From: Saccoglossus kowalevskii
Taxonomy: Eukaryota > Hemichordata > Enteropneusta > Harrimaniidae
Length of the DNA stretch: 64,000 bases
Direction: 5' to 3'
NCBI RefSeq assembly: GCF_000003605.2
Contig: NW_003155740.1
Location: 361,738-425,737, forward strand
Of the stretch, positions 1 through 64,000 are shown piece by piece (position 1 is the stretch's first letter; the number at the start of each line of letters is the position of its first letter). Both the position numbers and the translations under genes were made by a program. The notes below the pieces were generated by a model that was not told the origin of the DNA, did no database searches, and worked only from the letters and a program-made list of their open reading frames with translations.

Positions 1-521
1 CGTGACTTAGCAAGGGGTCACTGTATATATTCCAAATGAACTAAAGTGTGACATTGCATGACACTGTCACATGCATGGAATGGCAGTCTTGCAGACTATT
101 GTTTCATCTCACACTTACAACTGACAGCAGGGTGGGTGCTTTATTGTAAGCCTGACTGTCGATTTTAGCTGGAGTTAAAACATGGAGCTGGAGCTATATT
201 AATCAACACACCATTAACGTGAAATAAACATCAACAAAATTAGAATAAACATTGCACCTGGCAAGCGCTGTAATTTTTGGTCAAGTCAGCAAGTTCATGA
301 CATGTGTAAAAGATAGAACACCATGGCCTTGCCTGGCACCATGGCCTGATGTTTGTTGGGTATGGAAGTTATTTTCACAGGTAATGAATTAGGAATGACC
401 TTGTAGTGAAAATGAAGTTACTACCCATACATGAGCTCTATAATAAAGGATCTATAATTCAAAGTAAATGTTTCATTCACCAATCACATTTTATCATCTA
501 CAGTGTTGTGGTGATCAGAAA

Positions 522-3500
522 CTACTTAGTATTAGAATCAGCTGTATCAGTATTGCTGTCTACCTGTTCACCATCACGCATGTTACCGTTACTCGCTTCC
601 ATCTCATCTGGATTTGCAGCATCTAGAATAAAACAGACTTGCAGTTTTATTCATCACAACCCTGATTACTGGTTCTAGCTAATCATTCAATCAATGGAAA
701 ATCAAGCCTATAGTTGAATTGAAACAAATTTGTCCAGTAACACCAAGAAAAGCCATCTATTTTTAACTATGATAGCATATACCATTTGTGCTCTTTTAAT
801 AAAGTTTATATTATTCTGTAAATCACCTTGGTGTATGCGTCTATTAGAGATGTGCTTTTAATGAGAGCAAAACCAAGGTATATGCATTAGTGTGGGTTTA
901 CAGATATAAACCCACTGTTTTGGCCAGAGTCAAGTTAATTGCGTGAGGGTGCCAGAAATCAGTTGCACAACCAGTGCACAATTTAACACTCAACTTATTT
1001 TAACTGACATAAATAATAAATACAAAAGATGCATCTTATGTTTTGTTATTTGCTCATGACCTTTTTAATACTCATTTTGTCCCAGAAACCCAAAATGCAA
1101 TAGCTCAGTCATTAGAGGCTCTACCTGCTGTGGTTGATGTTGTGGGTTTGAACCCCTTATTTGGCCAACAATCTCAATGTCATCTCCAGATATTTACCCT
1201 GACTGAAGTGTCTCAGTCATAAACAAGTTACAAGGTACAAGGTACATGTGTTGAATTACAAGCCTGAAGAATGGGTCACATAACCAAAAGTGGTACAAGT
1301 AATTTTTGGTTCAAGTGCGAATCTACTGGAAATGTGCTTCTAATGGAAGAAATAAAGTTGACCTTTCGCATGACACCAACATTTTATACACCTTGGCTCG
1401 CTAAGGCGATTACAATCATTCATTACCATTTTGAGTTTTCATACTACGAGGGCATATAGCGAGAATATATGCTGTTTTCCTATCCTTTATGAAATCTCAA
1501 ATTTCAATCAGAAATTGGTTGAATGATGGACAGACCGATGATGGCCAATGCACCTACCTGTAGATGGCTCCACAGCATGCAGAGTATGATCATCGTTCGC
1601 TGTTCTACATGTATTATAAGAACCACAGTGTTTACATTTCATTCCAATTACATGAAACAACACGCGACATTCTTTGTGACAGTCACGGCAAAGAATCTGA
1701 TAATAAATAAACTTGGGCATAAGAAACAGTTGCTTACGTGAAGCCATGGACAAAACAGGTTAAACCCATTCAACGTTTGCTTTGCAGCTGTTGATTTGTT
1801 GCACGAAATCAAAACAAGATTTTTCTTTTAATTTACTAAAAATGAAGAGAAAATTAGTATATGGGGAAACTGGTTGCCATTTCTCGTTTTCTGTTCTCAA
1901 TTATTATTTACTATAACAAAAATCTTGTTTAATATGGTTTATGATTCTACTCAATAACTAATGCTTTCTGATAGCCAACAAAGAAGTTCCAGAGAAACCA
2001 TTGTTAAATATTGAAAAACAAATAATGTTCTTTTTTTCATCATGCAGGCACACCAATGCATACAAAGTGAGATCAAGTGCAAGGCAGAAGGAGAAAACTA
2101 ATGATGATGTATCCTTACAATTGGTTGTATACCATCACTTGATCAACACTCACCTGTACATTGTAATTTGCATATTCATGAGGCATTGGAGTGTTTCGAA
2201 TCTCATTATCAAGCAACTCCCAAACACTCTTCATAGAAAGCATGGACTGATTGCACATGGGACAACTGTAACCTCTGAAATCAAGAGACAATCATTTGTA
2301 GTCACAGCATATATTCTTAAAATATACTGCTACATACAATGTATAGCTTATACACAGCCAGTGTGTACATGTATTCCCAAAATAAACTACTAATGAGATG
2401 TTGAATTGTTCGAGTTATGGACATTGAGTTACAAAAACATCAAGTTACAGAAATGACCATGCCCATATTTTTTAAACCACGCCCACTTTTGTGAAACCAT
2501 GCCCAAATTGTAACTCAATTAACAGAACTTAGAGTTACAGGCAACATATATTTTGGTTTTTGTTGAACGTCAACATTCTGTAACTCAAAGTTTAAATAAC
2601 TGTTAACCAAACTTCAAGTTATGGCCTACATATATTTTTGTTTTGATTTTTCTTAGTTTTCAAACATCCATATATCGTCTTTCCTTTTTGACCACACAAT
2701 AAGCTTGTTTGGGCTTAGTCACCTGTACATCTTCACTTCTTGTCGACGCCTTGCTGGAGCCTGAAAATCACCACAGACCACATACAGAGGCCGGAGTCGT
2801 GATACTTCCTCGTTGGCGTTGTTCCATCTTTTCATCATCTCCAACACGCTCTTTTATCATATATCAATTCATTGTAAATTGAACAATGCACGACTTTCGT
2901 CTATGTCACTGGTTCAATGCGAGATTCAGGCAAACAGATTCTCAAATCTTTACATTAGTCAATTCTGGCACGGCTTTGTGTTGCAATAATAACTGTAACA
3001 TTGTTGCAACATTACAAACACACACGAATAAGTCCAAAAGTTGAAACAAGCAACCTTATTGCATGGTCAAAAATGAAAGGCGATATGTGAATGTTTGAAC
3101 AATAACAATCTACATTGGGTCTGTGGCTAATGACAGCAAAGTAAATTTCTAATATTTTCTAGAATCTAACATTTTGGTTTTTGATGTGATTCAAATTCAT
3201 GAATTTGTAGTATATAATCACAATTTAGATTTTAGCTGCGAAAATCCTATTTTTAATTTGGGATGTTTCATTTTTCATTTCTTTTATTTGTACATAAATG
3301 ATAATTTAATTGACAAAAATATCGGTGAATATTGTTTCATTTCAATTATACAATGTATATTATATTACCAATTGAAAAAACCTAATATCTAATTCAGGAA
3401 GAAAAAGGTAAATTTAAAATGATTATCAGTGTGTAATGTAACAATTTTGACAAAAGTGGGGACCTTTCTGAAATGCACCAAATTTCCCAAATTCAATCTG

Positions 3501-6500
3501 GACTAAATTTTTTGTTGTGATGAGTACTAGCATGCATCAGACTTACCCGGATTTTATAAGCTCCTTAAAACAAGTCCTGCAATAAATGACAACATTATGT
3601 TAAAGTAACTACTTCGGTATATATAAACCAGGAATTAAAAACAGTTAAGTCCATAATGAATAAACAGCAGTTATTTTTAAAAGCCAAACAAACTGTATAT
3701 ATTAAATAAATTAATATAATTGATATTTATAATTACCATAATCACTCCATGAAAGTACAATTATTTTGGGGAATGAATTGTTAAAAATTTTAATTTTTGA
3801 ATTGCAGAATCATTATAGGCAGGTATTATCTGATCTCAAAAAACACATAAAGTGTGATATATGAAAACAAAACACAGCAAACACAAAGATGTAACATTTT
3901 GTATTCCTTCTCAATATTATTAAAGAAACGTAACATTAGACTACTAACATGTGCAATGTTGTCATTCTTTGTAGAGGTTATATATTGTTTCAACTCCATC
4001 AAAAAAACAAACAAACATGATGATAACAATCTCATCATATAGTATTTGCTTCTTGTTTTATGTTAACTAATTTCTCTGAAAAAGCATGGAAATATTTATA
4101 ATTTTAATAGCACCAGTGCAGCTTGTTGATTCATTAATGAAATGATATATTCAAAACCAAGCCATCATGTCTCATTATTAATATCATAATAGTGATAATT
4201 AACTTGCATTCACAGATGATTAAAATCATTTTGTGATTTTGTGACTGAATATGAAGTTTATTTTAAGACTGCGCTCAACTTGTTCATCTACTTGAAAAAT
4301 TCAAAGAATAGAATGATGTATGTTTGTAGTTCATATATTGCACCCTGCTTCAGAATAGCATGAATAACCCACCAAGTTATGCCTGCTGCAATCTAATCAA
4401 TTGCATATCAATTTTTTAAATGTTTTTTTTAAAATATTAACATTTTGATTGAGTAATAATGCAACTTTTCTTATCTCATATCACCAAATACAATTTCAAA
4501 ATATGGAAAAAATTGTTTCATTGCTGAAAATAATTATTAAGACATTTTGGCAGTTTTGGGGTATTGTATTCGTAATAGGACTAAATGCATTATAATGAAA
4601 GCATGAAGAGGATGACATACACTAGATTTTTGTGACTATCTGTAGAGGCTTTCAGCAGCCAATACGTTAAGTAGAGCAGCAAGCGTTCAAATCGCCTCGT
4701 ATAGCAGTAAGGCTCTATATTTTATGCTTCCTCTAGATACCGTACTTCCCCTACCATAAGCTCAGGTTCCCGAACATGTAAAATCAAGAAAAGTAAGGAG
4801 TAGGGTTGCACTCAAAGACCATAGTCTCAATGGACATGATTATTCGGAAAAGAAAAATGTTCTATGACTTGACGATCCCATTTTTGGCGTTTCGAAAACT
4901 ACTACTCAAAAGAAATATTAATTACTTCAGTATTGCAACATTGGGGTTCATCCTGAGTAAATAACAGAATAGAATAGGTGCAAACCATGTTGTGTACATT
5001 TGCCATGCAAGTTTTCTCATTAAAGCAGGAACCAAACTACCAAACCAATCATGATTTTTATGCAATGAAACACGCTTTTTACATGCATATTTTAATAAAT
5101 GTCATGGACGCCCAGTAAAAACACCCTGGGCTTATACCCGGGGATGCCCTCAACTTATTACATGTCTAAAAATAAAAATAAAATTATACTCAGGGAGGGG
5201 CTGATGATCGGGGAAGTACAGTAATAGTTTTCACTTATAAACTTCTCACATAATACATTGCATATATATATACACAGCACAACAAAAACCAACATTGTAT
5301 GTATATTTACTCATGTATGAGATGTCCACAGCGCGGTACATGAGATGCCGTCCTAGAGGTATGAAGATCCTGTGATACAAAGCAAACAACCAATGTTACC
5401 TCAATGATAGTTAGAATAAAGATAGAAATAGAGGTCAGTGTCAGGACTTATTTTGGAAAATCATTTGATATTCAGAATATTTCATTTATTTTTTCATTTA
5501 TTAAATCAACAAGAGAAAAATATTCTGCAGCTCACTGCTAAAATACTTCGGTCAAACATTCGGCCCCCAAAAAGGTTTATTTACTTTTTTAGAATTTATT
5601 TCCCAGTTAAATTAATATAAACACTTATGTTCATATGAATAACATAATGAATGCCATAAAATGCTGAACAATGAGGAACCCAGACAGTTTAGACTTTTCA
5701 CACACATGAAAATATTGTGCAATGAATAATAAGCTTGTATGTATATACAATGCTACTATACCTCCAAACAAACTGGACAGTTTGCTCTTGATACCTTCTC
5801 AACACACTGAAAAAAATTATATCAGTATTAATATATTCAAAAATAGCATGACATCCATGTGATGAACTCTTGTACACAACATTTAATTCACTGCAACGAA
5901 TCAGTGAAAGTCAGAGCATATGTGAGTGAATAAGTGTGAGATGTTGATTGATTGAAGGTTAAATGATTGACTGATGAATGAATGAATGGATGAATGATTG
6001 ACTGGAGAATGAATGAATGAATGAATGAATGAATGAATGAATGAATGAATGTATGTTTAGTAACCGTCTCATATACATGTATAACTACACACTTGATGGT
6101 TTGAAAACTAAGTATTTTTAAACATACAATAAATAAATATGAATGAACACACATCACTGACAAGTATGAATGCAATACAAACCTTGTGTTTCTCTTTAAG
6201 GCTTTTATTTAGGCACATATCACACTTAGTGCAATGAAAAAAATTTTCTTTACCACCAACCCTGTAATCCAGAAAATAACGTATCTTATTGATCCACCAT
6301 CCAACAAAGCTAGTTTTAGACCACAGGTTGTAATATTATAAAGATGACATTGTTACATGTACCTGCAACAATATATATTGGCATAAAATTAATTGCTAAA
6401 GCAAGGCACCCACCTGCAGATTCCACAGTCATCACAATGATATTGTCCTTTGTCAGCGTTGTCATAGAGTCGGCATACAGAGCAAAAATAATTTGCAAAA

Positions 6501-8251
6501 TCTACGCCACAATTACAGCATTTTTTGAGCACCTGTAAGAAAACAATAATTTTGTTCAGCACTGTATCCATCTAATTTAAATCTAATGTAGAAAAAGGCT
6601 TTCACAGAACAGCATGTTCAGTCTTCCTTGCACCAATCAGAAATAGTACAAAAATGTAGTAAAGTTGCTTCATTGTAAACCACTCTCTAATTGGTTGGCA
6701 AATTTCATCAGAGTGGAACTACCTGAACAAGGAGGTATGTACGATACCCTCTAGAAGGCATTTGAGACCAGTTTTGAGACTCTCCCACAGAACAAGATAT
6801 GCATACATAGTCATTTGATCAGATATACTGTAAACCATTTAATTTACTGCTGCTATAAATTTTCACGATTGCCAATGCACGAACAAAAAATGAATGACTG
6901 TCTCTCATTTCTGCTCGGTATGAAAAAAGGCCACGCATAAGTGAAAAAAATACTAAAATTGATTTTTGTTTCCACAACTCTTTTTGAAACTCTCCATTTG
7001 TCAACATTGCTAATTGGTGTATTATTTAATGGATCTGCTTAATACATACTCCCTGACCACATGTCATATCTCATTAAACTTATTGGCAGAGTAGTACATA
7101 AGCAGGTATTATTCATTTGCATCTTCAGAACTATAGCACAACTTAATTATATATAAATAATCTAAATATGTCTTATATTATTAATATAGGTAAATGCTAT
7201 AAAGCATAAGTTGAAATTAGAGATGAGAATGATACTGAATTTAAAAGTTTTTATGAAAAGGCAAAGTTAGGAGATAGCAAGCTTGGAGGGTAAGTTACCC
7301 AGGACTGTACTGTATATATATCAGCGAATAATAAATATTGTGAAGCAATTAAAATAAACAATACCTCCTGTACATGTTGACACTTCAAGCACTTAATCTT
7401 CTGTACATTAGTACGACATAGAGTATGTTCTTCTACTTCATCATGGCAAATTCGACAGGTGTAAAATTTGTTGCAGCATGGTGCCTACAGCCAAATGACA
7501 ATGGTAGAATGAATATGCTACTCAGTGCAGTGTTTTCCAAACCTTGTGAGTAAGCGACCGGTTTACACAGATAGGACAGGTTACTAAGCATGCTGCATAT
7601 GAAAGCTTAGATACAAGAAAATATAACAAGTGTAGCACAAAACATCCCTAAACTGGGGATGTTACAAGCATTTTATAAATATAATTTTTTATGAAATGAC
7701 ATGAAATGGAATTCAAATTAACCAATTAAAAAACGATATGCTGACATCATGGCAGTTATTATTATTCATATTAATAAAAGCTAGTTCAACATAATCCATA
7801 TAGTGATATAAATGAATTAATTGTTAAAATTAAGGTAGTCTATTGGGGAAAGAAAATTAAAATATCCAGCCTGTTACGAGAAACGCAGATTTGTTTTTTT
7901 TCTTCGCGCTTATTATATACTAAACTAGCAACGCCTTTCACAGTCAGCTGACATGTGTATCGCTGCATGTACACATGCCATTTGACTGTGGCTACAGTGT
8001 GTAGGTGTCTGACAACTTGAAAAAAACAGTATTTCAGTCAAAAAGTCAACATGTTCAACTTTTGTACGTTAACGGTTTTCATGTACACCAATCATGATTA
8101 CGTAAATTAAGTTACAGCGTTACTTCAATAACTGGACAACTGTGAATGTTACACGCCACTTCGACAGTTACAACAACCTTACCAGGAGACAGCAACTTCT
8201 TTTATAATGTTGGCAACCCAACTGCTTTTCTGCCACAGAATCGCCGGCCAT
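522..8251 (-). CDS. RCHY1: RING finger and CHY zinc finger protein 1 (Pirh2-type E3 ubiquitin ligase), complete
   Basis: Ten exons join without a frame break into 293 aa: 8183-8251, 7365-7484, 6414-6532, 6183-6261, 5762-5806, 5311-5369, 3547-3576, 2154-2274, 1558-1696 and 522-622 (stop 522-524). All introns are GT-AG. Domain order is that of Pirh2: CHY zinc finger (about residues 12-75, from GCQHYKRSC), CTCHY finger (about 76-136), RING (about 139-181, [21 protein letters not shown]), then a C-terminal zinc ribbon (about 217-243, CRDC, GMKCKHC). The family ubiquitinates p53 and other substrates in nucleus and cytosol; that role is known from vertebrates and inferred here. The human protein is about 260 aa; this one has a longer acidic C-terminal tail encoded by the last exon. 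A possible poly(A) signal lies at 140-145. It is transcribed head-to-head with the aldo-keto reductase gene. Identity is very secure; the last exon is the least certain, although splice phase and stop both fit. Confidence 0.93.
1094..1275 (+). repeat. tRNA-derived SINE in the last intron of RCHY1
   Basis: An A-box-like stretch (TAGCTCAGTCATTAGAGG, 1101-1118) is followed 25 bp later by a B-box-like stretch (GGGTTTGAACCCC, 1144-1156), the internal RNA polymerase III promoter pair of tRNA. The sequence does not fold as an intact cloverleaf and continues into an unrelated tail, as in a tRNA-derived SINE. The ends are approximate. Confidence 0.6.
2400..2660. repeat. Low-complexity repeat-like block
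   Basis: The stretch repeats short variants of GAGTTACA, of its complement TGTAACTC, and of CATGCCCA/CACGCCCA. It lies in a RCHY1 intron and has no coding content that I can see. It looks like a decayed repeat; the family is not recognised. Confidence 0.35.
4738..5223. mobile_element. MITE-like element in a RCHY1 intron
   Basis: A terminal inverted repeat, TACCGTACTTCCCC at the left and the complement of TACTGTACTTCCCC at the right, bounds 486 bp with no reading frame. This is typical of a non-autonomous DNA transposon. The superfamily is not assigned. Confidence 0.55.
5960..6052. repeat. (TGAA)n microsatellite
   Basis: A nearly pure tetranucleotide tract, imperfect at its left end, in a RCHY1 intron. 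The Phe-Ile-His-Ser repeat seen on the minus strand is a by-product of the tract, not a protein. Confidence 0.9.
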
Positions 8252-8554
8252 GATCAAAATGATTTGACCCTTTTACGGCAACAATGCGTCGTCTGCAATA
8301 TTTAAATTAGACAATTAGACTTAGAATTAGTATTTGTTCTAATAATCTATTAAATTACAGTCGAGACTTGCTTGTGAAAAAAATACGCAACTTTTAGAAA
8401 AGTAAAGTAACATCTTAGTATTAATATTACTTCAAAGGTCAAAGTTCAATGTTTTACGACTTGCCGTTAAAGTTCATATGGTTAGGTCAGGTGGTAATTC
8501 ATAAATTGTCATTTGTTCTACAAATTCTTTTCTACCATCATCCTGACTTCCACC
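8252..8554. promoter_or_regulatory. Divergent promoter between RCHY1 and AKR1A1-like gene
   Basis: The two start codons face away from each other across 303 bp, so this interval must hold, or lie within, both 5' ends. At 8436-8448 it contains AGGTCAAAGTTCA, a direct repeat of two nuclear-receptor half-sites with one-base spacing (DR1), the type bound by HNF4 and RXR heterodimers. Further half-site-like sequences follow at about 8471-8490. No TATA box is placed convincingly. Promoter role is inferred from geometry; factor binding is unproven. Confidence 0.6.
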
Positions 8555-11500
8555 ATGGCAAAATGTGTAAAACTGTTTTCAGGCGTTGAATTACCATTGG
8601 TTGGACTCGGCACGTGGAAAAGTAAGCCGGGGGAGGTTCAAAATGCGGTCAAATCGGCATTCAGCTGCGGTTACCGTCATATAGACTGTGCGGCATGTTA
8701 TGGAAATGAAAAAGAAGTTGGAGATGCTTTCAAGGAGACGATTGGTTCCGTAAGTTGTCGCTATATCTTGTCTTATTTTGTTATTCGATTGGTTGGCACC
8801 GATAACTGGGAAGTCCCTTCCTGTAAACATTTCCCGTTATATATTCAGGCCAATCAAAGGAAAAGAAATCCAAGCGTGCAACATTTTGTTTTGTTTGGCG
8901 ATTTACTAGGAGTTCCTTGAGGACCCCGTCCCTCAACGCCCCCACCCGCCCCCACCCGCCCCCACCCTCAATCCTGAAATTTAATGAAACATTAATTGGC
9001 AGCTTATCAATGGAAAAGTTATACAAATGCAGACGGACTGTGACGAATGTAATAAACTGCACGCCTAGTCTGTATGGGAGAGGGTCATGGTATGGAGGTA
9101 AATTGGACTGTCGACAGTCCTCGGGCCTAATATAATTGTGTATTCTAGAGATGGGAAATGCGACTTTAGTCCCGAGAGGCCGTCCCCCTCTGCAAGTTTC
9201 TAGTTGATATGAATAATCATAATTGATGCTTATGTCATGAAATAAATTATATTAACACGAGTAGCTTTGCGGTGAGTGGCTTTCGCGGTAATTGGGTTTG
9301 TATCTGTAGGGTTTCGCGTGGAGAGGGCTTTGTTTCAGTAACTGGTCCTTTCATTCTTGCTGAGAATTAAAGTTATATGTTTCTTTAACAACTGGCACTA
9401 TTCTGGGAATACCATCCTAGCAGGAGTTCCAAAATAAGACACATGCTCTGATATTGCCTCTAGTTTCAAAGACCAATAAACATTACCATTATGATCTTAT
9501 TGGTGTTGCAAAGGATAGTTGAATATTGTTTATTGATATTAATAATCCCCATAACCGCTTTCCAATATAGATAAATTGTAGTACGTAACAAACTATATAA
9601 AGTCGCAACAATGAAATAAAGGAATGTATATATTTACATTATTTATACTTATTTATTACCGGTATACTGTTATTGCTACTGTACTGTATTTTATAAACTT
9701 GCTTGGCATTACCAACCCCAATTTTTCCTTGCTACAATGATGTGTAACTTCATACGGGAATCCTGATAAAGTTCACAACTTAGCAGTATTAGGGATTGTC
9801 AACTTGAATCTGCAAGTTGCAGAGCACGTACCTAAGCGCCCCACCCCCCCCAGCAAGCCAAGGCGGTTTTGATATCGAAATCAAGAAACTCTCCGGTTTG
9901 ACACAATCTGGGAAGTTCGAATTACTAAACGAAGTACAGGACGACGAAGCTGAAATATCCAAGAACCAACACATACCAAAAATCTCAAAAGTGAATATTC
10001 GTGGTGTATTTTAATTCTAATCAGACCGAAAGTGGGAATTTGTTAGTACTAATAACATATTGGCAATCCACCATGATTTCCTTTATAATCACTTTTTGGC
10101 GATCCGCTCCGCTAGGATTGCCCTTATAATCATTTTTGTAGGTTTATATATGTGTGTGTGTGTAATTTCCAGTGTTTTCACATATTATTTCTTCAGTGAT
10201 TTTTTTGGCTTGGCCGATTTCACTCAAAATTGGCAGGTAGGTCACACTTTCACCCTAGTTATTGGAAACAATTTGTCCCACCGTTGCCATAGAAACAGCC
10301 AAAGAAATGCATTTCCTGCAAATTTGGGATAAAACACCCCTGACATAGCTCATTCTACTCAGCTTGAGTGTGGGCACAAAGTTACTATTTGAATTTTTTT
10401 TCATTATGGTACCGTGAAATTTGACTCCAAAGTTGGGGTAACTGTTCACCAGGAATGGCTTTTAACTCTTCTGTGATTTTTTGGGGTTAGCCGAATCAGT
10501 TCAAAATTGCAGGCAAATCACACCTTCACTGTAGTTACCGGTAGGTTGTAAAATCTGAACACAAATTCTGGCCCACCGTATGTTTGGCAACAGCCAAAAA
10601 ACTGATTTTGTTAATACATTCGCGCCAAATGTATCTCACCCTACATTTCTACAATTAAAAAGCATGGAGCTCATTATACTTCGCTTGGGTTTAGGCAAAA
10701 ATATGCTGTTTGTTTTTCTTATGTCTATTTTCATTACCGAGAAAATTTACCTCATCAATTTTTCATCAGCAACAACTTTTAACTCCTCTGTGATTTTTTT
10801 GGCTTGGCTGATTTTGTTCAAACTTAACAGGTAGGTCGTACCGTCACTAATTGAAAAAAAAAACCTGGCCCATCACTGTTATTGCAACAGTCAAAAAGTG
10901 AATACTTTCGCCTCAAATTTATTATCTCCTACCAGTTTTGTAATCATAGCCGTGTTCAAATGATCATGCTTTTTATTTTGGCTACTATTTTGCCTTCAAT
11001 CTAGAAAATACTATCGCAAAACAGTTGGAAATAATAAATTTAACAGCAGAATACGCCCTAGCAATAAAATATATTGACTTCTAAAGACTGAGTGTTTTTT
11101 TGACGAACTTCGTATATGGTGCCCGGTGCCTACCGTGGCACCGTGAGTGGAGCCGATCGCCAACCAGCCTACCGGCTTGTTTAAGTTAGTAAAAACTTGT
11201 TAATAATTATGGAATGATTTGTAGGCATAAGATTGTTATGTGAACTTCGTTCAGTAATGGAATACTGTGCGATGACGCTATTTTCAGGGCCAAACTGATT
11301 CAGACTCCTATATTGGCTATGTCCAGGGCCGTTTACTAGTACCAACCTACTTACTTGTCAGTGTCTGACTGTTATATACAGCCCAGAACACGTCAGAATA
11401 GTAAAAAAAAGTCAGCTAATGTCAGTTGCCCGTGCCATGAGGGCCGGCCACAGAACCAAAATAATCTGTCAGCCTTCGCCGCCCACAGCTTCAATATGAT

Positions 11501-14500
11501 TTTATATTGCATAGAAATGAACACTAAATGCAGCTATCCCGGTCAGCAATCGAATCATCAATCTTAGTGTTTTTTAATGTACAGCGACGTTATTGCTACA
11601 ATTTTGGGCTTGAACATGTTCTATATTCACCCAAAACAACAACGAACCTGAAACAAAAGTAACCGTCCGATCCAAATGACCTGCGTCTATGAAAATCAAG
11701 TCTTATCTCCCTTGTGTTTATGATCGACAGAAAGTCGGGCCAATCTACCATGATTGTTTGCTTATCAATTCACAAAGGTCAAACACGTTTTTAAACACAA
11801 ATTTAACGACGAACATTTTTGAAACGAATCAATGTTCTGGTTATCTCTGGTGCAACTGCAGTCTTTGGAAGAAACTTGTAGCCTGTAAAATGCAATTTAT
11901 GGTACGCGACTTAAAAACGCAATTTACAAATGAATTTCCCAACAAAAGTTTAAATGTTTTAGTTGTATGTGCTGTGGCACTGGTGTGGAAAGCTGTCGAA
12001 CAAAATGGCAACAACCTTCGAACGCGTTGTTATGCTAATTTTATTTCCGGCATGTTAGTTGACAAAGAAATGAAAGATTTCTTGAATTTTCGGCGATAGC
12101 TACATGGATTTGAACCAAAATGTTATCGGCAAAACTCAGAATGCGACAGTGACAGCCACTGAAACGTAATTGAAGGCAAATTAACACGTCAAGCAAAAAG
12201 ACTTTTTCTAGTCGTAGCGTAAAATGGAGGCACATACCATTTTGAGGGGAATGGAAATCAATTGATTTGAGGGTGTTACAATAAGCGAGGGAGTAAATTG
12301 TTTTTATGCTACGAAAAAAATGAAGACCTTGAACATACTCCTTGGACTTTAGTACAACGTAATTTTTTTGATTACCTAACGATTTTTGGTTCATGTGCTG
12401 TAATTACAGATCACATAACTAAGCGGCCGTCCCTCAGCAAATAATGAAGCAAAGGTATTTTCAATGTCAAAATCGTGAAACTCTCCCTTTTTACGCAAAC
12501 TGGGAAGTTCGAATTACTAAACGAAGTACAGGACGACGAAGCTTAGATATCCAAGAACCAACACATACCAAAATGATCTCTCAAAAGTGAATATTCGTGG
12601 TGTATTTTAAGTCTAACCGGGCCATAAGTTGGAATTCGTTAGTACTCTAAATATCCAAATATATTTTAGTATAAGGTAGTAATAATGTATTTATTCTGTA
12701 TCAAGTTTGTTATCCCCGATATAAACAGCAGCCAGTTCCTTCTCCATGAGGTTATTTACTTATTTATTCATAAGAACAAATAATGGCAATTATCGACTTG
12801 GGGGTGCAGTCCAATCTCTCCAAAAAGTTGAAAATCTAGACAAAAAGGTTTGACTTCATAGGTCAATGACTTGCCGCTCCCGGTAGGTTTGCTCAAGAAC
12901 ACATCTCTCCCCTCTATATAGTTTGCAATAGTGTCTCACTGGTATTCTTTGCAAAAAATATCATGGTAGTCTAAATGTTCCAGCACTTTTATAATGCATT
13001 TGTCAAGATTTTTTGTGTCATATGATATCAAAAACTACTATTATAATTGAATAGTTCATCTATTGTCGAAAGTTTTGTGATTGTGCATTAAACAGTCAAA
13101 CAAACTTTGTGTAAGTCATGTGCAACCCCACTATAGCAACATCTGACCCTTTTCACTATTGGTCACGATAAAATGATAGACATCTCTGCATCTATTTCAT
13201 TTGCATATGAAAGTACCCAGACCTGGTAAGAAATCTTACCAGTGAATTGCAGCCCAGACAGTCAGCTGCGCCTAACAGTACTCCAAACTTGCTAGATTAT
13301 TAATACTGTCTGTTGACAGTCTATATGTAACCGATTGAAATAATTAGCAGTTAATGATTTCATACGATTAAGAGTAGGTTCTAATTGAGCATGTGATGTA
13401 AGTCAATTGTGTACGATAGCTAGTACATATTCATGTCAATGTACGATAGCTAGTACATATTCATGTCAATGTACGTATACCAGCTGTTACTTTTGTTTGA
13501 TACCTGAGAACTCACTATCAGTGAGAGTAACTGGTACTTAGTGGCTATTGTGTGTGAACTTCAGTTAAAACTGCAGGGAAAGTAAGAAGTAGGTCAAAGC
13601 CAACTACATGTATGTGTTAATGAGTACAATTAGAAAAGATTTATTAGCATTGCTAATTCAGAATTACAGTGTTTGAAGTGAATTTCCTATACAGAGCTTT
13701 CTTGGTAGCTATAGGGGTAACCATGGAGACCAACTTGAAGATGAAATCACCTATAAATGTACAAGCAAGTTAATGGCTACATAGTGCTAATTAGGGCAGA
13801 AACTAAATAGAATAGCTTAATAAAGAATTGAGGTGATTAATATTAATTAGTTAAGTTAAATAATTAGACATGTAATTATAGTGTTTTGGATGCAGGCTCC
13901 TTTCAGATTTTAATTTTACACTATTGATAATCATGCACAGTTATACCTTGTTATCCAGATTTCAAAAGCTGTAAGCACATTCCAGGCAATTCCCCACTTT
14001 TTCAGAATCAATTGGCAGAGCTGTGTTTCACTCCATATAGGGATCAGAGAATTTTAAAATCATTTAAATAATGCCTGTCAAAATGAACACCACCATCTTT
14101 GTCCGATGATGGAATCCTTGACCCATGGCTGGCTGGAATAACCCCCCAGTAAAGATATAAGTTTAAAGCTTGCACATTTGAATTAGTTAGCAGATAGTTC
14201 CCGGATGTTCCACAGTGTTTTGGGACAACTCTGTGGAAAGCAGTTGTATTCGTGCTTAAAACAAGATTTAGTTGGGATGTAGTGCTCGTATTCAGCTTGT
14301 TTATGAGAAGAGGAACCAGAATCAACATTTCCAGCTGTATTTCAAGATTTCCTATACAACAGGAGTGGGTGAATCTCACCCTGAACTTTCGGTGACTCTG
14401 TGGTGACATCAATTCATCACAAGAAAAGCTGACTGGTGACATCTGATGGCGGCTGTAACTATGCTGGGTATAGTAATTCTTCTTCTCAACTTTTCTACAT

Positions 14501-17500
14501 TCCAACTGTCCGCTGAATAAGGCTTGTACTGTGAGTTGGGATCTGTAGTCAATGTGTGTCTCACTGTACAGAGAACAGTACAACTATTTCTGAATTACTA
14601 CGATTGATTATGGCTATTGTTCTGAATTTCTACAAATTAACTTTTGATAACACTGTATTGCACAGTGCCCTCAGCACTGTACCTGGGTAGTCCGTGGACA
14701 TGCACACCCTGGCCATGCCCAAGTTGTTGAACAGCGCCCTTAATGCTCTACCTGAGTAATCTGTGGACACACCCAAGCCACGTCCAATTTTGCTGAGCAA
14801 CGTCCTCAACAGCGGATTGTATAAAATCTCGGGATCCGTGCACAGAAGCTGACTGTGAGTGAACTGTGACCTGATGTGAACATTGATGCTGAACTGTTGA
14901 AATATTCATGTGTTCGTTCCATGTTCACATCTGTGTTTTTTGATTGATTGATGGTTATTTTTTCATTTATTGTTGATAACATTGGCTCTGTTAGGGACAA
15001 ATTAGCTGATTTTATTATTCATTGAGGGACTGATTAGCACATTTATACTCAATCTCTAATTAGTTAAGATTAGGTTTTCTTTCTTTGATATATTTTAGGG
15101 ATATATTACCTCACATATTTATACGCATATGCTAATCTTTGTACCTTTGATTATGTTACTGAAGTAGATTGCATTAAAGATTGTGAAGTTGAAGTGTCTG
15201 TGTGTGCCGCCTGGTTTTGTCACCCCTGCTTCCAGTCTTAGTGACTATATCGATGAACTACATGTATTTTTCCTGTGCCAAGCCCCAACATTTATCTTTC
15301 CTCTACACATTTGTCCCACTGTATCAATGATCTGTGAGGCTTAGTGAACAATGACTATGTGTTACATATAGAAATAAAAGACAATTGATGAAGGCCCCAG
15401 TAATCCAACATGTTTTAAACTGGAAAAATAAAAAGAAAAGTAAAATTTAATTTAAATTGTAAAAAATACTAGTTAGGAAAATATCGGTTGCTTTTTCAAA
15501 TTTCACCAAAGCAAGGTTTAATGCTCACATCATTTGCCTGTGTTGTAGTTTACTAGCGTCATTAGGATTGATGATTTTAGGCTCATGAATATGCATGAGT
15601 ATTTGTTGGAGCAGGTAATGAGTGTGGGGAGGGAAGGTGAATAAACATGTCTAGATTCTATTCTGTTTGTAGTAGGTTTAATCCAGTACCATGTCCTATA
15701 ATAATATATTGTGTGCAGATACTGCATGAACGCGTGTCATCAAAATAGGCTCAACCTTTAATAATTAATCAAAGTGAACTTGACACAAAACCAAAACGAT
15801 TCAATAATTTCTAGTGACAATAATTTCTATTTATTTTTTAGGTGGTTGAACGGAAAGATGTGTTCATTACGTCTAAACTCTGGAATACTAAACATGCTGC
15901 TGTTGATGTGAAACCAGCATGCATAGAGAGTTTGAAAGATTTACAACTGGATTACTTGGACTTGTATTTAATACACTGGCCATATGGATTTGTGTAAGTT
16001 TAAATAACTGTAATAATTTCCAATTGTAGAAACAACTTAAAATGTCTGTGTTTGTTTTTAATAACACATTTGGTTCACAGTAGGTACAATGACAAGTCAT
16101 ACATGTAGTATAGGAATGCATCGTGCTGAAAAAGAAAAGGCCAGCTTATATAACACTGTAACTGTACTGTAACTAATTTGACACTAGCTTTTTACTTGAC
16201 TCACTGCACTTCAGTTGTACTTTGGGCTCAGTTGGTGTTTACCACAATTTAAAAACTTCATTAGAAATCCCAGCCCACTTACTATTCTTATTTTAAAAAT
16301 CTACAATATACATTATTCATGAAACATGATATTTTGTATCAGAATAGTTATATGTACATACATATTAGCCAGTAACAAACCAATTAATCTTTTCTCTCAT
16401 TCTTCTAAATCATATCTTGGGTAAATTCAAGCTCACTGACTGACGCATATGTCTATAAAATCGTCGCCAGTTAATAGACAAGTTTTGAGTACCGACGTTT
16501 CTCTAAATCTTGCACGATCTGGTGTACAAATTTCACCAATTTCACCACGCCATGCTAGATAGCTCATCAGAACACCGGAAACCAGAGAAACCCGCAATAC
16601 ATTCCATGAACTAGAAATGAAACTCCCATACTTGCACAGAAACCGACTGATGGCACTAAAACCTGAAACTCATCCATCGATACGTATTGATGACCTACAT
16701 GTACTTTCCATTATTTTATAATTCACTCAGTCACTAAAAACCGGACAGGGACTATGCCATTCATTGAAAATAACTTGTTTACTTCATCATTAGAAATATT
16801 GGTGAAAATTTCCCCAAGAATCCAGATGGAACTATCCAGTATAGCGATGTGTCATTGATGGAGACTTGGGGTGCAATGGAAAAACTGGTTGATGAAGGAC
16901 TATGTAAACATATTGGATTGTCCAATTGTAATAGTAAACAAGTGGCTGAAGTATTGGAAAAAGGACGAATAAAACCAGCAGTTTTACAGGTATAATAAAT
17001 ATTGCTGTGGTGGACTGTTATTTTGTGTTCCATTTGCATTTGTGTATTTCTAGAGCAATATTTTGTACATTTCATTCACCAATTTCTGTCAAACCTGGTA
17101 AAAACTACAAACGTACGTCATATCATACATATTTGCTCTTTAATTTTATTTCAATCAAATATGGTGGACTAACTAGTGCACATTTTGGGCATGAATAAAT
17201 TCTAATACTTGGTATGATGTCTAATCATATAAGGTTGCATGGATACCACTGATTGGTGTTTTTTCATAACTTTAAAATTAATGCATAGATAATTTCTCTA
17301 CATATAAATAATATTATGAATGACTTTTCCCGTACGTCAATAGATATCACCATTTTCTGAACTACACTTCAAACCATGCATGCAATATTGCATAATACAA
17401 TTTCAGTCATCTATTCACATCATGGCTGTTTATCACATCCCCTTCTTTTTATTAACTTATCATTCATTACAGGTTGAATGCCACCCATACTTCAACCAAG

Positions 17501-20363
17501 AAAGATTGATTAACTTCTGTAAGGAGAAGGATATCGTAGTAACTGCATCTAGTCCATTGGGATCTCCTGATAGACCCTGGGCTAAATCATCTGATATCAT
17601 CTTAGTGGAAGAACCCACACTGAAGGCTATCGGTGACAAGTATAAGAAGAGTCCTGCGCAGGTAGCTCTCAGGTATATATTCTCTATTAATGCATAGTTA
17701 GTGTTCTATTGTATGAGAGATCATAGTCACTATATTCTTTCCTGGTGTTCCGGTATGGTCTTGGATGTGCAATATATTCAGGCACAAAATGGGAGCTTAT
17801 CATATGTTTGTGTTGTTGGTTCAATAGGTAGCTCAAGAATCCATCTGTCATATCAGATGGGACAAGTGCAAGATATCATACATTATCTTATATTTATGTG
17901 GGTGTAGTCTGAAAACAAAAACTTATAATTTCACCTCAGTTACTGGTAGCCATTTTATTTAAATTGATAATTACAGCTTTATTTTTTTCCAATCTCCCTG
18001 TATTTCCAAATGTTAATGAGTAGCATAGAAGTAAATAACATACATTATTAATGTTTTCACTCACACATATGTAATGAATAAAGGATACTATTGTAATGCA
18101 ACGTCTATCAGACAAAAATTGTACAGTGCTACTAACAATAATATAAGTACATTTTGCCACTAGAACAAGTGCCATTTCACTTCTAGACCTACCGGGTAGT
18201 ATTATTTCACTATTAAATCTTGTGTCATTATCCCACTTGATCTAGCGCCATTTGCACAGAAGCTCTTTCCATGTCCATTTCATAACCTACATACTTCCCA
18301 ACCTGGGTGAAACATCTCTTCACAGGCTCATACGGGGTATGGAATTGTATTACTCTCTCACTCAGTTGGTCATATTTTCCACTGTAAACAAGTTGGTTAT
18401 AACAGTCACAAAATGTGGGGGTGTACAACAAAAATCTATCTATATTATTGATACAGGGGTTTTGTTAAGAGCCGGCCGCCATCCATATGGCCTGCTATTA
18501 GCCCAAATTGGCCGTCTACTCTCTGCCCGCCTACGCCGGTCTCGCTGCAGCACTTCGCACTGCTGAGAGACTTTATTTTTTTTTGGCCTGTTGTTACATG
18601 ATGATGGCCTGCTATTAAGTGCATTTGGGAAATCCCTGTGATGTATTTACAAAGCTGAGAATTTGCAATATACTACCCCAGCATCCACCATTCAAATTAT
18701 TGTTTGTAAAACTCTCCTTGGATTTCACCAAGAGAAATAATAGGGGTCACTTTTAAATATTGGGGGTATGGGAAGCAGAATATGAAGTTAACAAAATCTG
18801 TGTTCATAACTACATTACTCATCCTCAACCCTACCAAAGTCTTATTCTTATGTAAAAATGACTAGGGTTTATTTATTATTTAATTTGTTTATTTCAGATT
18901 CAATGTTCAACGAGGTGTTGTAGTTATTCCAAAAAGCATCACTCCTGCAAGAATTGCCCAGAATTTGGAGGTAAGAACACCATGTGTAGTTAGGTTTGTT
19001 AATTTTTTTTAGTTATAATTGATTGCTATATAGACATGAAGGCCGATATTATTCAAAATTAGTACAACCTTCACACATAGTGGGTTATCAATGTTCATTG
19101 TTTCCAATTGAATATTCTAGCTGATTTGTTTGATCTTGTATTATAATTTGAATAGAGATTGAAACAAAATTGATGAAAAACATCTTCATTAAATAAAAAT
19201 CTCCAAATATACTACTGAGAAACAGTACATGCATTCTGCTCACAGGACAGAAATTATCCTACTTCTATTTTGCATGGTGACCTGTGTAAACCATTACTTT
19301 TCAGATTTCATTGACTTTTACAATATGGCTGTATTTTATGTTGTTGGTTGTTTTTTTGACTTTATTTATTTAATTCTGAATTTGTCCATTTTTGCATTAA
19401 TTAAAACAGTTCTGCCAAATGTGCTTCAATTGTCATGTCAGAAAAAAAATCATGTGTTAAATTAATTGTACTGAAGAAAATCATCGGAAGCTGATCAATA
19501 ATCATGTAATAATTTAGAAACTAAAAATTTGATAAAATGTTTGTCATCTCTGGGGGAACTTTGCATGGTTTAGGGTTTTCAGGTGCTTCTGCTAGGTCTG
19601 CTGAACACAAGTATAGTGCATTGTGAACATTCTATAATGACATTACATAATATAAGAAGATGAGTCATGTAGTCCTGTCATGTTTAGTAGTCTTGATCAA
19701 AGAATCAGGTTTTTCTGACAAAATATTCAATATGTAACTTCAGCAATATGCACACGACAATAACTGTGACATAGGAATTCAAGAACTTTCACCTACCGGG
19801 AAAAATATTTTGAAACAAGAAGATATAAACACCCCCCAGGGCGTTGTTATTTTATGTGCATGTCGCATGTCATTAATTATTAATAATGAATCTTTCTATA
19901 AAATTGAAGTGTCTGCGATTATAGTGAGTTTGAAATAATGTTATTGCAGGTGTGTGACTTTGAATTGAGTGCAGAAGATATGAAAAAAATTGAATCACTC
20001 CACAATGAGGCTACTGGGCGTGTGTGTGTTCCTGCAATTGAGGTATTGTTACAATCCAACTGTATGATATTTCATGATTTTTTATGGATATTATTCTATG
20101 AACAAAATGGCCAACTATTATGTTTTCAAAAATATTCATGTGTAAAATATTTTATTATGTTGACATGCAGAAAAACCTGTCATGGTGTATGAGGCATGAA
20201 CAATGAATAATAATAATTTCACCAGTTACAAACAATCAATCTATCCCACTCACTCATAGTATTTGATAATATAATACTATGTCTGATTTTTCCTCAGGTT
20301 GATGGGAAAAGAGTTCCAAGGGATGCCAAACACCCACTTTATCCATTCAATGAACCTTTTTAG
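8555..20363 (+). CDS. AKR1A1: Aldo-keto reductase, AKR1A1 type (NADPH-dependent aldehyde reductase), complete
   Basis: Seven exons join into 324 aa: 8555-8749, 15842-15993, 16794-16989, 17473-17672, 18898-18970, 19950-20042 and 20298-20363 (human AKR1A1 has 325 aa). The catalytic tetrad is present: Asp44 (HIDCA), Tyr49 (CYGNE), Lys77 (TSKLWN), His110 (IHWPY). The [10 protein letters not shown] motif near the C-terminus matches the part of the family that holds the NADPH 2'-phosphate, and the end ([17 protein letters not shown]) is diagnostic for AKR1A1. The enzyme reduces aldehydes to alcohols in the cytosol. I chose the ATG at 8555 because [10 protein letters not shown] matches the family start; an in-frame ATG at 8513 would add 14 residues. 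A poly(A) signal is likely at 20661-20666. Intron 1 is 7.1 kb and full of repeats. Nothing suggests inactivation. Confidence 0.95.
9831..10050 (+). repeat. Direct repeat, left copy (about 220 bp)
   Basis: This segment recurs in the same orientation at 12419-12646. The core, from GGGAAGTTCGAATTACTAAA to the GTTAGTACT end, is nearly identical in both. The left copy can be read as an open frame and the right copy cannot, so coding is unlikely. The pair bounds about 2.4 kb and may mark the ends of one element or a local duplication. Confidence 0.65.
10060..10990 (+). repeat. Dispersed repeat with internal monomers of about 300 bp
   Basis: Three diverged monomers begin near 10,190, 10,465 and 10,782, each with a CT-rich start running into TGTGATTTTTTTGGCTTGG and then a GGCAGGTAGGTC-like segment. 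The leading GCGATCCGCTCCGCTAGGAT motif and the monomers recur at 45,985-46,700. The family is unknown. Confidence 0.6.
12419..12646 (+). repeat. Direct repeat, right copy
   Basis: Partner of 9831-10050, in the same orientation, with small insertions and deletions relative to it. It lies in the same intron. Confidence 0.65.
13411..13470 (+). repeat. Perfect 30-bp tandem duplication
   Basis: A 30-bp unit starting GTACGATAGCTAGTACATAT occurs twice back to back, followed by the first bases of a third copy. The two copies are identical, so the duplication is recent or recently homogenised. Confidence 0.85.
14650..14815 (+). repeat. Diverged tandem repeat, units of about 80 bp
   Basis: Two units share the order: gCaCAGtGCCCTcA-like start, CTGTACCTGGGTAGTCCGTG or a close variant, then a CCACGCCCAA-like end; a partial third follows. 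Located in the first intron of the AKR1A1-like gene. Confidence 0.45.
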
Positions 20364-23300
20364 TAATACCTCCTTTCATAGATGGTAACAGCTGGGTTGC
20401 ATTTAAATACACTTAAGTACAATTCGTATTGTGGTCTGTTACATTATATCTCATGGCTTGAATAATCTTTATATGCATTAACATCAAAACATTTTCTGAT
20501 GTGATATAACAACGGTAATGCTCTGATTATTCCTTAAGTATTGAACATCTATTGCCAATCTTGGTATGTGAATGCTTTTCATGCATTGTATTACTGTTTT
20601 GATCATAACGTATGCTTGTTTCCAGATTTATATTCCTTCGGCGCAGGATGGTAATGCTCGAATAAAAAAAAAAATAAAAAAAAATGTACATTTGCCACAT
20701 GTGATCATGCATCTAATACATGTGTATTACACTACTGTCGTAATATGAAGCTATTAAAACTTATAATCTGTACCCCATCTTTGATTTTATGTGTCACTTA
20801 TTGGTTGTGTTTTCGCAATCTGTGTACAATTAATGCCCTGAAAAAAAAAACACATCATACAATAAATGGCTTGACCTGTTTCGTTGCAGGCCAGTGAGTC
20901 TGTTGATTTCAATTGCTATACAATTATGTGTGCCACATGTTGCACAGTTTATTGCTCTCTATTAGCAAGTGTGTTTACAAATACTCCATAGTACAATTAG
21001 TTGAATATCAAAATACTGAAACAACGTGCCAGTTGTTTCCAGCATCAAACCATGGAGGTCATGTACCTTACTTACATGTAAAACAGTTCTACACTTCCAC
21101 CACTCTCTGCGACTTGTTGCATATGGACTAATGGTTTTCCTGTCAGTGTAATTTGATAATATCGACCTTGGTTATTTAGCCATTAGTCACCTTTATTGAT
21201 ATACATGGTATGGATTGCTGTATATCATCATTTATACCACTCAAAGTTGTGTTATAGGAATATCAAAGTAACATTCATATGCAAACAATACCGTTTTTTG
21301 CTTCAGTGTGCTGAGTGTAAAGGGTTGGCTAATGTCATACCATTGTCTGTCTGGATTTCTGGATGTGTCTATTCTTGTGTGCCAATATCTCAAGAACCAA
21401 TGAGTTGATTGGAATGAAAAATGTATTTAGTAATGGACTCCAGACCAGTTAAGGTTTTGGTACAAATATATAAACAATAATTAGCTAATTTAATTATTAC
21501 AACTGTTTGCTTAAATCGATTAAATTGTTGGGATACATTATACATGTTAGAATACATTATACATGTTGGGATACATGTCTATGACATATGATGTAGGCAG
21601 CCATTTCCTTTTTTGGCAATACTACTATATCATTTTCACCTATGTACCGTTTTTTATTGATATTTGGCACATGTTTCATAAAGATGTCTGTTTTGCAGGG
21701 AAGTGCATAATGTTTTATTTTATGATTGGATTAAAGATCGTTTACTGCCGGTAATATTTTTGACCATACAACTATATCCATGTTACCAATTTAAAGTCTC
21801 TTATTTTTGTCATACTAATCATAAATTCACAAATGGCAAAAATTTCTCCTGTGATTGACAAATAGCTTCTACAACAGATTACGACGAAGTTCAGGATTAA
21901 ACTTTAACTGACGCTTCAAGTTGTATATTCTCAAAAATACAATTTGTGCTAGTCACTTTGTACACGTTCATGTTTGATTTGTACTTCGATCTCATTAAAA
22001 TGTGAAGTGCCTTTAATTTCCCGTCATGAAAACATTGTTAGAAAGAGTATCATTGGGTAACACCATAATAATTAATCTAGCACATACTTACGATAATTGA
22101 GACGTGCACTTTCCTTCCATAAATAGGAGAAATGGAAATGTGTGACCATATATTAGATTGCAAATTTAGAAGTCGTGTAATAATTGGACTTCTGTTTATA
22201 CTCGATTAGTCCATTATTCACCCTCAATAACTGACTATACACTACAAATTCATTCAAAAGCAAATTACCTAGCCACATGAGACTACCTGGTCACATGACC
22301 AGTGATTTACATAATATTTGATTGCATATTTTATGCATGTAGCACTACATGTACATAACGATTCAAGTTGTGATTAGATAAAGGACAACAGATTGTAGCC
22401 ATCTTGCTTTTTGCCATATTTATCTTAGGTAAGAATAACATTTCTCCTAGTCGCAACGGGATCTGTCATTAACGATGATTTTTTTTCTGGCATAATCTTG
22501 ACTAGTACTTCCATGGAGAGTGGTTGGGAATGAAAAATTCTTTATATTGAAACTTGAAGTATGACATAGATAAATTGACAATGACGAAATGCTGAAATGT
22601 TTGTCACATGTCTCAGAAGGTCATGATGATTCAATATCAATGGCAACATTTATGTCTCCATGAAAGTAATCCCATTCACTCAACACTCATTAAAACGCGG
22701 ACATAATAATCTCGATATTAAACATCGTCTTTTAGGTTTATGATAATTGTTTCAAACAGTCCAATAAATAATTCTTCAAACGCTACAATAATTATTAATC
22801 AACAAGTTCGAACCTTTAATACCCCGTCTTGCACATGACTAGAAATAATTGATTATAACTATCGACACAAGTCTTTTTATATTGACTTTTGGTTGTAGTG
22901 CACAATTTATCAGGTATTTGAAGAAGAAATCAATTGACTACACCAGTAAAAGTGTTAGTTGCCTGGCTTTCTTATGATGGCTGGCAGTATTACATTTTAA
23001 ATCAATATGAACTTTAAAATCTGGACTGGTTAAAAATGAATCTTGCTAAATTACACTTTCTATGTATAGATACTATTGAGACTGGTGAACTTTTGAGTTT
23101 GAAATATATTTTGTTCCATCCAATCAATGTATTGTTTGTCTATCCGCTCAAAAGAACGAGACTATGTTACAGCTGCCCAATCCTTTGCATATATATATTG
23201 GAAAGTAGTATTATGTAATCAGTTATTATTAACGTATCGGACATTGTTCATCAATTAGTAGCATCTGAACAAGGATCGTCAAACCTTTCTTGACAATGTA

Positions 23301-24572
23301 ACTGTCCGAAATTGTACACTATTCACCTCGAATCTTGAGAATTGAAATATATATGACAAAATACATACTGGCCCATTTATGCACCAGTATCTGAGTATAC
23401 ATACCTGAGTAAGTCTACCCTATGTACCTCCAGAACACTGTCAATGTCAATACAATCGTGATCGAGCACCCAAAATAGGCTTGTGGCATATTTTATGCAA
23501 AAAGCGTTTTGAATTATCAGACATCGCCACCACTCACACAACGTTACCATATATATTGTAGTTTAAATTGTGTATTTACATTACCAGATTTCAAGACGTG
23601 CAATTTGGATATTCAAGTACTATAGCTAATAAGCACAAATATCGCTCCTTTATACGACGTCATTGTTTAATAACGCGGATAATTTTGTTAATGCATTGTA
23701 TTTCGAAAATTTTAAAATATCACTCTAGTCCGAATGATTCATAGTCTCTATTTGTTAATGTTTAACTTCACATGATGTCACTGATTTGGCCATGCTTTGT
23801 AATGTATCTCATATTTATTTAAGTTGTAGTTTTTTCCGGTGTTTTCTTGTTCAACTTTTGCTTAATAGTCTATGGTTGGCTGGCTGTGAACAAATTATAA
23901 TTTGTAAATATCATCACGTGACACTGAAATCAGCGAAGTGGTATATATGGATGGGATTGTTAATATGTGAACCAATAAACCGATTGTTTTAATACGTACG
24001 TCACAGTGAACACAAATATCACTGTCCATGGAAGATATGCAATACAACGCACATGTATATGCACCCTGTCCATTTATTACTTTATAACACTATGCAAAGG
24101 ACATTTGAAACCAACTCAAATATTTTTACATCACCACAATTGTGTTTATATATAAAATGTTAAAAGCGCAAATCAGTTGAATGGCATGGTTTTAATCTAT
24201 TGCGACTAGAATCCCATTAAATCCTCTGTGTGTTGTTTAGCGGGATTATTTGACAGCTGGTGGTGTCTCGCTGTCTTACTGGTATTGATGCTGTACTGGT
24301 TTATCCGATATGCAAATACTTGACATTACACGCTTGTCACATGTTAATTATTCGTAACACTGTCTTTGACACATTCATTACAAAGGGTACACACGTTTAA
24401 GAAGTAATAAGATACCCTGGTATGACAATATTTAATTTACGTACTACTGTAAACATTAGAAATAATAATTCGACAGTATCAGAGTACTATGGAAAAAAAA
24501 TATACGCATCAATCATTTAATGATCTTGCATATACTAAAAAAACACGAGTGATATGATTCATCAAACAATCC
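20364..24572. other. Intergenic region between AKR1A1-like and sulfotransferase genes
   Basis: A+T-rich DNA holding the converging 3' ends of the two flanking genes. Short open frames exist but none shows a recognisable domain or splice context. A poly(A) signal-like AATAAA at 20661-20666 is followed by an A-rich run. A palindromic E-box (CTGGTCACATGACCAG) lies at 22287-22302, far from any start codon. I see no gene. Confidence 0.7.
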
Positions 24573-27500
24573 TCACTGATCATTCTTTTGGGCCTCTCTA
24601 ATTTCGTTCATGAGTGTGTTTAGGGCTCTTGCCTTTGTAGTAAATTTTTCCTCCGAGTCGACAGCTCCGTAATGTGACGATGCTAATAACTCTTTGCATG
24701 GGACTAAACTTTGTATCATTTGCACTAATTCATAGTTTAACTTCAATTCCCATCGCTTGGTGTTTGGGGGTATGTACTTGGGCAAATTTTCTTGAATATC
24801 TCCACCAGCAGAATATATGTCCATGGAGATGGAAACATTAATGAACTTAGAAAGTTTCGTGATGTAATGTTGATGATCTGCCTCGATATCCTCATAACGA
24901 ACTATTTTGTATCTATCCTTGTAGGATGAAGGCATTGCTCGAATTGTTTCTACATTTTGTGTCCATGTATGACAGAATTCGCTTACTGCATTTTGTATTT
25001 TACTGTCCCAATCCAAAGCATCGTATTGCGATTTTACTCCACGTTGAGTTTCAAGAAATGACACTGCAATGGTCCGGGGATCCTGCATGAAGTGGATGAC
25101 TTTCAGAGTAGGGTCTCTCATAAGTAAAATTACGTATTTAATATCGTGCATATAATGTGTTCTGACTGCTATGTTCTTATAAGCATAACAAACGTTTGAC
25201 ATCATACTTCCATCAAGTTCTTTGCAGCCTACGTAAAATGCACCCGACTTCCAACAAACCTGCTCATTCACCAAAGCATGCAGTTGTATCATCTTCTGAC
25301 TAATTGTCATTGTCTTGAAACTTGATACAAAGCACTGCAAATTGGGTGAATCAAACTTACACCGGAGAATATCATGGAGCATTTCAGCCAGTCGTGGAGT
25401 GAACATGCTTTCAGCTGGGTATAGTAATTCAAGACATTCTCGTAATGATATCCCAGGTTCAACAGCATAAAAAAATTCTTTGTTATTTCTAAAAATCTGA
25501 TCAATGAATGCTGAGGCGTACTGAGCAGATGAAAGAATCAATAAGCGGTTTTTACCGTCTTTGTCATACTCATGGGCTGCAATTGCTGCATTCAGTTGCG
25601 GAGTTTCTTCTGTAAAAATCTCTATTCCAGCACCAGCTGTATCTGGCTGTGTGTCAACCTTTGATGGAGCAGGTATCTGCTTAAATATATCTCCCGTATT
25701 GCCGGTAGAAGGTTGTTGTTCAATTGATGCGACCTCTGAGAGCAAAAGCGGATCTCCCCCAATCTCAGACAAAGATCCTTCTTGTGCCTCATTTGATGTC
25801 TCCAAATGTAATAATGGTTCTGGTAGCATGTTCTCTGTACCTGCATATTGTTGTTGCCCATCTGTGTCTAATGTAGCAGATTGTAAGTATTGTGGTTGTG
25901 GTTGTTGTTGTATATGTTGCTGTTGTTGTAATTGAAGCTGTTTTCCATCAACTAAATCCGGAATATACTCTGGATTGCTAATTGGCTGCAACTGCAACTC
26001 GTTCATGTTGTTCCCAGAGTTAATGACATCAGTGTCGGTTTGTGTTGCTTCGATTGATTGATCAGTTAAAACATGATTAACCTCAACATCTTCTGACTCC
26101 AACTGCAGAGAGCTATCACTCACACCATGATATAAATTTGGGTCTAACTGTTGTTGCTGTTGTTGTTGTGCTTGCTGTGGTGTGAGAGAACCACTTGATA
26201 TAACACTATCAGTTGTGTCTTCAACATTTCCCAATTGCTTCTCATCTGGTTGTAGCTGTGGTTCTTCTAGTATGAGAGTACCACCTTGTGTAATACCATC
26301 AGTTGTGTTTTCAATGTTTCCTAATTGCTTCTCATCTGGCTGTAGCTGTGGCTCCTCTAGTATGAGAGCACCACCTAGTGTAACACCATCAGTTGTGTCT
26401 TCAACGTTTCCTAATTGTTCCTCATCTGGCTGTAGCTGTGCCTCGTCTACTATGAGAGCACCCCCTGATGTAACACTTTCAAATGTGTCTTCAGCTATTC
26501 CCAATTGTTCTTTATGTGCTGGTAACTGTGAAGGATGTGGCACACCTTCAGGTTTCCCAGCAATATATTTCTCAGTGTTAACACCTTCATCAACCGATGC
26601 CTCGCTATCACTTTCTTCGTTATCATCATTATCTTCAGATGATGACTCAGATTCTGAACCAATCCATTCCTGCAAATTATGAAAGAAAGACGTTTCAGAG
26701 GATTCTTCTGGCATACTCTCCTCTGACTCGTGCTCCTTATTAGAACCAACGACCTTTTCTGAACTACTCTCTTTATTGATTACCTTTTTCGTAGCAGTTA
26801 ATGTATCTTGATCAACAGTCTTAAATTCATCTTTGACAGCCGGTTTTTGTTTATCACTCATTGTATTTTCTATTTCCACTGTCTCCGAGATTTGTGTATT
26901 CGTGGCGTCTTCTTTACTAGCTGACATGTCAACTAGACCGTCAACCTTGTCAGTTTTAGCTGTTTGTTTTGTGTTATCTACAGGAATACTGTTCAACTTT
27001 TCTTTTGTGGTTCCAGTTTGGGTATGCTTTCCCTTCTTTCCCTTCTCCTGTGAATAAAACATATTTTGGTTTTCATTACAGTGAGTGAAGATTAGTGGTG
27101 ATCATTTTTCTAATTTATTGTACGTGTATGGTGTTTTACCTATTCATACAATAGCAACATATTACAACCAGATTACGTTTATGATTCTTTAAAGAATAAT
27201 TTCCGTACAATAATCTAATTACAGTGTAGAGGCATTTAATAACTGTATTGCAACTCAAAAAATATGAAACCACCCGTTGTTCATGACTGTATGCCCGTCT
27301 GGCTTGATGCTACTATATGCAGTACACTCTGTCGACATTTAAGCCAGACAACAAACACACTATATTTGAATAATCCCACTGCACTAAGCAACGTCGAGTA
27401 CTGCGCACATATGCGACTGATAGGGCTTACTGTGGAATTAATAAATTTTTAGCAACAGGGGTTGAAATCCGCCCCGGGTAGCATTTCTGTACTTATTCGA

Positions 27501-28994
27501 TCGTAGCTAGAAAACAGAGGCCGATAGAGAATAACCGAGATTCGCTGGTATATACAACGTTACCAACATTTCCGTGCAATTCACATGTCATTTGCGTGAC
27601 TGAAAGTTTAAAAAACACGGTGTTTTATATAGTCGGAATATTAATTAAAATACAATAGCGAAATCGACTGACAGGTAGTTCCTTACAAACATTGGTATAA
27701 CATATGTACTACCGTATTCACCTACATCTAAGCTTTCAGGTGATAGAGGTTGTTATAGTAGAATGCTAACCAACAATTACAGAATGTGTGATTCAACGTT
27801 CAATTTTTGCCACGTTTTGCACATGTCTCCCCCTTAATTGAATTAACATCACATTTTGATGCCACATTTTGAATATTTGTTTATAATTTATTTGCTAAAT
27901 TGAACCAGGTAAACATAATTTTTCATTCACTGCACGTGTTAGGCAAAACATAAAATTCAACAAAATAAATAAAGTAGATTAATTTGTAAAGTTTGCAACT
28001 TCAATTTGGTGTTCAGTCGTTAATGAAGCACCTCTCTAAACACGGTGAGCATTCACAACAATCAATGTAAAAGAGTTCATCTAGCTTGCAATAATATTTG
28101 TTTCTTGTGTTGCTAACCATATTCAGTGTCATATTAAATATTGCAACCTGTACACATGTTTATCATATTTTAAAATGCAATCACATTCGAGCATAAATTT
28201 AACTAAATCAATTTAAGCGTATACATCCTCCAACTCCAGGGTTTATGCCGTTATTGTATAAAAATGTAATATCGCATTTTGTACTACAAAACTTCAATTG
28301 ATAAAGAGATTATATAACTTAAGAAAAACACATTCAAGCAACATAACATACTATTACAATTACCCAATAATGTGCAATTGTGTGAGTTGAATTCTAAATA
28401 ATGTAAAAGTACCTCTTTTGAAAAGTAACTATCCTCATCGATGCTCTCTTCATCTTCACTACTGTCCTCAGATTCAGAAACAGCTACTGAATCCTCATCT
28501 TTAACACTCTCACTCTCAGTTTCGCTATCACCCTCGCTATCGGACTCACTATCTGACTCAGTGTCACTACCGGATACCATGTCACTCTCGTCTACTTCGC
28601 CTTCTCCAGAACGCGAACTCGTGCCCGTTTCCTGTTGTGGCTTCAGTCTCTGTTCTTTGAATAAATCAGAGTTTTCAAATAAAAAATGTTTCACCTCATT
28701 GTATTTTGTGTTCACGGTTTCTGGTATTTCGGGTAATCGTTCCTGTATTGCTTCTAATTTGCTGCCGACAACAGGCACCTTGTGTCGCGTTCCATGGTAG
28801 TTGTAGTAGTATGTGACGCATATAAAAGTGAGTAACACTGCCACTATAAGTACGTATCCACACTTGCATTTTCCCCGACGTGCCATACTCTGCGTCACCA
28901 CAGTATCCTTATCCACACCTGGCATGAATAGGAATGGACGTTCCGTATTTACTGCGCTATTTGACTTTTTCCAATCGATTCGATTGTCATACAA
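24573..28994 (-). CDS. Divergent carbohydrate sulfotransferase-like type II membrane protein, two exons
   Basis: Exons 28413-28994 and 24573-27047 join in frame into 1018 aa. A short basic N-terminus (RRGKCK) precedes one hydrophobic segment (about residues 45-64), the layout of a Golgi type II enzyme. A stem of some 600 residues follows, rich in Ser, Asp and Glu, with 30-residue repeats and glutamine runs. Residues about 693-1018 resemble the CHST1/CHST3 family, which moves sulfate from PAPS to sugars of glycosaminoglycans or mucin-type glycans. Visible family marks are KVIHFMQDPRTIAVSF (3'-phosphate binding), VRYEDIEAD and KRW. The 5'-phosphosulfate loop, normally RTGSSF or similar, reads SSAQYASAF and lacks the arginine and the glycine; the usual Arg in VRDPR is Gln. 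Activity is therefore doubtful. The stem is far longer than in vertebrate CHST enzymes. The family call is good; substrate and activity are unknown. Confidence 0.8.
26190..26520 (-). repeat. 90-bp coding tandem repeats in the sulfotransferase stem
   Basis: About three and a half units of 30 codons encode the pattern GGALILEEPQLQPDEKQLGN with a TTDG-containing linker. Units are very similar at DNA level, suggesting repeat-number change by unequal exchange. A glutamine run lies next to the block (about 26,150-26,170). Confidence 0.85.
27048..28412 (-). other. Intron of the sulfotransferase-like gene
   Basis: Donor at 28411-28412 and acceptor at 27048-27050 are both canonical, and the codons join in phase 0 (GAG then GAG). 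The intron is A+T-rich and I see no other feature in it. Confidence 0.8.
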
Positions 28995-29696
28995 TGGTTT
29001 GGTTAGTACCCAATTGCCACGTCGTTGTCATGAATATATACACGGTCAGCAAGGGTACAGCTGGCGCATCAGTATAAAACATTTTCAATTGAAAGCGATT
29101 CATGGGATTTATATGAGAAGCACTGTGTGGAATGGAAAAAGCAATGCAAATTTGTTTGTGTTTTATGGTCATTGTAGTGTAGACGCGCATAATTTGCACA
29201 ATAAATTATTATGGAGGGCGGTTTATTTTGTCTGGTGTCGTTGGGAATTTGTTCTTCAAATATGTAATATAGCGGGCGACGCACAGCTTCGAGCACGTAT
29301 TGCCACTCTGTATTTCAGATGGCGTTTAATTTTAAGTGATGGTATTATTAGTTTCACATCACCACAACGACGATCGACGTATGACGTTTCCCATGTTCAG
29401 AAAAACAATCCACTTATTCTATAAGTTGCGTTCTCTAGCTATGATGCGCCTCTTTGGCATAACTGGGTGAAAGCGTCAACTTGGTTTGTTCTATTTTCCA
29501 TCAATGGACAATTGTACTAAAATCCAAATGAGAAATAACCACACAGTAGTTGGCGAATTGAACAACGTTGCTTTCACTTATGTACATAATCTTCACATCA
29601 CATTAGAGATTCGTCGCTTGAGGGCGTAACGCTTAGGAAAAGACTATTGCAACTCCCTGCAAGTAGAGACATTACACAATTATAAACATTTATAAA

Positions 29697-29786
29697 TGAA
29701 TCACGACTCGTGATTGACAATATGTATTTTAATTCAAATTATGAATCACGACTCGTGATTGGCAATATGTATTTTAATTCAAATTT
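29697..29786. repeat. Two 45-bp tandem units, each with a perfect palindrome
   Basis: Each unit carries AATCACGACTCGTGATT (29699-29715 and 29744-29760), an 8-bp inverted repeat around one central base. The two units differ at one or two positions. Confidence 0.85.
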
Positions 29787-29853
29787 TGGAGAAGTTCAAC
29801 ATTTCTTCGAACCAATATTATGCGTTGCTAGCAACAAAACAACCCTATTGTAT

Positions 29854-30098
29854 AAAAGGCGGTGGTCGTTGCGTCTAGTATGCGCAAAATATGGGTCTCA
29901 TATAAATTGAGATGGCGACTTTGACTGTTTGGCAGACGAACGGGACAAACTGAAATATTAACAAGCTTTAACTAGGTGATTTCTTTGGTGATTGGAAAGC
30001 ATCGAAGAAGTCACTAGTGGTAATTAGTGCATGTCGCGCCCAAGCCAAAGTTTGTTGGATTGTGGGAAAACCAATTCGGGCCGACCACCGCCCTTTAA
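29854..30098. mobile_element. MITE-like element, family copy 1
   Basis: The left end AAAAGGCGGTGGTCG is matched in reverse at the right by CGACCACCGCCCTTTAA. The interior contains a GTCTCATATAAA...GATGGCGACTTTGACTG segment shared with the copy at 30,629. There is no reading frame of interest. Probably a non-autonomous DNA transposon. Confidence 0.6.
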
Positions 30099-30628
30099 CC
30101 ATGAAAAAACAACGGGTATACGGATACAGAAGTAGAATATATATAATTTACCTTGAAATGCACGTTCGTTTAAACTATTGTTAACTGTCATAGACAATAT
30201 TGAATACAAATTGATGTGATAATGGCATTTCCTTTATTGTCTCAAACATACTCTAATATTATATGAAATGTAAGACTATTCAATCGGCACTTATGGCGTC
30301 CAGTGCCGCTTATGGACTACATCGACTGAAATAATGAGGGCGTACAACGTATGAAAACTCTCAAAAGAAACAATTAGAGGGAAGTGTTCTATTATTACCA
30401 TGGTTATCCCGTTATCACAATGTGACAACGCCCTCAGCGGTGAATGACACTGCTCTCTTTGTTTATGCGCGCGATGATGTGTACGGGAAGAGGTCCCACG
30501 GAACACAAACCCCAATAAATATACTGGTTGATCCCTTTTCACAAAAGTTAAGTGCAAATTGTATCGGCATTTGGGTAAAACAAAACACAATGTATTTTTT
30601 AAAGGAAGTAAGTACTATCAAGAATTTC

Positions 30629-30930
30629 AAGGGCGGTTGTCGTCGCGCCACGCATGCGCGATATATATGTGTCTCATATAAACAAAGATGGCGGCTTTGA
30701 CTGTCGCAGATCAACGAGTACAAACTGAGACGTTTCCTAGCTTTAATTAGGTAATTGTTAGATGACTGGAAGGTATCGAAAAAGTCACCGGCGGCCTTTA
30801 GTGCAAGTCGCGCCCAGGTCAACCCTCATACTTGTAATTTTTATTAGAAGAGCGCATTGGCTGTGGAAAAATCAATGTTTATCAAGACAAATGTCGCACA
30901 TGCGCAGCGCGACGACCCCTGCCGTTTAAG
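30629..30930. mobile_element. MITE-like element, family copy 2
   Basis: Inverted ends AAGGGCGGTTGTCGTCGCGC at left and the complement of CTTAAACGGCAGGGGTCGTC at right. It contains CGCATGCGCG (30651-30660, NRF1-like) and GATGGCGGC (30687-30695, YY1-like), both common in core promoters. The interior matches copy 1 over about 150 bp. Confidence 0.6.
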
Positions 30931-31238
30931 CTTGGGGTATGCAACTTTAACCATGTACGGTGATATGCAATGAAGATCTCTTGAGAGACAAATTAACGCG
31001 CTTTGCGATCGTTCGAAAGCGTCAATCAAACGTAGTTCTAACTGATTGCGTCACCGAACGCATGCGCAGTGGATGCTTTACTATGAGATTAAATGATTAT
31101 CACATTTTACTGTTGGCCTAAATCCTCTATATGAACAATAACAATTGACGGTGACGTCACTCCACTTTGACGTAATCCATAAGTAACTTACCTCGCGATC
31201 AAGACCACTGTTCCCTAGAACAAGAAGAACACTATTTT

Positions 31239-31360
31239 TAAAAGGTGGTCGTCGCTCCGCGGTCTGTTCGATATGGGACTAATTGCGACGTATACAACGT
31301 GTGTAAAATACATTATTTGCTTACATGAAATTCGAGCATGCGCTGCGTGACGAACTAAAG
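31239..31360. mobile_element. MITE-like element, family copy 3 (short)
   Basis: The left end AAAAGGTGGTCGTCGC and the right end GCGCTGCGTGACGAACTAAA are inverted relatives of the ends of the copies at 29,854 and 30,629. The interior is shorter, probably an internally deleted member. Confidence 0.45.
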
Positions 31361-32267
31361 AAAGCCTACTCATGATTATACATACAACCAACATTTTCTC
31401 AAAAATTAGACCGGTGACCCCCAAACTTTTTAAAGTCAACATCCTTATAATACCCGGAAGGACAATTTATTGGAAAATCAATAAATTTTGGGTTTTTGCA
31501 TCCATGAGTAGGCTTCCATCTTAATACCAATTAACTGAAAGTCCAATGATATACGCTGAATTTTATGTGATAAAGTTTTATTTACTTTATCAAAACCCTG
31601 TGGATGAGCTGCACCCAAACATATTACCAGAAGTGTATTGTAATGCCAAATATTTCGTTGAGAATCATAATACACAGATCAGTGGAGTGATTTTTTTAAA
31701 CTTCAAGTTGATTTTAACAAAACGTTCCGAAGAAATTAAACGTGTTTTGCAATAACATGCACATATACTTTTCTCGTTGTTATTTTAATTATCATTTTTT
31801 TCCCAGAAGTTGAATAACTTTAAAGTGGTAGAAATATCGATATTATTTTGTACTTATAAATTTATGTAGAATTATCACCGCTGGAGGTAGTGGGGTTCAT
31901 GTGGTTTTGAAATTGAGTGCCTTCAACCCCGGTTTATTTCTACTATACGATGTTAGATCAACACAGATATTCGTGTCTGTAGTAGATAGAATTCTTCTGA
32001 GGGCAATTTTAACTGCGTAGGGTTTAAAATGTTGGTTATGAAACCATACCGGGCTTTAGACGAGTGCAGAGGAGCAATGTTAACTGCGTAAGTCATAAAT
32101 TCTGGTCATGAAAGCATACTGGGCTTTAGACAAGTGCATACCTATTTTCTGCCCGTTGTTTATGATGTCCAAAATTCGAATTAGGCATGCCCATCTAGGC
32201 ACTGTGAGTTCCTGTCACTATATGCGGAATGTTATGTACGTTTAGCTTGTTGGTGTGTATATCTGCT

Positions 32268-32345
32268 TACAGTGGTGGCGAAGTGCTTTTGATGTGATTG
32301 TTACTTCGAATCCCATGTTCCCAGGACCATTCCCCATTTTTATTT
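32268..32345 (+). repeat. Possible tRNA-related SINE fragment
   Basis: GTGGCGAAGTGC followed by ACTTCGAATCCC resembles the A-box and B-box of a tRNA-derived repeat. There is no full cloverleaf. Weak call. Confidence 0.3.
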
Positions 32346-34681
32346 GAAATGTATAGCAAGCTTGTTATTGACACATGGTTTGGGCTCAATATTGAGTAAA
32401 CGAAAAATAGCTTACCAAAAAACTGTTCTACATGTGCAATAATGTTTGCTAAGAAGTTTAGTGACGTAATTTAGAATGACGGGTTTTGTTTTGATTGATG
32501 AAAACCGAGCGCGCTTGGCCGGGAAATTATTGCCCTGATGTGAGGGCGCTCTTTCCATAGCGTAACGAGGCCGGGAACTACGATATATATGCTCACAACC
32601 ACAAAGTGTATCGTCCTGTATTACATAGCACCTATATTACACGACAATCGCTCTTATTGGTTTGTGAAATAACACCAGTACCGGTTATATCCCATAAATA
32701 TATACCAATTCAACATACGTATTGTGAAGAGACAAGCTTTCATTTATAACGCTACCTACAGCTTTAATGTCCAGTTAGGTCTCCTGGAGACGGCTTTCAG
32801 ATATTGTTCATACTTTAGAGAAGTCAGCAAGTTTCGAAATGGATGCCATAAATATTCCGTGACCAACCACCGTGACGTTTTCAGTACATAGGGTTATAGG
32901 ATTGTTCTAGTCCACACCAGTTCGATGACTTCTATTCATACACTAAGCATATCAACATACATGTTCTCTAATACGCAACAACATTATCAACACAATTTTA
33001 TTTGATTAAATCTTTAATATATAAAAAAATCAAATGCATTTTTATCAACAAACAAGCTTTTTTTCTGATTTTGCCTGACTGTTAGGTGTTATTTTGAATC
33101 TTGTAACATCAAATTAATACAAGGCATCAGGAACATATACATGAAAAACATATGGAAATTGTGGGCGAAATCCAATCGAGCACTATACCGTTTCTCGTAT
33201 GCATTTTGCAATCACGCGTGACTAGGCTAATTATCGTAAATCAAAATTATGTACATTTAGCACATATCTGCACGCAGAACAATATAGAAAGTATATTAGA
33301 ATACACTTCTATCGGGAAATTCTTGATTCGAATTGACGGGCACCATTGCATGAAAAATATCATAGTAATTGTGGTGATTACAACACGCGATAATACAAAA
33401 CTTAATTCGCCTTGTGTAAATATAAAATATATGTAATATATAAATGGAAATATCAGTACATGACAGTTCAACTGAGTGATCTAGTAAACAAAATGGAAAA
33501 AAAAATATTAATATCACTCAAATATATAATCTACGTTCCCAATTAAAGTATGTTTATGTTCAAAGTGCTACTACAATTTCATTGGCAATATTGAAAAGTT
33601 GAGTATCTGAAACTCTCTTATAAATGTATGATTTTCCTATTCTGGTATCATATTAAATACAAGTTTCAAATTCATTTAAATACATCTGCATTGTGATAAA
33701 ATTTGTACATACCTGTAGTAAATTAATACATTTATTTTTGGCTGCAGAGCTCGTTCAACAAAAATGAACTCGGTGACCATGCTAAACTAACACGAACATA
33801 AAAAGACTAATAAGAGCTAGTAGGCTAATTCCGGATTTCAAGTGTTTAATATTTTAACTTTTATTAATAATTGTTGTGTTGTATAACGCGAATATTTTGT
33901 AGAAAAAACTGTAAAAAATATCACATGCTTTGGTTTGGGTTGCAGAATGATCCAGTCATGTGGCCTTATTGGTTACTGTTACCATGACAATTTCATGTAA
34001 TTCATGGTGAGATCGATTGATAATTAGTATTCTGTATTCTGTGTCATTGTTTATAACCCTTTACCATCACAGGGCCTACAGATACAACAAGAAATGACGA
34101 TGTATTAAATACATACTATTAGCGTAAAGAAACTAATACCTGATGGCATATTTTGAAATTTGTCGCCGAATTAATTATACAGTGATAATGACTTGTCATC
34201 TTCATATCTGATTAGTAACTTAACAGATTGAATGTTAAAATTAATTGATGCACTTATTATGGGACGTATAATTATTACAATAAGGCAATAACTGATTCCA
34301 AATGTGCTATATACACTTTAATAGTTTATACTATAATTGTTTTTCATAATTATTCAATTATATTGTATCACGTACATTACTGTTAGAAATATAATTAATA
34401 TAGAATTCCAAAAAAATATTGTAAACAGTGAGGCTTATTTCAAGACTAATATCTAACCTAAATATGCACACGAACGCGGAAGCGAGTAAAGTTACAGATG
34501 TTATTATTTTGAGGAAAGTAATAAAATTTTAAGCCAGGCTCAATATAATGATATGCTTTCAAATTTATTTGACAGTTTATTATTAGCGCTAGTGCTATTT
34601 CACTGACATCTGGGTGTTGTTTTTGAGTACAACATGTATATCAACATTATATCCAATTTATACGGATTCCGTCCCAACAGT

Positions 34682-35080
34682 TTATTTCTTCACTCCCGGT
34701 GTCTTGGCTATGTATTCTTTGACATCATCTCTTGCTTCGTGGTTTTTCATTTCATCAAACATCGTCACGAGCTCTTCTAATGCATGTAGTATTGGTTTCT
34801 GCATATGAAGCATTTTACTGAAGTATATGCCAAGTAAACGGCCTGTTGGGCTACTCTTGGTCCCCAATATATGGACGTGTCTGGCTTTAAGACACAACTT
34901 ACCAGCAAGACCTCTCCAATCTGACTGGAAGTCCCGTTGGACATCAAGATTTTCGCAGAGCTTTCTCCACAAGTCACTGCTGATCTGATTATCTTGAGGT
35001 GTCCAGTCTTCATTGGTTGCCCTAAACCATTCGGCATAAGTCATATCATCAACGTTGCAACTATAATCAGTACAACCAGG
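34682..35080 (-). other. Death domain, last exon of copy A
   Basis: The 132-residue exon product contains DLWRKLCENLD, DWRGLAGKLCL, TKSSPTGRLLG and a final EARDDVKEYI. The TKSSPTG stretch is close to the death domain of UNC5 netrin receptors (ATKSSPTG), supporting a ZU5-UPA-death tail of UNC5 type. Death domains form homotypic and heterotypic assemblies in apoptosis and inflammation. Confidence 0.85.
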
Positions 35081-38000
35081 CTGTAATAAAAGAACAAGTG
35101 ATAGAATATGGCATAGTTCCTGTCAAGAATTCAAATGCTCTGTGATTATGAAATTATATGCAATTACTGAGAATAAGTTTAAAGGAATGTTGATCTAGCA
35201 ACAAAGGAAAAACCAAATCTTGGCTCGAATCTCCGAAAAAGTATAACGTGGGCCTGTAAACCACTAGTTTTGTCATTCCAAAATTGACTGCACATGTATT
35301 ATATGTGTCACATATTCAAGTATTATGATGTAACGTTTGTATTAAAAAAATCGAGTAAATTTGATCAGATAAAAAAAACTAAATTATATGCATAAGTATT
35401 GTACGACATAGTGAGGGCTTACTAGGTTTGACAAAACAACAACGTGCATCTGCCACCCACAATACCAATTTCATTGAAATCAATCCAGTCATGTCCGAGA
35501 AACAATTGCAGACACGTTCAAGGGTTGGGATTTATCAAAATAAATCAAAATGACTACCAGCTCGCGATCATACCATTAAAGAAAAATAGGGGCTTGTTTA
35601 TCTTTTTAAACGATGTCTATGAATTAATTTTGAACATAATTGCATGCCAGGATAACAGAGAAATAAGTAACAAAACGTGCATCTGCAACCCAACAAGTAT
35701 TGCCGTCAAACCAAGTGTGCTTGAAATCAAATATAAGGTATTACGTAAGTATTTACTTCTAAAATAGATTTATTTGGTCGAATCAAAAACAAAATTCATT
35801 TGCATATTTCCGACATCATACTTTTTTTGTACAAAGTCTAAAACTAATCACTTAATACATATGCGCACACATCTCCTCAGAGTAGTGACATCAGAAAAAA
35901 ATAATATATTACTGATTTATAGTTCCTGTAAATAAATCATATGTCTCACCTGTCTAATACGAGGGACACATAGCTCTACTTCTTTCTCAAAATCCGAATC
36001 TGGTAAGAATACACATAATATACAATAAAAATCGTCTGGAAGGTCATCTTGTCTAACGCACTTGAACGTGAACGTTTCCTGTGTATCTTGGTCAGATGTG
36101 AGGTCTGATAAACGTATGAACTTTAAAAAAAATAACATAAATTAAATGTTAAATTGAACTGTCACTTTGCGATGTAAGCGCGTGGAATACGAAATTAAGA
36201 ACCGTAAGTAAGTGAGTCATTTGACATTGATAATGAACCTTTTCCAAAGATCCTCCTCTCTGTTTCCATTGCTCATCAACATGCTTTATGTGCACTTTCA
36301 TCTTGATATCACTCACACTTATAGCCAAGGATCGACACTGTGTCCATGGTTTTGTTTCTGACTGATGCTGAAAATAGGACAAAAGTTTGTTATGCCAAAC
36401 ATATGAGGCTGGTTAAGTATATGCAGGAAATCGTTTTACTATGTATGTGAATTTATTTTTAGTGTATTAGACATTTATATTTTTGATAGTATTTTCCGAT
36501 TGTTTATGCAAACATATGCAGCCTGATGTCTACGATAGAAATGAACAGTGCATTACCTGTAACGAATGATCGGGGTCTAATGAAGTATCACACCAAACCC
36601 CAATGCTGATTTGAATACAAGTATCGGTGATGGGCTCACTTCGCATGCCCACTTTGATGCGTCGCTGGGCATTGCTTTCTTCTTTGGCTTCACCAACTAT
36701 TTGATAGTCTGTGAAATGCTCAAGGAAAATGAAGACGCGTCCGTCGTTTACCAAAAACGTATCTTCTGACTGAGTGACCCAAGGATCACCTGACTTTTTT
36801 GTGACCGCACTGAATTTCCAAGAGTTCTCATTAACTGCTGAATGAGGACAAGACAATATAACATCTTTAAGAAAAGTCGTTCCATCAGGTCCGCAGCTGA
36901 TTACTGGGGTAAGAACGCATTTGCCAGAATGAAATTCATCCTGATAAGACTTCTTTATATACAAGTAAACGCGTTTAGAATCGCCATACTCGATGGCACC
37001 AGGTGGGATGTAAAGGCTCACTTCTTGGGTTGGTATTTTCAAATAGCCGCCACTTGCGTCAAATAGACTTCCAACCAAGTTATTTGTGTGATAAATCTGT
37101 CCTACGTGCAATGCGCATGTCACGAATTCTGCAACAGTATGCGCAAATGAGTGGTTTTCCTCCATCTCCTGTAGAATATAATCAGCACTAGAATGTATCA
37201 CATTTATTTAGCACGAGTTTCTAAATTTCAATGGAAAGAATTACAATTTCAAAATAAATATCATTATGTATTACCTCATGATCTGTTACCCGAACTACTA
37301 ATGATTCTGTTTCATTTTGTGTAGCTGTTGGCACTGATGACTCATTGATGAGTGAGCCTATCCCATAATTGTTGTCTGTATTGGCCAGTAGTTTATCTTG
37401 AACAACACGACGAGTGTAGTATATTTGATCAGTATCTTCCTGGTCTTTGACAGTCCCCATTATATAATAATTATACAGATCTTCATCCTCCTTTTCAAGT
37501 TTTGTATAAACCGTGGAGGAGGCACAAACATGCCCGGGAGTGCCTAATGGTGTCAAGTTCCTGTAATAACCGAACAATATTACATTTGTGAGCTATATAA
37601 ATAAACTATACTATTATTTCTTATATAGTTTAGATACGCATTGCTACATGAATTGTATAATCGTAGATATTTCCCCCGTTTCGTTGTCGAGATTGTCTAA
37701 TTATTACCCATATTCACATTTTCGTCAAACACTTTTCAATAACTTTAAAGCTAGGTCTTCTTTCTCGTTCATCCAACCAACAATTCTTCATCAACCTAAA
37801 TAACCAGTTTGGACAACATGGCGGTTGTAGTTGGTGTTTTCGCTGAGCAAGTAAACTTCTGATCTGTGAGTTAAAATTGATATTAGTAAGAATCATGGAA
37901 TTCGAGTTCTTTCTAACTGTTGAAATACTATTATCTTTAAAGTGCAGAAATTGGTTTATGTAAATTGAAAACGGTGAAAACATGTGTTTTCCACTGCTTT

Positions 38001-41000
38001 AAACAACTCAAACAACAAGACCACATCAATTATAAAGTATTGGATTATTATCTTGGATATTTGATAAGGTCTGCAATTACTTACTTCATTGTCCGCTGAA
38101 TGAGGATATGGTACAAGCATATTGGGTTGGAAACTTGTGTCCGCATCATACGCATTGAATACCTCCCAGCACAATTGCCCAAACATAAAAATGTCACTAG
38201 CTTGAGAGTATATGTTTCCACAAACAACTTCAATTGGCGACCTACATTGACAACAGAATTACACAAAGTAATAACTTGAGCTGATGTATTGGTCTGTGAT
38301 GTTTAAAATAATTAAACGAGAAAGAATATCTTTGACTGACTGACACAAGTGAAAGCTTGTATTGAAGTTATCAGAAACATACCAACGTATCTGATCTGGT
38401 TGCATTTGCCTCGTCTTAACACAGTCATATAGTCCTCTGTCATATAATCCCAATTCTAACAGGCATGCTCTACCCAGTCTGCCAATCTTTGCCTGAAGAA
38501 AAGAACGAGGTGTACTATGCTAAGGTGTTAGTGATTTGTTAGTGAATTGCACGGAGGGGGATATGGGTCAATCAAGTGAGAACAAAAACAGAAACAATGT
38601 CATAGTTAGAGTATTGTAGCTACCTGTCCCGACTGTGTAACATATACATGTGCTGCCCTTAGATCGCAGTGCAAAATACCAATGTCCTCAGAATGAAGAT
38701 AGGCCATCCCAGATGCTACTTGGGTTAGGTACTCAATCAACTTGTCACGGTCAATCTGTTGCTCCTTTTGCAGGGCTATATATAGAATATTTCGTTTCAC
38801 GTTATGATACTCCGACATCTGTCAGAAGAAACAATGACCATGTAAATATTTACCAATGCTTGGAGGTATACCGAATTACAGAATAATTTTCCACTATCTT
38901 AACAATTTTTCTAATATGTAAAATAATTATGTTCATACTTGAATGGTTATATTGTCCTGTATATGGAATGAAAGGACACGTCCAATATTTGGATGTGATA
39001 ATTGCAGCAATACTTTGATTTCCTCTCTTGGTCTTCCATGTGCAAATAATCCCTTGTGAAGTTTTTCTTCTAGTCGAATCTGTAACAATCATATTTATAA
39101 AAAAAGGTTGCACTTTAAGAGTGTCTAGTCAAATTGAACAACAATGTTTCAAACTGTGTGTGAGATGTGTCCTGTACAAACCATTGAAGTTTTATCGGCA
39201 GTGACATGGCCGCGAGTACACTGTACATCAGGTGCAGTGATATCTTCTAGATTGCACGGGAACTTATTCTGTGAATAAGGAAGATATTACAGACTATGAA
39301 TATGGTTAAATACTGTAAGGGCTCCTCATTTAAATTCTAAATTCAATCAATAATAACATGATTCTGTTTTTTTCCAACGAATCTAGCCCTCTTAGCAAGC
39401 CTGGGAAATGTTGTAGGATGTAACCACGGTAAGATAAACCAATGGACCATAAAATTGAATTTTCGCATTGGTTTAGTACCCACTAATTTATGCCTAGGTC
39501 TATTGTAAATCATGTACTGTAACTTCCTGATACTCACATTCATAGAACACAGTGGTGGTATTCGTGATGTCTTTTGGTCGCTTATACTCGGTGGAATACC
39601 CTACAGAATGTAAAGATGAGAGGTTTTTACTAAGACAGTTCTAATATTATGAAAAAAATATAATAACAATTGCCGTAAGACACTTAACTAAGATGCACGT
39701 CAAGTAGTTGTATGGGAACTAAAATAACAATGAATACCCTGTCTGGCTCTGAACCCTGATTGTGGTCTCTTGGTGGAGGTTTATGTAATTCTTGTCTGGA
39801 TGCTGGATCTGCAGATAAAAATCACATTTGTTACAGTTCGTACAAATGAATTGTATGATTATAGTACTGACAGTAGTAAGTATTCGCATTACCTGGTCTA
39901 GCCATAGTCCTGGAGTATTTCAACAAACTGTCATGAAGGGTATCAACACTTTGTCTTTTACTTGGTGTTTTAATGAGGCTATGAAGCAGAATACTAAAGA
40001 TTGGCGTTGGTATACATGCTGGTTGTTTCAATCGGCACCCTCCAATAACCTATGTGAAACATAACACATTATTGAGAATATTTAAATACATCACACCATA
40101 ACTGATCACTAGAAATCGAACTGTTTTTAGGTTTAGATCTTGATGTTTTGGATTATATATTCATATAATTCTACATTTATGGTTTGCAAGTGCTTGAGCT
40201 TACCTGGAGAACGATTTCATCAGATGACATTCCGTATAACTCTGTGTAAGGTTGACATCCATGTGTTAAGATTTCATACAACGTACATGCCAACATCCAT
40301 GAATCAGATTTTCGTGAAAAATAGTAAGGAGCTTGGAATGATTCTGGTGCACTCCAGCGCCTGGCAATATTATCATGTGCATTACCTAAGATGTATAAAT
40401 AAAGTATCATATATCAGGTCGATATCAAGATATGATTGATTACATAATGGTGTTTTTTCTAGCGATTTGACCAAATAACGAGAACACAACATACCTAAAA
40501 AAGATGTCATGTCCGACTCTATATTGGATGTGATATTCTTAGTATATTCCCCACTATTTCTTGTAAGTTCTCTTGCCAACTTGAACTCACAATATTTCAC
40601 TTTTACTCTCTTGCTGGCTTCAATCTTCACTCTGTAATTTTTGGCGATCACATCCCGTAGCACGATATCTTTGGTATGGCAGTACTGTATGGCTGATACT
40701 ACAGGGATGCAGATATCATGTACCATATTATACATCGATAAGAAGTTGTCACGTGCGGTATGTTCTGTTAGGTAATCAAGAAGATTATCCTCAAAATATC
40801 CAGTTATTGTGAACATTGGTAGTTGGTGACGACAAAACCCATACAGGTCGAGTATGTTGTTATGTTTCTGTAGCTTACGTAACATCGATAATTCGGATAG
40901 AAACATTTCTGATGATGAGTGGCTATGAGTTTGGCTTATTTCTTCTGAAACACGAATTTCCTCCAAGGTGCTCGGAACTTTGACGCAAACAATTGACCCA

Positions 41001-44000
41001 AAAAGTAGACCACTCCACTTCCATTGTCCACATGTATTATCATTCGGCTCCACTGGTGTAACATGGCTGGTGCTGATCATCCCTATCTTTTGGCACTTCT
41101 TGAGAATAAATTGTTGATTGACTTCTTGAAGTTGTTGATTTGAAACCATTGTTGTAGAATCTTCATCTTGTAGTAAAGCAGCTGATGTGCTCTTTTTCAG
41201 TACTGTCCTTCTGTGAGCCAGTTTATTTACACAGCGAAGGGGATGGTATATTAAACTTCCAAGAGAGTTGCTATGAAACTGCCTGAGCCAGTGATTCGAG
41301 GTGGACAGGATATCGTTTGACACACTGGTCACACTAATGTATTTCTTGTCAGAGATACCTTCAATAACTTTCACACAAAAGTCTACAACAAATAAAAGCA
41401 AATTTTACAAAAAAATTATGAAAAACCATGTTGTAAATAAACATAATTTTACATAATATCCAATAGTTACCTTCATCCCTAGAAGATTCCAGTAGTTTCA
41501 CCAGTGTAGTTAACAAAAATGCAAGGATACTTTCCCTGCATATGGGTTGTTGGTTTAGCTTGTACATTAAAAATCCAAGATATTCTAGACTTTGAAGTTT
41601 GTCATCAGGATCAGTTGAGACAATTATCTGAAATAAAATACTTGCCTAATTTAACATTGCATACATATAGTTTTCTTGATACATAATATCGGCAAATGAG
41701 AATGTACAGTAGTACATTAGAATGGTAACAAGCCTTACCTTTTGAACAAGACAACTAATCGTAGCCAGTATTGCAAACTTGTCAGTATTCGATATTTCCT
41801 CTGCCACTATCATACCTCTATCTCCCTTGTCTATTTCTGTTACTTTTTGTGACAGTGATTCCAAGTATGTGGCAGGAGATACGAAAGTCTCAGTACATCT
41901 AGTTTCTTTCGTTTCTAATAAATTATCACTGTCTTCTTGTATTCGTTGTAGTGCGTGAATACAAAAATATAAGTCACACTCCACTTCAAGCCCAGTCTGA
42001 CTTTCCCACGGAGAATCGTTGGGAGATACAGGATGAAGATATAAATTGAGCAGAGCTTTAATATCAGAAAAGTCACCAATTGGAAGATATTTTTTTGACA
42101 GAACCCCCATTAAACGAGCATTTATTAATGTGGAAATTACGACCTTGTATGTTAGTATTTTCTCACGGATGACAGGATACTCCTCGGTTCTTTTGAAAGA
42201 CTCGCGTAGTGTCTTTTCAACACTAACAACTGAAGATATAACTTCATGCGTAGTTTTACAACTGAATATGATAGGCATTATACACAGATCAATACGTTCC
42301 CTAATGGCTTCTAGAACAGCAATCTGAACTCGTGATGTACTGAGGCATACAAGTTCAGCCAACTTCTCAACTGATGCCCTGGGTAAAACTTTGTACAATA
42401 CATAATCCTCCACGTCTGCCTTTGATTTCAGATCTTGCAACCCTACATAGAACTTACAAAATGCAGTGATACCAAGCGCATACTTGCGTGGAAGATTGTG
42501 GCGACTGAATCGCTTCTCTATAGGTAAAAATAATAAAACAATTGACATTGTTAATTTCCTTCTTTTTTCATCTATCCACCAATCAATCCCTCCATCCATC
42601 CAATAAACCACTTACGATGTGGTTAGTATATATGTTGTTGTTGTCTTGCGAATAGAAGATATTTAACTTACCTGATTCTTTTATTTTGTCATTCCTAGCA
42701 AGTAATCCTTCTTTCATTCCACTATCAAAATAATCAATTGCAACATACTCAACTGGAACTTCAATATTTGTTGTAACATCCAAATCGTCCTTTATATTTA
42801 CATCCCCTACATCTCCCTCTGAGATGATGATTAAAATAAAACAGAATCGGCTTAAAATACCCAATATGTCATATATATTATGCCCGAACTTACCGATTGA
42901 ATAAAAATAAGAAATAAAATCACAATTAATTAATTGCCTGACACATTTACACATTTTATTTTGATATAAAGACAAATTGTTTTACCTGATGGCAGTTTCT
43001 TTTTTCTCTTTCGTTTCTCAATTTTGTACTTAATAGCTCTAGTCATCCTTTTTTCCACCTTAATATTGTCTTCTTCACTCTGACCTTTACTGAAATCCAA
43101 CATTGTTAACTGTTCAAATACGGTAGGTACCCTGCAACCTGTCTCCAGGATGATGCATATCACCAAATGGTTTAAATGGTAGTCTACTGGAAATATTTTT
43201 TCAATGAAGGCATCACTGAACTCTTCATTGAACTTTTTGGTTATTGGAAGAATGGTTACTGAGTGACGTTGTATATATTTTCGGTATATTCTATCCTTGG
43301 TATAACCAAGAGGAAACTGACTGCGGTCATAAAAGCATGGAATCCCATCTTTTGTCAGAGGTGAAATGATACGATCTGGTATCAAGCTTTCATTCGACTC
43401 ATTGGCGCAGAGAATAAACACTCTTTGTCTTTCATCTTTAAATCCAGATAAAGCTAAATACATGAGAAATACAGAATGTGGTTATTATATTGCACATAAC
43501 AAATTGTCGCATCAGACACATGGCCGGTTCAAATCCTTCCTTAGGCTGAACATCAAAAGGGTCGACCCCCTACCCTGTGTGAGTGTGCCACAGACTTAAT
43601 GCAAAGGCCTATTCCACTGGCCAAGATTCATTCACTAACGAAAGTTACTTTGGGAGAACCTTTGGTTAAGGTCCGCAGGTGCTTGTGTTCGACCGAGTCT
43701 TGTTGACGCCAGGATAACGAAATAAAATTGTCATTTGATAGAGAGATGCCCAAACAGCCCTGTCATGTAGTCCCAAACATGAAAATGTGTCAGCACTAGC
43801 ACTTGCAATTTGCACATACAAAAAAAGTCAGGAGAGACATTCAATGCCCGGAACTGTCGCCTGGCACAAAAAACATTTAATAATAAAAAAAAATGGGGAC
43901 TAAAAAGTGCTATACGAATTTTTGAACTTGATATGTGTTCTTTTGAAATCACGTTATCATGGTGAGTTTCCTGGGTTGAAGTTTTGTGGAAAATAGATAA

Positions 44001-44096
44001 TAAAAGGAATACATCAAATAAAACGTTTATGTAGTATAAAATTTACTTACCAAACTCAGTATCATCAACATACGATTCCAAATCAGTGTAGGACAT
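34682..44096 (-). CDS. TIR-like / tandem tyrosine-kinase-like / ZU5 / UPA / death-domain protein (copy A), complete
   Basis: Twenty-one exons join in frame into about 1,808 aa: 44051-44096, 42986-43453, 42672-42818, 41739-42517, 41471-41627, 40495-41382, 40204-40385, 39893-40049, 39738-39808, 39538-39600, 39182-39268, 38939-39079, 38624-38818, 38383-38492, 38085-38241, 37718-37863, 37275-37560, 36557-37168, 36203-36367, 35950-36120 and 34682-35080. The donor of exon 19 may instead lie after 36191 (+4 aa). Order: TIR-like (about residues 20-130), helical region (221-640), kinase-like 1 (about 650-940), kinase-like 2 (about 1000-1265), linker, ZU5 (about 1391-1490), UPA (about 1500-1680), death (about 1700-1795). 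No signal peptide or membrane segment is seen, so it should act in the cytoplasm. A function in death or immune signalling is inferred from the domains only. AATAAA overlaps the stop (34681-34686). A divergent paralogue starts at 55630. I know no named gene with this layout. Confidence 0.88.
35950..37168 (-). other. ZU5 and UPA domains of copy A
   Basis: Exon 36557-37168 encodes a clear ZU5 core (LFDASGGYLKIP, VSLYIPPGAIEYGD, FTDYQIVGEA). The end of that exon plus the next two match UNC5-type UPA: LAISVSDIKMKV and FTFKCVRQDDLP line up in order with the UNC5 UPA. In UNC5 and PIDD these domains hold the death domain in a closed state; whether that applies here is inference. Confidence 0.8.
37718..39268 (-). 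other. Second kinase-like domain of copy A (predicted pseudokinase)
   Basis: A tyrosine-kinase fold is recognisable from its C-lobe: YLTQVASGMAYLH, HCDLRAAHVYV, ASDIFMFGQLCWEVFNAY, CCPNWLFRLMKNCW, ERRPSF. HRD is HCD with the following Asn changed to His, DFG is RLG, and APE is PIE. No clear glycine loop or ATP-anchoring lysine is seen in the N-lobe. Catalysis by this domain is unlikely. HxDLRAA resembles Src-group kinases. Confidence 0.85.
39893..41023 (-). other. First kinase-like domain of copy A
   Basis: Tyrosine-kinase-like: beta-3 Lys667 (VCVKVP), alpha-C Glu696 (FLSELSML), LRDVIAKN with Asp776 and Asn781 in place of HRDLAARN, EFK in place of DFG (KYCEFKLAR), then WSAPESF and DSWMLACTLYEILTHGCQPY. 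Three exons carry it. The glycine loop is weak (GLLFGS). Loss of the metal-binding DFG aspartate predicts weak or no activity. Confidence 0.85.
41023..42517 (-). other. Conserved helical region of copy A, family not recognised
   Basis: About 420 residues lie between the TIR-like domain and the first kinase domain. They are rich in leucine and predicted helix, with conserved stretches EKLAELVCL, AVLEAI, EKILTY, NARLMGVLS and YHPLRCVNKLA shared with copy B. It may be an ARM/HEAT-like solenoid; I cannot assign a family by eye. Confidence 0.6.
42986..43453 (-). other. TIR-like domain of copy A
   Basis: RVFILCANES gives a first strand, GIPCFYDRSQFPLG a strand followed by a box-2/BB-loop-like RDxxPG variant, and RHSVTILPITKKFNEEFSDA the next strand and helix. 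The pattern and size fit TIR. A glutamate near the SxWCxxE position of NADase TIRs (Glu100) is conserved in copy B, but its alignment is uncertain. Confidence 0.72.
43490..43735. repeat. Possible SINE-like sequence in intron 1 of copy A
   Basis: GGCCGGTTCAAATCC (43523-43537) resembles a tRNA B-box, and GTGTTCGACC occurs further on. I see no matching A-box. Weak call; otherwise this part of the intron is plain. Confidence 0.25.
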
Positions 44097-45984
44097 TATG
44101 AACAAACTTTTACAAACGTTTATCTGAAAAAGATAATCATTTTATTTGGACTGGTACACGAATAACTATTGAATAGTCGTGACATTTCAATTTCACTACT
44201 CCGAAACAATTTTAGAAAACCTCAGACATGTACAGACGACTCTTTCACTCCCCGGATGCGGAACTCGACAGCTAAAGTAGAAGGAATGGGTTCCCGGGAG
44301 CATAATGTTCGATACTCTAGGGTTATTTTGGTATCGATCTTAGACCACGACAGTGGGAGGTTTATGTGACGCACAACATTAAAAATAAAAGACGTGCACC
44401 ATACCGCACATACCAATATGTCTGATATCACAGTCTTATATACATTATAATCTCCTGTGAGTCATCTATATTTAGCAAAAACCACCACTTTTTCATTCTA
44501 CATAACCTCTCTGTCGATCGCCAATCACACTGAACATGTTTATTCCTGTCAACAATTCATTTAAATAACTGGTTAAATTCTACAACACGTTGAATATTGA
44601 CCACGGGATTGCAACATCGCACCATGATTTTTACTGACAGCCTAAGGTAGACTGACTCGAATATTTCTGAAAATTTTTCAATTTTTATGACTTTTGGTTA
44701 GCAAAGGGCAAGTCTTTCTGTTCTATAAAAGTGATTTTAACCTATTTCACACCTTTCCCACGACTTGAGATTCCTGCTAGCAATCAACTCCCTGGCAACG
44801 ACTGGATGTTGTGGTAAACGTAAACAGAAGCTGTTTATATTAAACAATCGTGTATAGTAGCATGACTAAAACATAACTTATTGGTCAAAAATCTAAGAGC
44901 GATTTCGCCACAACATAATGAGAACCTCACAGGTTGTACACAGTTAAATATTGTATTATTTATATCATTAAGACTTTACTCGTACAGCTGATAGCATACA
45001 TTTTATTTGAGTGTGGGTTCACGTGCATTGTACATTGGTGTTACTCAGTGTAAACTGATTTCGCGCGTCACATGTTTTTAAAAGTGATACTGTCCTTGGA
45101 TGTACTTGTGTATCTTTATTCCTCAAACTATTCACAAAATTACACAATTACCACATATAGAAGGCGTTACTGTTCACCAGAATTCGCTTTTACAATGTCT
45201 TCGCATCAGATCATGACCAGTATATTAAGCCATGCAACTTCCACAACTTGCAGAGTTCCCGTGAAAATAATATCAAGGAATATAACATGAATAGTCGAAA
45301 AGTCCACCGAGTCTAATTGATTGGAAAATACAGGTCACATTTGAAACATAAGGTTTGAACATTCGATCAAGTTTAGGTAATTTAGACTTTTTCTCAGCCA
45401 TAATTATTTCACTATTTTTTGCTTAATATTGCTTATAGTGAGACGTTTTATAACTGAAGTTTAAAAGAGGCAGGAAAATAAAAAGCGAAATGGTAAGCAC
45501 CAGTGTAGTGTACGTATTTATGCATGTTTCGCATGTGAAAGAGAGGTATTTTACAGGAGCGCCATTAGTCTCGAGGTAAACACCTTTGAGGCTGACGTAA
45601 TTTGCAATGGTCCACAGAAGGGCATTCATTCTGTTCAACTCACGATGAATAAAAAACACAGGTCAACAGAAAGCTCGACCTCTGCTTTCATGTTTTGGCT
45701 CGACTTAAATTACAGGACCTCTTGATATATTGAGGCATGTATCCTTTGGCAAACAATGACACTGTCAGACTATAAATAGTAATGAAATATGGCATTATTT
45801 CACTTTATTTGTGTTAAGTAATTTAAATTTGACTGACAAAACCAATCACCAATCCATAATGGTAAGATAAATGTTTGATTTCAGTGGTTTTCTTGGTCGT
45901 CCAAATTCTGAGTTATATGGGTTTTCTGTGTTAAACAGTTACCTGCATTCAAGATGGTCGAGCTAGTACTTATATTATAGCACT

Positions 45985-46710
45985 ATTAGCGATCCGCTTC
46001 GCTAGGATTGCCTTAAAATCACTTTTGGCGACGTATTATTTTGTTTGGGCTAGGCCGATTTCGCTCAGGCAGGTCATACCTTTAATCTAGTTAGATGGTG
46101 CAATCTTATTCTCTCAGCTTGAGTGTTGGCACGAAGTTACTATTTGTTTTTCTGATATTTTGTTTTTTCATTACACAGAAATTTGACTTTAAAGTCACCA
46201 GTAACGGCATTTGAACTCTTCAGTAATTACTCTGGCTGGGTCGATTTTGGTCATACTTGGCAGGTAAAACTGATTTTTGAATACTTTCGCCCCAAATATA
46301 TAACCTCCTACAAGGCTTGTAATAGCAGTGTTCAAATAATCATGCTTTTAATTTTGGATAAGTTGAATGAACCGTAAATGCCCATCGTTGTCATAGCAAC
46401 AGCCAAAACACTGATTTTTGAGTAGCTTAGCGCCAAAGGTTTCTCTTCCTACAAATGTAGAATTAAACGCCTCGAACATAGCTCATTCTACTCAGCTTGA
46501 GTGTGGGCACAATGTTACTGCTTGATTTATTGATATATTTTTTCTTTTCCCGAAAAATTTAACCCCAAAGATGGGTAACTGTCACCAGGAACGGCTTTTT
46601 AACTCTTCCGTGATTTTTGTGTTGGCAAAGCATATCACACCTTTATTATAGTTAGGTGGTAAATTCTGAAAAACATGTCATTGTCAATGGCATAGTCCCC
46701 GTCATGTGTT
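45985..46710 (+). repeat. Second copy of the dispersed monomer repeat
   Basis: GCGATCCGCTTCGCTAGGAT and the following monomers (near 46,045, 46,215 and 46,600) match the repeat at 10,060-10,990 in the same order and orientation, with many differences. Confidence 0.6.
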
Positions 46711-47092
46711 TAGTGACTTTGTCAAACATCGAAAAGCATAATCAGATTATGTTTAAATATTGAGATAGCATTTAGCATATTAACTACAAATATGTATAAA
46801 GACTAAGTTTTAATGAAATTGGTCAAGGCAAGGTTAATGACATGTCCAAATGTTGATTTTTCGAACAATTAATGGCTGTCAGTGGAAGGTCAACAAAATA
46901 AAACAAAGCGATATTCACATGTATCATGACTTGTGATGTATTAACTTTGAAAAAAAGAAAATCGCCCCAGGCATGCACAAGCAATGCCGGACAGAAGGAT
47001 GCACGTGACAGACAAAAGTCGGCACTTTTTTTATCAACTTGTTAAACTGATTTGCAGCAGTCGCGCATCAGATGTGATCATATCAAGGCATG

Positions 47093-49657
47093 TCTGGTTT
47101 TGAAATGGCGGACTGATACATTTAGAGTGAGTAGTGAGGTGGGTCAACATTCCCAATACTTCCAGTACCATAATTAAGTTGTACCGGTTTCTTTTTTTTT
47201 TTGGACTTTATTTATGATAATGTAAGTTAGTATTTGATTTCAAAAATTATACAAACTATTTATTTTAATTTCAGCATCGTGCAAACTAAAACGACAACCC
47301 GTCAAATGGCGCACCAAGCACACGATGTTAATTAGGGTGTGTCGTGTGATCATTCAAAATAAAACCATTCGCCCACTGACGTGGTTCATACATGCACAGT
47401 ATCGGGACTACTTCTAGTCGTGTTGCCACTTACCTCAAAATCTGCATCAAAAAGTCCCCTTTCATGAACACGAGGCTAATGTTTGTAACAAGGCTTATAC
47501 AAATGTATGTGATACAGACAAGGCGCCCAAAACAACAATAAAATCAGCTGAACTTCCCACCACTAGCTCACGCGAAAGTCAATGTTTGTTAGCTCCCAGA
47601 CGCTGTTTTGTTTCCTCCACTATTTACCACTCAAGCGGAGTATTTAAGACGTATGATTTGCAGGGATAGCACGAAATCGTCATAATGACCCACTATCAGC
47701 TATAGAGACAAATGACTATTCCACAAATTGTTCATAATATTGTTATGTTGTTAATTTGTTATGCTAATTGACCATCCATGCAAAAACCTCATTATTCAAT
47801 TTTGAGACCAAAATTGTCCAAGTATTAGGCCGGCACTGCTTGTATCTTGAGAATGTATGACGATTTCGGAATTGGTTCCTTGCTATTGTGTGAACTTGAA
47901 GCCAAGCAATGGTATAAAACTAAAAAAATGCTGGCGACACACTGAGATTTCCTTATTGTCTGTTTGACATATTGCATGACATGGTTCAAAGAAATTCAGT
48001 GCGTTATTCAACCGGGTAGTATGAATATGTATGTTAGAATTAACAAGCCCCTACACGTAAAATGCATATTTCTGTTGGCCTATGCGCATAGTTAGGTCGA
48101 CCTTTACTCTTGTCTTGGTTGTGTATGCGTATGTGTGTATGTTTGTTCATTGGGTCTCTTCTCTCCTTAACATTAGTCCCGGGCATTGACCAATTTCTTC
48201 GATGAAACTTGACCAAGCCCCTACAGGAATAAAAACAAAACGAAAACATATTTATGTTGGCTTAATTGCAAAGATTAGCCTTTAATCTTACTTTGAGTGG
48301 GTGTGTTTCTGTATGTGTGAGTGTTTGTTTGCTTGCTTGTCTGGGCCTCTCATTTACCATTGAGCCCAAGTATTGGCCGATTTCTTGAATGAAACTTAGT
48401 TACAATGCCCATATAGTGGCCGCGTGGAATTATTACGTCTAAGTCGAACTAAATCAGCTATAATTTTAGAAAAATTTCTAATTATTTTGACATTGATTAA
48501 AGTTTGCGGTAATAATGCCTGCTAATAAGTTGTAGTGTCGATGATTCACGATAACATATTTCCTATCTGAAGTACTGTGTAGAGTCAGTGACACAAATCC
48601 AGTATGAAATGAGCGTTGAAGTTTTATTGTAGCAATTTCAACTTAATTATTATCATAAAATGTTCTACTCTCACTTCAGACATAAAGCAATATTAATCTG
48701 ATGTATTCCATCTTCTTTTTTGGGAGTACTTCACATCCTAGATCACTTCTGATATCAAAATTTAGTGACGTCATTGTTAGAATAGCCAGCATATGTATAT
48801 AATTACAATGACAACACTTCGATCATGCTTGCTCCCTTCATCCATGCGACGATTACGTGACTTTCAAAGTTCATACAGGGTCGCATAACTAATATATGAA
48901 CATTTTGTGAAAGCCAAAGTCATATAGTAGCCCTGCTAAAATGCGTTCTCCGAAGACGCGACAGTGGAGGAAAGAAACAACCTCCATCTTGACAAATACT
49001 TCGTTTTTTTCAGGCTCACGTGTGGTTATATACATCGTAGTACAAAAGTAGATATACCATTTTCTGATGAATTTATTTCACTATTGTGCATGACAAAACA
49101 GATTTTTGTGGTAAGTTGAAAGGTTCCTGACGTTTTACACGTATGTATTGTATATGTATTTGTATGTATTGAACAGTGACGCTGCTAACAATCGTTTCGT
49201 TGTTCTTCGCATGACTTTTATTTATTGTACGGGTATTTGTCTATATCTTGGTGAAGCTGGTGGTTGAGTCATATCATACTACGTCACCTGTTGAATTTTC
49301 TAATCTCTCCCGGTTTTTATGCTGGCCATATGAGTGATTGTTGTGATGATTTCCATGCGACATATTTTATGAACGTAATCCGATATTTTGCAAATCTCGA
49401 ATTTGCCTTTGAGTTTTATTTGAACTTGGCACGTTCTGATTCTAGCTTATGGTCAGTGCCATTATAGGATCATCAAATTGCTTTGTACTAGGACTGCCAA
49501 CATATACGCAATGTGTTCATTTTGCCTCAGACTTCCCCCAACTATTCGAGATAGTTTTAAAGGGAAATCAATGTCGGGAAGAACAATTGTCAATCTCATT
49601 TCGGTAAAAAATATATACTGTGCATCCAGTGACGACGAGGGGATTGATTTTTGTAGC
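47093..49657 (+). repeat. Long direct duplication, unit A (about 2.57 kb)
   Basis: From TTTTGAAATGGCGGACTG to the GATTGATTTTTGTA end, this unit matches 50,251-55,258 in the same orientation throughout, with substitutions and small indels. It lacks the two large insertions present in unit B and so represents the uninterrupted form. Gene content is not recognised. Confidence 0.8.
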
Positions 49658-49867
49658 ATAGTTCCCTATTTCAGGACATCAATAGCACTAGCGCGTTGTT
49701 TTAATCAGATTGTGTATTATTCGAACAACGCCAAGACGATAACAATTGCAACCTTGTTTCAGAACGCTATTATTGTTGAAGTGTGACGTGTAGTCAATAA
49801 ATACATGCTTGGTTGTCTCGACAGCACGGTGATTTATGTCGAGTGCGAGAAGGAACCTACAGATAAA

Positions 49868-50167
49868 TCACTTTCTGTTGACCCATTCCTTGAACTTTGA
49901 AAAGGTCAGTCGCAAAGGTTGTCTACCTGAAGAAAAATGATTAACAGTTTTTACCACCCCTTTTCTACTTTTTGGATTGTAATATTTTTCTTTATTTATA
50001 GACCCGATTTTGTATTTTGACGTTATCGCAATGCCGTAAGCAACCAAACATTTTGCTTGATACATCCCAGACCATAAAAATACGTTGTCTTTAAAATGTC
50101 CTGGGGGTTTCACTTGTACCAGCTGACGATATACATTTTTCACTATACAATTTGAATCTGTACACAC
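49868..50167 (-). CDS. Small open frame of unknown nature between duplication units
   Basis: A 99-codon frame rich in Lys, Tyr and Val in the spacer between units A and B. There is no recognised domain, no splice context and no second copy in the window. It may be chance or part of a repeat. Confidence 0.12.
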   Translation of the reverse strand: MCTDSNCIVKNVYRQLVQVKPPGHFKDNVFLWSGMYQAKCLVAYGIAITSKYKIGSINKEKYYNPKSRKGVVKTVNHFSSGRQPLRLTFSKFKEWVNRK

Positions 50168-51337
50168 GTATTGGGTCAGAACATTTGATCACATTAAAAG
50201 CAAATCTTTGGAAGGGATGGTATAGCTGAAATGTTTTATTGAATAAAAAACAACTGGCTTTGAAATGGCGGACTGATACATTTAGAGAGAGTAGTCAGGT
50301 GGGTCAACATTTCCGATACTTCCAGTACCATATTTAAATTCTATCGGCTTCATTTCGGGACTTTATTTATGATAATGTAAGTTAGTATTTGATTTCAAAA
50401 ATCATACAAACTATTCATTTTAATTTTAGCATAGTGCGAACTACAACGACAACCCGTCAAATGGCGCAGCAAGCACACGTTGTTAAGTAGGGTGTGTCGT
50501 GTGATCATTCAAAATAAAAACATTCGACTGACCAACTTTAATGTTACCTCAAAATCTGCACCAAAACGTTCATGAATACGAGGCTGATGTTTGTAACATG
50601 GCGTATACAAGTGTGTGTGATACAGACAAGGCGCCCAAAAGAACAATAAAATCAGCTGGACTTTCTACAACTTGCTCTTCCGAAAAACAATGTTTTTTAG
50701 CTCCCAGACACTGTTTTGTGTCCTCCACAATTTACCACTCAAGCGGAGTATTTAAGACTTATTATTTTGCAGGGACTGCACGAAATCGTCATAATGATCA
50801 ATTATCAGCTATAAACAAGCAACAATATTTATATATGATTATTCCTCAAACTGTTCAAAATGTTGTTATGTTGTTAATTTTTTATGCTAAGTGACCGTCC
50901 ATGCAAACACCACATTATCCATGTTTGAGACCAACATTGTTGTAAAAGTATGAGGCCGGCACTTCTCGAGTGTTGAGAATGTATGACGATTTTGGCTTCG
51001 GTTTCTTGCTATTGTGTGAACTTGAAGCCAGTCAAGGTAATATAAATACAACGTGGACGTAGAGAAATTGGCCGATCTATGTTTTAAAACTAAAAAAAAT
51101 GCTGGCGACACACTGAGATTGCCTTATCGTCTATTTGACATATTGCATGACATGGTTCAAAGAAGTTCAGTATGTTACTCAACCGGGTAGTCTGAATATG
51201 AGTGCTAGGAATCAAGCTCCTACACGTAAAAGGCATATTTCTGTTGGCCTAAGCGCATAGATAGTTTGACCCTTACTCTTGTGTTGGGTGTGTTTGCGTT
51301 TGTGTGTGTGTTTGTTCATTGGGTCTCTTCTCTCCTT

Positions 51338-52711
51338 ATCCAATTTTGAAGCCAATGTATGTGGCTGTGTATAATAATAAAAAATAGTGTTTCTTTGTTA
51401 TGAGACAGCTGGAAATCCTTTTTTAAACTGTCTTTTCTCATAGTAAAACACGGTAAATAAATTTACTTAACTCTTTTAATATTTGTTTTTCTTTTAATAA
51501 GTTTATCAAATTGTCATAGTCGAATTGTCCTAGAGTATGTTGTGTTTTTTGAAGAGGTCATCTCTCTCTTTTTTGTAATATTTGCACTGTAGAAGGAAGT
51601 GTGTCTCATCTTCGATTTGACCATTGTTGCAGATTAAAGCGGGTGGAAGCGGGTGGGTTGTCACCTGCTGCGCACGCCCGAGAATTGAGTCCCAAGCGAT
51701 TATAACAACACACGCTAAGAACGCAAAGGCCCATGGGTGGAGGCTTGTTTGTAAACAATAGCACGCTATGGCCACCTGACGCATGCGTAGTTGACAAATA
51801 CCCCGCTTCAAGCATTTTTTTTGAATGAGATCAATATTTGTGTTTCTTCGTTCTATTTGCAGTGTATGTGCACTGATTCTTAGTTTGGTCATCGCCGACC
51901 AGTGTTTTGAATTAATAGTGTCTAGATTTTCAAAGGTGAAATCTTGTTTTATTTCTCTATATGTTCGTAGTTTATTTTTGTGGTTTCCGCCTTTGTTGTC
52001 GTAATACAGTGATTCCTCGACATTTTTTTGTTAGAGCAGTTGCAATTTTTCTTTAAATCTAGAGATTATATTGTCATGGTTATCACTGCTTTTATTCCAT
52101 ATGTCACTTATGTTTAATAATTTGAGTGGACGTTTAATACTTGATAACCAGTTGTCAGTGCCTGTTTCATCAGTTTTTACTCATAATCTGTAACATTCAT
52201 TGACCAGTGTACTAGTATTTTCCGGCTTATTAGAAACTGTCGGCCAATATTTATTTGGGTCAAACTTGTTAAGAGCAGTGAGTAGCGACCAAGTTACATT
52301 AGGCAACCGATGTTTGTGGCTTTACAGCCAACTTTTAGAAAGAATTTACAGAATTTCAGGTGGAGTTTTTCTGCTGGTGTTGTGCAGTTTGATAGGTTTG
52401 ACGATTGTTTCATGTTATCACATGACCAAACCGCAAAGCAATAAAGCAAAATTTATTTGACCACTGCATCAAACATCTTTAGATATACTTTTACAGGCAT
52501 ATTTGTTTCTGAATATAATTGCTGTTATAGAATGAATAGAGCTTTCATTCCTCTGTTTGTGAAGTTTTTCTGTGGAATTAATTTTAATATCCAGATATGT
52601 ATGAGAAGAAACATTTCAAATTCTTTCTTATTTAAACATACGATTTAAACTTGTTTAGACTTTTCCCCGATTTATTGAAAATGCCTGGTTTTGAATTTGA
52701 GATGACTTTAG
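51338..52711 (-). mobile_element. 5'-truncated LINE (non-LTR retrotransposon) fragment
   Basis: On the minus strand, frames read KVYLKMFDAVV, EKLHLKFCKFFLKVGCKATN, ALNKFDPNKYWP, NKLRTYREIKQDF, TKLRISAHTLQIERRNTN and CNNGQIEDETHFLLQCKYY, the typical region between reverse transcriptase and the 3' end of jockey/CR1/L2-like LINEs. Several in-frame stops (for example within the KTYL-VKPILLY block) show that it is dead. Comparison with uninterrupted unit A at about 48,175 gives the boundaries. The upstream reverse-transcriptase core is absent, as expected for 5' truncation. Confidence 0.8.
51647..51808. mobile_element. Small inverted-repeat element nested in the LINE
   Basis: The ends AAGCGGGTGGGTTGTCA and the complement of AAGCGGGGTATTTGTCA form a terminal inverted repeat around 162 bp. 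It splits the LINE's conserved reading between RRNTN and CNNGQIEDE, so it inserted after or with the LINE's decay. No clear target duplication. Confidence 0.6.
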
Positions 52712-54221
52712 CATTGATCCCGGGCATTGACCGATTCCTTTGATGAAACTTGACCAAACCCCTACAGGAATAAAATAGATTAGCCTTTAATGTGTGTTAG
52801 TGTATGTGTGGGTGTTTGTTTGCTTGTTTGTTTTTACCTCTTATTTAGGATTGACCCATAGCATTGGCCTATTTTTTGGATGGAATTTGGTTACAATGCC
52901 CATGTAGTGACCGAGTTGTGCCGCACAAAAACGTGGTTACCAAGCGACACTTGTTACCTTGCAACGGCATATTTGGATCCACGTACTATATATATTCGTC
53001 TACCGGCAAGTCGATTTGTTAATCTACATACAGATTTGTAATTGTAAGTACCATGTGACATGTACAATCAGCGCACGCAATCTTGTGATGGAATTATTAC
53101 GTCTAAGTCGAACTAAAGAAGCCGTACTTTCAGAAGATTTTCCAATTATTTTGATATTGATTAAGGTTTGTGGTAATAATACCTGCTAAAGTTGTAGTGT
53201 CGATGATTTAAGATAACATATTTAACCACAATATAACCAGTAACTAGTATGAAATGAGGGTTGAAGTGTCATTGTAGCAATTTCTATCTAATTATTATCA
53301 CTATGAAATGTTCTACTCTCACTTAAGACATAAAGCAATATTAATCTTATGTATTCCATCTTCTTTTAGGGGTGCATCACATCCTAGATCATTTCTGAAT
53401 TTGAAATTTAGTGACGTAATTGTTGTCAGCATATCCAGCATATGTATATAATTATAATGACATGATAACACTTCGATCATGTTCCCTCCATTCATGTGAC
53501 GATAACGTGGCTTTCAAAGTTCATACAAGGTCGCATAACTAATATATGAACATTTTGTGAAAGCCAAAGTCAAATAATAGCCCTGCTAAAATGACTTTTC
53601 CGAAGACGCGACAGTGGAGGAAAGAAACAACCTCCATTTTGACAAATACTTCGTTATTTTATGAGACTCACGTGTGGTTATATAGGTCGAAGTACAAAGG
53701 TAGATACACGATTTTCTGTTAGCTTAATTTCTGTTGTGCATGATAAATACAGATTTTTTTGGTAAGTTGAAAGATTATTGGAAAGCTTCCTGACGTTTTA
53801 TTTGTATGTATTGAACAGTGACGCTGCTGACAATCGTTTCGTTGTTCTCTACATGACTTTTCTTCTTTGTGCGGGTAAAGGTATATAACTTGGTGAAAGC
53901 GGATGGTTGCATCATATCAGACTATGCACCTGTTAAATTTTCCAGTCTTTTCCCGGTTTTTATGCTGGCCATATGAGTGATTGTTGTGGCGATTCCTGTG
54001 AGACATTATTTTTATAAACGTAATCCGATATGTTGCGATTCTCGAATTTGTCTTTTATTTTTATTTGAACTTGGCACGTTCTGATTCTAGCTTATGGGCA
54101 GTGCCATTATAGGATCATCAAATTGCTTTGTACTGAGACTGCCAACATATACGCAATCTGTTCATTTTGCCTCAGACTCACCCATCTAATCGCAACGGCT
54201 TGAAAGTAAATCAATGTCGGG

Positions 54222-54498
54222 NNNNNNNNNNNNNNNNNNNNNNNNNNNNNNNNNNNNNNNNNNNNNNNNNNNNNNNNNNNNNNNNNNNNNNNNNNNNNNN
54301 NNNNNNNNNNNNNNNNNNNNNNNNNNNNNNNNNNNNNNNNNNNNNNNNNNNNNNNNNNNNNNNNNNNNNNNNNNNNNNNNNNNNNNNNNNNNNNNNNNNN
54401 NNNNNNNNNNNNNNNNNNNNNNNNNNNNNNNNNNNNNNNNNNNNNNNNNNNNNNNNNNNNNNNNNNNNNNNNNNNNNNNNNNNNNNNNNNNNNNNNNN
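54222..54498. other. Assembly gap (277 N)
   Basis: A run of N whose true length is unknown. It directly precedes the LTR and interrupts unit B of the long duplication, so it probably hides more of the same insertion. Confidence 0.99.
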
Positions 54499-54499
54499 A

Positions 54500-55175
54500 T
54501 GTCATGAATTTGTTTTTGCGTATCTGTTGACCGACTTAATTAGTTGATTATTAGCGAATTGCTGTGTTATGTCTGTCATCGTTTAGGCCTATTTGAAGTT
54601 TTGGACGGAACTTGGCTCAGTGATTTGGAACTAATTACGAGATATCCGTCGCGATTCTGACAGTTGGTATCCATAGTTATTAATGTAGTGAACGATTAAT
54701 CAAAAGATATGACGTATTCAGTGCTTAGTGTGATTGGCTTTATGATTGAAGGTTACGCCCTAGAGTCTGTTTACTGCTTTGTAATTGGTTAGAGTTGTGA
54801 AAATGAATGAAGAGAGTTTGAGTTGGTCTTGGGGAGCACAGCACGATAGACGCAGTAGAGAGAGTGCAGTCCTGGAGAGTCGAGTCGAGTCCTGGAGAGC
54901 CTTGGGGCGAGTGTTGACGCAGTCTAAGAGAGTCTTGGGTCAGCCTCGCGTTAGTCTTGGGGACTTTTCCCCAGGGCGCTGTGTCTTATAGAGTGCTCGA
55001 TTGACCGACTAAGACGAGAGCTGAAACGTATTTCGTTGTGTGTGTCTTATTTGACTGTAAAGTATAAGTGACTTCCCCGATCCCGTACCTCAAGGGGACG
55101 AGATAGAGAGACGAGACGAGATTCCCCTCCTGACAAGTGTGGAGAACCCCCGGAGAGAAGATTTTCCCCCTGATA
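54500..55175. mobile_element. LTR of a retrotransposon (fossil), probably Gypsy-like
   Basis: The 676-bp segment begins TGTCATGAATT and ends CCCCTGATA, a near-inverted TGTCA/TGACA pair typical of LTR ends. Unit A of the duplication lacks it. The right flank GGAAG equals the five bases of unit A at the predicted insertion point, fitting a 5-bp target duplication whose left copy is under the N gap. No internal region is visible, so it is either a solo LTR or the right LTR of a longer element partly hidden by the gap. Age cannot be judged from one LTR. Confidence 0.55.
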
Positions 55176-55629
55176 GGAAGAACAATTTTTAATCTCATTT
55201 CAGTAAATATATATATATATTGTGCAGTTCAGTGACGACGGAGAGATTGACTTTTGTACGTAGAACTTGCTTTTGCACCAAACAAATATTTTTCTGTTTC
55301 AAAAAAACTTATGGCAATGCTGGCTCAAAATAATAAATACCCCAGCTTGTATCAGGGAGAAATTCAACATAACAGTATATTTACATATAACTATCACAGT
55401 AATCATAGAAACATCTTGTGGCTCCATTTCACATTTCACGAATGATGACATGTGACAACATATAATCTAATATATTAGTCAAATCTCTTGTCAGATACCA
55501 TTATTATGACACTGGTTGTCTTAAGTTTTTTATATGTGATCATGTCAACAATATCGATTTATTGTTAACTGTAACTCATTTACTTAATACAGGTTCAAAA
55601 CATCAAATTCAGCAAACAAATTGTTCGAA

Positions 55630-58600
55630 ATGTCCTGGTGTGAATCGGAGTTGCCCGATGATGACGTCGAGTCAGTTATGTCAGTAACATCTTCAGGTAT
55701 CTATATGTTCTATAAATACTTGGCTACAAATCAGATAAACACCTTAACTTCCTTGTTTGCATAGTATACGTTTGCATTCGATTATGTTTTAGTTTTGTCG
55801 GGAATCGGAAGAGATGCAACACGAAGAGTATTTGTTCTCTCTGCCAATGAGACGAATTCAAGCCTGATACAAGATCGTATAATTTCCCCATTGAAAAAAG
55901 CTGGAATTCCCTGTTTATATGACCGCAATAGTTTTCCTCTCGGGTTTACTTTGGAAAAAATTCACACAAGCTGCATCACACGACACCCAGTTACTATTCT
56001 TCCAATAACGAAAAGGTTTAATGAAGAGTTCAGCGACAATTACATTGAAAAGGTGTTTCCTATCGACTATCATATCCGTCATCTGGTAGTATGCATACTC
56101 CTTGAATCAGGATGCAAAATACCGACCAGATTTGAGTCATTGACGCAGTTGGACTTCAGTGGAGCACAGAGTGACAAAGATGCCAATAAACAGGAACATA
56201 GAATGGTTAAAGCGGTGAAGAGAAAACTTGAGCGAACGAAAAGAAAAGACAAAAAAGGTGAGTGGCTGTGAAGGTTCAATTCAGCCTGTAGGGCTACTCC
56301 CATAGTTAATTTTTGAAAATCCAGGCCAATTTTATTGTCCAATAACGCCCTCAACGTCAATTGTTTTGGGTCAAGTTTTCAACTGGCCGTGGAGCACTCC
56401 CACCCACGACTAAAGTACCCCGGGTTATATAACACTTTCATTTTTTGAATTAAAATATTTTTTGTTGAATTAAAACATATCTTATCTCATTATATTTAAT
56501 TTGCTTCTTTGTATCAATAGATCCAAATGAAGATCTGTGTAGCCGTTCAGAAACGTTATCTCTAATGTCAGACAATACATTAGTGGAGAATCAGGTTGAC
56601 ACTGGTTTGCGTATCGAACAGGAAGGCAGTGAAAGTTCAGTCGAATTTGTTGCAATAAATGATTTAAACAATCCACGGCAACAATCGACAGGGGTACATG
56701 TCAGATATGACAAGATTCAAGAGTCAGGTTAGTTACTACATCGTTTTTATATATATTTAATATCTAACGTTATATTTTAGGATGCGAAGAAAGAGTGGTT
56801 AAAGTGATATTGACAAATTTGTCCAACCGGAGGGAGCATTTTTTTTGTAAAAGGCTGCACTGAAACAAATATTTTGTCCCAGTCTCTAATGACAACATTT
56901 ACAATGTTCTTCATTCTCCATCAGTTATTTCATCACACTTAGGCATTGTAGGTATTTTATTCCACTTTTAGTCACATTTATGGTGTTTTTAAGTATAAAC
57001 CAGCTTCAAGCGAATAACCGACATTTCAGAAGCAGTCGTATCAACAGATGACCCTCGCGCGCAAACAAAACAAAAACAACACGCTACACTACCGCCACTG
57101 ACCTAATTAAAAAGTAATACAACACACGTCATTTCCGGGTGAATAAACAATGTATTATAACCCATATTAATGTGTAATACATAAGGAGTCGTAAAATTAG
57201 TTTGAGGAAATAAAGAGACGTACCAAACGTCGTTACACGACGTCAACACATCCTGGAGTGCCGCCAGAAATTCAAATTAGTCAGTGCTAGCCAATTACAC
57301 AGTGTGGCAGGGCTACGAAATGACCGGCCGATACATTTGTGTTTATCGATGATTATCTCCGGGTTAAAAGTATTTATATAGAAAATAACTCGTTGTTTGA
57401 CCTGTTCAACAAATTACAGGTGATCAACCGAGACACTCGGACAAACCTTATATGGGAATCAGCCATTTTACGATCTATCATAAAGTCTTGGCAATCTCAG
57501 AAGCCTGCAATGACGTCTTGGATAGATTAGAATTTAATAATCAACCGCCAAATGCTTGAATATGATTGGCTGATAGAGCTAATTAGGCACATTTGTTATG
57601 TATTGCACATGACATGCAGTGTGTGGTTTACTCAATGACATATCTTATTGAACGCTTCATGTATCAATTATCTTTATAGATCACAAACTGGAACAGCGTG
57701 ACTTTGGTATAAAGTACGAGGAAGGAATCTCTGCATTTCATGCATTCTACACAGATATGCATGGGTGGAAGAATGACATAGAAGAATATATCATGCAGAA
57801 AGTTATACCTAATGCTCCGGTTGAGAAGTTGGCAGAGTTGCTGTGTTTTCAGAACACACGACTGGAGATTGCCGTCCTGGAAGCTATAAGAAATAGAATA
57901 ATCACACATTTGGTCCCAAATATATTCAGTAAGAAGTTGATACACTCCACCAATTCTTCTCTTATTAGTGTTGAATCAACATTACGTCTATCATTCCGTG
58001 AGATAGAGGACTATAATGTTACATGTGAAAAAATACTGACATACCAACTCATACTTTCTGCACTTGTAAACGCACGCTTGTTGGGTGTTCTTTCAAAAGA
58101 ACTTCTCCCTGGCGATTCACTCACTCCAATAATAACACTACTCAATTTGAAACAACACGCTATTTCTCCGCATGCTGCAGTATGGACAACACAGGCGAGA
58201 ATTACCCTAGAATGCAATGTATACTACATTACTAATGCGTTACAGAGAATAAAAGAGGACGTAGGAAGCTGGAAGAAAGTCAAGACATCTATTACAAAAT
58301 CAACTTTAACCTCGATGAGGAAGGTGACATCTACATCTACATATTTGGACAAACTCTCATACAACTTGGAACGAATGAATGAATCGAGTGGGGGAAAGAG
58401 AACTGCTGAGAAAATATTACAAACCGATAAATTTGCAGTATTGGCCGCAACTGATTTTTTAGCTTGTAAGGTAAGAAAAAGTGATGCATTTGTCTCATTG
58501 CGAATAATAAACATCTAAAAATAAACGAACTTGAAAACCATCATAGTATATATTTGATATTACTGTTAATACAATATAGTATTTATGTCTATCATTGAAT

Positions 58601-59875
58601 TTTAGATCATGAACCAAGATAAGTTGGACGACAATCTTAATTATCTAAGACTCCTTGGATACCTAATGTACGGGATGAACCTGCACCGCACGTCAAGAGA
58701 AAGTACCCTTGTATTTCAATTGTCTATTCTAGTAAAGTTATTGGAGAGTTCAAAAGACGAAGGTAAGATATTTATTTATTAGTCCCCGTTCGGACGAAGT
58801 CCGAAAACGGGGACTTATAATTCGGTCTCCGTCCGTCTGTGTGTCCGTGTGTCCGTGCGTCTGTCCGGAGTCATATCTCAGAATCCCTTGGACCGATTCT
58901 GTTCATTCTTTGCATGTGCCTAGTACCTTATGTGGGATATATGCACATGCAGTGGTTTAGCGATCCGATTCAAAATGGCCGACTGGCAGCCATCTTATTT
59001 TTTGAAAATGTCGTATTTTGGACATGCTTTGTCAGTTTTCATTCAAATTTAGTACATAGATCATACATGTTAGGATACATGTCCCCGACCGTCCGTGAGT
59101 TCCTGAGTTTGTCTGTCCGATCGTCTGTGTGTCCGTCTGTCCGTGTGTCAGTCTATCCAACGTCATATTTCAGAATCCTGAGGACCGATTCCGTTCATTC
59201 TTTGCATGTGCCTAGTACCTTATGTGGGACATATGCACATGCAGTGGTTTAGCGATTCAATTCAAAATGGCCGAATGGCAGCCATCTTGTTTTTTGAAAA
59301 TGTGTATTTTGGACATGCTTTGTCAGTTGTCATTCAAACTTGGTACATAGATTATACATGTTAGGATACATGTCCATGACGATTTATTTTGCAATTGGAT
59401 CAAAGATGGTCGACTGGCAGGCATCTTGTTTTTGTTTTTTTATGCAGTATCTTGGACGTGCTCTGTCAGTTTTCATTCAAATTTGGCACATACATGTACT
59501 TTATACATGTTAGGATGCATGTCCATGACAATTCGTTTCAAAATCTGGTCAAGGATGGCCGATTGACAGCCATCTGACTTTTTGGCCTTACTACTATATT
59601 TCCACAATTTATGTACCATTTTCATTCGTATTTGGCACACACATCATACATATCAGTGTGTTTCATAATCAGATCAAAGATGGCTGAATAACAACTGTTT
59701 TTATTTTGGCCATATTACTATGACACGAAACACGTGTTTTGATGTAAATAAACAATCTGTTGTATACGCCACTTGGAACTTAAGTTTCTAGGACATGCTC
59801 GCGACAACCCCTTCGCTTTAATATGACGAGCACAAAGAGAACTTAACGGGGACTGTGTCATTTTCAATGACTTGT

Positions 59876-59946
<71 letters not shown>

Positions 59947-60013
59947 TTATTTAATTAATTAATTAATTAATTAATTAATTAATTAATTAATTAATTAATT
60001 AATTAATTAATTT

Positions 60014-60069
<56 letters not shown>

Positions 60070-60128
60070 TTTTATTTGTTCGTTCGTTTGTTTGTTTGTT
60101 TGTTTGTTCGTTTATTTATTCATTTAAT

Positions 60129-60199
<71 letters not shown>

Positions 60200-63100
60200 T
60201 TTTGCAGCATTCTGTGTCAACATTATTGAAGGTGCTAAAGACACTCAGGACATGAAGTGCATTGGTATCCACCAAGTATTAGAACATCTTAAATCTACAC
60301 CAAACGATCAAGTGCGACAATTCCATAGCAGCATGTTTGGTCAGTTAATCTACCATCCTTTACGATGTGTGAATAAATTAGCCCAAAAAAGGACGGTCCT
60401 GAAACGAAGCATTGGGGATGAAGCGATAAAACCCAAGGACAATCCATTCTCTGTGTCTTTCCAACAGCTTCAAGAAATAAACCAGAGGCTTATTCTCCGA
60501 GAATGTGGAGATATAAGCTTGACGAGTAAGGATTCGGTCGCGCCATCAGAGCAAGATATAAGTGCAAACACACGATGGGCGTGGAACGGCCACCTTTTTG
60601 GTAGTATGGTAACTGTGAGTGTCCCAAGTACCTTGGAAGAGATATTAGGAAATGATGAAGATATGAAGTACCAAAGCTATGAAGAAATGCCCTCCGTAAT
60701 GTTTCTATCAGAAATGTCATTGCTGCATAAGCTACAGAAACATGACAACATAATCGACCTGTACGGATTTTGTCGTCATCCACTCCCTATTTTCACAATA
60801 ACTGAACATCTTGAAAACAATCTTCTTGAGTATCTTACAGAACGTACGACGCGAGATAAGTTCATGTCACTTTATGAATTGGTACATGATATCTGCATTC
60901 CTGTGATATCAGCCGTACAGTACTGTCACACAAATGAGATCGTCCTCAGAGATGTGATTGCCAAGAATTTCAGAATTGAGATAGGTCAAAACAAGTCGAT
61001 AAGAGTAAAATACTGTGATCTCAAGTTGGCCAAAGAGCTACAAAAAAATGATGGGAAATATGGTTCGGTTAATCCCTATTTTACCATTTTGGGAGACAAG
61101 TCTGAAATGGTGGATGACACAAATTGCTATTTAGGTATTTGATTTATGATAATCTAAATAGTATTAATGTATAGAGTTGTGGTAATCTGTTCTAATCAGA
61201 AAACTCTTTACGGACATATAGTCTTCAATGGCACTTATTAGGTTGATGACATAGATACTAATACTAATAATGTATGTTTGTCGTCACAAACTGCATAGGA
61301 ACATTTCAGTTTTGTACGAATTCAGTATTAATATTATCTATATTTTTCATATAGTATTATACATACATAAACTGTATACATAAATATCCTGTTTCATAAC
61401 TCATAGGTACTGAGAATGACAACATTGCCAAACGATGGAGTGCTCCAGAGTCGTTTGTTGAGCCCTACGTGTTTTCCAAAAAATCTGATGCATGGATGCT
61501 GTCATGTACATTATACGAGATTTTAACTCACGGATGTCAGCCTTACACCGAGTTATATGGTACGACGTCTGATGACATAATGCTGCAGGTATGGCTTACT
61601 TTATTGATTACATATTATACAGGTGGAATCGTGGAATTAAGGCAAAACATAGGTGGGTGATGAACTATCGTTGAGAGTAACAGTTATACCTTAATAAAAT
61701 TTGAAGATTTGTCTTCCTGAGTGTCAGTACAGTAAGCAATTGTTTTATCACCTCGAATTCATGGAGTTTACTTTTCTAGTTTGAGTGGTGATTTTGTAAT
61801 TATGTACACCACTCTGTGATGCATAACAGACTCTACAATGATAGACAAGCTGATAATAAATATTTTCGGCTCCATTAGTGCCAAGAATATTATGTGTTGT
61901 GTATGGTTGCTTCATCTATTTTCACGCACCTGTCTACAATTCACTTTGCGCGATCTGCCATTTATATTGCATTTGATTTTCCATGTGACCAACGTGCGAA
62001 CCTATGGTTTTGCGAACGCGATCCGATCAGTTATTTGCGCCATAAATGTGAAATTGTTACCAAAAATGTTTTTCCTGTATTTGTATTCAAATTTGTTCAT
62101 TGCATTGGTTGTCTTATTCCGCTGTCCAACTAAAACTCTTTTCTAATTCACATTTAGGTTATGCGAGGTCTTCGTCTCAAACAACCTGCCTGCATACCAA
62201 CAACAATATTTGACATTCTTCTTCATGGTCAAGTTGTGATACCAGCTAAACGACTTTCCGTTGATACACTATATGATAAAGTTGTTGCTCATTCAACAAA
62301 TCTACCCCAACCCGGTAGGTAATGTAGATGTCTCAATACCACTAATCTATTCCCATAGACGACAATCTTGAAGTTTGATTTAATAGTATGTTTAAAATGA
62401 TTCACCACGCATGATATGTCTATGAATATAAGCTTAAATAAATTTCAATCTGTAGATGAGTCATCATAACTATTGTATTGCAAATCAGTACCAGTTTTTT
62501 TTACTATTATTATTCTGTTACTTACTTTGTCAGATCCAAGAGACATAAAGAAAATACACTTCCCACCGCAAAGGGATCGTAGCCAAGGAATGGAACCAGA
62601 GAGGGTAAACATCCATGATCTTCAGTCATGCCCTTCGATGTGTCTTTTAATATGTGTTCATATTCAGTACCAAGGGTAGCTTCTGTTGTGAAACCAGTGC
62701 AAATGAATTTAAATATATCAACTGCTTACAAAATAAATGTTATATTTCAGGGCATTCCTAAACAGCCATACAACTACTATTATTCATCGGATTCTTATTG
62801 TATGGGCGTAAGTAACATAAGTCATCCACACAAACTATGCATTTCAATAAGATTAACATACTTTTTAACACACATAAAATGATGCCACCGTTTTACAATT
62901 TAAATTTCAGAATCATTTTCCATGCAGATTAGAAGACATCACAGCAACAGATGTACAGATGAAAAGGGCCGAAACTGCTGGGGCGTTTGGTTATGTATGT
63001 CAATAATTTATTAATGATCTAATTAAAGTATAATATCACAGGGGTGGTGACGTGGCCATTAATCATGTATTCAATATTCATTTATTGTAGGTTACACTGG

Positions 63101-64000
63101 AGGAGAAACTTGACACAAGGTTATTTCCACATGGCAGATCGAGATTAGAAATAAATAAACTTAGAAGTCTATCACATCAGAATATAGGGCGCGTTTTATC
63201 ATGCGTTCTACAGGAAGATGTCACTATACAAGTATAAACATATTTTCAAAATGTTATTGCTTATATACCATTAAGCTTGAATGCGTGACTTGTGTGTTTA
63301 ATCAACTTCATTATTTGTTCTTTCTGCAGGTATCAGAGTATTATGATACAAAGACAACTCTACTTAACGTAGCTTTACACAAACAATGCACTGATAAATT
63401 AATTGACTACCTGATGCAGGTGGCATCCGGAATGGCTTACCTTCACGAAAATTATTTGATACATTGTGACCTAAGGGCTGCACATATATACATTTCTCAA
63501 AATGATCAGGTAATTATCAACTTTGTTTTATTCACCGGTGGTCAATTTATGTTAGATACAGCAAAATATGTTGGAGTGTCTGAATGTATGTTGGTCAGAC
63601 CATAATTCATCACGTTTCTTTATATTGTTGTTAGCCATTCAATTGAAGGTTTCGTGCCTATATCCCTAGTTATTATTTTTGAAATTTTGTTTTACCTATA
63701 TTTTATTCAGTATGATATGATACACTCAGTTACGTGTTGTTTACGTTCGATTAGGTGTACGCTGACAGAGTACACTGACCTCAATTGTCGCTTGGCCTTG
63801 TCCCGTACATGTTTTAATTCGGTATTGACTGACTAATGAGTTTTATTGCATGACACTCTTTTACATACACTTACAATTTGTATACCAGGCAAAAGTTGGC
63901 AGACTCGGTCGTGCATGTCTTCTGGAAGTTGGGTTATATGATCTATGTGTGCAAGACAGTGTGAAAATAAGGCAAATGCTGAAGGATCAAATACGTTGGT
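55630..64000 (+). CDS. TIR-like / tandem tyrosine-kinase-like protein (copy B), 3' end beyond the window
   Basis: Fourteen exons join in frame into 1,198 codons: 55630-55696, 55793-56257, 56521-56727, 57680-58470, 58606-58762, 60208-61134, 61407-61588, 62158-62314, 62534-62604, 62751-62807, 62911-62994, 63091-63231, 63330-63509 and 63889-63998. The window ends on the donor GT of exon 14. Exons 5, 7, 8, 9, 12 and 14 have exactly the lengths of their counterparts in copy A (157, 182, 157, 71, 141, 110), and all phases agree. Present: TIR-like domain (about residues 33-140), helical region, kinase-like 1 (about 685-970) and most of kinase-like 2. In kinase 1 the ATP-anchoring lysine is Ser700, while Glu731, Asp811, Asn816 and Asp833 (DLK for DFG) remain. 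In kinase 2, HCD and RLG are degenerate as in copy A. ZU5, UPA and death exons are expected further right but not seen. Confidence 0.87.
56728..57679 (+). other. Intron 3 of copy B
   Basis: A 952-bp intron with canonical ends; I see no repeat or reading frame in it that I can name. Confidence 0.7.
58781..59854. mobile_element. Non-autonomous DNA transposon-like element in intron 5 of copy B
   Basis: Starts AGTCCCCGTT and ends AACGGGGACT, a perfect 10-bp terminal inverted repeat; the left end folds further (TTCGGAC/GTCCGAA). The interior has diverged monomers of about 300 bp (near 58,860 and 59,160, then more decayed) with shared TTTGCATGTGCCTAGTACCT and ACATGTTAGGATACATGTCC. No transposase frame is seen. 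Superfamily not assigned. Confidence 0.65.
59871..60203. repeat. (TTTA)n / (TTAA)n compound microsatellite next to a splice acceptor
   Basis: About 330 bp of TTTA repeats with a central TTAA block and a TTTG/TTCG interruption near 60,076-60,112. It ends only a few bases before the exon 6 acceptor (TTTTGCAG, exon from 60208), so it supplies the polypyrimidine-side sequence of that splice site. The Phe-Ile-Tyr-Leu repeat readable upstream of exon 6 is a by-product. Confidence 0.95.
61589..62157 (+). other. Intron 7 of copy B
   Basis: A 569-bp intron with canonical ends. No feature recognised. Confidence 0.7.

Follow-up and report, generated by a model that had tools for sequence, protein, structure and literature searches.

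The window analysed here (64,000 nucleotides of Saccoglossus kowalevskii, contig NW_003155740.1) contains on its minus strand a predicted gene of 21 exons (44096-34682 in window positions), whose 5,391 coding bases give 1,796 amino acids and a stop in a single frame throughout. The domains of the predicted protein follow each other in the order TIR, helical-looking region, two tyrosine-kinase-like domains, linker and UNC5-type ZU5-UPA-death. We consider it probable that the whole forms a single gene for a large cytosolic adaptor working as a scaffold, and that it arose through recombination within introns, by which ZU5-UPA-death exons of one family (family 2) became attached to the 3′ end of a gene of another family (family 1), composed of TIR, helical-looking region and two pseudokinases. 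The features behind this reading can be followed in the DNA itself, namely the exon chain, the single frame, domains recognisable at the family level, the two families, the phase-0 joint and low dN/dS in both halves, and we infer that both halves are carried on a shared transcript.

Gene model and the ZU5-UPA-death tail

The gene was rebuilt exon by exon, with the outer ends 44096 and 34682 adopted from the initial annotation and known before rebuilding, and thus the gene ends are not independent. The 21 exons in one frame that the annotation had proposed were recovered, with GT-AG borders at all 20 introns; its length of about 1,810 codons held as far as a large single frame is concerned, but the rebuilt count is 1,796 codons and a stop. 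Exon 1 (44051..44096, aa 1-15) contains the predicted ATG, preceded upstream by an in-frame stop, and an AATAAA lies about 100 bases past the stop codon. Leave-one-out codon scores of the used frame were positive for every exon (0.11-0.53 bits/codon), exon 10 (21 codons) being the sole one in which another frame scored better (0.39 versus 0.31). Among 130 intron windows the same score reached at most 0.03 bits/codon, a contrast that is favoured because the background was counted on those same introns. As previously suggested, no transmembrane segment was found by hydropathy in the predicted protein (highest 19-residue mean 1.53).

In a domain search of the translated product, both kinases and ZU5 exceeded their Pfam cut-offs, while TIR_2 and Death stayed below theirs and UPA gave no separate match; the TIR and death identities, proposed in the initial annotation, are nevertheless backed by family profiles. 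ZU5 (67 bits, ~36806-37069) lies in exon 18 (36557..37168) together with the tripeptide HFT near its end (36710-36718, aa 1511-1513) and the start of UPA. The UPA-like region, placed by alignment to UNC5B, continues through exons 19-20 (35950..36367 with their intron), and exon 21 (34682..35080) holds the death domain (~34712-34963) and the stop. The UNC5-type character ascribed to the tail was confirmed by a single phmmer alignment to UNC5B ZU5-UPA-DD (3g5b), which carries all three domains in identical order and spans 363 residues in one block (query 32-394 to 5-374, E 5e-19). Death scored 12.8 bits in the whole protein and 18.4 for the piece alone, against a cut-off of 22.6; all five members of the family gave a Pfam Death match at E<=1, the best at 5e-6, and a death profile from five relatives matched UNC5B (2e-8), then MyD88 (3e-6), followed by Pelle (0.3) and IRAK3 (0.7).

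HFT is present in 4/4 aligned family ZU5 exons and in four of the five other readable ZU5 loci (8 of 31 other ZU5 matches examined), whereas UNC5B has QLG at this place. Self-cleavage of ZU5-UPA at HF/S and SF/S is described for PIDD and NLRP1 in the available text of PMC3210808 and PMC8081665. By analogy, self-cleavage at the HFT site into an associated front part and a UPA-death part is possible, and the occurrence of HFT-type ZU5 at several loci in the same genome raises the question of self-cleavage. An invertebrate pre-cleaved switch, similar to NLRP1/PIDD, could be envisaged as a rather doubtful extension: the TIR-helical-pseudokinase half would sense and tether, ZU5 would cut itself at HF/T, the front half would stay as a lid, and removal of the lid would free UPA-death to nucleate a Myddosome- or PIDDosome-like assembly. 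If true, TIR input would be wired straight to death-domain output within one polypeptide.

Two gene families and the exon 17-18 joint

The kinase pair was also found at three other loci (A, B and C2465), in which a Tyr/Pro-rich tail follows it up to a stop and ZU5 is absent; in A and C2465 it is preceded by TIR. Paralogue A is an unfused sister gene located about 12 kb from the fusion gene, on the plus strand (55768..63999, extending beyond the window), with the order TIR-helical-kinase-kinase and no ZU5 found in the paralogue search. From exon 4 to exon 17, the exon ends coincide with those of A at 9/9 junctions compared and with those of B at 8/8. The 3′ end could be read at four loci of family 1, and of these the fusion gene alone has ZU5. 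A giant open frame at the kinase exon of paralogue B was rejected, being a run of N and not protein.

The ZU5-UPA-death tail, in turn, occurs without a TIR-kinase front at three other loci, and at a fourth as UPA and death only. The sequence upstream was read at three loci of this family, two of them on C4034 and the third on C1351. At each, the acceptor of the ZU5 exon is in phase 0, and the exon is preceded by another that looks coding and whose donor is likewise in phase 0; the 5′ end of exon 18 matches that of this ZU5 exon. A TIR-like domain suspected by eye ahead of ZU5 in family 2 was discarded, as it matched neither Pfam TIR nor the family-1 TIR profile. Of ten comparisons, six had finite dS (1.2-3.0) and gave dN/dS ratios of 0.13-0.27; in the remaining four, which include both ZU5 ones, dS was saturated. 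Judged from such patterns, the fusion gene has the appearance of a chimera made by phase-0 exon shuffling between two families residing in the same genome, and since the genome contains both families and several unfused sisters, the origin of the chimera by phase-matched exon shuffling would be directly readable.

The two halves meet at intron 17 (37169..37274, phase 0, 106 bases; aa 1360/1361), which separates exon 18 from exon 17 (37275..37560), a linker with a TVYxxL motif and homology to the exon of paralogues A and B that reads on into a stop. The join across this short intron is, in our estimation, the weakest link of the single-gene reading. Frame, coding potential and the structure of the paralogues support the claim of a single gene with the given domain order well, but the exon 17-18 junction, which sets the gene apart, recurs in none of the three paralogues whose 3′ ends could be read. 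Alternatively, though we find it unlikely, the halves could be separate transcription units: one, TIR-helical-kinase-kinase, would read through the exon 17 donor to the TAG at 37221-37223, and the other, ZU5-UPA-death, would start from the Met of exon 18 or be a captured 3′ fragment. Such an arrangement would agree with the three further loci of family 1 that are readable at the 3′ end, in all of which the counterpart of exon 17 stays open as far as a stop (in C2465 the homology is weak, E 0.02). Intron 17, if retained, adds 17 codons before the TAG and contains AATAAA at 37208, a potential end of a shorter form (A[AT]TAAA background: 5 hexamers in 4,024 intron bases, ~0.13 expected per 106), and exon 18 opens with GAG ATG G, so that Met as its second codon makes a separate short protein possible. 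However, the halves are just 106 bases apart, and the read-through codons score as intron-like (-0.13 bits/codon, from only 17 codons), whereas exon 17 is coding-like up to its donor, with 0.26 bits/codon over the last 46 codons, for which no paralogue counterpart is aligned. Furthermore, exon 18 is still built like an internal exon in its acceptor and phase, and its Met is missing at the matching place in the three family-2 loci.

Kinase pair, TIR-like domain and assembly

Kinase 1 extends from ~41017 within exons 6-8 (39893..41382 with introns), is separated from its neighbour by a short linker in exons 9-10 (39538..39808 with intron), and kinase 2 occupies exons 11-16 (37718..39268 with introns). 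Scanned alone, they matched PK_Tyr_Ser-Thr with 115 and 118 bits, respectively. Their motifs are LRDVIAKN (aa 774-781) and CEFKLAR (aa 797-803) in kinase 1, and HCDLRAAH (aa 1112-1119) and GRLGRA (aa 1131-1136) in kinase 2. According to the alignment, the DFG aspartate is replaced by Glu in kinase 1 and by Arg in kinase 2; in line with the pseudokinase pair postulated in the initial annotation, both kinases are probably dead. Its description of them as JAK-style was not upheld. They resemble JAKs in their tandem tyrosine-kinase-like arrangement, and TYK2 and JAK3 are in the PDB match list of kinase 2, but the top matches were a Src/Abl ancestor for kinase 1 and EGFR for kinase 2. JAK-like identity was rejected on the missing DFG aspartates and on the lack of any FERM or SH2 match in Pfam at E<=1, in agreement with the earlier observation that neither domain is seen; an intact second kinase is lacking as well.

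One of the kinases could still be active and phosphorylate partners brought by the TIR or death domain, which we judge improbable. Kinase 1 retains the catalytic-loop Asp and Asn and a candidate beta-3 lysine in VCVKV (placed by eye), and kinase 2 retains the catalytic-loop Asp. This has to be set against the altered DFG position in both, His in place of the catalytic-loop Asn in kinase 2, and the beta-3 lysine site of kinase 1 in the paralogues, which is occupied by Ser in A and by His in B.

The TIR-like domain is encoded by exon 2 (42986..43453; Pfam match aa 27-146, ~43062-43421). Against a cut-off of 28 bits, TIR_2 scored 19.2 in the whole protein and 24.6 when the piece was scanned by itself, and a single-sequence PDB search with the TIR exon found no TIR. 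With the family-1 TIR profile, the best eight PDB matches were all TIR proteins (E 2e-4 to 7e-3), TLR6 and TIR-STING among them, and three of four family members matched TIR_2 at E<=1 (best 4.7e-7). Assignment to the TIR superfamily is thereby supported at the level of the family profile, the domain alone remaining below the Pfam cut-off. The adjoining helical-looking region (aa ~221-560) sets in after a basic linker in exons 3-4 (41739..42818, including intron 3), continues through exon 5 (41471..41627) and ends in exons 6-8. It gave no relevant Pfam match, and under E 0.6 the PDB yielded a single match, to a designed protein, in which no individual stretch passed. The initial annotation mentioned neither this region nor the window's sister gene, nor the apparent chimeric origin from two families.

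The combination of TIR with a helical-looking, possibly armadillo-like region brings to mind SARM1, whose order is ARM-SAM-TIR, and a further, very unlikely reading is that of an NADase akin to SARM1, with a TIR that sets off cell death. The order of the fusion protein is reversed, and no SAM match was obtained. The glutamate of the WCxxE region has a role in NADase TIRs of SARM1 type, according to the available text of PMC7075850, and the motif was not found at its expected place in four aligned family TIRs, the HMMER alignment to TLR6 showing a gap and Ser there. The NAD-type TIR signalling put forward in the initial annotation is therefore unsupported and, with the DFG aspartate lost in both kinases and no NADase glutamate found, we favour a scaffold over an enzyme. 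Finally, an assembly error that put a fragment with ZU5-UPA-death next to the kinase gene is extremely improbable. The contigs are draft and an N run lies nearby (54222-54498), but there is no N between 34682 and 44096, the joint measures only 106 bases, and the DNA across exons 17-18 matches the genome once, at itself, with no second haplotype of the joint found there.

Comparison with known systems and possible mechanism

Apart from the shared tail, the fusion protein differs from UNC5B, as it is devoid of Ig, TSP1 (no Pfam match at E<=1 in 1,796 aa) and transmembrane parts and has TIR and kinases ahead instead. Compared by sequence, PIDD1 and NLRP1/CARD8 share with it ZU5-UPA preceding a death-fold domain and HF at the cleavage position, although here the next residue is Thr and not Ser; the fusion protein matched neither LRR nor NACHT. 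MyD88 likewise unites TIR and a death domain, and IRAK and Pelle combine a death domain with a kinase in one protein, but here TIR and death mark the two ends of a 1,796-residue chain, with two tyrosine-kinase-like pseudokinases between them.

Under the favoured scaffold reading, the TIR domain would dock onto other TIR proteins, and the helical part and kinase pair would serve as scaffold and conformational switch. By analogy with UNC5B, ZU5 may keep the UPA-death part closed until a signal arrives and, once opened, the death domain could enter a MyD88/Pelle/IRAK-type or a cell-death assembly. Such a chain would couple receptor-adaptor signalling to death-fold assembly without a relay.

Each of the modules is already known, and their joining in one chain would be the new element. 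The order TIR, two kinases and ZU5-UPA-death was not described among the literature matches listed, in a search largely confined to papers outside subscription journals, and ZU5 is not mentioned in the main text of PMC2575513 or PMC6321704. The novelty is tempered by the documented lineage-specific shuffling of invertebrate TIR domains, which is common, with 20 of 28 amphioxus TIR combinations specific to that animal in the available text of PMC2575513 and hybrids named ecTIR-DC proteins in that of PMC6321704. The unfused sisters, including the one in the same window, could serve as controls for comparison of function.

Gene model and domain identities

The minus-strand gene at 44096-34682 was rebuilt exon by exon, its outer ends being taken from the initial annotation and known beforehand. 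The 21 exons that this annotation had placed in one frame were recovered as 1,796 codons plus a stop, with GT-AG at all 20 introns, an in-frame stop upstream of the ATG, and an AATAAA about 100 bases 3′ of the stop codon. Codon scores, trained for each exon on the remaining exons and on introns, lie above zero in the used frame for every exon (21/21; 0.11-0.53 bits per codon), and exon 10, with its 21 codons, scores higher in another frame than in the one used. The intron control (130 windows of 46 codons) gave a median of -0.42 and a maximum of 0.03, with the background counted on the same introns, so that this control favours the coding reading. Exon 16 holds a possible alternative donor 12 bases earlier that leaves the frame unchanged; paralogue B, a related locus on the same contig, favours the donor used.

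Among the Pfam domains named beforehand, both kinases (PK_Tyr_Ser-Thr in two stretches, E 2e-65) and ZU5 (E 2e-18) exceeded the cut-off, and TIR_2 and Death matched below it and were backed by family profiles. The TIR exon alone retrieved no TIR from the PDB; a profile of four TIR exons of this genome reached TIR proteins at 2e-4 to 7e-3, among them TLR6 and a metazoan TIR-STING, and a profile of five death exons reached UNC5B at 2e-8 and MyD88 at 3e-6. A separate UPA match was absent from the Pfam search of the protein, and UPA is assigned because the whole tail aligns with the ZU5-UPA-DD of UNC5B in a single continuous alignment (5e-19). The TIR is separated from kinase 1 by about 340 residues, a region missing from the initial annotation. 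No relevant Pfam match was obtained for it, and the PDB yielded nothing beyond a designed protein at E 5e-5, of which no stretch passed by itself, and a single match at 0.6; from its look, it appears to be helical.

Two gene families and the proposed exon 17-18 joint

Relatives of the front part were sought by tblastn in the animal's own genome (572 Mb, 4,830 contigs). Paralogue A (contig C4507, 417.5-429.3 kb, plus strand), about 70% of which lies inside the window at 55768-63999, is a sister gene with a TIR, the helical-looking region, two pseudokinases, a Tyr/Pro-rich tail and a stop, in which no ZU5 was found. Paralogue B, near 458-465 kb of C4507, has lost its 5′ end in a gap, and a locus on C2465 is more distant than both. 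Besides these three, a partial kinase-2 match occurs at C4507:502.5-503.2 kb, and a TIR match on C1421, the surroundings of which were read for the first 10 kb. The counterpart of exon 17 in A, B and the C2465 locus (a weak homologue in the last, at E 0.02) stays open through a tail rich in Tyr and Pro as far as a stop, ahead of which a donor may still lie. The exon 17 motif TVYxxL is present in A and B and absent in C2465. The ZU5 search found none on C2465, and on C4507 solely the one in the window gene.

Relatives of the ZU5-UPA-death tail, 41-61% identical to the window gene in the aligned parts, were found at two places on C4034 (L041, L043) and on C1351 (L044), while C4460 (L047) gave UPA and death matches only, ZU5 not being found. 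On C4034 and C1351 the ZU5 exon is preceded by coding-looking exons for a helical-looking region and a domain without Pfam match. The flanks fetched (about 30, 20 and 20 kb) gave no match at E 0.01 to the TIR or kinases of the model, and none of the 37 matches of the genome-wide kinase-pair search (57 scored candidates) fell on C4034, C1351 or C4460. Within what was scored, both halves occur together at the window gene locus only. The second ZU5 exon on C4034 carries a frameshift (L043, about 5740-5770), due to an assembly error or a pseudogene.

The exon ends of the window gene coincide with those of paralogue A at all nine junctions checked from exon 4 to exon 17, and with those of paralogue B at 8/8, the acceptor side alone being examined for two junctions. 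The exon 17 donor is phase-0, and the ZU5 exon acceptor is phase-0 in the window gene and in the three tail relatives read upstream; in the predicted gene models of these three, the exon in front of the ZU5 exon looks coding and ends in a phase-0 donor, and the ZU5 exon itself has no Met at its start. The simplest history is a recombination between phase-0 introns, by which the tail of the second family would have taken the place of the exon 17 end. Of ten comparisons, four had saturated dS, including both for ZU5; the remaining six (TIR, the helical region, kinase 1 twice, death twice) had finite dS of 1.2-3.0 and gave dN/dS of 0.13-0.27. Neither half has the look of a degenerating relic.

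Two separate genes in place of the single one is an unlikely alternative, which would draw on the exon 17-18 join being seen in none of the three sisters. The 106-base intron 17 stays open for 17 codons before a stop and also has an AATAAA (five A[AT]TAAA hexamers in 4,024 intron bases give an expectation of about 0.13 per 106); with these, a shorter transcript could terminate within the intron. The second codon of exon 18 is an ATG in a passable start context. The preferred reading, a single fused gene, has a domain order of which no description appeared among the papers listed by searches of an open-access library. Shuffling of invertebrate TIR domains is already documented in amphioxus, where 20 of 28 TIR combinations were reported as unique to that lineage (PMC2575513), and the interest of the window gene lies in its clear chimera history and its putative, testable switch.

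Kinase pair, TIR and a candidate ZU5 switch

In alignment with a Src/Abl ancestor, HRDLAARN is replaced by LRDVIAKN and ADFG by CEFK in kinase 1; in alignment with EGFR, kinase 2 has HCDLRAAH in place of HRDLAARN and GRLG in place of TDFG. The DFG aspartate is therefore missing in both, and across the four loci seen kinase 2 reads RLG or RWG. Where kinase 1 has its candidate beta-3 lysine, paralogue A carries Ser and paralogue B His. Both kinases are likeliest pseudokinases, which retains that part of the allosteric pseudokinase pair proposed earlier; the residues kept could still allow kinase 1 a weak activity.

The NAD-type TIR signalling put forward in the initial annotation is disfavoured. 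The glutamate of WCxxE, tied to NADase activity in a survey (PMC7075850), was not found at its place in the four aligned TIRs of this family, and docking would therefore be expected rather than catalysis.

In UNC5B and NLRP1, ZU5 packs against UPA and holds back the death-fold part (PMC8081665). PIDD, CARD8 and NLRP1 are described as self-cleaving at an HF/S or SF/S site at the ZU5 end, such cleavage generally beginning from Ser, Thr or Cys, with Leu-677 of UNC5B as the counterpart of the cleavage Phe (PMC3210808). In our alignment HFT of the window gene stands opposite QLG of UNC5B at this end, and it recurs in all four aligned ZU5 exons of the family. Among the other ZU5 loci, 8 of 31 were inspected, and four of the five with a readable frame have HFT at the ZU5 end (L001, L004, L005 and L007; not L006), which in PIDD is the place of the HFS self-cleavage site. 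HFT is therefore probably a general ZU5 feature in this genome, and not a special mark of the window gene. By analogy with these proteins, the most likely mechanism would be that of a scaffold with a death domain gated by ZU5, with HFT as a candidate self-cleavage site.

Elsewhere in the window, the minus strand holds an acidic open frame of 842 codons with tandem repeats (EEPQLQPDEKQLGN...) at 24576-27101 and, at 28287-29027, a further acidic frame on the same strand with a hydrophobic stretch. On the plus strand, pieces at 8498-17694 resemble, by eye and by motif, an aldo-keto reductase gene. Contig C4830 (L050) is mitochondrial, with cox1 on the strand opposite to frames that look by eye like cox2 and nad1.
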